Shown here piece after piece: positions 1 to 64,000 of a DNA stretch of 64,000 bases (position 1 is the stretch's first letter; every line of letters begins with the position of its first letter). The notes beneath the pieces were generated by a model. The model saw only the letters and a list, made by a program, of their open reading frames with translations, did not search any database and was not told the DNA's origin. A program made the position numbers and the translations under genes. Origin of the DNA: Aminobacter anthyllidis (GTDB taxonomy: Bacteria; Pseudomonadota; Alphaproteobacteria; Rhizobiales; Rhizobiaceae). The DNA lies in NCBI RefSeq assembly GCF_018555685.1, contig NZ_JAFLWW010000002.1, forward strand, positions 124,001-188,000. Direction: 5' to 3'.

Positions 1-1058
1 TCGAACTGGCCGTCCTCACGCGCCCGTGCCACCCGCGGCCACACATAGGTGTGCGCGTTATCAGGATCGATGCGGATGCGCCCCTGGGGCGCGTCGAATT
101 CCGAGCCGAGAATTGCCGGCCGCAACGCCTCGACATCGTCGGTCCTGGCTTTGCGCAGCGCATTCGCCACCACGTGGACCTGGAAGTAGGCCGCTTCCCA
201 ACACATGTTGGTCACGGCATCGCCGCCGAACTTCTTTTTGTAGCGCTCGACACAGCGTTCGTTCTGCATGCCACCGACGGACTGAAAATAGGTGGCTGAC
301 GTAATATGCCCGGCGCCCACATCGATGCCCATCGCCTGGATGTCGGACTCACTGGTTGTCAGGCTGGCGATCGGCATCGACTTCGCATCGAGGCCCGCTT
401 CCGCAAACGCCTGATAGAAATGGACGATGCTTTCGCCGACGAAATTGCAGAAGATCAGGTCCGGCTGCTTGCGTTTGATGTCTGATATCAGCGGCTTGTA
501 GGCCGCCCGCCTGGCGTCGAGCTTCAGATAGCCCCGGCCAGCCACCTCCCCGCCATGCTTCAGCACCATCTCGGTCATGATGCGGTCTGACTCGCGCGGC
601 CATATGTAGTCGGAGCCGACCATGTAGAAGCGCTTGCCGACATGGTTGAGGAGATGCTCCCCCAGCTGAACGCTGTTCTGGTTGGGGGCGGCACCGCAGT
701 AGATGGCATTGCGCGAGTACTCGAAGCCCTCATACTGGGCGGGGTAGCAGAGCAGCCCGTTGCGGTGCTCGACCGCTTTCAGCACAGCCTTGCGCGTGCT
801 CGACATGTAGCAGCCAAAGATGATCCTGACGCTGTCCTCGACAAGCAACCGGTTTGCCAGGCGATTGTAGGCGACTGCATCGGAGAATGGGTCGTAATGG
901 ACCGCCACGAGCTCACGCCCGTTGATGCCGCCGGCTTCATTGACCTCGTGGATCGCAAACAGCGTCGCATTCAGCATGCTGCGTTCCATCACCGAAGTGA
1001 CGCCGGTCTGGGAGAACAACACGCCGACCTTCATCGGCTCCTCGGTTCTTGTCGCCAT
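1..1058 (-). CDS. AmiC-like cytoplasmic amide/urea sensor (partial, runs off left edge)
   Basis: The reading frame is open from an ATG at 1058 leftward to the window edge, about 352 residues, so the C-terminus is missing. It belongs to the type I periplasmic-binding fold family of AmiC and UrtA-like proteins (Peripla_BP_5). The segments KVGVLFSQTG near the N-terminus, YEGFEYSRN and AAPNQN match those of the second AmiC-like gene at 10848 (YEGFE, CPNQ). No signal peptide precedes the ligand-binding domain, which points to a cytoplasmic sensor like Pseudomonas AmiC rather than an ABC-transporter binding protein. GGAG lies about 9 bases before the ATG. It is divergent from the hydantoinase operon and has its own leader terminator. 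The ligand is unknown; an amide, ureide or hydantoin is inferred from the neighbours. An AmiR-like partner may lie just beyond the left edge. Confidence 0.85.
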   Translation of the reverse strand, partial: MATRTEEPMKVGVLFSQTGVTSVMERSMLNATLFAIHEVNEAGGINGRELVAVHYDPFSDAVAYNRLANRLLVEDSVRIIFGCYMSSTRKAVLKAVEHRNGLLCYPAQYEGFEYSRNAIYCGAAPNQNSVQLGEHLLNHVGKRFYMVGSDYIWPRESDRIMTEMVLKHGGEVAGRGYLKLDARRAAYKPLISDIKRKQPDLIFCNFVGESIVHFYQAFAEAGLDAKSMPIASLTTSESDIQAMGIDVGAGHITSATYFQSVGGMQNERCVERYKKKFGGDAVTNMCWEAAYFQVHVVANALRKARTDDVEALRPAILGSEFDAPQGRIRIDPDNAHTYVWPRVARAREDGQF

Positions 1059-1101
1059 CAATTGCCAACTCCGTCAGATTGTTCATCCGCGAACTCGACA
1101 C

Positions 1102-1143
1102 AAAAAAAGCGCCCAGCGCGGGGAAACCGCAGCAAGCGCCTTT
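1102..1143 (-). terminator. intrinsic-type terminator in the leader of the AmiC-like gene
   Basis: Read on the minus strand, an AAAGGCGC arm pairs with a GCGC-TTT arm (one bulged G). An inner GCGG/CCGC helix follows, and the structure ends in seven T residues (plus-strand A 1102-1108). It lies about 45 bases before the ATG at 1058, so it would stop transcription before the sensor gene unless it is relieved. The stem has an internal loop, so it is less perfect than the hairpin at 1434-1474. The position, inside a 5' leader rather than after a gene, suggests attenuation. Confidence 0.6.
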
Positions 1144-1170
1144 GCTCGACCGTCAGGGACATCGCTGTCC
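1131..1170 (-). promoter_or_regulatory. tandem hexaloop hairpins, candidate ANTAR antitermination target
   Basis: On the minus strand two short hairpins precede the terminator. The first is GGAC-AGCGAT-GTCC (1170-1157), with A at loop position 1 and G at position 4, as in the described ANTAR RNA motif. After about 10 bases comes AGCAA-AGGCGC-TTGCT (1146-1131), a hexaloop starting with A. Its loop and 3' arm overlap the 5' arm of the terminator, so the two structures exclude each other. Caveats: the second loop has C, not G, at position 4, and the first hairpin could close one more A-U pair to give a GCGA tetraloop. Confidence 0.4.
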
Positions 1171-1362
1171 TTACGTAAGTTGTGCCTGAAGCTACATAGC
1201 GCGTCAACTCGCTTGCGCTTCGGCAGGCAACATTCGTCTTCGAGACGAAAACTCATTCGCAGGCTTCAGCGCCGAGCGCGCGTCGAGCAGGCTTCTGCCA
1301 AGCCGGCAACCGTGCAAATCCAAGGCTTTCCCTGGCATTGGACGCGTCGCGCGAATTGCCAG

Positions 1363-1391
1363 TTGACAGAAATCCGCAAGTCTCGGATGAT
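1363..1391 (+). promoter_or_regulatory. candidate sigma-70 promoter for the hyu operon
   Basis: TTGACA at 1363-1368 is a perfect -35 hexamer. It is separated by 17 bases from GATGAT at 1386-1391, which matches four of six -10 positions. Initiation would fall near 1398, just before the tandem hairpins and the terminator at 1434-1474, leaving a leader of roughly 290 bases before the GTG at 1685. I saw no convincing sigma-54 site in this intergenic region. Confidence 0.4.
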
Positions 1392-1403
1392 CATCGACAT
1401 CAG

Positions 1404-1443
1404 GCCTGCGACGCTGCGGGCTGAGAACAGAGCAAAAAGGCTC
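1404..1443 (+). promoter_or_regulatory. tandem hexaloop hairpins before the hyu leader terminator
   Basis: The first hairpin is GCCTGC-GACGCT-GCGGGC at 1404-1421, with one G-U pair and a six-base loop with G at position 4. Eight bases later comes GAGC-AAAAAG-GCTC at 1430-1443, a six-base loop starting with A. The second hairpin uses bases 1434-1443, which are also the 5' arm of the terminator, so the two folds compete. The layout copies that on the other strand at 1131-1170. Loop identities agree only partly with the ANTAR consensus, so this is a candidate. Confidence 0.35.
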
Positions 1444-1474
1444 CCGCGGGTTATCTCCGCCGGAGCCTTTTTGC
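1434..1474. terminator. strong bidirectional terminator in the hyu leader
   Basis: AAAAAGGCTCC (1434-1444) pairs perfectly with GGAGCCTTTTT (1462-1472). The helix continues after one mismatch with GCGG/CCGC around a seven-base loop (1450-1456). A runs on one side and T runs on the other make it a terminator in both directions. It sits between the divergent AmiC-like gene and hyuA, downstream of the candidate hyu promoter and about 210 bases before the hyuA start. It is therefore in the leader, not at the end of any gene visible here. Confidence 0.75.
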
Positions 1475-1684
1475 GTTTCATCACCAGTGCGCTGCGCCCG
1501 ACTTTTCTTCGGCTCCGCAGACAGCAACGACGCTGACAATACCCATTGCCGCTTGGAGCAACGCAAGTCGCTCTCAAACAAAAATCACCGGGATTCCTTT
1601 GGGAACTCGGACATGCGGAGCTTTGTCAAAACAATCCGCGTGGTGGGAACTTCGAAAAAACATCAGCCTGAGGAGGAACTGGAC

Positions 1685-3745
1685 GTGAATAAAGTAGAAA
1701 CGTTTGGCACTGCGGTGCGCGTGGCCTGCGATGTGGGCGGCACGTTTACCGACGTGTGCATCCTGAACGAGGCTTCCGGCAAGATACATGTGGCCAAGAC
1801 GCCGACGACGCCGGATCCGATCGACGGCGTGCTCAAGGGCATCGAAGCGGGCGGCGTCGCCCTTCGCGACATCATCCTGTTCTCGCACGGCACGACGCTG
1901 GCAACGAATGCGCTGATCACCCGCCGCTTCCCGCCCGCCATCATGGTGACGACCAAGGGTTTTCGCGACGTCATCGAAATTCGGCGCGGCACGCGTGACG
2001 ACCTCTGGGACACCTACAAGGAAATGGCCCCTCCCTACCTGCCACGCCGTGACCGGCTGGTGGTCACCGAACGCATCGACTATTCCGGCAAGGTCATCGA
2101 GGGCGTCAATGAAGCCGAGGCGCGTGAGCTTGCCCGCGTCATCAGGAAGCGCAACGTCAACAACATCGCCATCTGCTTCGTGAATTCCTTCGTCAATCCC
2201 GAAAACGAGCAGCGGATGCGCGACATCCTGCTGGAGGAACTGCCCGGCGTTTCGATCTCGCTGTCGAGCGACATCATGCCTGAGATCTTCGAGCATGAGC
2301 GCTTCAACACCACCGTCGCCAACACCGTGCTTGGACCGGTCGCGGGACAATATGGCGCCGAACTCGAAAGCCGCATGCAGGACGGCGGTTATGCCGGAGA
2401 TGTGCTGCTGCTCCATTCCGGCGGCGGCGTCATGACCGCCAAGGGCGCCACCAAGTTTGCCGCACGACTGGCGGCATCGGGTATCGCAGCCGGCGCGATC
2501 GCCAGCCGCTTCATCTCGGAGCTTGCCGGCTACAAGAACTCGATCAGCCTCGACATGGGCGGCACCAGCACCGACATCAGCCTCTGCTCAGACGGCCATC
2601 TCCACGTTACCAACGACTGGCATGTCGAATATGGCTATCCGATCCGCTTCCCCAGCATCGAGGTCCTGACCATCGGCGCCGGCGGCGGTTCGCTGGCCTG
2701 GCGCGACGCGGCTGGCGCGCTTCGCAATGGACCGCAATCCGCCGGCTCGACGCCGGGACCGGTCTGCTACAATCAGGGCGGCACGGAGCCTACCAACTGC
2801 GACGCCAACGTCTATCTCGGTCGCCTGGGAACCAAGCTCGCCGGCGGCAAGGTCGAACTTGACGTCAAGCTTGCCGAAGGTGCCATCAACCGCGTCATCG
2901 CCGAACCTTTCGGCATGGACACAGAGCAGGCAGCTCTTTCGATCCTTAAGGTCGCGAACGCCAATATGGCGGACGCCGTTCGCCTGGTCTCGCTGCGCAA
3001 GGGTTACGACCCACGCGACTTCGCGCTGGTCGCCTTCGGCGGCGCCGGCGCGTTGCACGGCGTCGCACTGGCCAGGGACCTCTACATCCCTGTCGTCCTG
3101 ATCCCGCCGAACCCTGGCGTGACCTCGGCAATGGGCTGCCTGCTTGTCGACATCACCCACGACATCACGCAGATGTACACCGATACGGTCAGCGCCATCG
3201 ACATGGCCGAGCTCAACAACGCCTTCCGCCTCCTGGAAGAAGACGGACACGACCGTCTGTTGAGCGAGGACATCTCGCCTGAGCAGATGCTGTTCCAGCG
3301 CTACATCGACATGCGCTATCTCGGTCAGTGGCGGTCCATGTCGATCCCGGTCAGCGCCGACATCACCAACCTCGATGAGGCGGTCAAGCAGTTCCACGAG
3401 GAGCATGGCCGCGAGCACAACTACTCCCGGCCCGATGCCCCGGTTGAAGTATGCCGCATCCAGGTCAAGGCCACCGGCCTCAACCGCAAGGCGGAACTGG
3501 CCAAGCACGAACTGCGCAAGGCCCCGCTGCCGGCTCCGGTTGGCGAACGCATGGTGCGGTTCGACGAAGCGCCCGAGCGCATCAAGACGCCGATCTACGA
3601 CCGCTCGACCCTGCATGCAGGCGCGGTCGTCGTGGGTCCCGCGATCATCGACCAGCTCGACTCCACCATCGTCGTGCCGCCCGAGATCAAGGCCGAAGTG
3701 GATGAGTACCTGATCATCAGGATGCACGTTCCGCAGCAGTCCTGA
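1685..3745 (+). CDS. hyuA: hydantoinase/oxoprolinase family subunit A (ATP-dependent)
   Basis: The start is taken as GTG 1685, preceded by AGGAGG at 1671-1676 with 8-base spacing. The longer open frame from 1487 would cross the leader hairpin region without a ribosome site. The product is about 686 residues, the usual length for HyuA, N-methylhydantoinase A and acetone-carboxylase beta subunits. It shows the family's phosphate-binding motifs: DVGGTFTDV at residues 16-24 and DMGGTSTDI in the central domain. These enzymes use ATP to activate a cyclic amide or ketone and act as a complex with the B subunit encoded directly downstream. The substrate (hydantoin, N-methylhydantoin, 5-oxoproline or a ketone) cannot be told from sequence. 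The adjacent NCS1 permease and amide-type sensor favour a hydantoin or ureide. Confidence 0.85.
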   Translation: MNKVETFGTAVRVACDVGGTFTDVCILNEASGKIHVAKTPTTPDPIDGVLKGIEAGGVALRDIILFSHGTTLATNALITRRFPPAIMVTTKGFRDVIEIRRGTRDDLWDTYKEMAPPYLPRRDRLVVTERIDYSGKVIEGVNEAEARELARVIRKRNVNNIAICFVNSFVNPENEQRMRDILLEELPGVSISLSSDIMPEIFEHERFNTTVANTVLGPVAGQYGAELESRMQDGGYAGDVLLLHSGGGVMTAKGATKFAARLAASGIAAGAIASRFISELAGYKNSISLDMGGTSTDISLCSDGHLHVTNDWHVEYGYPIRFPSIEVLTIGAGGGSLAWRDAAGALRNGPQSAGSTPGPVCYNQGGTEPTNCDANVYLGRLGTKLAGGKVELDVKLAEGAINRVIAEPFGMDTEQAALSILKVANANMADAVRLVSLRKGYDPRDFALVAFGGAGALHGVALARDLYIPVVLIPPNPGVTSAMGCLLVDITHDITQMYTDTVSAIDMAELNNAFRLLEEDGHDRLLSEDISPEQMLFQRYIDMRYLGQWRSMSIPVSADITNLDEAVKQFHEEHGREHNYSRPDAPVEVCRIQVKATGLNRKAELAKHELRKAPLPAPVGERMVRFDEAPERIKTPIYDRSTLHAGAVVVGPAIIDQLDSTIVVPPEIKAEVDEYLIIRMHVPQQS

Positions 3746-3788
3746 ACGACGCCCCTCACGCCACACAAATTTGAATTGGAGATTGGAA

Positions 3789-5798
3789 ATGGCACCGAAA
3801 AAAGATCGCCGTACGCTCGATCCAGTTACCTTTGAAGTTCTGAAGAACGCCTACGTCAACATCGTCGACCAGATGGCGGAGCAGATCCTGCGCACCTGCT
3901 ACTCGTTCGTCATCTACTCACGCGACTTCTCCTCGGCCCTGTGCGACCCGACCGGAGACACCATCATGCAAGGCAGTGGCGATATCGCCGCTCACGTTGG
4001 AACGCTTCACCTGACCGCCAAGGCGGTGATCAAGAAGTTCGGCAATGACGTTCATCCAGGCGACGTCTTCGTCATCAACGACGTCTACCAGGGCGGAACC
4101 CACTTCAACGATACGCGGCTGTTTGCACCGATGTTCTACAAGGGCGAGCTGCTTGGTTATGCCCAGGCCAACGGCCATTGGGCGGATGTCGGCGGTGCTG
4201 TCCCTGGCTCGTTCAACGTGAACGCGCTCGATCACATGGCCGAAGGCCTTCGCATCACACCGGTCAGGGTCTACAGCAAGGGCGTCTATCTTTCCGACGT
4301 CGCCGAGCTGATCGCCCACAACACGCGTGCGCCCAGCGACATCATCGGCGACCTCCAGGCCCAGGCCGAAGCTTGCCGTCTTGCCGAACGCGAGGTTCAG
4401 CGTCTGTGCGACAAATACGGCGTCGACACGATCAAGAAGTCGTTCAACGAGGTCCAGGACTACGTCGAGGACATGACGCGCCAGCGCATCTCCGATTTGC
4501 CTGATGGCACCTGGGAGACCATCGACTACATCGACGTTGACCCTGACCTGGGCGAAGGCCTTGTCCCCATCAAGGTGAAGATGACCATCGATGGCGACCG
4601 CGTCCACTATGACCTGACCGGATCGCATCCCAAGTCTGTCGGTTCGTTCCTGAACTGCTGCTACGGCGGCGCATTCGCGGCAGTCGTTGCCGGAACGAAA
4701 ATGCAGTCGCCTGATATTCCGATGAACTCCGGCTTCTACCGTGTCGTGACTGTCGATGCGGGTCCCTTGGGCTCGGTCGTCAACGCCGAATGGCCGACGC
4801 CTGTCGCCGGCTTTGCCTCAGGGCCGTTCGAGAAGATCATGAATGCCGTCTTCGAGCTCTGGGCCGAGGTCCTGCCGGAGCGCGCCATGGCCTGCACCTT
4901 CAACCTCGACTACCTGCTGATCGGCGGTCGCGACACGCGCCACGAAGGCAAGCCGTACTTCATGTGGTACGACTGGATGGTCGGCGGCTGGGGTGCGCGA
5001 AACGGCCGCGACGGCTGGGCGGCCACCGGCCCGGTGTTCGGTGTCCAGCTCGGAACCCAGCCTTTCGAAGGTCAGGAGCGCCTGTCGCCGGTGCTGACCA
5101 CCTGCCACGAGCTGATGGTCGATTCCGGTGGCCCAGGCGAATTCCGCGGCGGCCTCGGCGTCCAGAAAGGCGGCACGCTTTATGCCTGCGAACGCACCGT
5201 GGTGTCCTATTGCTGCGACCGCGAACGCTCGATCACCTGGGGCCTGTGGGGCGGACTGCCCTCCATCCCGCACGGTGTCTGGGTCAATCCGGGCCAGGAG
5301 ACGGAGCGCTACCTTGGCTCCCTCTTCTCCGGCGTGCCGCTCCAGCAGGGCGACACCGTCCAGCGCCCCTCGGCCGGCGGTGGCGGGCTTGGCGATCCGC
5401 TCAAGCGCGATATCAATAGCGTGCTCAGTGACGTGGTCGAAGGCTACGTTTCCATTGAGCGGGCCAAGAAGGACTACGGCGTCATCGTCCATGTGATCGA
5501 CATCGATCTCGACGAATACAAGATCGACGAGAATGCGACACTGGCGGAGCGGGCACGCATCGCCAGCCACCGCAAGGAATGGCTGAACGAAGACGCCGCG
5601 AAAATCGCAGCCCTCTATCGCGACAAGAAGCTCAACATGCTCGATCTGATCAGGCAGTACGGCGTCATCGTCGACTGGGGTTCGGGCGAGCTTCTGCCCA
5701 AGACCACCGCCGAGTTCCGCGAGATGCTGAAGCGTCGGACGGTTCCCTACTGGACGGCATCGGGCCAAGCCGCCAACGCGACCTTGAAAGTCGCCTGA
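3789..5798 (+). CDS. hyuB: hydantoinase/oxoprolinase family subunit B
   Basis: ATG 3789 follows GGAG at 3778-3781 and lies 43 bases after hyuA. The product of 669 residues is a full-length HyuB. It begins with the typical DPVTFEVLKN segment and contains RDFSSALCDPTGD, HPGDVFVINDVYQGG and, near the C-terminus, the glycine-rich RPSAGGGGLGDPL, all standard for the family. It acts in the cytoplasm with HyuA to open a hydantoin or pyrrolidone-type ring, or to carboxylate a ketone, at the cost of ATP. The A-B-permease order supports import followed by ring opening. Nothing is truncated or odd. Confidence 0.85.
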   Translation: MAPKKDRRTLDPVTFEVLKNAYVNIVDQMAEQILRTCYSFVIYSRDFSSALCDPTGDTIMQGSGDIAAHVGTLHLTAKAVIKKFGNDVHPGDVFVINDVYQGGTHFNDTRLFAPMFYKGELLGYAQANGHWADVGGAVPGSFNVNALDHMAEGLRITPVRVYSKGVYLSDVAELIAHNTRAPSDIIGDLQAQAEACRLAEREVQRLCDKYGVDTIKKSFNEVQDYVEDMTRQRISDLPDGTWETIDYIDVDPDLGEGLVPIKVKMTIDGDRVHYDLTGSHPKSVGSFLNCCYGGAFAAVVAGTKMQSPDIPMNSGFYRVVTVDAGPLGSVVNAEWPTPVAGFASGPFEKIMNAVFELWAEVLPERAMACTFNLDYLLIGGRDTRHEGKPYFMWYDWMVGGWGARNGRDGWAATGPVFGVQLGTQPFEGQERLSPVLTTCHELMVDSGGPGEFRGGLGVQKGGTLYACERTVVSYCCDRERSITWGLWGGLPSIPHGVWVNPGQETERYLGSLFSGVPLQQGDTVQRPSAGGGGLGDPLKRDINSVLSDVVEGYVSIERAKKDYGVIVHVIDIDLDEYKIDENATLAERARIASHRKEWLNEDAAKIAALYRDKKLNMLDLIRQYGVIVDWGSGELLPKTTAEFREMLKRRTVPYWTASGQAANATLKVA

Positions 5799-5806
5799 CC
5801 CGGACA

Positions 5807-5836
5807 GGCAGCAAGCTCGAGATCGAGCTTGCTGCC
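5807..5836 (+). promoter_or_regulatory. perfect 14-bp hairpin between hyuB and the permease gene
   Basis: GGCAGCAAGCTCGA (5807-5820) is followed after two bases by its exact reverse complement (5823-5836), starting 8 bases after the hyuB stop. Only TTCTT follows, so it is a poor intrinsic terminator. It is more likely an RNA processing or stability element that sets permease expression relative to the enzyme, or a partial attenuator. Confidence 0.6.
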
Positions 5837-5884
5837 TTCTTGGCTATTGGAGTTCCCGATCAAACGACAATCTGGAGAACAGTC

Positions 5885-7222
5885 ATGTCTGGAAGTCTCG
5901 ATGTCGCAGGTGAGTTAGACTATTCGCAAAGGCCTGTCCCACCCAGTGGCCGCATGCCCAAGCTCAATCTTACGATGGCGTTTTGGGCGATCTGCAGCGC
6001 CATGTTTTTCCTGATCATCTCGGCAACACTCGCCGAGATCTATGGCACGGCCAATACGATCATTGGCCTGATACTGACGGTTATCTCTTATTCGGCGATC
6101 AATGCCGTGATTACCCGCTACGCGATCCGCTCGGGCCTGTCGGTCTCGCTGTTTTCCCGGTTGCTGTTCGGCCGCTACGGATCGGCGATCGCAACCTTCA
6201 TCTATGCGGTCTCCAGCATCTATTACGCCGTGTTCGAAGGCTCGGTGATCGCCACCGCGGCGACTTACTACTTTGAAGGCCTGACCTTCGCTGTCGCAGC
6301 TTTGATCGTCTGCATCTACAGCGTGCCGCTGATCCTGGGCAGCGTCCAGCATTGGCTCGACAAGTTCAACGGCTATCTGCTGCCGCTATATCTTCTCGGC
6401 TTGTTTGGCACAGTGGTCTACGCCATTTCCCACTACGGCTACAGCAATGCGTGGCTCACCATGACGCCGGATGGCGGCGCCCCGCCCTATGGCTGGATCA
6501 ACGTCTTCATCGCCTTTATGGGCGTGTGGTGGATGATGATGTGCACCTTCGACTTTGCCCGCTTCGGCAAGAAGGAAGACGAGACCTACCACGCCGTGTT
6601 CAATTTCGGCCTGCCCTTCTACACGCTGACCTATTTCGTCAACGGCCTGGTCGGCATCTTCCTGGTGCAGACGATCCCGCTCGAGGGCGCAACCTCGGAG
6701 GTGTCGGTCGTCAAGGCGCTGATCGTGATGATGGGCGCGCTCGGCCTGCTGTTCGTCTGGATCAGCCAGACCCGGATCAACACAACCAACTTCTATCTGT
6801 CGACCGTCAACATGCAGGCGTTCTTCAGATTGGTGTTCAAGCTGGAAATGCCGAAATATGTCTGGGCAACCATCGTCGGCATCATCGTCTACTTCGTGAT
6901 GCTCGCGAACATCTTCCAGTACATTCTCATCGCCCTCGCCTACCAGGGGATATTTGTTGTCGCCTGGGTCGGTGTTGCATTGGCATATATACTGTGCGGA
7001 CAACATGACGGCGCCGGCGAGGAAGGCGAACGGTCAGATGACGAATTCCCGGCCTATTATGCGCCCGGCATGGTTGCCTGGTTCAGCGCGGTGGCACTCG
7101 GCATCGGGCTCTTGCTGGTACCTGGATGGGAACTGCTTTCCGCCCCGGCTACGGTGATCAGCAGTTTCGTCTTGTTCTGGGGTCTTTCGGGACGCGTAAG
7201 AACGGTCGCTATCGCCTCATGA
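5885..7222 (+). CDS. NCS1-family purine/cytosine/hydantoin-type permease
   Basis: The start is ATG 5885, giving 445 residues; the open frame from 5579 overlaps hyuB and has no reason to be used. The protein is a polytopic inner-membrane transporter with about twelve hydrophobic segments, starting around residue 28 (LNLTMAFWAICSAMFF). NCS1 features include the early LIISATLAEIYG helix and the SRLLFGRYGS segment. NCS1 proteins are cation symporters of nucleobases, allantoin and hydantoins. As the third gene of the hyu unit it probably brings in the substrate of HyuAB. A hydrophilic, acidic segment rich in E and D lies between the last helices near residues 385-400. The exact substrate is not readable. 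Confidence 0.8.
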   Translation: MSGSLDVAGELDYSQRPVPPSGRMPKLNLTMAFWAICSAMFFLIISATLAEIYGTANTIIGLILTVISYSAINAVITRYAIRSGLSVSLFSRLLFGRYGSAIATFIYAVSSIYYAVFEGSVIATAATYYFEGLTFAVAALIVCIYSVPLILGSVQHWLDKFNGYLLPLYLLGLFGTVVYAISHYGYSNAWLTMTPDGGAPPYGWINVFIAFMGVWWMMMCTFDFARFGKKEDETYHAVFNFGLPFYTLTYFVNGLVGIFLVQTIPLEGATSEVSVVKALIVMMGALGLLFVWISQTRINTTNFYLSTVNMQAFFRLVFKLEMPKYVWATIVGIIVYFVMLANIFQYILIALAYQGIFVVAWVGVALAYILCGQHDGAGEEGERSDDEFPAYYAPGMVAWFSAVALGIGLLLVPGWELLSAPATVISSFVLFWGLSGRVRTVAIAS

Positions 7223-7343
7223 AACTCCCGGGCGCGGTCGCGTTCTCGAAAACCATTATCGAGATTCGACGGCGCCCGGACGAACGCCACTTGTAAGACA
7301 ACCGCGCCGCTTCCAGCCTCTGGCACTGGCCTCGTGCGCAATA

Positions 7344-9110
7344 TTAGTGGCCAGCCTCGACCGCCTTGCCTTCAACCCACGCCGCCTGGATCGCCTGCCT
7401 AAGTTCCGCCTCCGATATCGGCTTGTGCAGAATGCGGCTGCCACTCGCGCTCACCTCCTTCAAACGTGATGGCGAGGTATCTCCGGTGATGATGATGGAC
7501 GGGACGGTTTGGCCGAGGTAGCCACACAGCGTCCGGATTGCTTCGAGCCCGGTCGCCCCATGCGCCAGGCGATAGTCGGAGATGATCAGGTCGACCGGCG
7601 CTTCGCCTCGCATGGCAGCCGCTGCGTGTACCGCTTGCGCCTCCGCCGCGGATCGGCCCGCATAAACGTGGTGCCCCTCGATCGTGAGCAATTGTTCCAT
7701 CGCCTCGAGGATGTCGCTCTCGTCCTCGACGACAATGATGCCGCCGGCGATGGTTCCGGCCATCGTTTCGCGTTGGGAGATCGGCGCTCTGGCCGCGCGG
7801 ACTTGGGGAACCGTGACGGAAAACATCGAACCGCGCCCGGGCGTGGATTTCAGCTTCAGCGGGTGTTTCAGCAACTCGGCGGTGCGGCGAACGATGGCAA
7901 GGCCCAGGCCGAGGCCTTGCGTGCGATCCCGGGCCGGGTTCTGCAACTGTACGAATTCCTCGAAAATCATCGCCTGCTGATCAGCTGCAATGCCCGGTCC
8001 CGTGTCCCAGACCTGGATCTCGACGAGATCGCCGCGCTTGCGGCAGCCAAGTGCGACACCGCCCTCCTTCGTGTAGCGAAAAGCGTTGGTCAGCAGGTTG
8101 CTGAGCACGCGCTTCAGCATCATAGGGTCGCTTTCGACCTGAAGATCGCTGTCGACCACCCGCCATTTCAGGCCGCGCTGCTTTGCTTCGGCGGCGAACT
8201 CCTCGCGGAAATCGCGGAAGAGTTCGCGCAGTCCCACCGTTTCGCGGGCGACGGTGACGACGCCGGCATCGAGCTTGGAGATGTCCAGCAGCGCGTTCAA
8301 CAGACCGCTGAGATTGCCGATGATCGATTTCGCCCGGCCTGCAAGCCCGCGCGCCTGCTCGGCCGGCACGTTGCCGCGTTTCGCCAGCACGGCGATCGTC
8401 GACACCAGCAGGCTGAGCGCATGGATGGGCTGGCGCAGATCGTGGCTTGCAGCAGCCAGGAAGCGGGTCTTCGCTCGATCGGCTGACTGCGCACGGTCGC
8501 GCTCTTCCTGCAGGTGCTCGACAAGCCTTTCGTTTTCCATGCGCAGGCTGATCGTCTCGCGCAGCATGCGGTAGGTGATACGGCAATAGTAGAAATTGAT
8601 CGCGACGAGCGAGGCGAGCAGGAAAAGGAAGGCGCCCGATATGGAACTTCCACTGGTGATGGCGCGCGCCGCGACCGGCAACACCGTCGCGAGAATCGAG
8701 CCGATGAGGGCCGGCGGAAAGGCCGACAGCGACGGCACGGTACCGCAGACGAGGCCCGTCAGCACAACAACCGTGAAAGACAGCAATAGCGGGGCCTCGG
8801 GCAGGAACCCGACCCAGCCGAATATGCCCCACAACAACCCCGATACCCAGGAAAACGCCGCTGCGAGCCACGCCCATCGCATGATGGATGCCGAACCGCG
8901 AGGGCGGCTGAAAAAGCGGCGGGAAGCAAAAACGCGCGCGGCGGTCAGCAGATACAGCGTGCCAAGCCAGCCGGCCAGCCAGGTGGTGGATACGCCGCTC
9001 CTCAGGACGTAGACGGCAGCAAGAGAAATGGCGATGTTGGAGATGACCACGCCATATGAATTGCGATAGAGAAGCTCGACCAGTGCCTGGCGTATCTTGT
9101 CTTCCTGCAT
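7344..9110 (-). CDS. membrane hybrid histidine kinase with C-terminal receiver
   Basis: 588 residues. The N-terminal half (about 20-180) holds several membrane helices and no obvious periplasmic sensor domain. A short coiled segment leads to the HisKA domain with the phospho-acceptor histidine at residue 223 in ASHDLRQP. The ATPase domain follows with TNAFRYTKEGG (N box), DTGPGIA (G1) and GLGLGLAIV (G2). A receiver domain runs from about 457, with acidic residues VEDE, Asp512 in SDYR and Lys563 in LHKP. The DLRQP box marks a kinase class often paired with LuxR-type response regulators. Such a regulator is divergently encoded 131 bases away, so the two probably form a phosphorelay. The signal is unknown. 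Confidence 0.9.
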   Translation of the reverse strand: MQEDKIRQALVELLYRNSYGVVISNIAISLAAVYVLRSGVSTTWLAGWLGTLYLLTAARVFASRRFFSRPRGSASIMRWAWLAAAFSWVSGLLWGIFGWVGFLPEAPLLLSFTVVVLTGLVCGTVPSLSAFPPALIGSILATVLPVAARAITSGSSISGAFLFLLASLVAINFYYCRITYRMLRETISLRMENERLVEHLQEERDRAQSADRAKTRFLAAASHDLRQPIHALSLLVSTIAVLAKRGNVPAEQARGLAGRAKSIIGNLSGLLNALLDISKLDAGVVTVARETVGLRELFRDFREEFAAEAKQRGLKWRVVDSDLQVESDPMMLKRVLSNLLTNAFRYTKEGGVALGCRKRGDLVEIQVWDTGPGIAADQQAMIFEEFVQLQNPARDRTQGLGLGLAIVRRTAELLKHPLKLKSTPGRGSMFSVTVPQVRAARAPISQRETMAGTIAGGIIVVEDESDILEAMEQLLTIEGHHVYAGRSAAEAQAVHAAAAMRGEAPVDLIISDYRLAHGATGLEAIRTLCGYLGQTVPSIIITGDTSPSRLKEVSASGSRILHKPISEAELRQAIQAAWVEGKAVEAGH

Positions 9111-9241
9111 CCGATTCCCCCAAGTGCCGGATGAAGATCGCTCAAGCTGTCCTTCCCCCGGACAGTTGATCTACCGGCAATTTATTTCCCATAAGTTGGC
9201 ATTCTACCAACTCGCATCGCTTACCCATGAATGGTGACCAT

Positions 9242-9901
9242 ATGAACCGCCCTCTCACCTTCATCATTGCCGACGACCACGCGCTGGTGCGCGAAGGGCT
9301 GAAAATGCTGATCTCGTCTATGGACAACATGTCGGTGGTTGCCGAGGCGGCGGACGGCGAAGCCTTGCTGGAGCAGGTCGCCAAGACGCGCGCCGACCTG
9401 TTGCTCCTCGACCTCGGCATGCCGGGCGTTGCCGGAATCCAGTTCATCTCCGACATCAGCGAGCTTGTTCCTCGCCTCAAGATCGTGGTTCTGACCGCGA
9501 ACATCGAGCCGAGAACCGTGCGCGCCGCCCTTGAGGCCGGCGCCAGCGCCTACCTGACCAAGGACGGCGACCCCGAGGAACTCGGCGAGGCCATCGAAGC
9601 GGTCAGGAAAGGCGGAACCTATCTGGCCCGAACGGTACGCTTCGCGATCAGCGACCCCAGCCGAAACAGCAGGCCGGCGGCGGCTGCGGATATCCTTTCG
9701 CCGGTGCCGCTGACCCGGCGTGAGCGCGAAATCCTCGCTCTGGTAGCGCAGGGGCTTACGGCACGCGAAATCGCCGAGCGGCTGGGCATCAGCCCGCTGA
9801 CGGCGCGCAAGCACCGCGAAAACCTGATGGGCAAGCTCAATCTTCACAGTGCCGCCGAACTGACCGCCTATGCGGTTCGCCTGGGATTGCCCACGGCCTG
9901 A
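9242..9901 (+). CDS. NarL/LuxR-family response regulator
   Basis: ATG 9242 is preceded by GGTGA and gives 219 residues; ATG 9227 in the same frame would add five residues but has no ribosome site. The receiver domain begins TFIIADDHALVREG, with the phosphorylated aspartate at residue 57 (LLLLDLGMPG) and the conserved lysine in YLTKDGD. The C-terminal LuxR-type HTH is LTRREREILALVAQGL...GISPLTARKHRENLMGKL. It is divergent from the hybrid kinase and most likely its phosphorylation target, acting as a DNA-binding regulator. Targets are unknown; the neighbouring nitrogen genes and the shared intergenic region are candidates. Confidence 0.88.
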   Translation: MNRPLTFIIADDHALVREGLKMLISSMDNMSVVAEAADGEALLEQVAKTRADLLLLDLGMPGVAGIQFISDISELVPRLKIVVLTANIEPRTVRAALEAGASAYLTKDGDPEELGEAIEAVRKGGTYLARTVRFAISDPSRNSRPAAAADILSPVPLTRREREILALVAQGLTAREIAERLGISPLTARKHRENLMGKLNLHSAAELTAYAVRLGLPTA

Positions 9902-10067
9902 CAGCCGCGCAGCGCCGTCTCCGCGGGCAACCCTCGAGTCAATATTTGCTTAACCATCAACAGATTAGCCAACAAGAAGCGCGTTCCAAATACGGCATCT
10001 GTCGTATGTCTTCAGGCTAGTGACGAGCCTAATTCTCCCGCGATTGCTTCATCCGGGAGGAGCCGAC

Positions 10068-10685
10068 ATGCCATCGCTGGAACTGTGGATTCCGTTCGCC
10101 GCCGCAACGCTTGCCTTTGCCTGCATGCCGGGACCGGCAATCCTCTACATGACCGCACAGACCGCAGCGCTCGGCCGCAGGGCCGGCTTGATGGCGGCGC
10201 TTGGCGTCCACATCGGCTGTTATGTCCATATCCTTGCCGCCGCCATCGGCCTGACCTCGCTGATCGAGCAAGCGCCGATGCTCTATGCAGCGATCAGGCT
10301 AGCCGGCGCCGCCTATCTCGTCTGGCTCGGGCTCTCGATGTTCATGGGCTGGGGCAAATCCGCAAGCAAGGCCGCCGGCCCCGCTTCGCAAAGCTTGCGC
10401 GACAGTATCATCGTCGAGGTACTCAACCCGAAGACCGCGCTGTTCTTCCTGACCTTCCTGCCGCAATTCGTCGATCCTGCCGCAGCCTTCCCGCTGTGGC
10501 TGCAGTTCCTGCTGCTTGGCATGTTCGTGAACCTGGTCTTCTCGATAGCCGATGTCGCCGCCGTCGGCATCGCTTCGGTCACCCTAGCCCGCGTTGCATC
10601 AGGCGATGCCGGCTGGATAGTGCCCAAGGCCTGCGGCTCGATCCTCGTCGGACTTGGCGTCGCGCTTGTCAGCCATCAGATCTGA
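10068..10685 (+). CDS. LysE/RhtB-family amino-acid exporter
   Basis: ATG 10068 follows GGGAGGAG (10055-10062), giving 205 residues, the usual LysE/RhtB size. Five to six hydrophobic helices are visible. Family features are FACMPGPAILYMTAQT near the N-terminus and LNPKTALFFLTFLPQFVDP in the middle. It exports small amino acids or related metabolites across the inner membrane. It is probably its own transcription unit: the next gene begins 163 bases downstream after a promoter-like sequence and a terminator. The substrate is unknown. Confidence 0.85.
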   Translation: MPSLELWIPFAAATLAFACMPGPAILYMTAQTAALGRRAGLMAALGVHIGCYVHILAAAIGLTSLIEQAPMLYAAIRLAGAAYLVWLGLSMFMGWGKSASKAAGPASQSLRDSIIVEVLNPKTALFFLTFLPQFVDPAAAFPLWLQFLLLGMFVNLVFSIADVAAVGIASVTLARVASGDAGWIVPKACGSILVGLGVALVSHQI

Positions 10686-10719
10686 CCGGGCCTACCGATC
10701 CAGGCATTCGCATTGGCTC

Positions 10720-10747
10720 TTGACTGGCAGGCGCGAAAAGCTACGCT
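10720..10747 (+). promoter_or_regulatory. candidate promoter of the amide operon
   Basis: TTGACT at 10720-10725 resembles a -35 box and is followed 16 bases later by TACGCT at 10742-10747, a weak -10 match. Initiation would fall near 10754, leaving a leader of about 95 bases that contains the terminator before amiC. The -10 is poor, as would suit activated or low-level expression. This is a weak call. Confidence 0.25.
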
Positions 10748-10784
10748 GACATCAAATACCGGCCCCGACTGCCGGGTGGCAAAC

Positions 10785-10836
10785 ATGCCTCGTATGCCTC
10801 GCCTCCCGGCGGCGGCTGCGGGGCATTTTTGTTTTT
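10785..10836 (+). terminator. leader terminator of the amide operon with duplicated 5' arm
   Basis: ATGCCTCGC (10794-10802) pairs with GCGGGGCAT (10818-10826) over nine base pairs with one G-U, followed by TTTTGTTTTT. A second near-copy of the 5' arm, ATGCCTCGT, lies immediately upstream at 10785-10793 and can pair with the same 3' arm. The U tract ends where the ribosome site GGGAGG (10837-10842) of amiC begins. The terminator is thus inside the 5' leader, the position at which AmiR relieves termination in the Pseudomonas amidase operon. I could not draw a clear dual-hexaloop motif here. Confidence 0.7.
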
Positions 10837-10847
10837 GGGAGGAATTT

Positions 10848-11948
10848 TTGAAGTCGCGCATCGAAATCGGCGTGCTCTATTCGCGCTCGGGCAGCTATCA
10901 GCTGGTTGCCAACGCCTGCCATGCGGGTGCCATGCGCGCCATATCAGACGTCAATGCCGATCCGGCAAGCGGCATCGAGCTCATTGCCATCGAGCGCGAC
11001 CCCGGCGGCAATATCGACCGCTACGCCCCGCTCTGCGACGAGATCCTGCGCCAGAGCAGCGCGCGCCATGTCGTCGGCGCCGTCACCTCGTGGAGCCGCA
11101 AGGAGGTCATCCCGGTCCTGGAGAAGTCGGGAGCAGCACTCTGGTATGCCTGCCCCTATGAAGGCTTCGAGGCCAATGAGCATGTCGTCTACATGCATGC
11201 CTGCCCGAACCAGCATCTGGTACCGCTTCTGGCCCATGTCGTGCCGCGCTTCGGGGCCGATGGCTTCCTGCTCGGCTCCAATTACATCTGGGGCTGGGAG
11301 ACCAACAGGGTTGCCCGCGACCTGATTGCTGACGCCGGCGGAAAGGTGCTGGGCGAACGCTACCTGCCGATCGGCGAAGCCGACGTTTCCAGGCTGATCG
11401 CAGAGATCAAGGCAACGCGACCGGCCTTCATCCTCAACAACCTGATCGGAACTTCGTCCTACGCCTTCTTTGCAGCCTACGCCGAGCTGGCGCGCACCGA
11501 TCCACATTTCGGGCCGGAAAACTGCCCGATCCTGTCGTGCAATCTCACCGAAGCCGAGCTGCCGGCAATCAGCGAAGCAGGCCGGGGCCACCTTTCAGTC
11601 GGGCCCTACTTTCGCGACCAAGCCCAGGACGACGCGCCAGCCTCCTCCTTCGAGGCCTCGACCTATGCGTCGGTGCAGGTACTGGCCAAGGTCCTTGCAA
11701 CCGACCCAAGCGCCGGCTTCGCCGCACTGCCGGCCTTGTTCCGCAATACCAGCTACCAGACACTGCTCGGCGAGATCGCTATCGACCCGCAGACCCAACA
11801 CGCGACCCTGCCGGTCGAGATTGGCCGCATCGCCGGCCTGGGATTCGAGCGCGTCAGCCGGACCGAGCGCATGGCACCCGACCCATATCTTTCGCGTTAC
11901 GACCGAACCGAAACGTTTGGACGGCCGCGCCTCAAGGTCGTGTCATGA
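10848..11948 (+). CDS. amiC: AmiC-type amide-sensing negative regulator
   Basis: The start is TTG 10848, with GGGAGG (10837-10842) five bases upstream; starts further up in the frame would run through the leader terminator. The product is 366 residues with the periplasmic-binding fold (SRIEIGVLYSRSGSYQL, then YEGFE, CPNQ and LGSNYIWGWE) but no signal peptide. It is therefore a cytoplasmic ligand sensor of the AmiC kind. In Pseudomonas, AmiC binds and silences the antiterminator AmiR and releases it when an amide binds. The next gene overlaps by four bases (ATGA) and is AmiR-like, so the same switch is expected. The ligand is probably a short amide, from the amidase gene in the operon. Confidence 0.88.
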   Translation: MKSRIEIGVLYSRSGSYQLVANACHAGAMRAISDVNADPASGIELIAIERDPGGNIDRYAPLCDEILRQSSARHVVGAVTSWSRKEVIPVLEKSGAALWYACPYEGFEANEHVVYMHACPNQHLVPLLAHVVPRFGADGFLLGSNYIWGWETNRVARDLIADAGGKVLGERYLPIGEADVSRLIAEIKATRPAFILNNLIGTSSYAFFAAYAELARTDPHFGPENCPILSCNLTEAELPAISEAGRGHLSVGPYFRDQAQDDAPASSFEASTYASVQVLAKVLATDPSAGFAALPALFRNTSYQTLLGEIAIDPQTQHATLPVEIGRIAGLGFERVSRTERMAPDPYLSRYDRTETFGRPRLKVVS

Positions 11949-12550
11949 GCCGTGTCTCGCATATCCCCAATCTCGGCGGCGCCAAGGCCTTCGTGCTGCA
12001 TCGCCCGCATGCCAACGTCAGCGCGATCAGTCGTCAGCTTGCGGCCATCGGCCTCGCCGTCACGGACTGCTGGCCCGAACTGCCGGCGGAGGCGCTGGCC
12101 GCCGACTTCGTGTTTTTCGACGTCGATCTCGGCTTCGACCAGCAGTTTCCCTGGCCGCGCGGTGCAGCGCCGATGCCGACGATCGCGCTGATCGGCTCGG
12201 AAGCGCCAGGCCGGATCGAATGGGCGCTGTCGCACAAGGCCGACGCGCAACTGCTCAAGCCGGTCGGCAATGCCGGCGTCTACAGCGCCCTGCTGATCGC
12301 CCGGCAGAGCTTTGCTGCCCGCCGGCAGCTGGCCGACGAGATCACCGCGCTGCAGCAGCGCGTCGCCGAGCGCCAGACCATCGTGCGCGCGGTCGCGGCC
12401 TTGTCGAGCCAGGGCGTCGACGACGAACGCGCCTACGCGCAGTTGCGCACGCTCGCCATGAACTGGCAGGTCAGCCTCGAGGAAGCCGCCCGACGTGTCG
12501 TCGCCCTGACCGAAAAGGAGGGCGGCTTTGACCAGTCCCATCGCGCCTGA
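11945..12550 (+). CDS. amiR: AmiR-type ANTAR-domain transcription antiterminator
   Basis: ATG 11945 overlaps the amiC stop, giving 201 residues. The N-terminal two-thirds resemble the degenerate receiver domain of AmiR (VFFDVDLGFDQQFPW, then TIALIGSEAPGRIEWAL). A coiled coil follows (about 118-145, ARRQLADEITALQQRVAERQ), then the three-helix ANTAR RNA-binding domain (AYAQLRTLAMNWQVSLEEAA). It should bind leader RNA and let transcription pass the terminator upstream of amiC, so activating its own operon. The receiver-like domain is regulated by AmiC binding rather than phosphorylation in the known case. It may also act on the other two terminator-bearing leaders at the left end. Confidence 0.87.
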   Translation: MSRVSHIPNLGGAKAFVLHRPHANVSAISRQLAAIGLAVTDCWPELPAEALAADFVFFDVDLGFDQQFPWPRGAAPMPTIALIGSEAPGRIEWALSHKADAQLLKPVGNAGVYSALLIARQSFAARRQLADEITALQQRVAERQTIVRAVAALSSQGVDDERAYAQLRTLAMNWQVSLEEAARRVVALTEKEGGFDQSHRA

Positions 12551-13433
12551 GATGCCCGCCATCGCTGTGCCGGCCAAGGCACGCGCCGGTGTCTGGGGAC
12601 GCCTCGTCAAGCGGCCACTGGCGATGACCGGCCTGGCGATCATCGCGATCACCGGCGCTGGCGCCCTGCTCGCCCCCTATCTCACCGGCTACGACCCCAA
12701 CGAGCAGATGTTCGACGGCCTGACGCTGGAAGGCGCGCCACTGCCGCCCAGCGCCACCTTCTGGCTCGGCACCGACCTGCTCGGCCGGGACCTTCTGACC
12801 CGCATTCTCTACGGCGCGCGGACCTCGCTGATCATCGGCATCGTCGCCAATGGTGCGGCACTTTTGATCGGCACGCTTGTTGGCATCACCGCCGGCTACT
12901 TCCGTGGTTTCATCGGCGCCGCCCTGATGCGCTTCACCGACCTGATGATGGCCTTTCCGGCGTTGCTGCTCGCCATCTGCCTTGCGGCGGTGTTCCAGCC
13001 CAGCCTGTGGATCGTCGCCATGGTGATCGCGCTGGTCAACTGGGTGCAGACGGCGCGTATCGTCTTCACCGAAACGAGTTCACTCGCCGAACGCGAGTTC
13101 ATCGACGCCGAGCGCACCATCGGGGCCAGCACGCCCCGCATCCTGTTCCGCCACATCCTGCCACATCTTCTGCCGACGATCATCGTGTGGGGCACGCTCG
13201 GCATTTCGACCACCGTGCTTCTGGAGGCCACGCTGTCCTACCTCGGTATCGGCGTGCAGCCGCCCACCGCCTCGTGGGGCAACATCATCTTCGAAAACCA
13301 GACCTACTTCCAGGCGGCACCCTGGCTGGTGTTCTTCCCCGGTGCCGCGATCCTGGCGCTGGCGCTCGCCTTCAATCTTGTCGGTGACGCCCTGCGCGAC
13401 ATTCTCGACCCGACGCAGCGGGGCCGGGCATGA
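12528..13433 (+). CDS. Opp/Dpp-type ABC transporter permease (DppC-like)
   Basis: TTG 12528 has AAGGAGG at 12515-12521 and overlaps the amiR end by 23 bases. ATG 12552 is the alternative, but the ribosome site fits the TTG. The product is about 301 residues with the DppC layout: an N-terminal helix (LAMTGLAIIAITGAGALLAPYL), the GTDLLGRDLLTRILYGARTSL segment and the EAA loop ERTIGASTPRILFRHILPHL. It forms the inner-membrane channel with the next gene. In this operon order it precedes the DppB-like partner, the reverse of the usual dpp arrangement. The substrate is inferred to be an amide or amidated compound. Confidence 0.88.
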   Translation: MTSPIAPEMPAIAVPAKARAGVWGRLVKRPLAMTGLAIIAITGAGALLAPYLTGYDPNEQMFDGLTLEGAPLPPSATFWLGTDLLGRDLLTRILYGARTSLIIGIVANGAALLIGTLVGITAGYFRGFIGAALMRFTDLMMAFPALLLAICLAAVFQPSLWIVAMVIALVNWVQTARIVFTETSSLAEREFIDAERTIGASTPRILFRHILPHLLPTIIVWGTLGISTTVLLEATLSYLGIGVQPPTASWGNIIFENQTYFQAAPWLVFFPGAAILALALAFNLVGDALRDILDPTQRGRA

Positions 13434-14350
13434 TCGCCTATCTCACCCGCCGGCTGATCCAGGCAGCGCTGATCCTGCTCGGCGTGTCGCTGATCACCTT
13501 TGCGCTGCTCTACCTGCTGCCGGCCGACCCGGTGCGCCAGATCGCCGGCCGCAGTGCGACGCCGCAGACGGTCGAGAGCATCCGCCAGCAGCTCGGGCTC
13601 GACCAGCCCTTCGTCGTCCAGTACTGGCGCTATCTGACCAACCTGCTCAGCGGCGACCTCGGACGTTCCTACATCCAGCGCTCGGAGGTCAGCGAACTGA
13701 TCGTCTCGCGCCTGCCGGCCAGCCTGCTCCTGATGGTCGGCGCGATCCTGTGCGAGTTACTCATCGGCCTGACCATGGGCCTGATCGCCGCCGTCAAGCG
13801 CGGCACCGCCACCGACCAGGCGCTGATGGTCGGCTCGTTCATTGGCGTGTCGGCACCGCAATTCGTCGTCGGCCTGCTTCTGCTCTACGTCTTTGCCGTC
13901 AAGCTCGGCTGGTTTCCGATCGGCGGCTACGGCACCTGGCGGCATATGGTGCTGCCGTCGCTGACGCTCGGCATCCTCGGCGCCGGCTGGTATTCGCGCA
14001 TGATGCGCTCGTCGATGATCGACGTCTTGCGCCAGGACTATATCCGCACCGCCCGCGCCAAGGGCCTCGCCCAGCGCGCCGTGCTGTTCGGCCACGCTTT
14101 GCCCAACGCCATCCTGCCGGTCGTTGCCATGATCGGCATCGATATCGGCCTGTTCATGGGCGGCATCGTGGTGGTCGAAAGCGTGTTCGGCTGGCCAGGC
14201 ATCGGCCAGCTCGCCTGGCAGGCGATCCAGCGCGTCGACATCCCGATCATCATGGGCGTCACGCTGGTGTCCGCCTGCGCCATCGTGCTCGGCAATCTGC
14301 TCGCCGACATCGTCGCCCCGTTCATCGATCCGCGCATCAAGCTGCGCTGA
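13430..14350 (+). CDS. Opp/Dpp-type ABC transporter permease (DppB-like)
   Basis: ATG 13430 overlaps the previous stop by four bases, giving 306 residues. Typical DppB features are the N-terminal MIAYLTRRLIQAALILLGVS helix, the ADPVRQIAGR periplasmic stretch, and the EAA loop ARAKGLAQRAVLFGHALPNA. The C-terminal VVVESVFGWPGIGQLAWQAI is also typical. With the DppC-like protein it makes the membrane channel, energised by the fused ATPase encoded at 16974. Tight overlap indicates translational coupling within the amide operon. Confidence 0.9.
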   Translation: MIAYLTRRLIQAALILLGVSLITFALLYLLPADPVRQIAGRSATPQTVESIRQQLGLDQPFVVQYWRYLTNLLSGDLGRSYIQRSEVSELIVSRLPASLLLMVGAILCELLIGLTMGLIAAVKRGTATDQALMVGSFIGVSAPQFVVGLLLLYVFAVKLGWFPIGGYGTWRHMVLPSLTLGILGAGWYSRMMRSSMIDVLRQDYIRTARAKGLAQRAVLFGHALPNAILPVVAMIGIDIGLFMGGIVVVESVFGWPGIGQLAWQAIQRVDIPIIMGVTLVSACAIVLGNLLADIVAPFIDPRIKLR

Positions 14351-14400
14351 TCCAAAGCCAAACCAAAAGACTGCAAACCAAAAAGAGAAGGGAACCTCGC

Positions 14401-16043
14401 ATGAAACATTGGCTCACCACGACAGTCGCCGCGTCAGCGCTCGCGCTGGCGCTCGGCATGGCTTCGGCCTCAGCGCAGGAAACGCTCGACCCCAAGGCCA
14501 AGCAGGGCGGCGCGATCACCATTACCTACAAGGACGATGTCGCGACGCTCGATCCGGCGATCGGCTATGACTGGCAGAACTGGTCGATGATCAAGAGCCT
14601 GTTCGACGGGCTGATGGACTACGAGCCGGGCACGACCAAGCTGCGTCCTGAGCTGGCAGAGAGCTACGAGATTTCGCCCGACGGCAAGACCTTCACCTTC
14701 AAGCTGCGCAAGGGCGTGAAATTTCACAACGGCCGCGAGATGACGGCCGAGGACGTCAAATATTCGCTCGACCGCGTCACCAACCCAAGACCCAGAGCCC
14801 GGGCGCCGGCTTCTTCGCCTCGATCAACGGCTATGAAGATGTCGCCGGTGGCAAGTCGGAAAGCCTTTCGGGCGTGACGGTGGTCGACCCCTCGACGGTC
14901 AAGATCGAACTGTCGCGACCCGACGCCACCTTCCTGCATGTCATGGCGATCAATTTCAGCCATGTCGTGCCGAAGGAAGAGGTCGAGAAATACGGCGCCG
15001 ACTTCGGCAAGCACCCGGTCGGCACCGGCGCCTACAAGATGGCCGAATGGACGCTCGGCCAGCGCCTCGTCTTCGAGCGCAACGCCGACTACTGGCACAA
15101 GGGCCTGCCCTATATCGACAAGATCACCTTTGAGATCGGCCAGGAGCCGATCGTTGCCCTGCTGCGCCTGCAGAACGGTGAGGTCGACGTTCCGGGCGAC
15201 GGCATTCCGCCGGCCAAGTTCCAGGAGGTGATGGCCGATCCCGCGCAGAAGGCCCGCGTCGTCGAAGGCGGCCAGCTGCAGACCGGCTACGTCACCATGA
15301 ACACCCAGATGGCGCCGTTCGACAACGTCAAGGTGCGCCAGGCGGTCAACATGGCGATCAACAAGGACCGCATCGTCAAGCTGATCAACAACCGCGCAGT
15401 CCCCGCCAACCAGCCGCTGCCGCCGTCGATGCCGGGCTATGACAAGGCTTTTGCGGGATATGCTTTCGACGTCGACAAGGCCAAGGCGCTGCTCGGCGAG
15501 GCCGGCCATCCCGACGGCTTCGAGACCGAACTGTTCGTCATGAACACCGATCCCAACCCGCGCATCGCCCAGGCGATCCAGCAGGATCTGGCGGCGATCG
15601 GCATCAAGGCCGCCATCCAGTCGCTCGCCCAGGCAAACGTCATTGCCGCCGGCGGTGAAAAGAACGGCGCGCCGATGATCTGGTCCGGCGGCATGGCCTG
15701 GATCGCAGACTTCCCCGATCCGTCCAACTTCTACGGCCCGATCCTCGGCTGCGGCGGTGCCGTGCAGGGTGGCTGGAACTGGTCGTGGTACTGCAACAAG
15801 GAACTCGACGAAAAGGCGGCGGCAGCCGACTCGATCGTCGATCCGGCCAAGGCCGAGGAACGCGCCAAGTTGTGGAGCGACATCTACGCCAAGATCATGG
15901 CCGACGCGCCGTGGGCGCCGGTGTTCAACGAGCAGCGCTTCACCATGAAGTCGCCACGCATGGGCGGCGACGACAAGCTCTATGTCGACCCGGTCCATAT
16001 CCCGATCAACTACGACTATGTGTATGTGAACGATGTGCAATAA
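14401..16043 (+). pseudogene. ABC transporter solute-binding protein (SBP family 5) with one-base frameshift
   Basis: ATG 14401 begins a signal peptide (MKHWLTTTVAASALALALG ... SASAQ) and a family 5 binding domain (DPAIGYDWQNW, KLRKGVKFHNGREMTAEDVKY). After SLDRVTNP, around 14781-14790 in a CCC run, the frame must shift by one missing base. The other frame then reads KTQSPGAGFFASINGYEDVAGG and continues without a stop to 16043. The restored protein would be about 547 residues, normal for DppA-like proteins. As written, translation runs to a stop near 14877 after about 158 residues. A sequencing error, recent inactivation or phase variation in the short C run are all possible. No slippery heptamer is present. 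Confidence 0.85.
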
Positions 16044-16973
16044 CTGCAACTACACCATCCACGGACGCCATCATCACTTCGGCTGGGACAACTCGTTTGC
16101 CCCGGCCGAGCGGGTGGCGCCCGGCTCGACGATCGAGTTCGAATGCCTGGACTCGTCGGGCGGCCAGCTCAAGGCCGACAGCACCGTCGGCGACATCGCA
16201 AAACTCGACTTCGACCAGATCAACCCGGTGACCGGGCCGATCTATGTCGAAGGCGCTGAACCAGGCGATGCGCTCAAGGTGACGATCGAGGCGTTCAAGC
16301 CGTCCGGCTTCGGCTGGACGGCCAACATTCCGGGCTTTGGACTGCTCGCCGACGACTTCAAGGAGCCGGCGCTCACCATCTGGAAATATGATGCGACCTC
16401 GCTCGAGCCGGCGCTGTTCGGCAAGAACGGCCGCGTGCCGCTGAAGCCGTTCGCCGGCACCATCGGCAACGCGCCTGCCGAGATGGGGCACCACTCGGTG
16501 GTGCCTCCGCGTCGCGTCGGCGGCAATCTCGACATCCGCGACCTTGCCGCCGGCACCGTGCTCTACCTGCCGGTCGAAGTGGCGGGCGCGCTGTTTTCGG
16601 TCGGCGACACGCATGCCGCCCAGGGCGACGGCGAGGTCTGCGGCACGGCGATCGAAAGCCCGATGAATGTCGTCCTCACCCTCGACCTGGTCAAGGATGC
16701 CAGGCTGAAGACGCCGCGCTTCACCACGCCGGGGCCGGTGACGCGGCATCTCGACGCCAAGGGCTATGAGGTGACGACAGGCATCGGTCCCGACCTGATG
16801 ACCGGCGCCAGGGAGGCCGTCGCCCAGATGGTCGACCTGCTGTCACGGCGTTACCAGATGGATCCCGTCGACGCCTACATGCTGGTGTCGGTGTGCGGCG
16901 ACCTCCGCATCTCGGAGATCGTAGACATGCCAAACTGGGTGGTGTCGTTCTACTTCCCGAGCTGCGTGTTCGA

Positions 16974-16977
<4 letters not shown>
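16033..16977 (+). CDS. acetamidase/formamidase (FmdA/AmdA family)
   Basis: 314 residues from ATG 16033, which overlaps the end of the solute-binding gene by 11 bases. The protein carries the family hallmark FSVGDTHAAQGDGEVCGTAI at residues 188-207 and the N-terminal metal-site-like GRHHHFGWDNS. These enzymes hydrolyse formamide, acetamide or related short amides to ammonia and the acid in the cytoplasm. The gene sits between the transporter's binding protein and its ATPase, under the AmiC/AmiR switch. The operon thus imports an amide and releases its nitrogen. The precise amide is unknown; peptide-type transporters can carry larger amidated molecules. Confidence 0.88.
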
Positions 16978-18788
<1,811 letters not shown>

Positions 18789-19102
18789 GCCCGCTGAGCC
18801 CGCCGACCCTGCCCGGCGTGCTCGGCGCCGGGGTCGCTGGCACATCCGTTTCCTGTCGCTGCCTCCGGCGCAGATTGTGGAAAGATCACGCTGATATATG
18901 CCATTGCGACGTTTGCGCACGGCAGCCAGCATTTGATGAATCGAAGTGTAGTGCTATCGTCCGATCAAGCATGGTTAACAAAAGCTGAATTACAGCCGCG
19001 TGTTACACCACGCCTGGGCCTGGCGGATCCGCTCGCCGGCCTGTCGCCGCAGGCGAATGACTTTGAAGAACCGGTCGCGGGCCAGGGTGGGAGTGGCAAC
19101 GA
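18789..19102 (+). other. intergenic region after the amide operon
   Basis: These 314 bases hold no supported gene. Around 18807-18837 a GC-rich inverted repeat (GACCC...GGGTC with inner CGGCG pairs) could fold at the 3' end of the amide operon transcript, but no T tract follows. The right half is more AT-rich (around 18885-18990) and probably contains the promoter of the LuxR-type gene that follows. I could not name the promoter boxes with confidence. Confidence 0.4.
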
Positions 19103-20201
19103 TTGGCGGAGCTGTCCGAACAATTCATCGACCAGATCTACGAGGCATCCTTCGTCCCGGAGAAATGGCCTGTTTTGCTTGACGAACTCGCCAGGGCCGT
19201 CGACGGCATGGGCGGCTACCTGTTCACCATCAGCCGCGGCGCTTCCGCCTATGTCGCCTCCGATGCGGTAGCACCCCATGTCGAGGCCTTCATGGATGAA
19301 GGCTGGATGGCGGTGAACGGCCGGGCCGCGCGTGCCGAGGCCCTCGCCTATCCCGGCTTCATCACCGATCTCGATGCCTTCAGCCAAGAGGAGCTGCAGA
19401 GCGAGCCGATCTACCGCGACTTCCTCCGGCCACGCGGCATGGGCTGGGCAGCTGGCACCCATATCCCGATCCCGACCGGTGACGTGCTGTCGTTCAACCT
19501 CGAGCGGACCACGGCGCGCGGCCCGTTCGAGCGGCCTTATGTCGAAGCGCTCGACCGACTGCGTCCGCATATTGCGCGCGCTGCCATGGTCGGCGCGCGG
19601 ATCGGCCTGGAAAAGGCGCGTGCCGGCGCCGATGCTGGAGGCGCTCGGCCTGCCGGCGGCGGTGCTGGGCGGACGCGGGCAATTGCTCGCCTGCAACCAG
19701 CTCATGGACAAGCTGATCCCAGCGACCGTGCAGGACGGTTCGGCTCGTGCCCAGATCACCGACAAGAAAGCCGACGTCTTGCTTGAGAATGCCTTATCAG
19801 CGCTGGCAAGCGGCACCAGGCGCGGCATCGTCCAGTCGTTCCCGATCAAGGGTGCCGACGGCAAGCCGTCAAGCGTGGCGCACCTGCTGCCGGTGCGGGG
19901 CTCGGCACACGACCTGTTCAGCCGCATGAATAGCATCCTTGTCGTCATGCCGCTGCCCGGACCGGGTGCACCGCCTGTCAAGGTGCTGCAAGCGCTGTTC
20001 GACCTGACGCCAAGCGAAGCGCGCATCGCCTCGGCACTCGCCGATGGCCGCACCATCGATGCCATCGGCATGGACTTTGGCATCGCCCGGGAAACTGTGC
20101 GCTCGCACCTGCGCTCGATCTTCGCCAAGTCGGGCGTTTCCAAGCAATCGTCGCTGGTTAGGCTGCTGCTCGGGGTGACGCTGCCGCGACCGGGCAGCTA
20201 G
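19103..20201 (+). pseudogene. LuxR-type HTH regulator with one-base frameshift
   Basis: The first frame starts at TTG 19103 (MAELSEQFIDQIYEASFVPE) and reads a conserved N-terminal sensing region as far as RAAMVGARIGLEKARA. About 19622-19632 carries one extra base. In the next frame the protein continues MLEALGLPAAVLGGRGQLLA and ends with a LuxR-type HTH (LTPSEARIASALADGRTIDA, then GIARETVRSHLRSIFAKSGV). The restored product would be about 365 residues, the usual length of this family in rhizobia. As written the first frame stops near 19786 without the DNA-binding domain. It may be a sequencing error or a broken gene. It lies just after the amide operon but nothing shows that it controls it. 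Confidence 0.8.
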
Positions 20202-20262
20202 ACGATAGGCTTACTCGACAGTTCGCATGCGACCTGCGCATCTGGATTCGGGAGGAACGACA

Positions 20263-20547
20263 ATGGCCTATCTCGACATCTATCTTGCCCAGCTGACCGA
20301 CCCGTTCCGGATCGGCCTGCTGATCGCGCTGGTGGTCACCGCCGCCAACACCGCGCCGAACCTGAACCGCTGGATCCCGATCGCGCTGGGCATCGTCTTC
20401 GTCGCCGTGCTGATCCCGTTCAGCATCGGCGCCAACGCAACGATCAACACGACGACTGCCGTACTCGTCGGGCTGGTGTCCAACGCCACGATCCTTGCCG
20501 TGCTGCTTGCGGCGAAGGTGCTCTATTCGCGCCGGGCCAGGGGCTAG
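20263..20547 (+). CDS. small membrane protein of unknown function
   Basis: 94 residues from ATG 20263, preceded by GGGAGGA (20250-20256). Three hydrophobic stretches are visible: about 17-28, 35-55 and 62-85. The N-terminus MAYLDIYLAQLTDPFRIG is followed by an asparagine-containing turn (ANTAPNLNRW). I do not recognise a named family. The stop overlaps the convergent end of hdaA by four bases. It may be cotranscribed with the LuxR-type gene upstream, 61 bases away. Confidence 0.7.
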   Translation: MAYLDIYLAQLTDPFRIGLLIALVVTAANTAPNLNRWIPIALGIVFVAVLIPFSIGANATINTTTAVLVGLVSNATILAVLLAAKVLYSRRARG

Positions 20548-21251
20548 AGTTCGAACTCGCCCTGGCCTGCGTCGAGCGCGCCGATGGTCTCGGCGGCAAG
20601 CGCACGGGTGATGCGGCTCTTTTGTTCGAGCGCGGCGCGGTCAAGGCGTTCGACGACGAGAATGGCACTTGATAGCGACCGTTCGATGCGGCGAACCAGA
20701 AACTGCACGACATGCGGCTCGACCTCGACCTGGCGGTCGGCAAACAGCTTGGTGATGACGCCGGCCAGCAGAAGGTCGTCGGGCTCGTCGATCTCGACGG
20801 TCGCCGCTGCCTTGAGCCGCGAGGCGAGGTCAGGCAGCGTCACCGCCCAGGCGGCGGGAAAGCTGCGCGCGGTGAGCAGCAGCTGCGATCCCGCGCCACG
20901 CACCGTGTTGATGAGGTGGAACAGCCCGTCCTGATCGAGCTTGCCCTGGTCGGCGTCGTCGATCAGCACCGATGCCGCACCGACTTCGCCGAGATGAGCT
21001 GAAATGTCCGAGACATCGAACTGAAGCGCCTCGGCATGCTCGCGCCAGATCGCCGCAAGATGCGACTTGCCCGATCCGGCAGGCCCGGCAAGCAGCACCA
21101 CCGGCGCCGGCCAATCTGGCCAACGGTCGATGAGTGAGACGGCCTGGGCGTTGGCTGCTGATACGACGAGGTCGTCGCGCGAAAACCCCGGCGAATGGCC
21201 AAGGTCGAGCGGCAATTGACGCGGTTTGGGGGGCTCGCGCGTCACGTTCAT
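20544..21251 (-). CDS. hdaA: DnaA-homologous replication regulator HdaA
   Basis: 235 residues. The N-terminal QLPLDLG is the beta-clamp-binding motif of Hda proteins. An AAA+ domain related to DnaA domain III follows, with Walker A GPAGSGKSHL and Walker B-like SVLIDDAD. There is no DnaA DNA-binding domain, as expected for Hda. Bound to the sliding clamp it stimulates ATP hydrolysis by DnaA and so limits re-initiation. Its start overlaps the stop of the upstream permease gene (ATGA), so the two are translationally coupled, an arrangement common in this order of bacteria. Confidence 0.92.
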   Translation of the reverse strand: MNVTREPPKPRQLPLDLGHSPGFSRDDLVVSAANAQAVSLIDRWPDWPAPVVLLAGPAGSGKSHLAAIWREHAEALQFDVSDISAHLGEVGAASVLIDDADQGKLDQDGLFHLINTVRGAGSQLLLTARSFPAAWAVTLPDLASRLKAAATVEIDEPDDLLLAGVITKLFADRQVEVEPHVVQFLVRRIERSLSSAILVVERLDRAALEQKSRITRALAAETIGALDAGQGEFEL

Positions 21252-22385
21252 TCGCCCGAACTGGTGCCGCCCGTTTTGCGGGTTACAGCGCGCGGCTCAA
21301 CCGCGTGGCCGTGATACAGCGGCGATTCGAGATAGCGCCCAATGGCAAAGCGCACCAGCACGGCAATAGCAGCGGCGGCGGGCACCGCTACCAACAGCCC
21401 GACAAAACCGAACAGCGCACCGAAGGCGAACAGCGCAAACATCAGCCACACCGGATGCAGGCCGACGCTCTTGCCGACAAGGCGCGGCTGCAAGATGTTG
21501 CCCTCGATGAACTGGCCGACGAAAAAGACGGCGGCCACGGCCACCACCATCGTCCAATCGGGCCAGAACTGCACGAAGGCGACGCCTACCGAAAGCACCA
21601 GCCCGACCATCGATCCGACATAGGGAATGAAGCTGATCAGTCCGGCAAACAGGCCGATGAGCACGCCGAAATTCAGCCCAGTGAGCGTCAGGCCGACGGC
21701 ATACATCACGCCGAGCACGAGGCAGAGCGTGCCCTGCCCGCGGACGAAGCCGGCGGTGGCCGAGTTGATGTCGGTTGCAAGCTTGCGCACCGTCTCGACA
21801 TGGTCACGCGGCACCCAGCTGTCGACGACTGACACCATGCGGTCCCAGTCAAGCAGCATGTAGAAGGCGACAACAGGCGTGATGACGAACAGGCTGGCGA
21901 TCGAAAACAGCGCCACGCCCGAGCTCCAGATCGACTGGAACACGGTCGACAGGAAGCCAAAGCCGGTGCTCAGCAGTGAATTGAGCCCTTCGCGCAGGCC
22001 CGCCGCATCCACGCCAAAGCGCTGCTCCAGCCACTGCGGGTCGAAATTGGTGACGAGTTGCTGCAGCTTTTCGACGTAACCTGGCACCTTGGCGGCAAAA
22101 TCGGCCATCTGCGATGCAAGCACCGGGATCAGCACCACCAGCGCCAGCGTCAAGAACACTATGAAGCAGATGAGGATCACCACCGTCGCCATTACACGCG
22201 ACAAACCGAGCTTCTGCAGGCGGTCGGCGACCGGGTCTAGGAAATATGCCAGCGCCATGCCGGCGACGAACGGCAGCAGGATGTTGCTGAACAGGTAAAG
22301 AAACGCAGCGAACAGGACGGCTGTGATCAGCCAGAAGCGGATCTGCTTGCGGAATGCCGCCGCAGCAGCTTCTTCGGCCGCTTCG

Positions 22386-22414
<29 letters not shown>
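21248..22414 (-). CDS. AI-2E/PerM family permease
   Basis: 388 residues with the PerM layout. A pair of helices near the N-terminus (LITAVLFAAFLYLFSNILLP) comes first. A central soluble segment follows (VPGYVEKLQQLVTNFDPQWL), then a run of C-terminal helices including GLISFIPYVGSMVGLVLSVG. NILQPRLVGKSVGLHPVWLM is a family signature. Some members export autoinducer-2 or exchange sodium for protons, others are uncharacterised. The gene lies between the CDP-alcohol transferase (29-base overlap) and hdaA. Confidence 0.88.
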
Positions 22415-22952
<538 letters not shown>

Positions 22953-23153
22953 TCCGTCCCTGACTATTGCTTACTCTTTGTCTTTTCCCGATACATGGGC
23001 GAGACTTCGCACCATCGCAAGGGAGTAGCCGCAATGGGAGCCCTGTCCACTGCTTTGGCGGGCTGCTGGCGCGGCAATCCGGCTCTCTCGCTTGCGGGAA
23101 CGGGCCGTTCATGCGAATAGCGCCCCAAAAGCGCACGACATCAGGAATTGGCG

Positions 23154-24218
23154 ATGAGCGAAGGCAAGAACGGTCTCACCTATGCGCAGGCGGGCGTCGA
23201 CATCGACGCCGGCAATCTGATGGTCGAGAAGATCAAGCCGCTGGTGCGCTCGACGCGCCGGCCGGGCGCGGATGGCGAGATCGGCGGCTTCGGCGGCCTG
23301 TTCGACCTCAAGGCCGCCGGTTTCAACGACCCGATCCTGGTCGCGGCCAATGACGGCGTCGGCACCAAGCTCAAGATCGCCATCGATGCCGGCAAGCATG
23401 ACACGATCGGCGTCGACCTCGTCGCCATGTGCGTCAACGACATCGTCGTCCAGGGCGCCGAGCCGCTCTTGTTCCTCGACTATTTCGCCACCGGCAAGCT
23501 CGATCCCAACCAGGGCGCCGACATCGTCTCCGGCATCGCCGAAGGCTGCCGCCAGGCCGGCTGCGCGCTGATCGGCGGCGAAACCGCCGAAATGCCCGGC
23601 ATGTATCATGGCAACGACTACGACCTCGCCGGCTTTGCCGTCGGTGCCGCCGAGCGTGGCCGGCTGCTGCCGACCGACGACGTCGTCGAGGGCGACGTGC
23701 TGCTCGGCCTGGCGTCCTCGGGCGTTCATTCCAACGGCTATTCGCTGGTCCGCCGCATCGTCGAGGTCTCCGGCCTGAAATGGAGCGACCGCGCCCCCTT
23801 CGCCGATGGCCCGACGCTGGCCGAAGCGCTGCTCGAGCCGACGCGCATCTACGTCAAGTCTCTGCTCAAGGCGATCCGCGAAACCAACGGCATCAAGGCG
23901 CTGGCCCACATCACCGGCGGCGGGTTCCCCGAAAACATCCCCAGGGTGCTGCCCAAGGAATTCTCGGCCGAGCTCGACCTGTCGGCGATCGAGGCACCAC
24001 GCGTGTTCTCGTGGCTTGCTGCCACAGGCGGCGTCTCACCGGAAGAAATGATGCGCACCTTCAACTGCGGCATCGGCATGATCGCGGTCGTTGCCGCCGG
24101 ACAGGCAGCACAGGTCGCCGCCGTGCTGCAGGAGGCCGGCGAGACCGTCACGCCGATCGGCCGCATCGTGCCGCGCCGCGACACCGGCGTCATCTATCGC
24201 GGGTCGCTCGCCCTATGA
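23154..24218 (+). CDS. purM: phosphoribosylformylglycinamidine cyclo-ligase
   Basis: 354 residues from ATG 23154 ([20 protein letters not shown]). Characteristic PurM segments are the glycine-rich [34 protein letters not shown] and the C-terminal [18 protein letters not shown]. It catalyses the ATP-dependent closure of FGAM to AIR, step five of purine synthesis, in the cytoplasm. It is coupled to purN by a four-base ATGA overlap. A leader of about 200 bases separates it from the divergent CDP-alcohol transferase. Confidence 0.95.
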
Positions 24219-24922
24219 GCCTGCAGCGCAAACGCACCGTCATCCTGATTTCCGGCCGCGGCTCCAACATGGCCGCGCTGATCGACGCCGCCGCCGACCC
24301 GGCATTCCCGGCCGAGATCGTCGGCGTCATCTCCGACAAGGCCAATGCGCCCGGCCTCGGCATCGCCGCCAGCCGTGGCATAGCCACCAAGGTGGTGACA
24401 CGCGCCGACCATGCCAGCAAGGAAGCGCATGACGAGGCGATTGCCACGGCACTCGACACGTTCGGCGCCGAGATCGTGGCGCTAGCCGGCTACATGCGTC
24501 TGCTGACCACCGGCTTCGTCGAGAAGTGGCAGGGCCGGATGATCAACATCCATCCGGCACTGCTGCCGTCGTTCAAGGGGCTCGACACCCACCAGCGCGC
24601 GCTCGACGCCGGCATCCGCGTGCATGGCTGCACCGTGCATTTCGTCACGCCCGAGATGGATGACGGCCCCATCATCGCCCAGGCCGCCGTGCCGGTGCTG
24701 ATCGACGACGACGAGCCGACACTGTCGGCCCGCGTGCTCAAGGCCGAGCACCGGCTCTATCCGCTCGCCCTCAAGCTCTTCGCCGAAGGTAAGGTGCGCA
24801 TGGAAGGCAGCCGCACGGCCTATTCCGGCTTCGCCGACAGCATCGGCACCGACGAGATCGCCGCGCCCAACCCGGCGCGCGCCGAAATCGATCTCGAGCA
24901 ACTCGCCCGCATCACGCCCTGA
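24215..24922 (+). CDS. purN: phosphoribosylglycinamide formyltransferase
   Basis: 235 residues from ATG 24215, overlapping the purM stop. The sequence shows the PurN N-terminal [18 protein letters not shown], the [20 protein letters not shown] stretch carrying the catalytic asparagine and histidine, and the downstream [13 protein letters not shown] aspartate region. It transfers a formyl group from 10-formyltetrahydrofolate to GAR. A C-terminal extension of about 20 residues beyond the E. coli length ([14 protein letters not shown]) is seen, as is common in this group. Confidence 0.95.
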
Positions 24923-24932
24923 GCAGACAGGC

Positions 24933-25460
24933 ATGGCGAAGACCAGGCAACTGCTTCTGCTGCGCCATGCCAAGTCGAGCTGGGACGATGCAGCGCTTGC
25001 CGATTTCGACCGGCCATTGGCGCCGCGCGGCCTCGAGGCTGCGCCGCGCATGGGCGCGGAAATCGCCAGGCGCGGCTGGCTGCCCGAGCTGGTCTATATC
25101 TCGCCTGCCATGCGCACGCGCCAGACCTGGCAGCTGGCATCCGTGGACTGGCCGGCTCCCTTGCCTGCGACCGCGTTCCACGACAGCATCTATGGCGCCC
25201 TGGCGAACGACCTGTTCGCGCTCACCAGGGCTGCGCCCGACGAGACCGGCTCATTGCTGGTCATCGGCCACAATCCGGGGCTTGAGATATTCGCCGCCCA
25301 GCTTGCCGGTCCTGCTTCGAGCAGCGAAGCAGTCCAGTCGCTGGAAGAGAAATTCCCGAGCGGCGCACTGGCCCGCTTCGAATTCGAAGGCGACTGGTCT
25401 GGCCTGCGCCCCGGCATCGCGCGCCTGACCCATTGCCTCAGGCCAAGAGAGCTGGGCTGA
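24933..25460 (+). CDS. SixA-like histidine phosphatase family protein
   Basis: 175 residues starting 11 bases after purN. The RHG motif is in LLLLRHAKSSWDDA, the second catalytic histidine in VIGHNPGLE, and arginines in MRTRQTW complete the phosphate pocket of the histidine phosphatase superfamily. The size and the RHAKSSW form point to the SixA branch, which removes phosphate from phosphohistidine. The target is unknown; NPr/HPr-type or histidine-kinase phosphotransfer proteins are candidates. It is probably cotranscribed with purMN. Confidence 0.82.
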   Translation: MAKTRQLLLLRHAKSSWDDAALADFDRPLAPRGLEAAPRMGAEIARRGWLPELVYISPAMRTRQTWQLASVDWPAPLPATAFHDSIYGALANDLFALTRAAPDETGSLLVIGHNPGLEIFAAQLAGPASSSEAVQSLEEKFPSGALARFEFEGDWSGLRPGIARLTHCLRPRELG

Positions 25461-25619
25461 GGCCCAGCCTCGAGACAGACGCCCTCGCGGCAGACGCCGC
25501 CGAGGCAAGCTGCCGGCCGCACGCGACCATCCCTCAACGATATCCGCCTGCCACGCCCCTGCCCGGTCGCGCCCTTCGGGCCGCCCGGCCACGATTTTTC
25601 AAACAGCGGCAAATAACAA

Positions 25620-25631
25620 TTGCATATGCAA
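25620..25631. promoter_or_regulatory. palindromic candidate operator upstream of the MarR gene
   Basis: TTGCATATGCAA is a perfect 12-base palindrome, 24 bases before the MarR start. Read on the minus strand it extends to TAGTTGCATATGCAA. The 11-base core TAGTTGCATAT recurs before the tautomerase gene at about 26102. Its place and symmetry fit autorepression by the MarR dimer. Confidence 0.6.
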
Positions 25632-25654
25632 CTACTAATGCCTATCTTGGGTGC

Positions 25655-26071
25655 ATGTTCGACCGTTGCATCTACTTCAACACCACAGCCCTGGCACGCC
25701 AGCTCGACCGCGTCTGGACGGCGGCGTTTGCGCCGTTCGACCTGACGCCGCCGCAAGGCTTCATGCTGCGCGCCGTGCTGGCACGGCCGGGCCTGCTGCA
25801 AAGCGAACTCGCCGACGAATTGAAGATCGCCCGGGCCACGACGACGCGCGGCCTCGACGGGCTGGAGGCCAAGGGGCTTATCGTCAGGACCAAGTCGAGC
25901 GGGGACAAGCGCGAATCCCTGATCACGCCGACAGCGGCGGCGCTCGAAATCAAGGATGCGCTGAACGCCGCCAGCGCCGCGGTCACCCAACGCCTGTCAG
26001 GCCTTTTCGGCGCTGAGGTCTTTGCCGGTTTCGTCGACCAGGCCAAGGCGATCGCCGCAAAGCTGGAATGA
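25655..26071 (+). CDS. MarR-family transcriptional regulator
   Basis: 138 residues from ATG 25655; the longer open frame upstream from 25433 overlaps the phosphatase gene end and is not supported. The winged-helix fold is recognisable: helix LTPPQGFMLRAVLARPG, recognition region LQSELADELKIARATTTRGL, wing VRTKSSGDKRESLITPT. MarR proteins act as dimers on palindromes and are released by small ligands. A palindrome lies just upstream and a related site precedes the tautomerase gene, so it probably represses both. N-terminal Cys4 may allow redox sensing, which is inference. Confidence 0.85.
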   Translation: MFDRCIYFNTTALARQLDRVWTAAFAPFDLTPPQGFMLRAVLARPGLLQSELADELKIARATTTRGLDGLEAKGLIVRTKSSGDKRESLITPTAAALEIKDALNAASAAVTQRLSGLFGAEVFAGFVDQAKAIAAKLE

Positions 26072-26103
26072 GCCGGTCATGAATGAACGGGCCGGTCATA
26101 ATA

Positions 26104-26116
26104 GTTGCATATCTAA
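26104..26116. promoter_or_regulatory. second MarR operator-like site before the tautomerase gene
   Basis: GTTGCATATCTAA at 26104-26116 shares TAGTTGCATAT with the site at 25620-25631 and is an imperfect palindrome (GTT...AAC). It lies between the MarR stop and the tautomerase start, where it could overlap a promoter for that gene. The base match in two adjacent intergenic regions supports a common regulator. Confidence 0.5.
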
Positions 26117-26132
26117 CCACTGGAGAACGACA

Positions 26133-26525
26133 ATGCCTATCCTCACCGTCAAGATTGCCGCCCAGCGCAGCGACACGCTGACCGACCAGGTGGCGGCGAT
26201 GCTGGCCGAACACACCAGCACCATCCTCGGCAAGAAGCCGGAGGTGACGGCCATCGCCATCAGCTATGTCGATCCGCGCGACTGGATCATCGCCGGCAAG
26301 TCGTTGCAGAGCCACGGCAAGTCGAGCTTTGCGCTGGAGATCAAGGTCACCGACGAGACCAACACCAAGGACGAGAAGAAGCGCTACATCGCGGCAGTGT
26401 TCGCAGGCTTTACCGCAATTCTCGGCGACATCCACGAGGAGAGCTACATCCACGTGCACGACGTCAGGGCCGCCGCCTATGGTTATGGCGGCAAGACCCA
26501 GGAGTTCCGCTATCAGCATTCGTGA
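26133..26525 (+). CDS. 4-oxalocrotonate tautomerase-family protein
   Basis: 130 residues from ATG 26133, following GGAG. The initiator is followed by Pro (MPILTVKI), so the mature protein would begin with the catalytic proline typical of tautomerases. The length suggests a double-size member such as the MIF or 4-OT fusion forms, with HVHDVRAAAYGYGGKTQEFR at the C-terminus. It probably interconverts keto and enol forms of a small aromatic or carbonyl compound in the cytoplasm. The MarR gene upstream and the shared operator-like site suggest induction by an aromatic substrate. Confidence 0.8.
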   Translation: MPILTVKIAAQRSDTLTDQVAAMLAEHTSTILGKKPEVTAIAISYVDPRDWIIAGKSLQSHGKSSFALEIKVTDETNTKDEKKRYIAAVFAGFTAILGDIHEESYIHVHDVRAAAYGYGGKTQEFRYQHS

Positions 26526-26590
26526 TGGCGCCGTACCCGATGGCACCATTGGTGCCATCGCTGGTCGGCGGCGCGCCGGACTGAACCCGC

Positions 26591-27151
26591 CTAGCGGAAC
26601 TTCCGCCTGATCAAGGATACCAGCCAGGGCGCCGCCATGATCAGCACGGCACCGCCCAGCCACACCACCACGATCAGCGGACGCAGCACGGCGCCGACGA
26701 GAGCAAGGAAACCGCCGAGCATGCCTGATGTCTCAGCGCTGTCGACGACACCGACGACCTCGGTGCCGATGCCGGTCGCGGTCGCCGCATCCTTGCCGGT
26801 CTGCACGATTGTCCCGACATTGCTCGACGTCCAGGCGAGCACGACGTCGACGAGACTGTAGCCGAGCCAGGCAAGCAGCGTCCACAGCACCAGCACGACG
26901 AGCGTCGCCGCCGTGCCGAACCTCGGCATCCGTGACGGGCGCTGGGTTTTCGCCGAGCTGAAGCGCCCGTCGCGCCCGAAGGCCCCCGATAGATTGCCCG
27001 ACGGCCCGCCTCCGCCGGAGTTGCCGCCCTGCTGGCCGCCTGACGTCTTGTCGCCGAGCTGACTGCCTATCGCGCCAAGGACGGCGCCGAGCAGGCCGCC
27101 CTTGTCGCGGCCCTTGCCACTGTGTTTGTTCCTGAAGCCATGCTCGCCCAT
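26591..27151 (-). CDS. membrane protein of unknown function with glycine-rich N-terminus
   Basis: 186 residues. The first 75 are hydrophilic, with basic residues, a GGLLGAVLGAIG stretch and a low-complexity segment rich in glycine and serine (GGQQGGNSGGGGPSGN). Two hydrophobic regions follow: about 82-105 (ATLVVLVLWTLLAWLGYSLV) and 150-178 (GALVGAVLRPLIVVVWLGGA-like). Between them is a soluble segment rich in threonine and valine. The C-terminus LIRRKFR is basic. I do not recognise the family. It is monocistronic as far as can be seen. Confidence 0.65.
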   Translation of the reverse strand: MGEHGFRNKHSGKGRDKGGLLGAVLGAIGSQLGDKTSGGQQGGNSGGGGPSGNLSGAFGRDGRFSSAKTQRPSRMPRFGTAATLVVLVLWTLLAWLGYSLVDVVLAWTSSNVGTIVQTGKDAATATGIGTEVVGVVDSAETSGMLGGFLALVGAVLRPLIVVVWLGGAVLIMAAPWLVSLIRRKFR

Positions 27152-27268
27152 CGATGCTCTCCGAATCCGTTCTGCACCGAAGACTCATCGGCCGGGCAAG
27201 ACATAGGCACTCATGTTGTTAGAGATAATAGGACATATCGCTGACAGGACAGTGTGACGCAGGCACGC

Positions 27269-28162
27269 TCAGTGAATGCGCTCCATCGGCGCGCAGCTCA
27301 CCCGCTCCATCTGCAATGTGGTGTGGTGCAGGTCGAACTTTTCCTGCAGCCGCACTTCCACCGCCCGGCGCACCGTCTCAGCATCAGCGCCCTCCTCCAG
27401 CACCACATGCGCGGTCAGCGACGCCTTGCTCTGGGTGATCGCCCACAGATGCAGGTCGTGCACCGAGGCGACTTCAGGCACGGTGGCGATCGCCGCTTCG
27501 ACCTCGGCCAGCTCCATGCCTGCTGGCACGCCTTCGAGCAGGATGTTGATGCACTCCTTGAGCAGCACCCAGGTGCGGGGGAAGACCATGAAGCCGATGC
27601 CGACGGCGACGACGGAATCGACCCATGACCAGCCGGTGAGCCAGATCAGGGCAGCACCGGCGATCACGCCGATCGAACCGAGCATGTCGGCCCAGACCTC
27701 GAGATAGGCGCCCTTGACGTTGAGGCTGCCGTCCTTGTGGCCGGCGAGCAGCCGCATCGACGTCAGATTGACCAGAAGCCCGATGACGGCGATGCCGAGC
27801 ATGCCGAGCGAGGCGATGTCCTGCGGCTGGAACAGCCTGACATAGGCCTCGTAGAGAATGTAGAAGGCGACGGCGAGCAAAAGCAGCGCGTTGAAGGCCG
27901 CAGCCAGTATCTCGAAGCGGGCGTAACCATAGGTGCGCAGCAGGTCGGCCGGGAGGCGGCCGACCTTGATCGCCACCAGCGCGATCGCCAGCGCCATGGC
28001 GTCGGTCAGCATGTGCGTGGCGTCAGATATCAGCGCCAGGCTACCGGTGACGAAACCGCCGATTACCTCGGCCACCATGAAGGCACTGGTAAGGCCGAAG
28101 GCCATCCAAAGCCGCGAAACCGGCGTGTTCTGCATGTCGCCGTGATCGTGGTCGCCGCTCAT
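27269..28162 (-). CDS. cation diffusion facilitator (CDF) metal exporter
   Basis: 297 residues beginning with a histidine- and aspartate-rich MSGDHDHGDM tail. Six hydrophobic segments follow, the second containing SLALISDATHMLTDAMALAI with the metal-binding H/D pair of CDF proteins. TM5 has the second D pair (WSWVDSVVAVGIG), and a C-terminal cytoplasmic domain ends in HHTTLQMER. It exports zinc, cobalt or related divalent metals in exchange for protons. It overlaps the end of the upstream molybdopterin enzyme gene by four bases. Confidence 0.9.
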   Translation of the reverse strand: MSGDHDHGDMQNTPVSRLWMAFGLTSAFMVAEVIGGFVTGSLALISDATHMLTDAMALAIALVAIKVGRLPADLLRTYGYARFEILAAAFNALLLLAVAFYILYEAYVRLFQPQDIASLGMLGIAVIGLLVNLTSMRLLAGHKDGSLNVKGAYLEVWADMLGSIGVIAGAALIWLTGWSWVDSVVAVGIGFMVFPRTWVLLKECINILLEGVPAGMELAEVEAAIATVPEVASVHDLHLWAITQSKASLTAHVVLEEGADAETVRRAVEVRLQEKFDLHHTTLQMERVSCAPMERIH

Positions 28163-30294
28163 CGGAATGCCCCCGTCGATTGCACATACGCCGCCGCGCG
28201 GACCCAGACCTTGTTGTCGTGCACGGCCGCGCCGCCATAAGGTGCGGGCGCGTCGGCGCCGGTGAGCACGTTGATGCCCTCGCCGCGCTCATGGTCGGAG
28301 TTCGGCCAGATGCCTTCGGCGATGACGACGCCGCGCTTGATCTTGTCGAACAGGCGGGCATGCAGCACGACCTCGCCGCGCATATTGCCGATTTCGACCC
28401 GGTCGCCTGTCGCTATCCCGAGTTCTGCCGCGTCCTCGGAATGGATCAAGAGTTCGGGCCGCCCCTCCTTCTCGCGCGACACCGGCGTCTCGGCGAAGGT
28501 CGAGTTGAGGAAGTTGCGCGCCGGCGACGTCGCCAGGCGGAACGGATGCTCCGCATCCGCCACCTCGATCAGGTCGACGTGATCGGGGAATTCGGGCAGC
28601 TGCGCGACCGGGCCGAAGATGCCCATGCTACGCGGCGGCTTGTTGGGTGCGGCACCGCCATTCCATTGCGGCTTGAAGCGGAACTTGCCGTCGGGATGGC
28701 CAAAACCCTTGAGGAAATGCGCGCTGTCGAATTCAGGCTGCATGTCGGCCCATTTCTGGTCCTTGAAGCTGTCGAAATTGCCGAGGCCCTTCTTCTCCAG
28801 CATGACGTCGATATGCTGGCGTTCGGTCATGCCGAAGCCCGGCATGTGCGCCACGCCAAGCCGCTTGCCCAGCTCCTCGATGACATAGTGGTTGGTGCGC
28901 GGCCCTTCCGGCGGGTCGATCAGCTTCGGGCCCAGCGTGATGTGCTGGTTGCCGCCGCCCTTGTAGATGTCGTCATGCTCGAGGAAGATGGTCGCCGGCA
29001 GCACGACGTCGGCAAGCTTGGCCGTGTCGGTCATGAACTGCTCGTGCACGCAGGTAAACAGGTCGTCACGCATGAAGCCCTGCTTCACCAGACGCTGCTC
29101 GGGCGCGACATTCATCGGATTGGTGTTCTGGATCAGCATCGCCGTGACAGGCGGGCCGCCATAAAGCGCGTCCTCGGCATTGGTCAGCACCGGGCCGATG
29201 CGCGAATGGTCGAGATAGCGGATGCTGGGATCGCGGAACTTCGTTCCCTCCAGCAGCTCGCCATTAAGCTTGAAGATGCCCGAATTGGAATGAAAGGCGC
29301 CGCCGCCCTCATACTGCCAGGCGCCCGTCACCGCCGGGATCGACAGCGCCGCATGCATGTTGACCGAGCCGTTGCGCTGGCGCGAAAAACCATAGCCCAG
29401 GCGGAAGAAGGTCTTCCTGGTGGTGCCGACGAGCCGGGCAAAGGCCTCGATCTCCTCGACCGAAAGACCTGTTATGCCGGCTGCCCATTCCGGCGTCTTG
29501 TCGCTGAGATGCGCTTCCAGGCCCTTGGGATCGTCGGTGTATTTTTCGAGATAGGCGCGATCGGCAAAGCCCTCGCGGAACAGCACGTGCATCACCGCGC
29601 AGGCCAGTGCCGCGTCGGTGCCGGGCTTCAGCACCAGCCCCATGTCGGCCTGCTTCAGCGTCGCCGTCTCGTAGATGTCGACGACGACGATCTTGGCGCC
29701 GCGTTCCTTGCGCGCCTTGATCGCATGGGTCATCACATTGACCTGCGTGACGACAGCGTTGGTGCCCCAGATGACGACGCAATCCGACTTGCCGATCTCG
29801 CGCGGGTCCGAACCGCGCAGCGCGCCAGTGCCCATGACATAGCCGGTCCAGGCCAGATTGGTGCAGATCGAACCGAAGAAGCCGGAGTATTTCTTGGCAT
29901 GGCGCAACCGCTCTATGCCATCGCGCTGCACCAGCCCCATCGTGCCGGCGTAGAAATAGGGCCAGACGGTTTCCGAGCCGTATTTTTCCTCCGCCGCTAT
30001 GAACTTCTCGGCAACGAGATCGAGGGCCGCCTCCCAGCTCGCTTCCTTCCACTGCCCTTCGCCCTTGGCGCCGGCACGGATCAGCGGCTTCAGCAGCCGG
30101 TCTGGATGGTGGACGCGGTCCGCATAGCGAGCGACCTTGGCGCAGATGACGCCGGCCGTGTAGCTGTTGGACTTGGCGCCATGGACACGGCCGATACGCT
30201 TGTCGTCGAGCAGCTCGACTTCAAGCGCACAGGTCGACGGGCAGTCATGCGGGCAGGCCGAATGGCCGATCCTGATCTTGGCGTGCTGGTTCAT
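28159..30294 (-). CDS. molybdopterin-dependent oxidoreductase (DMSO reductase superfamily)
   Basis: 711 residues with a full-size catalytic fold. The N-terminal ACPHDCPSTCALEVELLDD and GVICAKVARYA supply the cysteines of a [4Fe-4S] site. The bis-MGD domains follow (VVIWGTNAVVTQVNVMTHAI, LRRLGYGFSRQ-like stretch). The C-terminal dinucleotide-binding domain has FRLATSPARNFLNSTF and DRVEIGNMRGEV. No Tat signal is present, so it is probably cytoplasmic. The substrate is unknown; nitrate- or formate-type family members are alternatives. It is coupled to the CDF gene by overlap. The long open frame on the opposite strand is a shadow. Confidence 0.88.
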   Translation of the reverse strand: MNQHAKIRIGHSACPHDCPSTCALEVELLDDKRIGRVHGAKSNSYTAGVICAKVARYADRVHHPDRLLKPLIRAGAKGEGQWKEASWEAALDLVAEKFIAAEEKYGSETVWPYFYAGTMGLVQRDGIERLRHAKKYSGFFGSICTNLAWTGYVMGTGALRGSDPREIGKSDCVVIWGTNAVVTQVNVMTHAIKARKERGAKIVVVDIYETATLKQADMGLVLKPGTDAALACAVMHVLFREGFADRAYLEKYTDDPKGLEAHLSDKTPEWAAGITGLSVEEIEAFARLVGTTRKTFFRLGYGFSRQRNGSVNMHAALSIPAVTGAWQYEGGGAFHSNSGIFKLNGELLEGTKFRDPSIRYLDHSRIGPVLTNAEDALYGGPPVTAMLIQNTNPMNVAPEQRLVKQGFMRDDLFTCVHEQFMTDTAKLADVVLPATIFLEHDDIYKGGGNQHITLGPKLIDPPEGPRTNHYVIEELGKRLGVAHMPGFGMTERQHIDVMLEKKGLGNFDSFKDQKWADMQPEFDSAHFLKGFGHPDGKFRFKPQWNGGAAPNKPPRSMGIFGPVAQLPEFPDHVDLIEVADAEHPFRLATSPARNFLNSTFAETPVSREKEGRPELLIHSEDAAELGIATGDRVEIGNMRGEVVLHARLFDKIKRGVVIAEGIWPNSDHERGEGINVLTGADAPAPYGGAAVHDNKVWVRAAAYVQSTGAFR

Positions 30295-30355
30295 GGCGCG
30301 AAACTACAGGCTTTCATATCCAAGGTGTAGGGCCAGCGTGCAGTGCGGCGCTGCC

Positions 30356-32233
30356 CTATTCCGCGATGCCTTCTTCGTATTCCGCCGACATTGCGAGCCA
30401 TTTTTCCTCGTGACCGTTGAGCTGCGTCCCGAGCTGCGACCGCTCCTTGGCAAGCTGCGTCGCCGTCGTCGGATCCTTCTCGTACAGCTTGGGATCCGCC
30501 AGCTGGTCCTCGATGCCATCGATGCGCTTGCGGATGCGGTCCATCAGCGCCTCGGTGGCGCGGATTTCCTTGGCCAGCGGCTCCATCGACGCGCGGCGTG
30601 CCGCAGCCTCACGGCGCTTGTCCGCCTTTGATGCCTTGTCGGCTTCGCGCTTTTCACGCCGGTCGCCGGAAACACCCGTCACCAGCGCCTTGTAGTCTTC
30701 GAGATCGCCGTCATACGGATTGACCGAGCCGTCCTTGACCAGCCACAATCGGTCGGCCGTCGCTTCGAGCAGATGGCGGTCGTGCGAAATCAGGATCACG
30801 GCACCCGGGAAATCATTCAGCGCCATGATCAGCGCCTCGCGGCTGTCGATGTCGAGATGGTTGGTCGGCTCGTCGAGGATGAACAGGTTCGGCCCGTCAA
30901 AGGCCGACAGCCCCATCAACAGTCGCGCCTTCTCGCCGCCGGAAAGATCCTTGGCGGCGGTGTTCATCTTCTCGGTCGGTAGGCCGAACTGGGCGACGCG
31001 GGCGCGCACCTTGGATTCCGGCGCCTCCGGCATCAGCCGGCGCACGTGCTCATAGGCGTTTTCGTCCGGCCTCAGATCGTCGAGCTGGTGCTGGGCGAAG
31101 ATCGCGACCTTGAGCCCGGGCGCAATCGTCACCGAACCGCTCTCGGCCTTCAGCCGTCCTGCGAGAAGCTTGGCGAAGGTCGACTTGCCGTTGCCGTTGG
31201 CGCCGAGCAGCGCGATGCGGTCGTCTGCATCGATGCGCAGGGTCATCTTCTTGAGGATCGGCTTGTCCGCCTGATAGCCGACATTGACGCGATCGAGCGC
31301 GACGATCGGCGAGGCAACCGTTTTTGCCGGCTCTGGAAAGCTGAACGGACGGACATTGTCTTCCATCAGCGCCGCGATCGGCTTCATCTTCTCCAGCGCC
31401 TTGATGCGCGACTGCGCCTGGCGCGCCTTCGACGCCTTGGCACGGAAACGGTCGACGAAGGACTGCAGGTGCTTGCGCGCTGCTTCCTGCTTGACGCGCC
31501 CCTTCTCCTGCAACTCACGCTGCTCGGCGAACTGACGCTCGAACTGGTCATAGCCACCGCGCCAGAAGGTCATCTTCTTCTGGTCGAGATGGACGATCGA
31601 ATTGACGGCGCGGTTGAGCAGGTCGCGGTCGTGGCTGATCAGCAGAACCGTGTGCGGGTATTTCGACACATAGTTCTCGAGCCACAACGTGCCTTCGAGA
31701 TCGAGATAGTTGGTCGGCTCGTCGAGCAGCAGAAGATCGGGTTCCGAAAACAGGACCGCTGCGAGCGCCACGCGCATGCGCCAGCCGCCCGAGAAGGACG
31801 AGGCCGGACGCCGTTGCGCTTCGTCGTCGAAACCGAGACCGGCGAGAATTGTCGCCGCGCGGGATTCGGCCGAATGCGCGTCGATGTCGGCGAGGCGAAC
31901 GTGGATTTCGGCGATGCGGTGCGGGTCGGTCGCAGTCTGCTCTTCGGCAAGCAGTGCCGTGCGTTCGACATCGGCCTTGAGCACGATCTCGATCAGCGGC
32001 TCCTCGGTGCCGGGCGCTTCCTGGGCGACCTGACCGATGCGGGTGTTCTTGGGCAGGCTGATGCTGCCGGATTCAGAACTGAAGTCGCCGGTAATCGCCT
32101 TGAACAGCGTCGTCTTGCCGGTGCCGTTGCGGCCGACAAGGCCCGCCTTGGTGCCGGCCGGCAGGGTCAACGACGCATGGTCGAGGAGAAGACGTCCGGC
32201 GATGCGGAGGGAGAGATCATTGATGATAAGCAT
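30356..32233 (-). CDS. ABC-F family ATPase
   Basis: The start is ATG 32233 (MLIINDLSLRIAGRLLLDH), giving 625 residues; the track's extra 17 N-terminal residues are not family-like. Two ABC domains are seen with Walker A GRNGTGKTTLF and GANGNGKSTFAKLL, signatures SFSGGWRMRVAL and LSGGEKARLL, and a linker of charged residues between them (EQRELQEKGRVKQEAARKHL). A C-terminal coiled coil is present (DKASKADKRREAAARRASME). There are no membrane domains. ABC-F proteins bind the ribosome and modulate translation; the YheS/Uup branch fits the long C-terminal coiled coil. Confidence 0.9.
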   Translation of the reverse strand: MLIINDLSLRIAGRLLLDHASLTLPAGTKAGLVGRNGTGKTTLFKAITGDFSSESGSISLPKNTRIGQVAQEAPGTEEPLIEIVLKADVERTALLAEEQTATDPHRIAEIHVRLADIDAHSAESRAATILAGLGFDDEAQRRPASSFSGGWRMRVALAAVLFSEPDLLLLDEPTNYLDLEGTLWLENYVSKYPHTVLLISHDRDLLNRAVNSIVHLDQKKMTFWRGGYDQFERQFAEQRELQEKGRVKQEAARKHLQSFVDRFRAKASKARQAQSRIKALEKMKPIAALMEDNVRPFSFPEPAKTVASPIVALDRVNVGYQADKPILKKMTLRIDADDRIALLGANGNGKSTFAKLLAGRLKAESGSVTIAPGLKVAIFAQHQLDDLRPDENAYEHVRRLMPEAPESKVRARVAQFGLPTEKMNTAAKDLSGGEKARLLMGLSAFDGPNLFILDEPTNHLDIDSREALIMALNDFPGAVILISHDRHLLEATADRLWLVKDGSVNPYDGDLEDYKALVTGVSGDRREKREADKASKADKRREAAARRASMEPLAKEIRATEALMDRIRKRIDGIEDQLADPKLYEKDPTTATQLAKERSQLGTQLNGHEEKWLAMSAEYEEGIAE

Positions 32234-32330
32234 GGCGTGGCGGTTTTGGCGGAGAGTTGCGGCAATGGCAAGGGCGCGCTGCACCTATCAGGCACAACGC
32301 GTGGTCGAAAACGCGACTACCGCACTGCTT

Positions 32331-33599
32331 TCAGGCGAAAGCCGGTCTGTGGCTACGGTGCAGCGCTTCGCCGGCAACCTCTCCATTCGCGTCGATTGCC
32401 GGGCCGTCCAGAGAAGCCGGCGGCGGCGAGGCATGGCCGATGGCAAACAGGACAGCGCTGCCGGCGGCCAGTATGGCAAAGAGCATGAACATGCCCTGCC
32501 CGCCAAACGCTCCAAGCGCCAGCCCGCCTAACAATGGCCCAATGAAATTACCCACCGAACTCAGCGAATGGGCGCCGAAATAGGCGCCGCGATTACCGTC
32601 ATTGGAGATCTTGTCGACCAGCACGTATTCCGCCGGAACGACCAGCACCTCGCCGATCGTGAACAGGACCATGAAGCCGACCAGCATTGTCGCATCCGTC
32701 GACATGGCGAAGCCAAGCTCGCCGCAAAGGAACAGCAGGCAGCCCAGCACCATCGCGCGCATCGGCCCGATCCTTTCGATCACCATGCGCGCAGGTGCGG
32801 TGGCAAGCACGACCACGGCGGCGTTCGTCGTGACCAGCCAGGCGAATATCTTCATGCCGTCGGCGAGGTTGGTGGTCAGATATTGCGACAGGGTCACCGA
32901 CCACTGGCCGTAAACAGCCATCAGCAACGTGCCGCCGCCGACATAAAACAGCAGGCGCCGGTCACGCAGTGCGGCAGCCAGTCTGCGGAAGCCAGGGGTC
33001 TGCTGCGCCGTAGGCTGCCCGCTGCGTTCTGCCAGGGCTGCCGGCACCACGGCAAAGATCGCCGCGGCAAAGACGAAATGAACGATACCGGCGATGACGA
33101 AGGGCAGCGGCGAATTGGCGCCGATGGCAAGGCCAATCATCGGCCCGACAGCCCAGCCGGCATTGATGACGAGGTAGCGCCACGAGAACATCTTGAGCCG
33201 CAGCTTTTCAGGCGCCGCATCGCTCATCAGCGCACGCGACACCGGCTCGTAGACCGCCGCCGAAACCGACGACACGATATGCGCCAGCGCAAAGGCCGCC
33301 ACCGACTGTGCCAGGCCGAGGCCGACGAGCCCCAGACCGGCAAACAGCAGCGCCGTCACCAGCACAACACGCCGGCCGATGCGATCGGAGATGGTTCCGG
33401 CAAACGGGCTGACCGCAGCGCCGAGCAAAGGCCCAGCTCCGATCAGGACGCCGATCCATGCCGGGCTCAAGCCGAAATCGCCCTGCAGGCGGATCGCCAG
33501 GAAGGTCAGGCTCATGCCGCGGGCGATCGCCACCATGCCGGAGCCGGCAATGAGCAACAGCACGATTGTCTGGCCGGTCTTGTCGCCGAATGCGCGCAC
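32331..33599 (-). CDS. MFS transporter
   Basis: 422 residues, GTG start at 33599 with AGGAT upstream. Twelve hydrophobic segments are visible. The first-loop motif of the major facilitator superfamily is in GTISDRIGRRVVLVTALLFA, with related charged residues in the second half (MVIERIGPMRAMVLGCLLFL). The protein resembles sugar or drug efflux permeases of the inner membrane, but no substrate can be given. A secreted repeat protein lies upstream on the same strand, and a terminator-like hairpin separates them. Confidence 0.88.
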   Translation of the reverse strand: MRAFGDKTGQTIVLLLIAGSGMVAIARGMSLTFLAIRLQGDFGLSPAWIGVLIGAGPLLGAAVSPFAGTISDRIGRRVVLVTALLFAGLGLVGLGLAQSVAAFALAHIVSSVSAAVYEPVSRALMSDAAPEKLRLKMFSWRYLVINAGWAVGPMIGLAIGANSPLPFVIAGIVHFVFAAAIFAVVPAALAERSGQPTAQQTPGFRRLAAALRDRRLLFYVGGGTLLMAVYGQWSVTLSQYLTTNLADGMKIFAWLVTTNAAVVVLATAPARMVIERIGPMRAMVLGCLLFLCGELGFAMSTDATMLVGFMVLFTIGEVLVVPAEYVLVDKISNDGNRGAYFGAHSLSSVGNFIGPLLGGLALGAFGGQGMFMLFAILAAGSAVLFAIGHASPPPASLDGPAIDANGEVAGEALHRSHRPAFA

Positions 33600-33765
33600 G
33601 AACGTCTATCCTGAAAAAGAGATGGCGCCTGGTGCTTGAACCAGGCGGTGTCACTATTGCCTCGTCTGGCCGAGATCATGGCCAAAGACAAGGCAAACCG
33701 CGCTGCCCAGACACTCCTATCCGATGATCCAGACATCTCATGACAAGCACCCGCTGGCCGGAATC

Positions 33766-33791
33766 AAAACGGCCCGCAGATCGCGGGCCGT
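33766..33791 (-). terminator. intrinsic terminator after the secreted repeat-protein gene
   Basis: On the minus strand ACGGCCCGC-GATCT-GCGGGCCGT (33791-33769) forms a perfect nine-base-pair hairpin, followed by TTT just beyond its 3' arm. It lies about 20 bases after the stop of the repeat-protein gene at 33812. Confidence 0.75.
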
Positions 33792-33811
33792 CCGAAACTC
33801 TTTTCGAAACC

Positions 33812-34408
33812 TCAGCGGCTGGCGGTACGCAGCAGCTTGCACAGTTCGCGCAGGTCGCTTTCGAATGCCATCGGGTTGGACAGCACCATCTTGCAGCGCT
33901 TCACATAGGCTGCGACCTGAGCTTGCGACATGCCGCCGATGACGCCTGGGTTGATGCCAGGTCCGCCGGGTCCACCAGGACCTCCAGGTCCGCCGGGACC
34001 GCCAGGTCCACCAATGCCGGGTCCGCCGATGTTGATGCCGATGTCGGCGAGCGTGTTGCCGCCGAGGCCGACATTGGCGTTCACGTTTGCGAGCCCGGTG
34101 TTACCTCCGACATTTGCGGTCGCATTTGCGGTTAGCCCGTTGTTGCCGCCGACCGAAGCGTTGGCCTTGGCATCAGCCAGACCCTTGTTGCCGCCGACGT
34201 CGGCGTTGACGTCGGCATTGACACCGCCCGAACCACCAACGGTTGCGCCGACGTCCAGGCCAAGTCCATTTGAATTACCGATGTCGACAGAGACGCCGAG
34301 GCCCTTGCTACGGTCGCCGATGTCCAGGGCGCTGGCTGGCGCGCAGAGCGCCGCGAAAACGATACCACCCGCCAGTGTCTTGGCTATTGCCTTCGATATA
34401 CTAGTCAT
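33812..34408 (-). CDS. secreted glycine/asparagine-rich repeat protein of unknown function
   Basis: ATG 34408 is preceded by GGGAG and begins a signal peptide (MTSISKAIAKTLAGGIVFAA ... PASA); the 240-residue frame starting at 34534 adds an unlikely N-terminus. The 198-residue protein has three parts. About five or six imperfect repeats of some 14 residues (form VGGNxGLxxxxxAN) come first. A collagen-like run of repeated Gly-Gly-Pro follows, about 25 residues. Last is a helical C-terminal domain (SQAQVAAYVKRCKMVLSNPM...DLRELCKLLRTASR) with two cysteines. I do not recognise a named family. The repeats suggest a surface or matrix protein. It ends at a clear terminator. Confidence 0.75.
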   Translation of the reverse strand: MTSISKAIAKTLAGGIVFAALCAPASALDIGDRSKGLGVSVDIGNSNGLGLDVGATVGGSGGVNADVNADVGGNKGLADAKANASVGGNNGLTANATANVGGNTGLANVNANVGLGGNTLADIGINIGGPGIGGPGGPGGPGGPGGPGGPGINPGVIGGMSQAQVAAYVKRCKMVLSNPMAFESDLRELCKLLRTASR

Positions 34409-34614
34409 GGATGTCTCCCTGTGGTTGCCGATCCCAGCACCCAGCCACGAGACTGGCTGCTGACTCAGTAACGCACTCTCATGGCAATAAGTTTCATCTT
34501 CCCCCCGGACATCATCAACTTTTTTACTGCTCACTCTGAATTGCGTTACATGAATGAGTAGACGATTGAATCCTTTTAATTATATGCGTTCGAAGCATAA
34601 AGTTTTATTCAATT

Positions 34615-35127
34615 TCAAGCGAATGCTCTGCCGTCTTCGGTGCGCTGGAAATAAATCAGATCCAAAGCTATGGATGGTCGCTCAAGCACTGTCAGGATCA
34701 TGTGCGCCTGGCCGCGATGATGCGTCTGGTGGTTGAAAAGGTGCATCAGGGCCGGCGCCAAGCGCTGCGAGATGGTGCGCATGTCGGTGACGGTCATGTA
34801 GGTGAACCGGCCCGCGAATGCCTTGTCACTGAGCGAACCGACCCACTCCACGATGCGCTTGTCCTCGGCCTGCCGCGCGGCGCGCAACTTGGCAAAGTCG
34901 GCATGGATGATGGTATCGAGCGACGACGGTGCATCGCCCTCACCGGTGAAGCGCTTCAGCCAGACGCGGTCGGCAACGAGCAGATGGTTGAGCGTTCCCT
35001 TCATCGACTTGAAGAACGCGCCGGTGTCGCGGTCATATTCTTCCGCGTCCAAGTCGGCTGCTGCTTCATAGACACGCTCATTGGCCCATTGATTATATGC
35101 GGCCAACATCATGAAATGCTGTTTCAT
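34615..35127 (-). CDS. DinB-like four-helix-bundle protein
   Basis: 170 residues. The start MKQHFMMLAAYNQWANERVY and the internal NHLLVADRVWLKRFTG are typical of the DinB family, including putative metal-binding histidines (NHLL and HHRGQAHMILT near the C-terminus). DinB-type proteins such as BstA/YfiT use a metal-dependent bundle, often as thiol-dependent transferases for bacillithiol or mycothiol relatives. The function here is unknown. It is divergent from the LigE-like GST gene. Confidence 0.8.
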   Translation of the reverse strand: MKQHFMMLAAYNQWANERVYEAAADLDAEEYDRDTGAFFKSMKGTLNHLLVADRVWLKRFTGEGDAPSSLDTIIHADFAKLRAARQAEDKRIVEWVGSLSDKAFAGRFTYMTVTDMRTISQRLAPALMHLFNHQTHHRGQAHMILTVLERPSIALDLIYFQRTEDGRAFA

Positions 35128-35189
35128 CCGATATCCTTCGGTGCTTCGAAAATCATCTTCTTACTACAGCCCATCTGGAACAGCCGCCA

Positions 35190-35882
35190 ATGACCATTCT
35201 CCTCTACGACCTCGTCGGCAGCGATACGACGCGCCCGTTCAGCCCGCATTGCTGGAAGGTGGCAATGGCATTGGCGCACAAGGGGCTGGACTATCGCACG
35301 ATGCCGACGCGCTTTCTCGAAGTGCCTGATATCGAAGGCGGCGCCTCGAAGACCGTTCCGGTCATCCGCGATGGCGATGCCGTCGTGCCGGATTCCTTCA
35401 CCATCGCGCTGCATCTCGAGCACGCCTATCCGGACCGACCATCGCTGTTTGGCGGTGCCGGCGGCGAAGCCCATGCCCGTTTCATCGAACGCTGGTCGCA
35501 ACTGACCATCCATCCCTATCTCGGCGTCGCGGCACTGACGGCCCTTCACGGCATGCAGGATGAGACCAACGCCGCCTATTTCCGTCAGAGCCGCGAGGCG
35601 CGTTATGGCAGGCCGCTGGAGGAGGTGACTGCCGCGCGGGATGCCGGGCTCAGTGCATTCAGGGCATCGCTCGAGCCGCTACGCGGCATGCTCGCCTACC
35701 AGCCATGGATCGGCGGCACGGCTCCGTTGTTTGCAGACTACATCGTGTTCGGGGCCTTCCAGTGGGCCCGTATCGCCACACCCTACACGCTTCTCGACGA
35801 CGCAGACCCCGTTGCCGAATGGTTCGGCCGCTGCCTTAACCTGCACAACGGTCTGGGACTGAGCGTGGCAGCGGCAGCCTAG
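35190..35882 (+). CDS. glutathione S-transferase family protein (LigE-like)
   Basis: 230 residues. The thioredoxin-like N-terminal domain reads ILLYDLVGSDTTRPFSPHCW, then KTVPVIRDGDAVVPDS, with the cis-proline and the D/S pair that bind glutathione. The C-terminal helical domain contains APLFADYIVFGAFQWARI. The FSPHCWK start resembles beta-etherase (LigE-type) GSTs of alphaproteobacteria, but substrate specificity is not deduced. ndk follows 75 bases downstream. Confidence 0.8.
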   Translation: MTILLYDLVGSDTTRPFSPHCWKVAMALAHKGLDYRTMPTRFLEVPDIEGGASKTVPVIRDGDAVVPDSFTIALHLEHAYPDRPSLFGGAGGEAHARFIERWSQLTIHPYLGVAALTALHGMQDETNAAYFRQSREARYGRPLEEVTAARDAGLSAFRASLEPLRGMLAYQPWIGGTAPLFADYIVFGAFQWARIATPYTLLDDADPVAEWFGRCLNLHNGLGLSVAAAA

Positions 35883-35956
35883 CCCCTTGGCAATGCAGCG
35901 GGCGGCCTGTATAGAGCCCGCCACACTGCAAATCCCAGAGATCACAAGGACCTATC

Positions 35957-36379
<423 letters not shown>

Positions 36380-36423
36380 TCCAGCCGGCGAACAGCGGCT
36401 GACAAGCCACTGATCCAGAATCG

Positions 36424-36452
36424 AAAAGCCGGGGCTCGCGCCTCGGCTTTTT
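36424..36452 (+). terminator. intrinsic terminator after ndk
   Basis: AAAAGCCGGGGC (36424-36435) pairs with GCCTCGGCTTTTT (36440-36452) around a TCGC loop, with one G-U pair, ending in a T run. It lies between ndk and the convergent META-domain gene, and the leading A run allows some action in the other direction. Confidence 0.85.
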
Positions 36453-36534
36453 CTTTGCTCCTCAGCCTGCCAGGCTCCACCCGCCAGCCAAGTATTTCAA
36501 TGGCTTGGCCGGACTATCGGCGAAACTGATTCAA

Positions 36535-37302
36535 TCAGCTTCCTGCGGCGAAACGCAGGATGTCCTTGCCGTCCTTGTCGGCCACCAGCAACTTGCCGTC
36601 CTCGATCTTGAACGTGGCGGCGCGCTCAAGCGCCTGATGGAACCTGTGCTCCTGGTCCATCACCGCTTGCTCACAGGCCATCTCCGTTGACCCGATCTGG
36701 CCAAACTGCACCTTGCTGCCGTCGACCTTGGCGCTGCCGAAGAAGCCGTTGCAGCCGCCGCGACCAGACACCTTGCCGTCCGTGCCGATCCGCAGCGTCG
36801 GCTTGGCCTTGTCATGCGCGGCTGCGCCGTCGATCTCCTCGGCAACCCAGTCGCGGTCGAAAATCGTGACCTCCTCGGTGGCGGCGGACTGGCGGACCAT
36901 CTTGACCTGGATCGTCTGCGGTCCCGCCGTCAGCGGATCGAGCGTATGGCGGACATCGTTGATGAACCAGAGCTGGTCATCGACGCTGATGCGGGCCTGC
37001 AAGGCGTAGGTCATGTTGGTCTTGATCGCGGTGGGGTCGAAGGGGATGGCAAACCTGATCGGCACCTGACCGGCTGGATCTATCTTCTGCTCGCCGAGTA
37101 TCCGGGCCGGCGCGTCGGCGAGCGAGACATCGGCAAGCTGCACCGAAAGCACCGCATTCGCAGGCAAGGCGATGCGCTCGCGATAGAGCACCTCGCCGGT
37201 GACCAAGGTCTCGTCAGCAGTTGCCACGGCCGGAACCGCGAGCATGCCGACGACCAGAGGCATGAAGCCAAACACTAGAAATTCCGCGAGCTTGCTCAGC
37301 AA
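36535..37302 (-). CDS. exported YbaY/META-domain protein
   Basis: 255 residues from TTG 37302, preceded by GGGAGG five bases upstream; this start supplies a lysine-containing signal peptide, better than ATG 37263. The first domain (LVTGEVLYRERIALPANAVL...ISVDDQLWFIN) is the YbaY/YscW-type lipoprotein-like fold. The second, from about 160, is a META domain (GTDGKVSGRGGCNGFFGS, then MACEQAVMDQEHRFHQAL). Such proteins sit in the periplasm or outer membrane and are linked to heat-shock or envelope stress responses. There is no lipobox cysteine at the cleavage site. The function here is not known. Confidence 0.78.
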   Translation of the reverse strand: MLSKLAEFLVFGFMPLVVGMLAVPAVATADETLVTGEVLYRERIALPANAVLSVQLADVSLADAPARILGEQKIDPAGQVPIRFAIPFDPTAIKTNMTYALQARISVDDQLWFINDVRHTLDPLTAGPQTIQVKMVRQSAATEEVTIFDRDWVAEEIDGAAAHDKAKPTLRIGTDGKVSGRGGCNGFFGSAKVDGSKVQFGQIGSTEMACEQAVMDQEHRFHQALERAATFKIEDGKLLVADKDGKDILRFAAGS

Positions 37303-37417
37303 GGCAGCCTCCCCGTTTCAGTTGTTGCCAAGGCGCGCGCGACGCGCCGTGCATCTGGAAGGTACAAAGGAATAAGGTGGTTCCGTGGCCGCCGACATAC
37401 ATCGTGGCCACCATCGA

Positions 37418-37891
37418 TCAGGACTTCGCCCAGCGGGCGGCGGCTGCTTCGTCACTTTCCTTGGCATCGACCCAGCCGCCTTCGCTGCCGTCGATGCGAT
37501 GCTCCTTCTTCCAGAACGGAGCACGCGACTTTAGATAGTCCATCAGGAAGCTTGCCGCCTCGAACGCGGCCTGCCGGTGCTTCGAACCTGCGACCACCAG
37601 CACGATGTTCTCGCCCGGCTTGATGCGGCCAAAGCGATGGATGGCGGTGATGCCGGCCAATGGCCAACGTTCGATCGCCTCGTTGGCGATGCGCGTGATC
37701 TCGGCTTCGGCCATGCCGGGATAATGTTCGAGTTCAAGCGCTGCGAGGCTGCCGGCCTCATCGCGGCACAGACCAGTGAAGGTGACGACAGCGCCGACAT
37801 CCACCCTGCCCTGCGTCAGCAGCGCGATCTCCGCGGCGACGTCGAAGTCAGCCGCCTGGATGCGCACCATCGGCACGACGGCGACGGTCAT
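37418..37891 (-). CDS. moaE: molybdopterin synthase catalytic subunit
   Basis: 157 residues. The MoaE core is clear: GAVVTFTGLCRDEAGSLAAL, LELEHYPGMAEAEI, IHRFGRIKPGENIVLVVAGS and the lysine-rich KSRAPFWKKEHR active-site segment. It inserts two sulfurs, delivered by MoaD, into precursor Z to form molybdopterin in the cytoplasm. It follows moaD by five bases. A molybdopterin enzyme is present elsewhere in the window. Confidence 0.95.
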   Translation of the reverse strand: MTVAVVPMVRIQAADFDVAAEIALLTQGRVDVGAVVTFTGLCRDEAGSLAALELEHYPGMAEAEITRIANEAIERWPLAGITAIHRFGRIKPGENIVLVVAGSKHRQAAFEAASFLMDYLKSRAPFWKKEHRIDGSEGGWVDAKESDEAAAARWAKS

Positions 37892-37895
37892 CGGT

Positions 37896-38150
37896 TCAGC
37901 CGCCCGTCATCGGCGGAAACAGCGCGATCTCGCGTGCGCCCCCGATCAGCTCGCGGTGATCGACATGTTCCTGGTTGATCGCAACGCGGATCACCTCCGG
38001 GTGCTGCAGGGCGCTTTCGAACTCCTCGCCGCGCGACTTGAGCCACAGCAGCAGTTCCCTCACCGTCTTCACGTCGGCAGGCAATTCGACATCTTCCTCG
38101 GCCTTGCCTATCCGCTCGCGCACCCAGGCAAAATAGATGAGCTTGGTCAT
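37896..38150 (-). CDS. moaD: molybdopterin synthase sulfur-carrier subunit
   Basis: 84 residues with the ubiquitin-like MoaD fold, ending FPPMTGG. The C-terminal Gly-Gly is the site adenylated and converted to a thiocarboxylate. It acts with MoaE, encoded directly downstream. It follows the pgsA stop by four bases, giving the uvrC-pgsA-moaD-moaE order known in rhizobia. Confidence 0.93.
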   Translation of the reverse strand: MTKLIYFAWVRERIGKAEEDVELPADVKTVRELLLWLKSRGEEFESALQHPEVIRVAINQEHVDHRELIGGAREIALFPPMTGG

Positions 38151-38154
38151 GGTC

Positions 38155-38751
38155 TCATTCGTCCATGATGTGTTTCAGGCCGGCGCGGAAGTAGTCGTAG
38201 CCGGTATAGAGCGTCACAAGTGCCGCGATCCACAGCAGGACAAGACCGACCTGGGTGGTCAGCGGGAAGATCTTGTCGCCAGCCGGGCCGGCGAGCAGGA
38301 AGGCGATGGCCACCATCTGGATGGCCGTCTTCCACTTGGCAAGCTGGGTCACCGGCACGCTGACCTTCAGTGCGGCGAGATACTCGCGCAGGCCCGAGAC
38401 CAGGATTTCGCGGCACAGGATGATGATCGCCGCCCACAGCGACCAGCCGGCGATGCCGCCTCGATGGTCTGTATCGGCGGCAAGCAACAGCAGGCAGGTG
38501 GCGACGAGCAGCTTGTCGGCGATCGGATCGAGCATGCGACCGATGTTCGACGTCTGCTGCCAGGCGCGCGCCAGGTAGCCGTCGAGATAGTCGGTGACGC
38601 TTGCGGCAATGAAGATGACAAGCGCGCTCCAGCGGGCAAAGTCGCTCGACTTCAGGGTGCCTTCGAGGAAGAAGCACAATACGACCAGCGGCACTGCCAC
38701 GATGCGCGCGTAGGTCAGCATGTTGGGCAGATTGAATGCGCGCTGGGCCAT
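38155..38751 (-). CDS. pgsA: CDP-diacylglycerol-glycerol-3-phosphate 3-phosphatidyltransferase
   Basis: 198 residues. The N-terminal FNLPNMLTYARIVAVPLVVL helix and the CDP-alcohol signature DGYLARAWQQTSNIGRMLDP followed by IADKLL identify it, with several membrane segments. The enzyme makes phosphatidylglycerophosphate in the inner membrane. Its place downstream of uvrC and before moaDE supports the pgsA name over the second CDP-alcohol transferase at 22386. Confidence 0.9.
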   Translation of the reverse strand: MAQRAFNLPNMLTYARIVAVPLVVLCFFLEGTLKSSDFARWSALVIFIAASVTDYLDGYLARAWQQTSNIGRMLDPIADKLLVATCLLLLAADTDHRGGIAGWSLWAAIIILCREILVSGLREYLAALKVSVPVTQLAKWKTAIQMVAIAFLLAGPAGDKIFPLTTQVGLVLLWIAALVTLYTGYDYFRAGLKHIMDE

Positions 38752-38856
38752 GATCTCTTATGCTCTTTCGTCTGCCGTAGTGAAATCAGAACGGGGGCTC
38801 GGGGGTCAACTGTCTATCGATAGCCCGAGCGGACGCCGGACGACAATTCCCGTTGA

Positions 38857-40917
38857 TCACCCATTATCGTGAAAATGGTTGTAAACAAGGCGTGCGATGG
38901 ATTCCGAGATGCCCTCGACGGCCATCAGATCGTCGACAGCCGCCCGGCTCACCGCCTTCGCGGTACCAAATGCCAGAAGCAACGCCCGCTTGCGGCTCGG
39001 GCCGATGCCGCCGATCTCGTCGAGCGGGTTCTTGACCATCTCCTTCTTGCGCCGCGCCCGGTGCGAACCAATGGCGAAGCGATGCGCCTCGTCGCGCAGG
39101 CGCTGGACGAAATAGAGCACCGGATCGCGCACAGGCAGCGAGAACGAATCCTTGCCCCTGACGAAGAAACGCTCGCGCCCGGCCTCTCGATCCTGCCCCT
39201 TGGCAACGCCGATCGCAACGACGCGATCCTCGATGCCCAGTTCCACCAGCATGGCGCGTACAGCGGTCATCTGGCCCTGGCCGCCATCGATCAGGATCAC
39301 GTCCGGCCATGCTGGAAACGCGCCGGCATCCTCGACCGCATCCGCGTCAGGCTGTTCATCGCTGTGGTCCTTGAACAGCCTCGAAAAGCGCCGCTCCATG
39401 ACCTCGCGCATCATGCCGAAGTCGTCGCCCGGGGTAATGTCGGTCGAGCGAATGTTGAACTTGCGGTACTGGTTCTTGACGAAGCCTTCCGGCCCCGCGA
39501 CCACCATGCCACCAACGGCATTGGTGCCCATGATGTGGGAGTTGTCATAGACCTCGATGCGAACAGGCGGTTTCTCCAGCCCGAAGGTCTGGGCGAAACC
39601 TTCCAGTAGCCGTGCCTGCGTCGACGTCTCGGCAAGCCGGCGGCCGAGCGCCTCGCGGGCGTTCTGCACGGCGTGGTCGACGATGTCCTTCTTCTCGCCG
39701 CGTTGCGGCACCGAGATCGCCACCTTGTGCCCAGCGCGAGTGGAAAGCGCCTCGGCCAGCAATTCCTGCTCTTCGACCGAATGCGACAGCAGGATCGCTC
39801 GCGGACATGGTTTGTCGTCGTAGAACTGGGCCAGGAACGAGCCGAGCACCTCGGCCGCTTCCAGCGACGAGTCGGCCTTGGGGAAATAGGCACGGTTGCC
39901 CCAGTTCTGGCCGGTTCGGAAGAAGAACACCTGGATGCCGGTCTGCCCGCCTTCCTGGTGGATGGCGAAGACGTCCGCCTCGTCGATTGTCTGCGGGTTG
40001 ATGCCTTGATGGCTCTGGACGTGCGAAAGAGCGGCCAAGCGGTCACGATAGACGGCGGCGCGTTCGAAATCGAGCTCCTCGGCGGCGTGCTGCATCTGGC
40101 CCGAAATCTCGGTCTTCACCTTCTGGCTGCGACCGGAGAGGAAGTCCTTCGCTTCGCCAACCAGCTCGGCATAGCCTTCAGGCGAAATCTCGCCGGTGCA
40201 AGGCGCCGCACAACGCTTGATCTGAAACAGCAGGCACGGCCGCGTGCGATTTTCGAAGAACGAATCCGTACAGCTGCGCAGCAGGAAAGCGCGCTGCAGC
40301 GAATTGATCGTCCGGCCGACCGCCTGCGCCGACGCGAACGGCCCAAAATAGTCGCCGCCCTTGTGCGAGCGCGCGCCACGATGCTTGTAGATACCCGGCG
40401 CCGCATGGTCGCTGGTCAGCATGATGTAGGGGAACGACTTGTCGTCGCGCATCAGGACGTTGAAGCGCGGACGCAGGCGTTTGATCAGGTTTGCTTCAAG
40501 CAGCAGCGCCTCGATCTCGGTACGGGTGACGACGAACTCCATCGTCGCCGTCTCGCGCACCATCTTGCCGATGCGGTTGGTGTGGAAGCGCCCTTGCGCG
40601 TAGTTGGTGACGCGCTTCTTGAGGCTGCGTGCCTTGCCGACATAAAGCACGTCGCCGGCGGCGTTCATCATCCGGTAGACGCCCGGCGCATTGGGCAGGC
40701 GCTTGACGAGCGTCTGGATCACTTCGGCGCCGACCATGCCGTCGGCGTCGCCCGCATGCGCGCTCCAGTCGATCGCCGTGAACGGCAAGTCCGTACCAGC
40801 GGGTACAACGATCTCTTCCGCCGCCTCGTCGTCATCGAGCTCGGTGTCGGGCATGTCTGCGGCAGCCTTGCCGCCTTTTCCGGGGCTCGGCTTGATGTCT
40901 AGATGTCGAGGACTCAT
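38857..40917 (-). CDS. uvrC: excinuclease ABC subunit C
   Basis: ATG 40917 gives 686 residues; the track frame reaching 41193 overlaps the SDR gene and is not supported. An acidic leader of about 70 residues ([17 protein letters not shown]) precedes the GIY-YIG nuclease ([20 protein letters not shown]). Next come the UVR motif ([20 protein letters not shown]), the UvrC C-terminal nuclease domain ([34 protein letters not shown]) and the HhH region ([20 protein letters not shown]). It makes both incisions in nucleotide-excision repair. The overlap with the SDR stop at 40914-40917 couples them. Confidence 0.95.
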
Positions 40918-41678
40918 TCCACCATGCCTGTCACATCCGGCGTCTGCCAGGCAAGATGCTGTCCGCCATCGAGCGCGATCATCTGGCCGGTCACCGACCG
41001 CGACTGCCAGAGATAGCGAATCGTCGAGCCAAACTCCGTGAGAGCGGGCCCGTGTTTCAAAATCAGTCCGTCGAGTTGTGCGCCGAAGGCAGCGGCATCC
41101 TGGCGCGAGCTCGGCAGCGTCGGTCCGGGGCCGATGGCATTGACGCGGATGCGCGGCGCCAACGCCTGCGCCATCGTCCTGGTCGCCGCCCATAGCGCTG
41201 CCTTCGACAGCGAATAGGAGAAATACTGCGGCGTCGGCTTGAGCACGCGCTGGTCGATCATGTTGACGATGAGGCCTTCGGAACCCTCAGGCAGTGCTGC
41301 TGCGAAATTCTTCGCCAGCAGTGCCGGTGTCTTCACATGCAAGGCGAAGTGCCTGTCCCACACCTCCCAGCCGAAATCGGTGACCGAATCGACTTCGAAG
41401 ACAGAGGCGTTGTTGACGAGCAGCGTGATCGGCCCGAGCGCGGCGGTGGCATCGGCGACCAGTCCATCCACCGCAGCCATGTCGGCAAGGTCGGCTTGCA
41501 CCACCACTGCCCTGCCGCCGCCGGCATTGATGGTCGCGGCAAGATCATCGGCCGCCTTGCGCGCGTGGTTGCAATGGATGGCAACGCCAAAGCCATGCGC
41601 GGCAAGGTCTTCGACGATCGCGCGGCCGATGCGCTTGGCCCCACCCGTCACCAGCACGTTGCCTGCCATGTCAGCCAT
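40914..41678 (-). CDS. SDR-family oxidoreductase (pteridine/FolM-like)
   Basis: 254 residues, short-chain dehydrogenase/reductase. The cofactor motif is [11 protein letters not shown] with downstream LVNNASVFE, and the catalytic Y-x3-K is in [20 protein letters not shown]. The [10 protein letters not shown] form resembles pteridine reductases of the FolM type, so a dihydropterin or dihydrofolate substrate is possible, but this is inference. It lies upstream of uvrC with a four-base overlap. ATG 41669 is an alternative start. Confidence 0.85.
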
Positions 41679-42094
41679 TCAGTTGTCCTCTCACGCTATC
41701 ACCTGCTTCCGCTGAGGCAGATTTTGGCTACCTCTTGGTAACCTATGTAAAAAGCCGTTCATCGATCTGGCGGCAATGTGGCGAAAGCCAGTGGTGCTGC
41801 CCAAAAACCTGCCCGCGAAGCAGGCTGGCATGCGAGATATAGAACGCCCAACCCCTTGTACCAAGCGGCTTGCGGCAAATGGCTGGCAAAGCTCCTGACA
41901 CGGCTGTTGCACGCATGCAACGTCACGCTTCAGCCTCATTTGCGCCGGGCAATCACCCAACTTCAGGTTCGGTTCAGCCGCATTTCGACACGACATTCGG
42001 AACTGTTCGGCGCCCAGCCCGTTTCTCCCCCCGGACGGGCTAGGGGCGCCAGTTGAAAAAGAGCCAGTGTCTAGTTGGCTTAAGGAGTAAAACA
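41679..42094 (+). other. intergenic region and 5' leader of the outer-membrane protein gene
   Basis: This gap of 416 bases holds no supported gene. It must contain the promoters of the leftward SDR operon and of the outer-membrane protein gene. A strong hairpin (described separately) occupies 42009-42050. A ribosome site TAAGGAG (42081-42087) precedes the ATG at 42095. No promoter boxes could be called with confidence. Confidence 0.5.
42009..42050 (+). promoter_or_regulatory. large hairpin in the 5' leader of the outer-membrane protein mRNA
   Basis: GGCGCCC (42009-42015) and AGCCCGT (42016-42022) pair with ACGGGCT (42035-42041) and GGGCGCC (42044-42050), leaving a two-base bulge and a 12-base C-rich loop. 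The 14-base-pair stem ends about 30 bases before the ribosome site and no T tract follows. It is probably an RNA stability or translation element of a highly expressed gene, in the manner of the ompA leader, rather than a terminator. Confidence 0.65.
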
Positions 42095-42754
42095 ATGACT
42101 GCCATTCTCAAGCACGCTCGTCCGCTGGCTGCGGCGTTCGGCCTGATCGCCCTGGCTTCGATGCCTGCATTCGCTGCCGACGTCGTCATGGAAGAGCCGC
42201 CGGCACCTGCCGCGCCGATGGAACAGCCCCCGCTCAACACCTGGTCGGGCCCCTACGCCGGTGTCACGCTTGGCTACGGCTTCAGCGGTGAAGCTGACGC
42301 TGCCGGCAACAAGATCGGCACCAGCGGCTTCCTCGGCGGTGCTTTCGCTGGTTACAACTACCAGATGGAAAACTTCGTCATCGGCGCTGAAGGCGACCTC
42401 GGCTACAGCGGCGTCGAAGGCGACAACGCCGGCACCTCGGTGAAGAACGGCTTCGAAGGCTCGCTGCGTGCCCGTCTCGGCTACGTCGTGACGCCTGACA
42501 TCCTGCTCTATGCAACGGCCGGTGGCGCTGGCGCGCAGGTCAAGGCGACGCAGGGCGGCATCGAAGACAAGAACACCATGCTCGGCTGGACCGCTGGCGT
42601 CGGCACCGACGTCAAGCTCACCGAGTCGGTCTTCGGCCGCGTCGAGTATCGCTACACCGACCTCGGCAGCGACACTTTCTCGCTGGGCGCAGGCAACACC
42701 GAAATCTCGAACAAGGATCACCGCATCCAGTTCGGCGTCGGTATGAAGTTCTGA
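42095..42754 (+). CDS. Omp25/RopB-like outer-membrane beta-barrel protein
   Basis: 219 residues from ATG 42095. A signal peptide (MTAILKHARPLAAAFGLIAL ... FAADV) is followed by a short proline- and glutamate-rich stretch (MEEPPAPAAPMEQPP). An eight-strand barrel comes next, beginning WSGPYAGVTLGYGFSG and ending with the aromatic DHRIQFGVGMKF. C-terminal phenylalanine is the outer-membrane assembly signal. These proteins are abundant surface barrels in Brucella and rhizobia. The 5' hairpin and a terminator after the gene suggest strong monocistronic expression. Confidence 0.92.
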   Translation: MTAILKHARPLAAAFGLIALASMPAFAADVVMEEPPAPAAPMEQPPLNTWSGPYAGVTLGYGFSGEADAAGNKIGTSGFLGGAFAGYNYQMENFVIGAEGDLGYSGVEGDNAGTSVKNGFEGSLRARLGYVVTPDILLYATAGGAGAQVKATQGGIEDKNTMLGWTAGVGTDVKLTESVFGRVEYRYTDLGSDTFSLGAGNTEISNKDHRIQFGVGMKF

Positions 42755-42775
42755 TCCTAGCGATCAGCACAAACG

Positions 42776-42804
42776 AAAAAGCCGGGCTCGCGCCCGGCTT
42801 TTTT
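42776..42804 (+). terminator. intrinsic terminator after the outer-membrane protein gene
   Basis: AAAAAGCCGGGC (42776-42787) pairs with GCCCGGCTTTTTT (42792-42804) around a TCGC loop. Perfect stem and T run, 22 bases after the stop codon. The A run on the left side would also help terminate the convergent FkbM gene. Confidence 0.92.
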
Positions 42805-42836
42805 GTTGGTTTGGGTTAGGTCTGAAAGAGCCAGGA

Positions 42837-43535
42837 CTACAGGCTCCAAACCCGCCGTTTTCTGACAAACAGCTGGTCGCCATGCGAGGGCGGACGACGA
42901 AGTTCAACGAACCCGTGCTGCCTTAGATACGCTCCCAATTCCGGCTGAAGGACACCGCCTTCGTAAAACTGGGCTTGCGAAACCTCGACGATCACGGCCT
43001 TGGCTCCGGCCAGCAGCGATTTCGCGCCTTTCAGCACCAACAGTTCAGCGCCTTGCACATCCGCTGCAATGAGATCCGCGTTCTGAAAGCCGTTTGCGAT
43101 GGCAATGTTGTCGAGCGTATCTGTGCCGACCTCCTCCATTGAGCCGCTCTCTGCGACATGCGGCCATGTTTCCCGAAAGAGCGGTGTGGCGGCGAAAACA
43201 GAACTTGACGCACCTTCATTGGTGAAATGCCGAAGGGTCACCGCCTGGCCGCCCTTGTCGGAAGCAAACGAATTGACTGCGACGTGCCGCGTTGCCGCAC
43301 CGCTGGGTCGAGCCAACCGCGCTAAAAGTTCGCGATAAGTGTCCGAGGATGCCTCGACCCACAGCACGTCGCTGAACCCCAGAGCCTCGTAGGCCTCTCG
43401 TTCCTCGGCATAGTGCGCCCCGACATGAATAGCCGTCCTTATGCCCAGCTTTTTGCTGAGGCCATCTTTCAGCAGCTCGAGCGGTTCTCGATGCCTTTCC
43501 AGATAACCAAATGGCTTGAGCAGCTTCTTGAACAT
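42837..43535 (-). CDS. FkbM-family methyltransferase
   Basis: 232 residues. The SAM-binding region of FkbM methyltransferases is visible as IHVGAHYAEEREAYEALGFS, then VLWVEASSDTYRELL. The typical DNIAIANGFQNADLIAADVQ GAELLVLKGAK segment follows, where the acidic DVQGAE motif is diagnostic. The enzyme probably O-methylates a sugar of LPS, exopolysaccharide or a natural product. It is divergent from a GT11 fucosyltransferase gene, with which it may share a surface-glycan pathway. Confidence 0.88.
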   Translation of the reverse strand: MFKKLLKPFGYLERHREPLELLKDGLSKKLGIRTAIHVGAHYAEEREAYEALGFSDVLWVEASSDTYRELLARLARPSGAATRHVAVNSFASDKGGQAVTLRHFTNEGASSSVFAATPLFRETWPHVAESGSMEEVGTDTLDNIAIANGFQNADLIAADVQGAELLVLKGAKSLLAGAKAVIVEVSQAQFYEGGVLQPELGAYLRQHGFVELRRPPSHGDQLFVRKRRVWSL

Positions 43536-43696
43536 GCTTGACCCCGATCGGACGGACTTGATGCTAAAGCCAGTAAGCCAGTGCCGGTTGAATGGAAATG
43601 ACGTTCGACCATGCGATCAGTCATCCACGGCATCCTTATTTGATTTCTATGGCAAGCGCTGTCACTAAGCGGCAAATCACGGTGGTTCGACAACTC

Positions 43697-44572
43697 ATGA
43701 AGCGGCAAATCGTCAGCAAGATCTTTGGCGGCCTGGGCAACCAGATGTTCCAGTTCGCCATGGGCCGTGCCATGGCGATTCGCAGCCAAAGCGCTCTGCT
43801 GCTCGATACCAGATGGTTCGACACGGCACCGTCAGTCACCTTCCGGCTCGGACATTTCAATATCGGGCCGGCTGTGACCTCCGGCACGCTGCCGCCGCGG
43901 CGGAGGCAGGAGCGGCTGCGTTATTATCTCTGGCACGCATCGGGACGCTTCCCGCGTCGCCTAAAGGAGAACGGCCTCGGTTTCGATGCCGACATGGTTG
44001 CGCCTCGCACCAACCTCTGGCTCGACGGCTACTGGCAATCAGAGCGCTACTTCGCCGACTGCATCGACACGATTCGTGACGATTTCCGCATCGTCACGCC
44101 GCCCAGCGACGAAAACGCGAAACACCTCGCCGCCATCGCCGCCTGTCCTGCGATCTCGCTGCATGTCCGGCGCGGCGACTATCTGCTGCCGGAAAACCAG
44201 GCGCTGTTTGCCGCCTGCTCGAAGCAATATTACGCAAAAGCCGTGGATCTGATGGCGTCGAAAATGGCGGAAGAGCCCGTCATCTATGTCTTCTCCGACG
44301 ATCCCGACTGGGCCCGCGACAACCTCTCCTTCCCGGTCGAGAAACGGGTGATGGGCCACAATGGCCGTGACGCCGACTATGAGGACATGCGCCTGATGAG
44401 CGCATGCCGCAACCACATCATCGCCAACTCCAGCTTTTCCTGGTGGGGCGCATGGCTCAATCCAGCGCCCGACAAGATCGTCATCGGGCCGGCGTCGTGG
44501 TTCGCCGATTCGTCCGCAAGCAATCCCGATATCCTGCCCGATAGCTGGCTGAAGCTGTCCAACCAGGCTTGA
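43697..44572 (+). CDS. alpha-1,2-fucosyltransferase (GT11 family)
   Basis: ATG 43697 fits the family start (MKRQIVSKIFGGLGNQMFQF), giving 291 residues; ATG 43592 would add 35 residues. GT11 motifs are seen: the N-terminal GGLGNQMFQFAMGRAMA, the HVRRGDY motif in ISLHVRRGDYLLP (donor binding), and the C-terminal ANSSFSWWGAWLNPAPDKIV. It transfers fucose from GDP-fucose to the 2-position of a galactose-like acceptor, on a cell-surface glycan. Divergent from FkbM, it may be part of a horizontally acquired glycan-modification pair. The acceptor is unknown. Confidence 0.88.
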   Translation: MKRQIVSKIFGGLGNQMFQFAMGRAMAIRSQSALLLDTRWFDTAPSVTFRLGHFNIGPAVTSGTLPPRRRQERLRYYLWHASGRFPRRLKENGLGFDADMVAPRTNLWLDGYWQSERYFADCIDTIRDDFRIVTPPSDENAKHLAAIAACPAISLHVRRGDYLLPENQALFAACSKQYYAKAVDLMASKMAEEPVIYVFSDDPDWARDNLSFPVEKRVMGHNGRDADYEDMRLMSACRNHIIANSSFSWWGAWLNPAPDKIVIGPASWFADSSASNPDILPDSWLKLSNQA

Positions 44573-44602
44573 GCGAAGGCGACAGGCCGCTGCCCCGGCG
44601 TC

Positions 44603-45202
44603 TCAACCTTGCGGGATCACGGCCTTCAACTCCGGGAACTTCTCGTCGAAGCGGGTGGCCCAGCGCTTGAGACGCGGACGACCCTTGTCCCACTTGCCAG
44701 CGAAGCGCAGGTCCATGTAGCCGATCGTGGCACGCAGTGCGATCTGGCCGGCCGTGATCGACTTCGGCAATTTCGGCGGATTGGCGTTGAGCAGGTCGAG
44801 CGCCCGCGCCACCTTCAACCACTGCTTGTCAATCCAGGGCTGGTGGATGATCTCCTCCGGACGCGAGCGGCGCTCGTAGATGATCGCCAGCAGGCAGTCG
44901 CAGATGCCGTCGGCCAAGGCTTCCAGCCGTTCGGCATCAAGCCGCTTTTCGGCGTTGCGCGGGAACAGCTTGTTGCCTGAAAGCCGGTTCAGATACTGGG
45001 TGATGACACGGCTGTCGTAGATGCTCTCACCCTCGTCGGTGATCCAGACCGGAATCTTGCCGAGCGGATTGGCATCCGTCAGCAGCGCCGGTTGCGGGCC
45101 GGTCTCGACGGTAACGGATTCGACCGGAATGCCGGCGTAAGCTGCGGCCATGCGCACCTTGGCGCTGTAGGGTGAAGCGGAAGAATAGAAGAGTTTCGGC
45201 AT
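44603..45202 (-). CDS. glutathione S-transferase family protein
   Basis: 199 residues. The thioredoxin-like domain begins MPKLFYSSASPYSAKVRMAA, with the SASPYSAKV catalytic Ser/Tyr region and NPLGKIPVWITDEGESIYDS binding glutathione. The helical C-terminal domain includes YMDLRFAGKWDKGRPRLKRW. The SPYSAKVR start resembles YibF-type GSTs. The substrate is unknown. The gene converges with the fucosyltransferase. Confidence 0.85.
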   Translation of the reverse strand: MPKLFYSSASPYSAKVRMAAAYAGIPVESVTVETGPQPALLTDANPLGKIPVWITDEGESIYDSRVITQYLNRLSGNKLFPRNAEKRLDAERLEALADGICDCLLAIIYERRSRPEEIIHQPWIDKQWLKVARALDLLNANPPKLPKSITAGQIALRATIGYMDLRFAGKWDKGRPRLKRWATRFDEKFPELKAVIPQG

Positions 45203-45300
45203 GAGGGTCCCCTATGGCGCGGGCGACCATATCAGCAAGTGATGCTGCGGCAACACGCTGCCGGCAGAATCCGGGGCGCCAGAACCAAGGGTAGGCAGTA

Positions 45301-45999
45301 TCAGCGGCCACGCACTGGCGGCATCACCACCTTGTCGAGCCGGCAGCTGCGGCGATCGATCTCTGGACAGGCACGGAACTCGAGATCCTTGCTCATGCAA
45401 ATGCGCACCTCGCGCAGGTAGCGCCGGTCGCAGGTAACCGCGACCGAATCGGCTGACATTGTGGGATTGGACTGCAGGAAGGCGTGCTCGGCCTGATCAG
45501 GCGGCAGGGTGCTGTAGCTATCGAGGCGCTTGAATTCCTGAGGAATTTCGACCTTCTCGCGCGCAACCCGCAGCACCTTGAAATAGTCGTCCTGGCTGAG
45601 CCCTGTGCAGGTGCCATGCTTGCGCCATTGATGGCGGATCAGGCCAGCCGACGGCATCAGGTCGTAGAGGCTGCGCAGCCTGTCGCTCGAAACGTCGCTG
45701 TTGTTGGTCGGGCAGCTCTCGGGAAAACCGCGCTCATATTGCGGCCACAGGCCATGAACGACGAACGCATAGGGGCGGCCGGCGCGGCATTGCTGGCCGT
45801 TGGCCTGCTCGCCCTCGGCCTCGCAATAACTCGGCGACCACGACAGAGCCAGGACGTAGAAGTCAAAGCCTTCGCCACGCGGCACCGCTGCTTCAGCCGC
45901 AGGCGCCGCCTTGGTTTCGCTCGCTTTGTCTTCGGACGGTGCACAAGCGGAAAGGGCGAGCAATGCGACCGCCGCGAATGCCCGAGCCGCCATTTTCAT
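45301..45999 (-). CDS. secreted ribonuclease T2 family protein
   Basis: 232 residues. The N-terminus (MKMAARAFAAVALLALSACA) has a lipobox-like LSAC, so it is probably exported and lipid-anchored. The two catalytic signatures of RNase T2 are present: CAS1 FVVHGLWPQYE and CAS2 RHQWRKHGTCTG, each with its histidine. Cysteines match the conserved disulfide pattern. It degrades RNA in the periplasm or outside the cell, supplying phosphate and nucleosides. It lies 18 bases after a small secreted protein gene and may be cotranscribed. Such genes are uncommon in alphaproteobacteria outside some rhizobia. Confidence 0.92.
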   Translation of the reverse strand: MKMAARAFAAVALLALSACAPSEDKASETKAAPAAEAAVPRGEGFDFYVLALSWSPSYCEAEGEQANGQQCRAGRPYAFVVHGLWPQYERGFPESCPTNNSDVSSDRLRSLYDLMPSAGLIRHQWRKHGTCTGLSQDDYFKVLRVAREKVEIPQEFKRLDSYSTLPPDQAEHAFLQSNPTMSADSVAVTCDRRYLREVRICMSKDLEFRACPEIDRRSCRLDKVVMPPVRGR

Positions 46000-46017
46000 C
46001 GTTGAAGGCCAGTCGCC

Positions 46018-46461
46018 TCAGCGCAGGACGCGGCAACGTCCGTTGTAGACGTACCAGCGGTCGAAGCCGGAAACACAGAACTCGACATTGTCGCCGATCG
46101 AGGCAAAGCCCATGCCTTCCTCGATCAGGTACCAGATGTCGCGGTCAGCGCCATCGGAGAGAACCACTGTCGCGCCGCAATAACGGCGGCCGATCGGATG
46201 GTTCTCATCGGCCGGCAGATAGCGGTGTTCATGGATGCGCTGGAAGTCGGTGATGGCGACCTGCGGCAGGTTCGGCACATGGCGAACCTGATAGCTGAAC
46301 CGGCTGGTGATGCGATTGAGCACCGAGGCGTTGCCGCAGATACCCGGGTCGGAATAATCGCTGCCGACGGAAAGATCGGCTGCCTGCGCAGAGCCTGCGC
46401 CCAGTCCGGCCGCTCCGAGGCCAATCATTGCGGCAAAGATGGTGCTGGCGACGCGACTCAT
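46018..46461 (-). CDS. small secreted cysteine-containing protein of unknown function
   Basis: ATG 46461 gives 147 residues with a signal peptide (MSRVASTIFAAMIGLGAAGL ... AQAAD); the frame extends upstream but without a likely start. The mature part has four cysteines (CGNAS, RRYCGA, EFCVSG, GRCRVLR), suggesting two disulfides, and polar aromatic segments such as ADRDIWYLIEEGMGFA. I do not recognise a named family. It ends 18 bases before the RNase T2 gene, so both products probably reach the periplasm together. Confidence 0.75.
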   Translation of the reverse strand: MSRVASTIFAAMIGLGAAGLGAGSAQAADLSVGSDYSDPGICGNASVLNRITSRFSYQVRHVPNLPQVAITDFQRIHEHRYLPADENHPIGRRYCGATVVLSDGADRDIWYLIEEGMGFASIGDNVEFCVSGFDRWYVYNGRCRVLR

Positions 46462-46514
46462 GGTTCCCACTCCAAGGCTTGTGCAACGCAGTTTGCGGTT
46501 TCGCCGCGCTCCGG

Positions 46515-47375
46515 TCAAGAAGCCGCAGCTTCGCCTGCCAGCCACTCGACCGACCAGCGCGCGCCAGCGCTCTCGGCGAGGACCTTGCTCAGCACCGGCA
46601 GCATGATGCGCAGCTCGCTTTCCAGCTGATAAGGCGGGTTGACCACCACCATGCCAGTGCCGTCGAGCCGCGGCTCAGCCGATGGCGGCCGGATGTAGAA
46701 CTCGATGTCCATGATCTTGGGAATGCCGGCGTCGGCAAGGTCGTCGCGGAACGCGGCCACCGCCTTGCGGTCCTTGACCGGATACCACAATGCGAAGATG
46801 CCGCCGGGCCAACGCTTGTGCGCCTTCTTCAACCCGTCGACCAGCCGGTCGAACTCGCCGCTGACCTCGAATGGCGGATCGACAAGCACCAGCCCGCGCT
46901 TTTCCTTGGGCGGCAGATGCGCGCCCAGCGCCAGCCAGCCGTCGAGCTCGGTGACGCGGGTCTGGAAATCGCCTTCGAACACGCTGGCCAACGTTTTCGC
47001 ATCCTCGGGATGCAGTTCGATCGCCGACAGGCGATCCTGCTTGCGCAGCAGATGCCGGGCGATGACAGGAGAACCGGGGTAACGTTCGATGCCGCCTTCG
47101 GCGTTCACCGCGCGCACGGCATCGAGATAAGGCTCAAGCAATTCGGCCGCATCGACAGGCAATTGCGCGTCGATCAGCCGGCCGATGCCGTCATGCCATT
47201 CGCCCGTCTTCCGCGCAGCTTCCGACGACAGGTCGTAGAGGCCGATACCGGCATGCGTATCGATGACGCGGAACGCCTTGTCCTTGCGCTTGAGATATTC
47301 GACGAGCCGGGCAAGCACAGCGTGCTTGACCACGTCGGCGAAATTTCCGGCATGATAGGCGTGGCGATAGTTCAT
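46515..47375 (-). CDS. rlmJ: 23S rRNA (adenine-2030-N6)-methyltransferase
   Basis: 286 residues. MNYRHAYHAGNFADVVKHAV at the N-terminus is the highly conserved start of RlmJ, with FRVIDTHAGIGLYDL (SAM binding) and the catalytic-type GLVLVDPPFE motif (NPPF-like D-P-P-F/E). It modifies A2030 of 23S rRNA. It overlaps the end of the upstream membrane protein gene by four bases. Confidence 0.93.
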   Translation of the reverse strand: MNYRHAYHAGNFADVVKHAVLARLVEYLKRKDKAFRVIDTHAGIGLYDLSSEAARKTGEWHDGIGRLIDAQLPVDAAELLEPYLDAVRAVNAEGGIERYPGSPVIARHLLRKQDRLSAIELHPEDAKTLASVFEGDFQTRVTELDGWLALGAHLPPKEKRGLVLVDPPFEVSGEFDRLVDGLKKAHKRWPGGIFALWYPVKDRKAVAAFRDDLADAGIPKIMDIEFYIRPPSAEPRLDGTGMVVVNPPYQLESELRIMLPVLSKVLAESAGARWSVEWLAGEAAAS

Positions 47376-47992
47376 GACTTGTCTGCATCCCTGCCCCAGC
47401 GCGGTGCCGGCGGTTGCGAATTGGGATTATCGGGGCGACCGCCCTTGCCGCGCCGCAGCGACAGCACCAGGCCGATGAAGCCCACCGCCATCAGCGACAG
47501 CCCGATCGGCTGGGCACGCGCATCTGCCTCGCCGCCGCCGGAGCGCAGGATGAGGTCGACGCTCTGGATTTGGATGTTGTCGGCGTCGCCCTGCTCGATG
47601 ACGAAGCGATAGGTTCCCGGCTGCACGTCGCGGATCAGCCCGGCGTCGTCGCGGAAGATCGGATCGGGCAGTTGCGGGCTGCGCTCGCGCGGCGTCGTGT
47701 CATAGAAATTCAGCGCCTCGGCCAGCACGGTTTCGCCGCGTGTCGAGGCAGTAATGGTCAACACCGCACTCGCCGGCTTGACCACTGGCGGTGCCAGCGT
47801 CGTCAGGTCGACAAGCACGCGCACCGGCGCGTCAGCCGTCACCAAGGCTACCTCGACCGGGCGAAAGCCACCGGTGCGATCATAGGCGCGATAGGTGCCG
47901 ATCTCGTGTCCGGTGAAATTGGTCGTCGCCCAGGGGTAGACGATGCCGAGGCCAGTGCCCCCGAGCAGGATGAGAAGAAACAGGAACCGCAT
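47372..47992 (-). CDS. membrane-anchored protein of unknown function
   Basis: 206 residues. A hydrophobic N-terminal segment (MRFLFLLILLGGTGLGIVYP) is followed by about 130 residues of mostly beta-type soluble sequence (RPVEVALVTADAPVRVLVDL). A second hydrophobic segment is near 163-180 (SLMAVGFIGLVLSL) and the tail is proline-rich (GGRPDNPNSQPPAPRWG). It probably sits in the inner membrane with a periplasmic domain. I do not recognise the family. It precedes rlmJ with an overlap. Confidence 0.65.
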   Translation of the reverse strand: MRFLFLLILLGGTGLGIVYPWATTNFTGHEIGTYRAYDRTGGFRPVEVALVTADAPVRVLVDLTTLAPPVVKPASAVLTITASTRGETVLAEALNFYDTTPRERSPQLPDPIFRDDAGLIRDVQPGTYRFVIEQGDADNIQIQSVDLILRSGGGEADARAQPIGLSLMAVGFIGLVLSLRRGKGGRPDNPNSQPPAPRWGRDADKS

Positions 47993-48060
47993 GGCGCTCG
48001 AAACTCTGTGCCGGAAATGTCCGTTGGCGGGATCAGAAGACGTTTGCCGTACTACGGCTT

Positions 48061-48732
48061 TTACCGCGCGGCGGAAAGTGTCGGCCTGCCACTGCCGGCA
48101 ACTTCCCGCTCCATTTCGTCGAGCAGCATGTCGAGGCCCATCTCGAAGGTCTTGTCGAACTCGCCCGTCGAGAAATAAGTGCCAGCAGCCGCCACATAGG
48201 GAAACTCGCGGCGCAGCTGCTCGTCATCGACGGTCGTCACCGCCGACGGTCCCCTGGCATATCCCGCCGTCTCGTCGAGGATCGCGCCCATCAGATAATA
48301 TCCGAGCGCCCTGAACATCCGCGCCGAGCGCTCCTTGCCGAAGCCGCCGTCCTCGAACAGGCCGATGACCCCATCCAGCCACTTCAGGCATTTTGGCGAG
48401 TTCATGCGATAGGTCACGAGAAAGGGCGCAAAGGCGGGGTGCGCACGCGCCATGGCGCGATAGTCGCTGACGACAGCCTTGGCACGGTGTCGCCACGGCA
48501 GGTCGTGGGGCGGAATCTCGAGTTCGCAGATCAGCCTCTCGACAAGCGCTTCGAACAGATGCGCCTGCGACGGATAGTGGTGATAGATGCTCATCGCCTC
48601 GCAGCCGAGCGCCTGAGCCAGCTTGCGCATCGAGAAGCCTACCAGTCCCTCGCGCTCGATCACCTCGAAAGCGGCTGTTTCGATCATGTCGCGCGACAGC
48701 TTCGCTCGCTTTTTGTTGATCGCCTTTTCCAT
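48061..48732 (-). CDS. TetR-family transcriptional regulator
   Basis: ATG 48732 gives 223 residues; TTG 48747 lies next to a palindrome and is less likely. The TetR HTH is FEVIEREGLVGFSMRKLAQA with ALGCEAMSIYHHYPSQAHLF. The remainder is the ligand-binding helical domain. Two palindromes lie in the gap to the divergent carboxymuconolactone-decarboxylase-like gene, so it most likely represses that gene and itself. The ligand is unknown. Confidence 0.88.
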   Translation of the reverse strand: MEKAINKKRAKLSRDMIETAAFEVIEREGLVGFSMRKLAQALGCEAMSIYHHYPSQAHLFEALVERLICELEIPPHDLPWRHRAKAVVSDYRAMARAHPAFAPFLVTYRMNSPKCLKWLDGVIGLFEDGGFGKERSARMFRALGYYLMGAILDETAGYARGPSAVTTVDDEQLRREFPYVAAAGTYFSTGEFDKTFEMGLDMLLDEMEREVAGSGRPTLSAAR

Positions 48733-48747
48733 GGCCTCGCTTGACAA

Positions 48748-48760
48748 CTTACACTGTAAG
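48748..48760. promoter_or_regulatory. TetR candidate operator 1
   Basis: CTTACACTGTAAG is a perfect 13-base palindrome with a central C, within the divergent promoter region 15 bases from the TetR start. A plus-strand TTGACA at 48741-48746 adjoins it, so binding would block a promoter. Confidence 0.7.
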
Positions 48761-48777
48761 GATCATCAATTTGCATA

Positions 48778-48792
48778 CCTTACACCGTAAGG
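48778..48792. promoter_or_regulatory. TetR candidate operator 2
   Basis: CCTTACACCGTAAGG is a palindrome of 15 bases around a central three-base spacer, sharing the half-site CTTACA with operator 1. It lies 26 bases before the divergent target gene's start. Two similar sites suggest cooperative or tandem dimer binding. Confidence 0.65.
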
Positions 48793-48817
48793 GAAAAATG
48801 ATCCAGAGGAGGAAGTC

Positions 48818-49306
48818 GTGCCAATGCATCCATCCGCCCTCGCCTCGTTCCGCCGCACACTGACGGTCCTGGCCGGCGCCGCAGCCTGTTCAGCCACGCT
48901 CGCATTCATGCCCTTGCCCGCTCATGCCGACGACTATGACGCAACCATCCAGGACATCGAGAAGTCGATGGGCGGCGTGCCGAGCTTCATCAAGCAGTTC
49001 CCCAAGTCCGGCCTGCCGGGCGCATGGTCCGAGCTCAAGGCACTCGAGTTCAGCGACAAGACCGCCCTGCCGCCCAAGACCAAGGCGCTGATCTCGCTCG
49101 CCGTCGCAGCGCAGATCCCTTGCACCTATTGCATTTGGGCCGATACGCAGAGCGCCAAACAGGCGGGTGCCACCGACCAGGAAATCCAGGAAGCCGTCGC
49201 CATGGCGGCGCTGACCCGCCACTGGAGCACCGTCTTCAACGGCATGCAGGTCGACTTTGAAACGTTCAAGAAAGAGCTTGGCGGCGAGATGAGCGCTGCC
49301 AAGTAG
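48818..49306 (+). CDS. exported carboxymuconolactone-decarboxylase-family (AhpD-like) protein
   Basis: 162 residues from GTG 48818, with GGAGG five bases upstream (ATG 48824 is possible). An N-terminal signal sequence (LTVLAGAAACSATLAFMPLP ... AHAD) indicates export. The CMD/AhpD fold follows: GLPGAWSELKALEF, then LISLAVAAQIPCTYCIWADT, with the CxxC redox pair. The usual histidine three residues after the second cysteine is aspartate here. CMD proteins are normally cytoplasmic, so the signal peptide is unusual. Control by the divergent TetR regulator is inferred. It may reduce peroxides or remove thiols. Confidence 0.8.
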   Translation: MPMHPSALASFRRTLTVLAGAAACSATLAFMPLPAHADDYDATIQDIEKSMGGVPSFIKQFPKSGLPGAWSELKALEFSDKTALPPKTKALISLAVAAQIPCTYCIWADTQSAKQAGATDQEIQEAVAMAALTRHWSTVFNGMQVDFETFKKELGGEMSAAK

Positions 49307-49341
49307 CTGATGCCAAGGCGCGGCTCGTGCGGGCCGCGCCT

Positions 49342-49791
49342 CTAGGCCTTGCGCTCCCAGCGCCGGTCGGGCGTCTGCTGCCAGTAGGTCACCTCGTGGC
49401 CGGCAGTCTTCATCGTCTTCCAGTGCTCCCTCGCCCCTTCAAGCTGTGCCGCGTCATGGCCGTCGAACAGGAACACCGCCCGCTGGTAGGGCGCGATGTC
49501 GGGCGGTACCGCGCCGTCGACGAGGAAGCGGATCTCGGCGGCGTTGGGATTGGCTTCGGTCACCGTCAGTACCACCGGCTGCTCGGCGGCATGGGCTTCG
49601 CGGTCGCTGCCATGGGCAAGGAACGAATCGTCCCGGAAGGTCCACAGATGCTGGTCGAGCGCGTCACGGCGCTCTTCGCTGCCGGTCTGGACCACTGCCT
49701 TCCACCCCCGCTGCAGGCTGCGCTCGAGCAGGCCCGGCAAGGCATCCTCAAGGGTCGATTCGGTCAGGTGGTAGAAAAGGACTTCGGCCAT
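49342..49791 (-). CDS. holC: DNA polymerase III subunit chi
   Basis: 149 residues (MAEVLFYHLTESTLEDALPG). The HolC pattern is clear: LPGLLERSLQRGWKAVVQTG, the DALDQHLWTFRDDSFLAHGS segment and FLFDGHDAAQLEGAREHWK. Chi links the clamp loader to SSB at the replication fork. It lies about 155 bases downstream of pepA on the same strand, the usual pepA-holC order in proteobacteria. Confidence 0.92.
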   Translation of the reverse strand: MAEVLFYHLTESTLEDALPGLLERSLQRGWKAVVQTGSEERRDALDQHLWTFRDDSFLAHGSDREAHAAEQPVVLTVTEANPNAAEIRFLVDGAVPPDIAPYQRAVFLFDGHDAAQLEGAREHWKTMKTAGHEVTYWQQTPDRRWERKA

Positions 49792-49946
49792 AGTTCAGTT
49801 GCTGTCCCGGGAAGGCGTGGAGAAATTCGGCCCGGCGCGCCATATGGAGTGGTTTTCGAGAACCGGAGCGCAGCGGACATGTGGTCCGTGAGATCAGGAG
49901 CGGAGAAAACTGCTTCAGATGGCCGCCGGGGCGGATTTATCCAGCC

Positions 49947-51443
49947 TTACCCCTCGTAGTGGTCGCGCACCAGCCTGTCGAGCAGCCGCACGCCGTAGCC
50001 CGAGCCCCAGGACTGGTTGATCTCGTTGCTCGGCGAGCCCATCGCGGTGCCGGCGATGTCGAGATGCGCCCAGGGCGTTTCCTTGACGAAGCGCTGCAGG
50101 AACTGTGCCGCGGTGATCGAGCCACCATAGCGGCCGCCGATGTTCTTCATGTCGGCATTCTTGGAATCGATCAGCTTGTCGTATTCCGAGCCGAGCGGCA
50201 TGCGCCACAGCTTCTCCTGGGTTGCCGTACCAGACGACGTCAGGCGCTCGGCCAGTTCATCGTTGTTGGAGAACAGGCCGGCGTGGCTTTGGCCAAGTGC
50301 CACCATGATCGCGCCAGTCAGCGTCGCCAGATTGACCATGAACTTCGGCTCGAAACGCTGGTTGCAGTACCAGAGCGCGTCGGCAAGTACGAGGCGGCCT
50401 TCGGCGTCGGTGTTGAGCACTTCGATCGTCTGGCCCGACATCGAGGTGACGATGTCGCCGGGACGCTGAGCATTGCCGTCGACCATGTTTTCGACAAGGC
50501 CAATGATACCGACAACGTTGACCTTGGCTTTGCGCGCGGCGAGCGCGTGCATCAGCCCGGTGACGGCGGCAGCACCGCCCATGTCCCCCTTCATGTCTTC
50601 CATGCCGGCGGCCGGCTTGATCGACACGCCACCCGAATCGAAGACCACGCCCTTGCCGACGAAGGCAACCGGCTTGTCCTTGGCCTTGCCGCCGTTCCAC
50701 TGCATGATCGCGAGGCGCGGCGGACGCACCGAGCCCTGGGCGACGCCGAGCAGCGAGCCCATGCCGAGCTTCTTCATTTCCTTCTCGGTCAGGATCTCGA
50801 CCTTCACGCCGAGTTTCTCGAGTTCCTTGGCCTGGGCGGCGAACTCGACCGGGCCGAGGATGTTGGCCGGCTCGTTGACAAGGTCGCGAGCAAGCAAGAC
50901 GCCGCCGACGACAGCCTCGGCGTCCGCAAAGGCTTTCTTGGCAGCAGCCGGATCGGCGCAATGGATGGTGATCTTGGCCGGCTTCTTGTCGTCGTCCTTG
51001 CCGTCGCCATTGTCCTTCTTGGTCTTGTACTTGTCGAAGTTGTAGCTCCTCAGCAGGATGCCGGCGGCAACGCCTGCCGCGGCGGCGCCATCTACTTTCA
51101 CGCCTGGAATGTCGAGGATCACGGCCACTTCGGTTGCCTTGCGCAGCTGCGCCGCAACCACACCGCCAAGCTTCAGCCAGGCATATTCGTCAAGTGCCGT
51201 GGTCTTGCCTGTGCCGATGGCGACAAGCCGGTCGACCGTCGTGCCTTCAGGCGCCAGCACCTCGACAACGCCGCCGAACTTGCCGTTGAAGTCGGCCACC
51301 GGAAATGCCCGATCGAGCGCCTTGGCCGGATCGTTGGCACGCGCCGCATCGCTCAGCCCGCCATCGTCGGCGGAGAAGACAACGACGCTGCCCTTTTTCG
51401 GCGTGCCCGGCTTGGCGAAACTGATCGACGGCTTAGAAGTCAT
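49947..51443 (-). CDS. pepA: leucyl aminopeptidase (M17)
   Basis: 498 residues. The M17 catalytic motif [14 protein letters not shown] is present, with metal ligands in [20 protein letters not shown] and the [19 protein letters not shown] stretch. It is a hexameric two-metal aminopeptidase, and in some bacteria also binds DNA. It is divergent from the LPS-export operon, as in many proteobacteria. Confidence 0.95.
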
Positions 51444-51747
51444 GATATCCTGCTTTCGGATCCCGTTCAGATGGTGCGCGACATTTCGTCGTTTTCACAA
51501 GTTTGGCAAGCCTCCCGTCATCTTGACTAGCTATGGCTAAAAGTGAAAAGCGGTGGGAAACCTTGCGTTAACCACCTCTCTTCGGCGTTTCTTAGCCATT
51601 AGGAACGAGACTCCGAAGCGCGGGAGACAGTGTTGACGGCGTGACGGGCAGTTGTGCCGGCTTGCCTTGGAATATACCTTAGACACCCACCGGCCACGCG
51701 GCATCCTGTCGGCCGGCCAAGTCGGAAACACGGAATCCTGATCATCG
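51444..51747. other. divergent intergenic region pepA / lptF
   Basis: These 304 bases separate the divergent pepA and lptF genes and hold no supported gene. The promoter region for the essential lpt operon is expected near 51660-51720, and an AT-rich stretch occurs around 51535-51600. I saw no RNA gene or repeat in it. Specific promoter boxes could not be called. Confidence 0.5.
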
Positions 51748-52947
51748 ATGAAGGTTGTTGAGCGCTATATCCTGCGTCGTACGTTCGCGGTTTTCATCGC
51801 GGCGTTGACGTGGACTTTGGCGATCGTCTGGACCACCCAGGTGCTCGGTCGAATCGACCTTGTCACCGACAGTGGCCAGTCGGCACTGACCTTCTTCGAG
51901 GTCGCAGCCCTGATCCTGCCAACGGTCATTCCCATCGTCGTGCCCTTCGCCGTCATCATTGCCGTGGCGTTGACGCTGAGCACGATGAACAGCGACTCCG
52001 AACTGGTGATCCTCAACGCCGCAGGCGCCTCGCGGCTCACCGTCATTCGGCCGATCCTCATCCTGGCCATCTGCGCCAGCCTGTTTTCGTTCGTCGTCGA
52101 CAACGTCGCCAATCCGATGGCGCGCCAGCGCAACCGCGAACTGATCGCCACCTCACGCGCCGACCTTTTGTCGCTGATCATCCAGGAAGGCACGTTCCGC
52201 AAGGTCGACGAAGGCCTGTTCGTGCAGGTCGCCGAACGCCTTCCAAATGGCGGTCTGGGCGGCATCTTCGTTGCCGATTCGCGCGAGCCCAATATCGATC
52301 TCGTCTATTACGCCAAGGACGGCTCGTTCATCGAACGCAACAAGAAGCAGATGCTGGTGATGAACGAAGGCGTCATCCACCGCAAGGCGCCCGGCGGCGA
52401 GGTGTCAGTGATCAGCTTCGATTCCTATGCCTTTGATCTCAGTGAATTTTCCGCTGCAGCCAACGAAGTCACCATGCAGCCGAAAGACCGCTCGACGTCC
52501 TACCTGATGCAGCCGCAGCACGACGACAAGTTCTACCAGCGCAACCCGCGCCTGTTCGACGCCGAGCTCAACCGCCGCTTCTCCGACTGGCTCTATTCGA
52601 TCGCTTTCGCCTTCATCGCGCTCGCGGTTGCCGGCGATGCGCGGTCCCACCGCGAGGCACGCATCCATCCGCTGGTGACGACGGTGACGATCGCGCTGTT
52701 CTTCCGCTGGCTCGGTTTCTTCGCCAACAGCAAGGCCGAAGCCGCGGCCTGGATCGGCTACGTCGTCTACGCCATTCCCATCGGCGCCTCGCTGTTTGCC
52801 CTCTGGTTCATCCGCAGCCACCGCACCATGGAATTGCCTGTTTCGGTCGCCGACCGCATGGCAGCGACGGCAGCGCGGGTTCGCGACGGCTTCGCGGCGC
52901 TGCGCCAACGGCTTACCGGCCGCGCCTCCGGCCAGGGAGCGGCATGA
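51748..52947 (+). CDS. lptF: LPS export ABC transporter permease LptF
   Basis: 399 residues from ATG 51748. The LptF/LptG family is recognised by the N-terminal ERYILRRTFAVFIAALTWTL, the periplasmic beta-jellyroll part (EGTFRKVDEGLFVQVAERLP), and the C-terminal helix group. It works with LptG and LptB to extract lipopolysaccharide from the inner membrane. It overlaps lptG by four bases. Confidence 0.92.
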   Translation: MKVVERYILRRTFAVFIAALTWTLAIVWTTQVLGRIDLVTDSGQSALTFFEVAALILPTVIPIVVPFAVIIAVALTLSTMNSDSELVILNAAGASRLTVIRPILILAICASLFSFVVDNVANPMARQRNRELIATSRADLLSLIIQEGTFRKVDEGLFVQVAERLPNGGLGGIFVADSREPNIDLVYYAKDGSFIERNKKQMLVMNEGVIHRKAPGGEVSVISFDSYAFDLSEFSAAANEVTMQPKDRSTSYLMQPQHDDKFYQRNPRLFDAELNRRFSDWLYSIAFAFIALAVAGDARSHREARIHPLVTTVTIALFFRWLGFFANSKAEAAAWIGYVVYAIPIGASLFALWFIRSHRTMELPVSVADRMAATAARVRDGFAALRQRLTGRASGQGAA

Positions 52948-54032
52948 TGGGCTGGACGCTTGGCCGCTATTTCCTCGTCCGCTACGCCGTCATCACGACG
53001 TGGTTCTTCATCGGCATCTACGCGCTGATCTTCATCATCGACGTCACCGAATTCTCCAGCAATGTCGGCGGCCTGCCGGGCTTCAAGTTCTCGATCGCGA
53101 TGACTGTTTCAGCACTTCGCGTGCCGATGATCATGCAGCAGACGGTGCCGTTCGTTGCCCTGTTCAGCGCCATGGCGACGCTGGTTTCGCTCAACCGGCG
53201 CTATGAACTCGTCATCGCGCGCGCCGCCGGCATCTCGGCCTGGCAGTTCCTGGTGCCATGCTGCGTCGGCGCGCTGCTTTTCGGCCTGGTCACGGTCGGC
53301 ATCCTCAACCCGATCGCAGCCTATGGCTTCTCGCACTCGGAAACGATCGAGTCCGAGCTGCGCTCGCGCCAGTCGAATTCAGTTTCGGCGTTTTCGGCAC
53401 CTTGGCTGCGCCAGAAGGCCGAGGGCACCGAAGTCATCATCGGCGCCCGGGCCGTGCTCAATCAGGGCCTCGAACTGTCGGACGCAGTGTTTTTCATCTT
53501 CGACGCCAATGGCGACATGGTCGAGCGCAAGGACGCCGAGCGCGCTTATCTGCGTGACGGCCACTGGGAACTGGTCAACGTCCGCAGCATGAAGGGCAGC
53601 CAGAATTTCACCTCGCAGCCGGTCGATCAGGTGCCAACCAATCTGAAGCCTGAATTCGTCCAGGAACGGCTGGCTCGGCCGGAAACGATTCCGTTCTTCG
53701 AGCTGCCTTCAAAGATCGAAGTGGCGCGTTCCTTCGGCCTCAGGGCCAACGCATTCGCCATGCAATTTCATTCACTTGTCGCCCTTCCGTTCCTTTTGGT
53801 TGCAATGACTCTCATTGCTGCAACAGTGTCGATGCGATTTGCACGTATGGGGCAGTCTGCAACGATGATTTTGGGTGGCGTCGTCGCCGGCTTTCTGCTT
53901 TATGTCGTTTCGGTTCTGGTCAAAGCATTTGGCAATGCGGGATTCGTGCCGACTTATATTGCGGCGTGGTTTCCAGTAGTCGTCGCAATGTTTTTCGGGG
54001 TGACTTTCCTGCTCTACAAAGAGGACGGTTAG
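52944..54032 (+). CDS. lptG: LPS export ABC transporter permease LptG
   Basis: 362 residues from ATG 52944. MGWTLGRYFLVRYAVITTWF, then LNRRYELVIARAAGISAWQF and the jellyroll region are typical of LptG. The partner LptF is encoded just upstream and lptD just downstream. The stop is followed after 12 bases by the lptD start. Confidence 0.92.
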   Translation: MMGWTLGRYFLVRYAVITTWFFIGIYALIFIIDVTEFSSNVGGLPGFKFSIAMTVSALRVPMIMQQTVPFVALFSAMATLVSLNRRYELVIARAAGISAWQFLVPCCVGALLFGLVTVGILNPIAAYGFSHSETIESELRSRQSNSVSAFSAPWLRQKAEGTEVIIGARAVLNQGLELSDAVFFIFDANGDMVERKDAERAYLRDGHWELVNVRSMKGSQNFTSQPVDQVPTNLKPEFVQERLARPETIPFFELPSKIEVARSFGLRANAFAMQFHSLVALPFLLVAMTLIAATVSMRFARMGQSATMILGGVVAGFLLYVVSVLVKAFGNAGFVPTYIAAWFPVVVAMFFGVTFLLYKEDG

Positions 54033-54044
54033 GTGAGGGGCGCA

Positions 54045-56420
54045 ATGGCCAACCGCAGGGCCCATATGGCAGGCCTTTTGGGTGCGACTGCGCTCGCGTG
54101 CCTGTTTGCGGTCGCGCTGCCGTCCGCTCCTGCTTTCGCACAGACTGTCGCGGACCTCGCACTCAGCGTGCCCGAAGGCTCGCAGATGCTGCTCGAGGCG
54201 GACACGCTCGTCTATGACAACGACGCCAGCACCGTGACAGCGGTGGGCGGCGTGCAGATCGACTATGCCGGCAACCGTCTCGTCGCCCAGCGCGTCACCT
54301 ATGACCGCAAGACGTCGCGGCTGGTCGCCAGCGGCAATGTCGAGGTCGTCAATTCGGACGGCACCAAGATCTTCTCGCAAGAGATCGACATCACCGACGA
54401 CTTCGCCGACGGCTTCGTCAACACGCTGCGCATCGAGACCGTCGACAAGACCTATTTCGCCGCCGAAAGCGCCAAGCGCGAAGGCGGCTTCCTGACGACG
54501 TTCAACAACGGCGTCTACACCGCCTGCGAGCCTTGCGAGCAGAAGCCCGACAAGGCGCCGATCTGGCGCGTCAAGGCGCAGAAGATCATCTGGAACGGCC
54601 AGAAGAAGACGGTGCGATTCGAAAACTCGAATTTCGAGTTTTTCGGCTTCCCGATCGCCTTCCTGCCGGCCTTCGAGATTGCCGACCCGACGGTCAAGCG
54701 CAAGAGCGGCTTCCTGATGCCCGGCGTCAGCTACAAGAGCGAGCTCGGCGTCGGCGTGTCGATCCCGTATTACTTCGCCCTCTCGCCAACCTATGACCTC
54801 ACCGTCAAGGGCACCGGCTACACCCGCCAGGGGTTCCTGGGCGAGGCCGAATGGCGCCAGCGCTTCAACAATGGCGAATACAGCCTGAAGATGGCCGGCA
54901 TCTACCAGATGAATCCGGACAAGTTCGATGCCAATACCGTCGACCGTGGGCCGGCCGGCGACGAAAACAAGCTGCGCGGCATGGTCGGCACGAAGGGTCA
55001 TTTCGACCTCAATCCGCGCTGGGCCTTTGGCTGGAACATCCTTGCCCAGACGGACAAGAATTTTTCGCGCACCTATGGCATCAACGGATTCTCCGACAGC
55101 ACGCACCGCTCGGAGGTCTACCTGACCGGCCTCAACGACCGGAACTATTTCGACCTGCGCGCCATGCGCTTCCAGGTCCAGGAAGAAGCGCTCGACAGCG
55201 ATCCGAATGCGCGCGCCGACAAGCAGCCCTGGGTGCTGCCGTCGCTCGACTACGCCTATATCCCCGACACGCCGGTGGCCGGAGGCGAGCTCTCGGTCGA
55301 CCTCAACGCACGCGTCATCCAGCGTTCGGATCTGGATGCGGGCCTTGCAGCGGCGAACGGCCCGACCGTTCACGGTATCGAAGGCACATCGAGCCGCATC
55401 ACCGCCGAAGCCGAGTGGAAACGGACCATCATCACCGATGGCGGCCTGCTGGTAACGCCCCTGCTCGCCTTCCGCGCAGACAGCAGCTATGTCGATGCGT
55501 CAGCCGCCTCGCTTACCGCCATCGACAACATGGCGGCAGATCCGCGGATCAACGTTGCCGACGACGTGCGCTCGTCACTGTTCCGCTACATGGCCACCCT
55601 CGGCCTTGAGCTGCGCTGGCCGGTGCTGTTCTCGTCGACAAGCTCGACCCATGTGCTCGAGCCGATGGCTCAGGTCTTTGCCCGCCCGAGCGAAAGCCAC
55701 ATCAGCGGGCTCGGCATCCCGAACGAGGATGCACAGAGCTTCGTCTTCGACGCGGCCTCGCTGTTCGAGCGCGACAAGTTCTCCGGCTACGACCGCATGG
55801 AAGGCGGCACCCGCGCCAATCTCGGCCTGCGCTATTCCGGCAGCTACAACAACGGCTGGACCACCAACGCGCTTGTCGGCCAGTCGTATCATCTTGCCGG
55901 CGACAACTCGTTTGCCGCGCCTGATCTCGTCAATGCCGGCGCTTATTCTGGGCTAGAGACCGATACGTCCGACTACGTGGCCCTGGCCGGCATCGCCAGC
56001 CCGAACGGCTTCTCGGCCTCGGTCAGCGGCCGTTTCGACGAGCGCACCTTCGATGTTCGCCGCGCCGAGATGAAGGTCGGCCTGGATGCGCGTCCGCTTG
56101 CTGTCTCAGCGCGCTATGCCTACATCCAGGCCCAGCCACTCTACGGCTTTGCCGACGATCGTCACGAAGTCACGCTCGGTGCCACGGCACGCTTCAACGA
56201 CGAGTGGCGCGTGTTCGGCTCCGGCACCTACGACATCAAGGGTGACCTGCTCGTCAAGAATGGCCTCGGCTTCGCTTATGACGACGAGTGCTTCACCTAC
56301 ATGATGTCCTATTCCGAAAGCCGCGATCACAATAAGCCGGACGATGTCTCGCGCACCGTCGGCTTCAACATCTCGTTCCGTACGATCGGCGACTTCGGCA
56401 ACGCGACGAGCGCCTTCTAA
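54045..56420 (+). CDS. lptD: LPS-assembly outer-membrane protein LptD
   Basis: 791 residues from ATG 54045, preceded by GAGG; GTG 54033 is possible. Signal peptide MANRRAHMAGLLGATALACL ... PAFA, then the OstA/LptA-like N-terminal domain (LVYDNDASTVTAVGGVQIDY) and the large C-terminal barrel. The barrel begins after the IPYYFALSPTYDLTVKGTGY segment and ends with the aromatic-rich FRTIGDFGNATSAF. It inserts LPS into the outer leaflet with LptE. It lies in the standard lptF-lptG-lptD-surA-pdxA-rsmA order. Confidence 0.93.
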   Translation: MANRRAHMAGLLGATALACLFAVALPSAPAFAQTVADLALSVPEGSQMLLEADTLVYDNDASTVTAVGGVQIDYAGNRLVAQRVTYDRKTSRLVASGNVEVVNSDGTKIFSQEIDITDDFADGFVNTLRIETVDKTYFAAESAKREGGFLTTFNNGVYTACEPCEQKPDKAPIWRVKAQKIIWNGQKKTVRFENSNFEFFGFPIAFLPAFEIADPTVKRKSGFLMPGVSYKSELGVGVSIPYYFALSPTYDLTVKGTGYTRQGFLGEAEWRQRFNNGEYSLKMAGIYQMNPDKFDANTVDRGPAGDENKLRGMVGTKGHFDLNPRWAFGWNILAQTDKNFSRTYGINGFSDSTHRSEVYLTGLNDRNYFDLRAMRFQVQEEALDSDPNARADKQPWVLPSLDYAYIPDTPVAGGELSVDLNARVIQRSDLDAGLAAANGPTVHGIEGTSSRITAEAEWKRTIITDGGLLVTPLLAFRADSSYVDASAASLTAIDNMAADPRINVADDVRSSLFRYMATLGLELRWPVLFSSTSSTHVLEPMAQVFARPSESHISGLGIPNEDAQSFVFDAASLFERDKFSGYDRMEGGTRANLGLRYSGSYNNGWTTNALVGQSYHLAGDNSFAAPDLVNAGAYSGLETDTSDYVALAGIASPNGFSASVSGRFDERTFDVRRAEMKVGLDARPLAVSARYAYIQAQPLYGFADDRHEVTLGATARFNDEWRVFGSGTYDIKGDLLVKNGLGFAYDDECFTYMMSYSESRDHNKPDDVSRTVGFNISFRTIGDFGNATSAF

Positions 56421-56538
56421 GGCAGCGACCGAACGGCGGCGGGGGCGGCCTGACATCGTTTTGCCGCATAACGCGGCCAATGACGGGGCACGTATCCGGG
56501 CAATGTCCGGATCTGGGGTTTGAACGGGACTTATTCTT

Positions 56539-57474
56539 ATGCGCAAGCACCTCTTTTCAGCAGGTCTGGCCCTGCTCGTGGCGGCGACGTCGCTTTCGAT
56601 CACCGCCTACGCGCCTCCGGCCCAGGCCAGTGAAATCAAGTACATCGTCAACGATGTGCCGATCACCAGCTACGACATCCAGCGCCGGGCGGCTTTCCTC
56701 AAGCTGCAGAAGCGCAAGGGCGATGCCGGCCAGGAAATGATCGAGCAGACGTTGCGCGTGGCGGAGATGAAGCGGCTCAACATCCGCGTTTCCGACAAGC
56801 AGGTCGAGGACGCCTATGCGCGCTTCGCCGGCTCCAACAAGCTCAAGCCCGCGCAGATGGACCAGATCCTGGGCCAGGCCGGCGTGACGGCCAGCCACTT
56901 CAAGGACTACATCCGCGCCCAGATGGGCTGGAACCAGGCGCTCGGCGCCCGCTTCCGCTCGGGCGAAGGCGGTGGTGGTGGCTCCAGCGAACAGGATGCC
57001 GTCCGCCGCATGCTGCAGCAGGGCGGCGCCAAGCCAAGCGCGACCGAGTACATGCTGCAGCAGGTGATCTTCGTCGTGCCCGCCTCCGAGCGCGGGTCGA
57101 TCGGCAAGCGCAAGCGCGAGGCGGATGCCATGCGCGGCCGCTTCAATGGCTGCGAACAGACGCGTGAATTCGCCAAGGGCCTGCTCGACGTCACCGTGCG
57201 CGACCTCGGCCGGGTCATCGCCCCTCAATTGCCGCCGGAATGGGCGGAGGAGATCAAGAAGCTCAAGGTCGGAGGCGCAACACCGGTTCGCGAAACCGAT
57301 CGCGGCGTCGAGTTCATCGGCGTCTGCAGCTCGCGCGAGGTCTCCGACGACAAGGTCGCCCAGATGGTCTTCCAGGCCGAGGGTGCGGGCAAGCAGGGCG
57401 ACGCAAAGGCCGACGAACTCAACAAGAAGTATCTCGAAGAACTGCGGGCCAAGGCTCGCATCGTCACCCGCTAG
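56539..57474 (+). CDS. SurA-like periplasmic chaperone / peptidyl-prolyl isomerase
   Basis: 311 residues from ATG 56539. The signal peptide (MRKHLFSAGLALLVAATSLS ... AQA) is followed by a SurA N-terminal domain (IKYIVNDVPITSYDIQRRAA, then VAEMKRLNIRVSDKQVEDAY). A PPIase-like C-terminal half follows; a complete parvulin domain is not obvious. Position after lptD matches surA in this order, so it probably chaperones outer-membrane barrels including LptD. A low-complexity glycine stretch (GEGGGGGSSE) sits in the middle. Confidence 0.82.
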   Translation: MRKHLFSAGLALLVAATSLSITAYAPPAQASEIKYIVNDVPITSYDIQRRAAFLKLQKRKGDAGQEMIEQTLRVAEMKRLNIRVSDKQVEDAYARFAGSNKLKPAQMDQILGQAGVTASHFKDYIRAQMGWNQALGARFRSGEGGGGGSSEQDAVRRMLQQGGAKPSATEYMLQQVIFVVPASERGSIGKRKREADAMRGRFNGCEQTREFAKGLLDVTVRDLGRVIAPQLPPEWAEEIKKLKVGGATPVRETDRGVEFIGVCSSREVSDDKVAQMVFQAEGAGKQGDAKADELNKKYLEELRAKARIVTR

Positions 57475-57477
57475 GCC

Positions 57478-58494
57478 GTGGCTGCCCATAGCGTGCCGCT
57501 GGCGCTGACTGTAGGCGATCCCTCCGGCATTGGTCCCGAAATAGCAGTCGCCGCCTGGCGGCTGCGTGGCGCGGCCGCCGTGCCGCCCTTCTATCTCCTC
57601 GCCGACCCGAAGCTGATTGCCGCGCGTGCGCGCGCCCTGGGTATCGACGTCGCCATCGTCGAGACCAATCCTGCCGGCGCGGCCGAAGCCTTCGCAAATG
57701 CCCTGCCCGTGGTTCCGCTCGCCGCCACACTGACCGACACGCCAGGCCAGCCTGACAAGCGCAACGCCACCGGTATCATCGAGGCCATCGACCGCGCCGT
57801 CGCCGATACCTTCGAAGGCCGCGCGGCCGCCGTCGTCACCTGCCCGATCGCCAAGAAGCCGCTCTACGACGCCGGCTTCCGCTTTCCCGGCCACACCGAG
57901 TATCTCGCCCATCTGGCGACCGCCAGGACCGGCGTCGACACGACTCCAGTGATGATGCTAGCCGGGCCCGAGCTGCGCGCCGTGCCGGTTACCATTCACA
58001 TTGCGCTATCAGACGTGCCCAAGGCGCTGACGACGGAAGCCATCGTCGAAACCGTGCGCATCACGGCGCATGACCTGCGCACCCGCTTCGGCATCCCCAA
58101 ACCGCGCATCGCCGTGTCGGGGCTCAATCCGCATGCCGGTGAAGGCGGAGCCATGGGCCACGAGGACGAACGCGTCATCCGTCCCGCCGTCGAGTTCCTC
58201 AAGGCGGAAGGCATCGATGCTTTCGGCCCCCTGCCCGCCGACACCATGTTCCACGCCCGGGCGCGCGCGGGCTACGATGCGGCCATCTGCATGTATCACG
58301 ATCAGGCGCTGATCCCCGCCAAGGCACTTGCATTCGACGAGACGGTCAACGTCACGCTGGGGTTGCCCTTCATCCGAACATCGCCCGATCACGGCACCGC
58401 TTTCGACATCGCGGGCAAGGGCATCGCCCGGCCCGACAGCCTGATCGCCGCACTCAAGCTGGCGCAGCAGCTTGCTGACGTCGAGGGCAAATGA
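57478..58494 (+). CDS. pdxA: 4-hydroxythreonine-4-phosphate dehydrogenase
   Basis: 338 residues from GTG 57478, four bases after the upstream stop. PdxA motifs: [20 protein letters not shown] at the N-terminus, the metal-binding [12 protein letters not shown] and [19 protein letters not shown] regions, and the C-terminal [20 protein letters not shown] and [18 protein letters not shown]. It oxidises 4-phosphohydroxy-threonine in vitamin B6 synthesis. It overlaps rsmA by four bases. Confidence 0.95.
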
Positions 58495-59333
58495 CCATGA
58501 GCGCTGCCACCAGTATCGACGGCCTGCCACCGCTTCGCGACGTCATCGAACGTCACGGCCTTCAGGCCAAGAAGGCGCTTGGCCAGAATTTCCTGCTCGA
58601 CCTAAATCTCACCGGCAAGGTGGCGCGCGCCGCGGGCGACCTCTCCGGCGTCACCGTCATCGAGGTCGGCCCCGGCCCCGGCGGGTTGACGCGCGCGCTC
58701 CTCATGCATGGTGCCAAGCGTGTCATCGCCATCGAGCGCGACGAGCGCTGCCTGGCTGCTCTGGCCGAGGTCTCCAACCACTATCCGGGACGGCTCGAGG
58801 TGGTGTGGGGCGATGCGCTGAAGACCGATTTCGCAGGCCTCGCCGCTGGCCAGCCGGTCAAGATCGTCGCCAACCTGCCCTACAACATCGGCACCGAATT
58901 GTTGGTCCGCTGGCTGACCGTCGAGACCTGGCCGCCATTCTACCAGTCGCTGACGCTGATGTTCCAGCGTGAGGTCGCCGAGCGCATCGTGGCGCGTCCG
59001 GCAAGTTCGGCCTTTGGCCGGCTCGGCGTTCTCGCGGGATGGCGCACCGATGCGCGCATCGCCTTCGACGTGCCGGCGCAGGCTTTCACGCCGCCGCCCA
59101 AGGTAACCTCGTCGGTCATCCATCTGGAACCGCGCCGGGAGCCGCTTTCGGCCGATGTGAAGGTGCTTGGCCGGGTTACCGAGGCAGCCTTCGGCCAGCG
59201 CCGCAAGATGCTGCGCCAGAGCTTGAAAAGCATGGGCGGCGAAAAGCTTCTGGAAACAGTCGGCATCGACCCGACCCGCCGCGCCGAAACGCTCAGCGTC
59301 GAGGAATTCGTCGCGCTGGCAAGAGCTGTCTGA
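58491..59333 (+). CDS. rsmA: 16S rRNA (adenine1518/1519-N6)-dimethyltransferase
   Basis: 280 residues from ATG 58491 (58497 also possible). KsgA/RsmA signatures: [40 protein letters not shown] (SAM binding), and the catalytic [18 protein letters not shown]. It dimethylates two adenines of 16S rRNA during 30S maturation. It is the last gene of the lpt operon. A hairpin without a T run follows at 59351. Confidence 0.95.
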
Positions 59334-59350
59334 CGATCGTCATGCACGTC

Positions 59351-59374
59351 ACGCCGGCTGATAAGCGCCGGCGT
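59351..59374. other. hairpin between convergent rsmA and gmk
   Basis: ACGCCGGC (59351-59358) pairs perfectly with GCCGGCGT (59367-59374) around an eight-base loop. There is no T tract, so it is a weak or factor-dependent terminator for the two converging operons. Confidence 0.55.
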
Positions 59375-59399
59375 ACAGGCTTTCCGGGCTGATTCAGAG

Positions 59400-60056
59400 T
59401 TACGACGTCTTCTCGTCGAGCAATTTCGAAACGAAATCGAACAGGCCGGGCCGGCGGTCGCGGCGCAGGCGCTCGGCCGCCACGATCGCGCGCACTTCGC
59501 CAAAGGCACGGTTGAGATCTTCATTGATCACGACATAGTCGTATTCGCCCCAGTGCTCGATCTCGTCACGGGCATTCTTCAACCGCGTCTCGATCACAGC
59601 GTCCTGGTCTTCGGCGCGGCGCTTGAGGCGAGCCTTCAACTCGCCCATCGATGGTGGCAGGATGAAGATCGAGACGATGTCGCCGCGCATCTTTTCCTTG
59701 AGCTGCTTTGCGCCCTGCCAGTCGATGTCGAACAGCATGTCGCGGCCCTGCGACATCGCCAGTTCCACCGGCTCGCGCGGCGTCGCGTAGAAATTGCCGT
59801 GGACCTCGGCCCATTCGAGCAGCGCGTCGTTGTCGCGCAGCAGCTCGAATTCGCGCTTGGTGGTGAAGTGGTAGTGGGCGCCGTCGATCTCGCTGCCACG
59901 GCGCGGACGGGTGGTGACGCTGACCGACAGCTTCAGCTCCGGATCGGTTTCGATCAGGTTGCGCGAGATGGTCGACTTGCCCGCGCCCGACGGCGAAGAC
60001 AATACCAGCATCAAGCCGCGCCGCTTGATCGTAATTGATGGGGTCTCGGCGCTCAT
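59400..60056 (-). CDS. gmk: guanylate kinase
   Basis: 218 residues. The P-loop is [16 protein letters not shown] near residue 20, with [20 protein letters not shown] and the [21 protein letters not shown]-terminus typical of GMP kinase. It phosphorylates GMP and dGMP in the cytoplasm. It follows the yicC stop by three bases and ends the acpP-fabF-mltG-yicC-gmk run. Confidence 0.95.
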
Positions 60057-60059
60057 GCG

Positions 60060-60950
60060 CTACTCCAGATTCTGAACTTGCTCGCGAAACTGGTCGACGA
60101 CGGCCTTCAGTTCCAGCCCGACGGCGGTCACTGCGGCGGCGTTCGACTTCGAACACAAAGTATTCGATTCGCGGTTGAATTCCTGCGCCAGAAAATCGAG
60201 CTTCCGGCCGATTGCACCACCGCCCGCAAGCAGCGTCCGCCCCGAGGCGATGTGCGTCTTCAGCCGGTCGATCTCCTCGCGGATATCGGCCTTGGTGGCA
60301 AGGAACGCCGCCTCCATGTTGAGCCGCGCCTCGTCGAGCGCAGGCGATGCCTCGAGCAGCAGGCGAACCTGTTCGGCAAGGCGCTGGCGGATCTGCGCCG
60401 GCTCGCGCGACGGATCGGCCTCGGCCTGCAAAGTCAGCGTCTCGATGGCCGCGATGTGATCCGACAGCAACGACCGCAGAGCTTCGCCCTCGGCCTTGCG
60501 CGCCTCGACGAGACCAGCCAGGGCGGCTTCAAGGCCGTTCATGACCACCGCGTCGATCGCCGCCCGCTGCTCTTCCGTCTCGACAGCCTCGGGCACGTCA
60601 AACACGCCGCGCAGGCCAAGCAGCCCGTCGGCACTGGCGGGTGCCGCGCCATATTGCTTGACCAGGCGCGTGGCGAGTTCGGCCACGTCGCGCAGAAACA
60701 CTTCGTTGATCACAGGCTGCACCATCGCACCACCAGTGCGGTTGACGGTCAGCGTCGCTTGCACGTTGCCGCGCGAAAAGCGCTTCTGGATGGCTTGCCT
60801 GACCGCGGGCTCGAGCCGCTCGAAGCCCTGCGGCAGGCGCAGGCGCACGTCGACGCTCTTGCCATTGACCGACTTCACTTCCCAGGCGATCGCCGTTCCG
60901 TCGTGCTCGGCGGCTACGCGGGCGAAGCCTGTCATGCTCTGCAGGTTCAT
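60060..60950 (-). CDS. YicC-family endoribonuclease
   Basis: The start is ATG 60950 (MNLQSMTGFARVAAEHDGTA), giving 296 residues; the long frame to 61436 overlaps mltG and is not supported. The family N-terminal SMTGFA, the internal EVKSVNGKSVDVRLRLPQGF and the C-terminal GRKLDFLAQEFNRESNTLCS are diagnostic. YicC proteins are RNases that act on small RNAs. It is placed between mltG and gmk as usual. Confidence 0.92.
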   Translation of the reverse strand: MNLQSMTGFARVAAEHDGTAIAWEVKSVNGKSVDVRLRLPQGFERLEPAVRQAIQKRFSRGNVQATLTVNRTGGAMVQPVINEVFLRDVAELATRLVKQYGAAPASADGLLGLRGVFDVPEAVETEEQRAAIDAVVMNGLEAALAGLVEARKAEGEALRSLLSDHIAAIETLTLQAEADPSREPAQIRQRLAEQVRLLLEASPALDEARLNMEAAFLATKADIREEIDRLKTHIASGRTLLAGGGAIGRKLDFLAQEFNRESNTLCSKSNAAAVTAVGLELKAVVDQFREQVQNLE

Positions 60951-61014
60951 CTGGCAGCGCGTCCCTGTTTGCAGCGTGCCCGCCCCCCAATTGGGCGCAA
61001 GGCGAGGCTTGTTC

Positions 61015-62211
61015 TTACTTCTTGACGGCGTTGGTTGTCGCTGCGTCTTTCTTGGCCGGATCGACCTCGTCTGCCGCCTTCTCGTCTTCGACAACCTTGC
61101 GCTGGAAGGCGCGCCAGCGAGCAACATTTTCGTTGTGCTCGTCCAGCGTTTCGGCAAAGACGTGCCCGCCCGAACCGTCGGCAACGAAGTAGAGGTCCTT
61201 GGTCTTCGACGGATTGGCCACTGCCTCCAGCGAAGCCTTGCCAGGATTGGCGATCGGCGTCGGCGGCAGACCCTTGATGGTATAGGTGTTGTAGGGCGTC
61301 GGCTTGTCGATGTCGGAACGGTAGATCGGCCGGTCGGCGGGCTTACCCTTGCCGCCGAAGAGGCCATAGATGATCGTCGGATCCGACTGCAGCCGCATGC
61401 CCTTGTTGAGGCGGTTGATGAACACGGCCGCGACACGCGAGCGCTCGTCGCCGCGCGCCGTTTCCTTCTCGACGATCGAAGCCAGCGTCACGAACTCGTT
61501 GACGTCGGCAAGCGGCAGGTCGGGCGAGCGCCGGGCCCAGATGGTCTCGACCAGTTCCTTCTGGTCAGCCAGCATCTTGTTGACGATCTGCTGGCGCGTC
61601 AGGCCACGCGTAAAGCGCTGCGTATCGGCGGCAAGCGCACCCTCGGCGGGCATCTCTGCCGGCATGTCGCCGCTCAGTGCTTCCTGCTCGGCAATGCGCT
61701 TCCACGCCTGCTCGACGGTCAGTCCTTCCGGGATCGTCAGCGAATATTGCACTGACTTGCCGCTCTTCAGCAGCTCCATGATCTCGTGCATCGAAGCGCC
61801 GGCCTGGATCTCGTATTCGCCGGCCTTCAGCGAGCCGTCATTGCCATAGGCGCGGACACCCATGCGGAAGATGCGGGCATCGCTGACCAACCCACGTCGC
61901 TCGAGCTGGTCGGCGATGTCCTGCACGCCAGTCTTTTCCTTGACCAGGAATGTCGTGGGGGCGGCCGAGGGACCCTCGCCATTGAATTCCTGCTTGCCGA
62001 AATAAAGTGCGGCACCACCGGCCAGGACCACCAGCACCGCCGTCGACATCATGAAATTCATGAACACGACGATCTGGTTGCGCGAGGCGCGCGAACGCTT
62101 GGGCGGCGGCGTACCGATTTCGGGCCGCAACGCTTCCTGCGCGGTCTTTGGAACGATCGGATTTGCAGCGCGCTGTGCGCCTTGCCCCTGATCTGGCGTA
62201 TTGATGCTCAT
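61015..62211 (-). CDS. mltG: endolytic peptidoglycan transglycosylase MltG
   Basis: ATG 62211 gives 398 residues; the ORF upstream to 62280 is not needed. An N-terminal cytoplasmic tail precedes one membrane helix (FMMSTAVLVVLAGGAALYFG). A LysM-like and catalytic part follows, with the family's active-site glutamate in VTLASIVEKETARGDERSRV and the DPTIIYGLFGGKG region. It cleaves glycan strands at their growing end and terminates polymerisation, at the inner membrane facing the periplasm. It lies between fabF and yicC. Confidence 0.93.
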   Translation of the reverse strand: MSINTPDQGQGAQRAANPIVPKTAQEALRPEIGTPPPKRSRASRNQIVVFMNFMMSTAVLVVLAGGAALYFGKQEFNGEGPSAAPTTFLVKEKTGVQDIADQLERRGLVSDARIFRMGVRAYGNDGSLKAGEYEIQAGASMHEIMELLKSGKSVQYSLTIPEGLTVEQAWKRIAEQEALSGDMPAEMPAEGALAADTQRFTRGLTRQQIVNKMLADQKELVETIWARRSPDLPLADVNEFVTLASIVEKETARGDERSRVAAVFINRLNKGMRLQSDPTIIYGLFGGKGKPADRPIYRSDIDKPTPYNTYTIKGLPPTPIANPGKASLEAVANPSKTKDLYFVADGSGGHVFAETLDEHNENVARWRAFQRKVVEDEKAADEVDPAKKDAATTNAVKK

Positions 62212-62318
62212 CTTGCCTCGCCACTCCCTCTTGCGTCGAATCCCCGCCGGGAGACTAGGCCCGAATGTGGCAGAAATCACGGCAAAGGGCCCTCAAAGGG
62301 CCCCCTACCCACAGGCGA

Positions 62319-63590
62319 TCAGCCGTTATAGCGCTGGAAGACCAGCGATGCGTTGGTTCCGCCGAAGCCGAAGGAGTTCGACAAGGCGACGTCGACCTGC
62401 TTGGCGCGCGGCTTGTGAGGCACGAGATCGATGGCGGTCTCGCGCTCGGGATTGTCGAGGTTGATCGTCGCCGGCACGATGTTGTCGCGAATGGCGAGGA
62501 TCGAGAAGATCGCCTCGGCAGCACCGGCGGCACCCAAGAGGTGGCCGATCGACGACTTTGTCGACGACATCGAGATCTTGGAGGCGGCATCGCCAACGAG
62601 GCGCTCGACAGCACCCAGTTCGATCGTATCGGCCATGGTCGAAGTGCCATGGGCGTTGATGTAGTCGATATCGGCAGGCGACAGGTTGGCGCGCTTGAGG
62701 GCGGCCGTCATGCAGCGGAAGGCGCCATCGCCATCTTCGGCGGGTGCCGTGATGTGATGGGCATCGCCGGTCAAGCCATAGCCGACGACTTCGGCGTAGA
62801 TCTTTGCGCCACGCGCCTTGGCGTGCTCGAGCTCTTCGAGAACGACAACGCCAGCACCCTCGCCCATGACGAAACCATCGCGGTCGCGGTCATAAGGGCG
62901 CGAGGCCTTCTCGGGCTCGTCGTTGCGGTCGGTCGACAGTGCCTTGCAGGCGGCAAAGCCGGCGAGCGACAGGCGGGTGACAGGTGCTTCGGCACCGCCG
63001 GCCAGCATCACGTCGGCATCGCCGAACATGATCAGGCGGGCCGCGTCGCCTATGGCGTGCGCGCCGGTCGAGCAGGCGGTGACCACGGCATGGTTGGGGC
63101 CCTTGAGCCCGTGCCGGATCGAAACCTGGCCCGAAACCAGATTGATGATCTGGCCTGGAATGAAGAAGGGGCTGATGCGGCGGGGGCCGCGTTCCTTGAG
63201 GATCAGCGCATTTTCGGCGATGCCGTCGATGCCGCCGATGCCCGAGCCGATCATGACGCCGGTCGCATATTGCTCCTGCGGCGTCTTGGGCTGCCAGCCC
63301 GAATCCTTCAATGCCTCGTCGGCGGCCGCGATCCCGTACAGGATGAAGTCGCCGATCTTGCGCAGTTCCTTGGGCTCAAGGAACGCTTCGGGATTGAAGG
63401 TATTTGCAGTGCCGTCACCCCGGGGGATGACGTTGGCAATCTTGCAGGGGAGATCTTCGACCTCGAACTCCGAGATGCGCCTTGCGGCGCTACGGCCGGA
63501 AAGAAGTTCTTTCCAGCCGTGCTCGTAGCCCATGCCGAACGGTGAAAGCAGGCCAAGGCCCGTGACGACCACACGCCTCATCGCAGGCAT
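62319..63590 (-). CDS. fabF: beta-ketoacyl-ACP synthase II
   Basis: 423 residues (ATG 63590; 63581 also fits). The active-site cysteine is in VVTACSTGAHAIGDA, the two catalytic histidines in INAHGTSTMADTIE and SSIGHLLGAAGAAE, and the lysine in ALSNSFGFGGTNASLVF. It condenses malonyl-ACP with acyl-ACP in fatty-acid elongation. It is directly downstream of acpP. Confidence 0.95.
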   Translation of the reverse strand: MPAMRRVVVTGLGLLSPFGMGYEHGWKELLSGRSAARRISEFEVEDLPCKIANVIPRGDGTANTFNPEAFLEPKELRKIGDFILYGIAAADEALKDSGWQPKTPQEQYATGVMIGSGIGGIDGIAENALILKERGPRRISPFFIPGQIINLVSGQVSIRHGLKGPNHAVVTACSTGAHAIGDAARLIMFGDADVMLAGGAEAPVTRLSLAGFAACKALSTDRNDEPEKASRPYDRDRDGFVMGEGAGVVVLEELEHAKARGAKIYAEVVGYGLTGDAHHITAPAEDGDGAFRCMTAALKRANLSPADIDYINAHGTSTMADTIELGAVERLVGDAASKISMSSTKSSIGHLLGAAGAAEAIFSILAIRDNIVPATINLDNPERETAIDLVPHKPRAKQVDVALSNSFGFGGTNASLVFQRYNG

Positions 63591-63610
63591 CCCTGATAAT
63601 TCAAGATCGC

Positions 63611-63847
63611 TCAGGCCGAAGCCTTGTCGATGTACTTCACAGCGTCGCCAACGGTGAGGATGGTCTCGGCCGCGTCATCGGGGATCTCGACGCCGAATTC
63701 TTCTTCGAACGCCATAACGAGCTCGACCGTGTCGAGGCTGTCCGCGCCCAGGTCGTCGATGAAGCTTGCAGCTTCAGTCACCTTGTCGGCGTCAACGCCA
63801 AGATGTTCGATGACGATCTTCTTGACGCGCTCTGCGGTGTCACTCAT
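63611..63847 (-). CDS. acpP: acyl carrier protein
   Basis: 78 residues with the phosphopantetheine attachment serine in [20 protein letters not shown]. The ATG at 63847 is preceded by AGGATG-type purine-rich sequence. It carries growing acyl chains for FabF and other enzymes. The 153 bases to the right, up to 64000, hold no supported gene in this window and presumably contain the promoter. Confidence 0.96.
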
Positions 63848-64000
63848 GTGGGCATCCTCAGTCTGGTGTTTGTTAGGTCTTCGTTAGCGGGCGGAATGCC
63901 GCTAATCAAGCTGTAATCTACGCTTTCCCAAGCGCTCGGGTGGCGGTCCGGTCTCGGCCCGGCCACCTGATGGAGCGCGGCAATACACGAAAACTTCACC

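Follow-up and report, generated by a model that had tools for sequence, protein, structure and literature searches.

AmiC/AmiR-type antitermination probably controls hydantoinase-type genes at a two-circuit locus of Aminobacter anthyllidis

Genes for amidase, nitrate and ethanolamine use provide most of the known cases of antitermination at leader terminators of the kind considered here. The mechanism by which AmiC and AmiR act on the amiE leader of Pseudomonas is outlined in PMC3369931 and PMC8934654. In Enterococcus faecalis, the eut genes carry a dual-hexaloop ANTAR target whose linker measures 5–12 nt among the eut genes (PMC3369931). Here, we analyse a 64,000-nucleotide stretch of Aminobacter anthyllidis DNA (the window), at the left end of which an AmiC/AmiR pair probably opens leader terminators and so places hydantoinase-type genes under antitermination. 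Genes, leaders, leader conservation and folds that exclude each other in silico were obtained directly.

Intrinsic terminators in three leaders

The preliminary description of the window had placed terminator-like hairpins before the left amiC, hyuA and the right amiC, and all three are found there, each with a promoter-like site on its 5ʹ side. An intrinsic terminator thus lies in the 5ʹ leader of all three units (on the minus strand at the left amiC), and the order is the same throughout: a TTGAC promoter hexamer, a small hairpin, the intrinsic terminator and then the first gene. The TTGAC hexamer is located 35–42 nt 5ʹ of the first hairpin (P1) in 22 of the 24 leaders compared. In a comparison of predicted folds, the terminator fold was favored over an enforced fold of P1 and the second hairpin (P2) in each of the three leaders.

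Terminator hairpins as such do not set these leaders apart. A loose scan returned 29 calls in the window versus 24–34 in 10 shuffles, which is no excess over chance, and a simple terminator scan (8 found, 9.9 expected) missed all three leader terminators. A stricter scan (at least 5 T, dG of -15 or lower) gave 9 calls versus 3.1 ± 1.5 in 60 shuffles (maximum 8), and 5 of the 9 fall at the three leaders, opposite-strand and alternative calls counted. Overlap of P2 with the terminator is by itself weak evidence, as shuffled upstream sequence gave an equally good P2 in 16% of trials. The strict combination of two hexaloops with A at position 1 and G at position 4 (A1/G4) and an overlapping terminator occurs once in the window and in none of 40 shuffled windows. 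The specificity of the leader elements comes from their conservation and the ANTAR dual-hairpin layout, not from hairpins alone.

The left circuit

The left amiC-like sensor gene (1..1058, minus strand; full gene L006:7902-9062) extends past the left side of the window by its last 0.1 kb. It has the expected AmiC-type domains (Peripla_BP_5/6), and its product matches the solved structure of Pseudomonas aeruginosa AmiC (1pea) at E=6.6e-80. An amiR-like gene had been anticipated to the left of the window; the next gene after amiC, 0.2 kb outside (L006:7153-7809, minus strand), indeed encodes a protein with AmiR_N and ANTAR domains that matches the AmiR structure 1qo0 at E=2.9e-21. The left locus therefore holds an AmiR_N+ANTAR gene adjoining an AmiC-type binding protein gene.

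Judged by sequence, the leader of this unit is a textbook ANTAR target. On the minus strand, a promoter-like site (1179..1207; TTGACG-17-CACAAC) is followed by P1 (1157..1170; GGAC[AGCGAT]GTCC), an 8-nt linker and P2 (1133..1148; CGAGC[AAAGGC]GCTTG), both loops with A1 and G4. P2 overlaps the 5ʹ arm of the terminator (hairpin 1106-1142, 1102..1142 with its 7-T tract; dG -18.9), which is kept in 6 of 6 genus genomes holding the gene. Against the AmiR model, P1 of the amiC leader lacks a clear hexaloop in two genomes (G005 and G006), and RNAfold pairs loop positions 1 and 6 in P1 of the left amiC and hyuA leaders, leaving tetraloops.

The operon divergent from amiC comprises hyuA (1685..3745, plus strand; Hydantoinase_A, Hydant_A_N and Hydant_A_C), hyuB (3789..5798, plus strand; Hydantoinase_B) and a gene for a polytopic membrane protein, a probable transporter (5885..7222, plus strand). 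The HyuA and HyuB domains are those of an ATP-dependent hydantoinase (N-methylhydantoinase/oxoprolinase); against the caprolactamase model, hyuA scored 496 bits, below the cut-off of 1000. For the membrane protein, no convincing relative was found in Pfam, NCBIfam or PDB, and its predicted structure (mean pLDDT 35) is unusable; its gene follows hyuB in four named Aminobacter records.

Upstream of hyuA on the plus strand, a promoter-like site (1363..1391; TTGACA-17-GATGAT), conserved in four genomes, precedes P1 (1403..1422; GGCCTGC[GACGCT]GCGGGCT), P2 (1430..1443; GAGC[AAAAAG]GCTC) and a terminator (hairpin 1436-1470, 1436..1472 with its 5-T tract; -22.6 kcal/mol). The dual hairpin overlapping the terminator is thus present in this genome, but A1 and G4 are not retained in both hexaloops: P1 keeps G4 and has G at position 1, and P2 keeps A1 and has A at position 4. 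An actinobacterial ANTAR survey, as given in PMC8164766, accepted single point variation in the loops. For EutV, A1-to-U or G4-to-A changes in either loop are described as reducing induction (PMC3369931), and the latter is the exact change in P2 of hyuA, which counts against AmiR control of hyuA here. The P1 change was also considered as a harmless compensatory pair, and this was dropped on the suggestion in PMC8934654 that A1 prevents cross-loop pairing.

Relatives of this locus were expected in Mesorhizobium, but the close relatives are Aminobacter records. Among 10 Aminobacter genomes sampled, 4 gave no match to the left locus. Two conditions that would have refuted the preliminary reading, a left locus lacking an ANTAR gene and leader hairpins not shared by relatives, thus do not apply. 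The one exception to hairpin conservation concerns the hyuA terminator, which is present in 5 of 6 genus genomes with the gene and deleted in the sixth (G001). The orthologous hyuA leaders of G005 and G006 have A1 and G4 in both loops (AACGTT, AAAGAA), and the hyuA leader of Aminobacter niigataensis and A. aganoensis, situated between amiR and hyuA, is fully consensus. More broadly, of 26 loci with a hyuA at least 69% identical, 14 have an AmiR gene next to it, as do none of 54 other loci, and the amiC-amiR genes at those 14 mostly come with leader terminators. Of the 11 loci with the gene order amiR-hyuA, 10 have a terminator between these two genes and 9 have one ahead of amiC. In Methylopila and similar loci, no consistent P1 was found.

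A hairpin in this position could instead be a boundary terminator that shields hyuA from upstream transcription, with the true promoter between 1473 and 1685. About 210 bases separate the terminator from the start codon of hyuA, and the minus strand of the hairpin also scores as a terminator. In relatives with both units on one strand, its role could be just to end transcription of amiC-amiR. However, hyuA is divergent from amiC in the window, which leaves no upstream neighbor gene to end; the conserved site directly 5ʹ of P1 is the only sigma-70-like match of its scan in 14 kb (2.7 expected by chance); and the element resembles the amiC leader, and a further one described below, in sequence. 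We regard a boundary function as improbable.

That further leader, the fourth, precedes an XRE-cupin gene left of the window and is 84% like the hyuA leader. In 4 of 4 genomes, it has a consensus P1 and a P2 loop, AAAAAA, that lacks G4; the missing G4 is a further point against the AmiR model. The shared loop type bears on whether only the left amiC-amiR unit, perhaps with the XRE-cupin gene, is under AmiR while the hyuA leader of the clade is decaying and hyuA is constitutive or otherwise regulated. Each hyuA hexaloop lacks one consensus base in all three clade genomes that keep the terminator (G000, G007 and G002), and in the fourth clade genome, G001, P2 has been lost wholly along with the terminator. 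Yet the stems of P1 and P2, the linker of 7 nt, the terminator and the spacing to the promoter have been retained, and the XRE-cupin leader, a close copy, shares the A4-type P2 loop, which therefore looks like a trait of the clade rather than decay. Decay of the hyuA leader is an unlikely explanation, although the one that we would place next after AmiR control of all three leaders.

A model built from left-type leaders (R1) also speaks for AmiR control. In the 6.7-Mb genome, it gave three strong matches, at the left amiC, hyuA (E=1.6e-15) and XRE-cupin leaders, which lie in a 2.6-kb stretch, have E values between 4e-16 and 6e-13 (next match 0.011) and are all training sequences. Two of 15 rows, the G005 and G006 amiC leaders, in which P1 has no hexaloop, were left out of the structure alignment A2, and the terminator-less hyuA leader of G001 was never included. 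Among 12 distinct sequences, P1 shows two-sided changes at three of four pairs, with all cells paired. Outside the training set, R1 matched upstream of hyuA in one MAG of the Rhodobacteraceae and, in another genus, upstream of a gene 46% identical to the left AmiC. A match in G003 was taken as chance, as it is located among transporter-gene ORFs.

The genome carries five ANTAR genes, one of which (C12:468751) is taken for a putative nasT, separate from the amiR genes. Contig 25 has two further amiC-amiR loci. In the 250 bases 5ʹ of amiC, one of them shows just a weak hairpin (-13.2) that extends across the start, and the other a hairpin of -17.8 with 4 T, some 180 bases upstream. The leader terminators could be run by another of the five ANTAR proteins, or by a riboswitch or leader-peptide attenuation, instead of the neighboring AmiR. 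The best Rfam match in positions 1-14000 is to Ysr190, over the right amiC leader (E 0.43; 28.9 of 66 bits required), but no family reached its cut-off there; the distance from the predicted start to P2, some 24–32 nt, would leave too little room for a leader peptide of the usual kind; and the strong R1-type sites are confined to the surroundings of the left amiR. Another controller is very improbable.

In the proposed left circuit, transcription would begin directly 5ʹ of P1. Without inducer, AmiC would keep AmiR inactive, the leader would form the terminator and RNA polymerase would stop. A small amide-like or cyclic-amide-like ligand on AmiC would free AmiR to bind the P1 and P2 hairpins; P2 takes up the 5ʹ arm of the terminator, which then could not form, and transcription would proceed into the genes. 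AmiR binding, ligand response, start sites and readthrough are what we infer here, with "amide" or "hydantoin" as the presumed ligand. The targets would be amiC-amiR itself (autoregulation), hyuA-hyuB with the membrane protein gene, and the XRE-cupin regulator.

The right circuit

For the right pair, the AmiC and ANTAR-type AmiR assignments of the preliminary description were borne out. The right amiC-like gene (10848..11948, plus strand; Peripla_BP_5/6; 1pea E=2.2e-39) is followed on the same strand by amiR (11945..12550; AmiR_N and ANTAR above cut-off; 1qo0 E=1.5e-7), two Opp/Dpp-type permease genes (12528-13433 and 13430-14350) and an acetamidase/formamidase-family gene (16033..16977; FmdA_AmdA). 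Its leader, also on the plus strand, has a promoter-like site (10720..10747; TTGACT-16-TACGCT), P1 (10759..10775; CCGGC[CCCGACT]GCCGG, a 7-nt loop), P2 (10778..10789; GGC[AAACAT]GCC) and a terminator (hairpin 10785-10826, 10785..10836 with T tracts; dG -28.6, 5 T) that adjoins the ribosome-binding site at 10837-10842. The hairpins and the overlap of P2 with the terminator 5ʹ arm are present, but two A1/G4 hexaloops are not found. Of 17 relatives, 14 have GGC-N6-GCC ahead of the terminator, and A1 occurs in 13; P1 is conserved with almost no covariation, which counts against the AmiR model. The loops differ from the left type, and the right leader needs a model of its own.

Tyr164 and Met172 of EutV have roles on the ANTAR RNA-binding surface, as described in PMC8934654. 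Equivalent Tyr and Met residues are present when the right AmiR is aligned to EutV and the left AmiR to the right; the PDB-chain numbering offset was worked out in the analysis.

By its sequence features, the right amiC leader belongs to a divergent circuit of its own, in which a second, diverged AmiC/AmiR pair would act on its own operon only (amiC-amiR, the Opp-type transporter and the acetamidase/formamidase). A single regulon of three leaders is thus not what the locus holds; the proposed AmiC/AmiR logic is supported in part, divided between two circuits, and the left-type RNA element marks amiC-amiR and hyuAB as supposed, together with the XRE-cupin gene outside the window and not the right amiC. 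We consider it likely that AmiC/AmiR antitermination governs amiC-amiR, hyuAB and the XRE-cupin gene on the left and the right pair's own operon on the right.

Relation to known systems

In a literature search judged on titles, opening lines of abstracts and counts of terms, no paper linked hydantoinase genes with antitermination by AmiR or ANTAR proteins, and closer reading of passages from papers that contained both kinds of term or seemed close gave no such link either; an unremarked listing in the supplementary target tables of PMC3369931 is possible. The HyuA/HyuB family is large, with members acting on quite different compounds, and gains a candidate regulator that makes an inducer screen testable; the ligand opening the hyuA leader is probably a pathway substrate or product. 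The two paralogous circuits, which differ in their RNA loops and lie 10 kb from each other, also form a natural test of ANTAR target discrimination. Taken together, it may be, though we hold this tentatively and with less than even confidence, that AmiC/AmiR antitermination is widespread and undescribed in alphaproteobacterial operons of the hydantoinase/oxoprolinase (cyclic amide) type; that the RNAs on which it acts have moved away from the A1/G4 dual hexaloop (to A4 loops in Aminobacter, 7-nt P1 loops with A1-type P2 loops in the right type, and, in the Methylopila type, a lone 5- to 7-nt hairpin that overlaps the terminator); and that AmiR-RNA specificity has thus co-evolved, insulating the two circuits.

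Among the closest described systems is amiE/AmiC-AmiR of P. aeruginosa, which likewise combines an AmiC-type sensor with an AmiR_N+ANTAR partner, small hairpins and a terminator, and whose proteins are homologous. Its target is an aliphatic amidase, whereas the target here is hyuAB with a membrane protein; moreover, amiC-amiR forms its own leader-controlled unit here, and the left circuit has three leaders. EutV/EutW of E. faecalis resembles the locus in its two A1/G4 hexaloops, the second over the terminator, and in having several leaders per regulator (PMC3369931). However, EutV is activated by phosphorylation and AmiR by AmiC, and the hyuA and XRE-cupin leaders differ from EutV/EutW targets in one or two bases of the loops. 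NasS-NasT, which occurs in alphaproteobacteria and elsewhere, also pairs a sensor with an ANTAR antiterminator on leader RNA (PMC3795266), but senses nitrate/nitrite. The right operon is similar to the amiCRE and ABC-transporter operon of plasmid pKOS9W-1, in which amiC, amiR, acetamide hydrolase and transporter genes occur together; the plasmid has an AmiE amidase, whereas the right operon has an FmdA/AmdA-family enzyme (PMC13209695). Finally, hyuA and hyuB belong to the same superfamily as caprolactamase, 5-oxoprolinase and N-methylhydantoinase.

Leader terminators and target layout in the window

The best reading of these loci is predicted AmiC-AmiR antitermination in two separate circuits: a left one, formed by the left amiC-amiR pair, the hyuA operon and an XRE-cupin gene outside the window, and a right one, the right amiC-amiR operon. 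The preliminary description had placed three leaders in one possible antitermination regulon; the mechanism is retained, whereas the single regulon is not, as R1, a covariance model of left-type leaders, gave no match at the right amiC leader. The three terminators it listed are real as sequence features and precede left amiC (1106-1142, minus), hyuA (1436-1470, plus) and right amiC (10785-10826, plus). A strict scan (at least 5 T, dG ≤ -15 kcal/mol) made nine calls in the window, five of them at these leaders, versus 3.1 ± 1.5 in 60 shuffles (maximum 8); looser criteria gave no excess in the window (29 versus 24-34 in 10 shuffles). The same hairpin energy was reached in 14/500, 0/500 and 0/500 mono-nucleotide shuffles (left amiC, hyuA and right amiC, respectively).

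Known ANTAR targets, as described in parts of PMC3369931, consist of two hexaloop hairpins (P1 and P2) with A at loop position 1 (A1) and G at position 4 (G4), the second overlapping a terminator. The left amiC leader fits this target: GGAC[AGCGAT]GTCC, 8 nt, CGAGC[AAAGGC]GCTTG and then the terminator. The strict dual-hexaloop pattern occurs once in the window and in none of 40 shuffled windows; a relaxed pattern ([AG]..G.. and A..[AG]..) finds only left amiC and hyuA in the window, with three chance matches in 40 shuffled windows. The hyuA leader has the same layout, but its loops are GACGCT and AAAAAG. In all three leaders the terminator is more stable than the enforced P1 plus P2 fold (-27.6 versus -23.1, -44.0 versus -25.9 and -42.3 versus -33.0 kcal/mol), and for left amiC and hyuA nascent RNA through P2 folds as P1 plus P2; RNAfold adds an extra closing pair to the P1 loops of these two, making them tetraloops. 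In 22 of 24 leaders, counted without right-type leaders L079-L087 and the set of 80 hyuA loci, P1 is preceded at 35-42 nt by a TTGAC hexamer, and the transcript is therefore expected to start close to P1. The hexamer is not so placed in the amiC leader of G006 (taken as A. aganoensis) and the right-type leader of genome G051.

The predicted left circuit

The amiR-like gene sought left of the window exists: encoding AmiR_N plus ANTAR, it lies behind left amiC on the minus strand (L006:7153-7809), starts 0.2 kb left of the window and is one of five ANTAR genes in the 6.7-Mb genome. Directly after it, also on the minus strand, is an XRE-cupin regulator gene (HTH_3 and Cupin_2 domains; L006:6098-6994, about 1.0-1.9 kb left of the window). 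Between the two, a nucleotide search using the left intergenic region as query located a fourth AmiR-type leader, an 84% copy of the hyuA leader (C12:122913-122993, minus). It is kept in G007 and G002 (taken as A. carboxidus and A. ciceronei) and in genome G001, with consensus P1 loops (ACCGAT or ATCGAA) and P2 loop AAAAAA. The regulator is possibly a second tier of the left circuit.

The main weakness of the antitermination reading is that the hyuA and XRE P2 loops lack G4. In the EutV structure, according to sections of PMC8934654, G4 stacks on Tyr164 and the likely role of A1 is in RNA folding; a dimer apparently cannot accommodate the two loops simultaneously. Both AmiR proteins retain the equivalent Tyr and Met in alignment, and an actinobacterial target survey, in the part concerned (PMC8164766), tolerated single loop variation.

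R1 was built from 13 leaders (5 hyuA, 4 XRE and 4 amiC; 2 amiC leaders excluded). In its 12 distinct rows all cells are paired, with two-sided changes at three of four P1 pairs, which represent few independent events because the rows form three related groups, and only one-sided change in P2. With 150 of 4338 first-look candidates scored, R1 gave three strong matches in its own genome, all training sequences (XRE 4.2e-16, hyuA 1.6e-15, left amiC 5.6e-13); the next (0.011) was the hyuA hairpin read on the opposite strand. Under stricter filters, matches ≤ 0.001 occurred in 3 of 151 sampled genomes of the family: its own, G003 and G121. The sample evidently missed the other Aminobacter genomes that carry the locus. 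The G003 match sits among transporter-gene ORFs and is taken as chance. That in G121, from another genus, stops immediately ahead of a gene with 46% identity to left AmiC, provided that the Met near L231:1489 is the start of this gene. A further scan of 25 sources, 19 from the 80 hyuA loci, gave a match to a non-training sequence of a Rhodobacteraceae MAG (L118, E 1.7e-5), 0.2 kb upstream of hyuA and with no AmiC or AmiR seen in the flanks, and weaker ones at Methylopila amiC leaders (L113, 0.0013; L178, 0.0043).

No convincing relative of the hyu-operon membrane protein (5885-7222, plus) came up in Pfam, NCBIfam or PDB at the search thresholds applied.

Conservation among relatives

Mesorhizobium had been named for the leader comparison; the nearest named hyuA relatives, at 96-99% identity, are instead from Aminobacter carboxidus, A. 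ciceronei, A. niigataensis and A. aganoensis, and the genus is accordingly taken as Aminobacter. Conservation of the leader hairpins holds in part. In A. niigataensis and A. aganoensis an orthologous leader lies between amiR and hyuA, all on one strand, with two consensus loops (AACGTT, AAAGAA), whereas the G001 hyuA leader has lost P2 and terminator.

Across 80 hyuA loci, some cut by contig ends, 26 have hyuA of at least 69% identity, and 14 of these carry AmiR nearby: amiC-amiR is directly upstream on the same strand in 11, divergent in two and downstream in one. Neither AmiC nor AmiR was found in the other 54. Among the 11, 10 have a terminator (-21 or better, at least 5 T) in the amiR-hyuA gap and nine have one before amiC; Hyphomicrobiaceae UBA7697 has neither, and Acidisphaera lacks only the amiC one. 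Most Methylopila-like leaders have a hairpin overlapping the terminator; a consistent P1 was not found in them. Two similar hairpin-terminator units stand in tandem in the amiR-hyuA gap of a Pseudomonadota MAG (L115:6664-7028).

Of 52 leaders, 48 have a terminator and 46 a hairpin overlapping it, with an upstream hairpin as well in 33; shuffling the upstream part gave an equally good P2 in 16% and both equally good in 1.9%. The automatic P2 choice departs from manual reading for several right-type leaders, which were therefore tested separately. There, 14 of 17 relatives have GGC-N6-GCC as P2 ahead of the terminator, with A1 in 13 (shuffled control 3%), and base pairs hardly covary.

The predicted right circuit and known systems

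The right amiC leader has a 7-nt P1 loop, and its own model, R2, gave one strong match in the genome, a training sequence (9e-27; next 0.013). Between the circuits lie a divergent hybrid histidine kinase (7344-9110, minus) and LuxR-type response regulator (9227-9901, plus). An SBP_bac_5 gene of the right operon (14370-16043, plus) is split over two frames, its N-terminal part in the 13342-14877 frame and its C-terminal part in ORF 14874-16043, with the break at roughly 14750-14790; this is either a frameshift or a sequencing error. Two more amiC-amiR loci, each followed by another binding-protein gene, occur on contig C25 (193079-196538 and 170214-174592), with no clear ANTAR-type leader before amiC at either.

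Full-text literature searches, which did not cover the target tables of PMC3369931, turned up no paper that connects hydantoinase genes to AmiR/ANTAR antitermination; that wide ANTAR survey, in the parts concerned, places targets before many nitrogen genes. The left proteins resemble AmiR of 1qo0 (E 2.9e-21) and AmiC of 1pea (E 6.6e-80), from which the right pair is more distant (1.5e-7 and 2.2e-39). The right operon holds an acetamidase/formamidase-family gene and is close to classical amide use.
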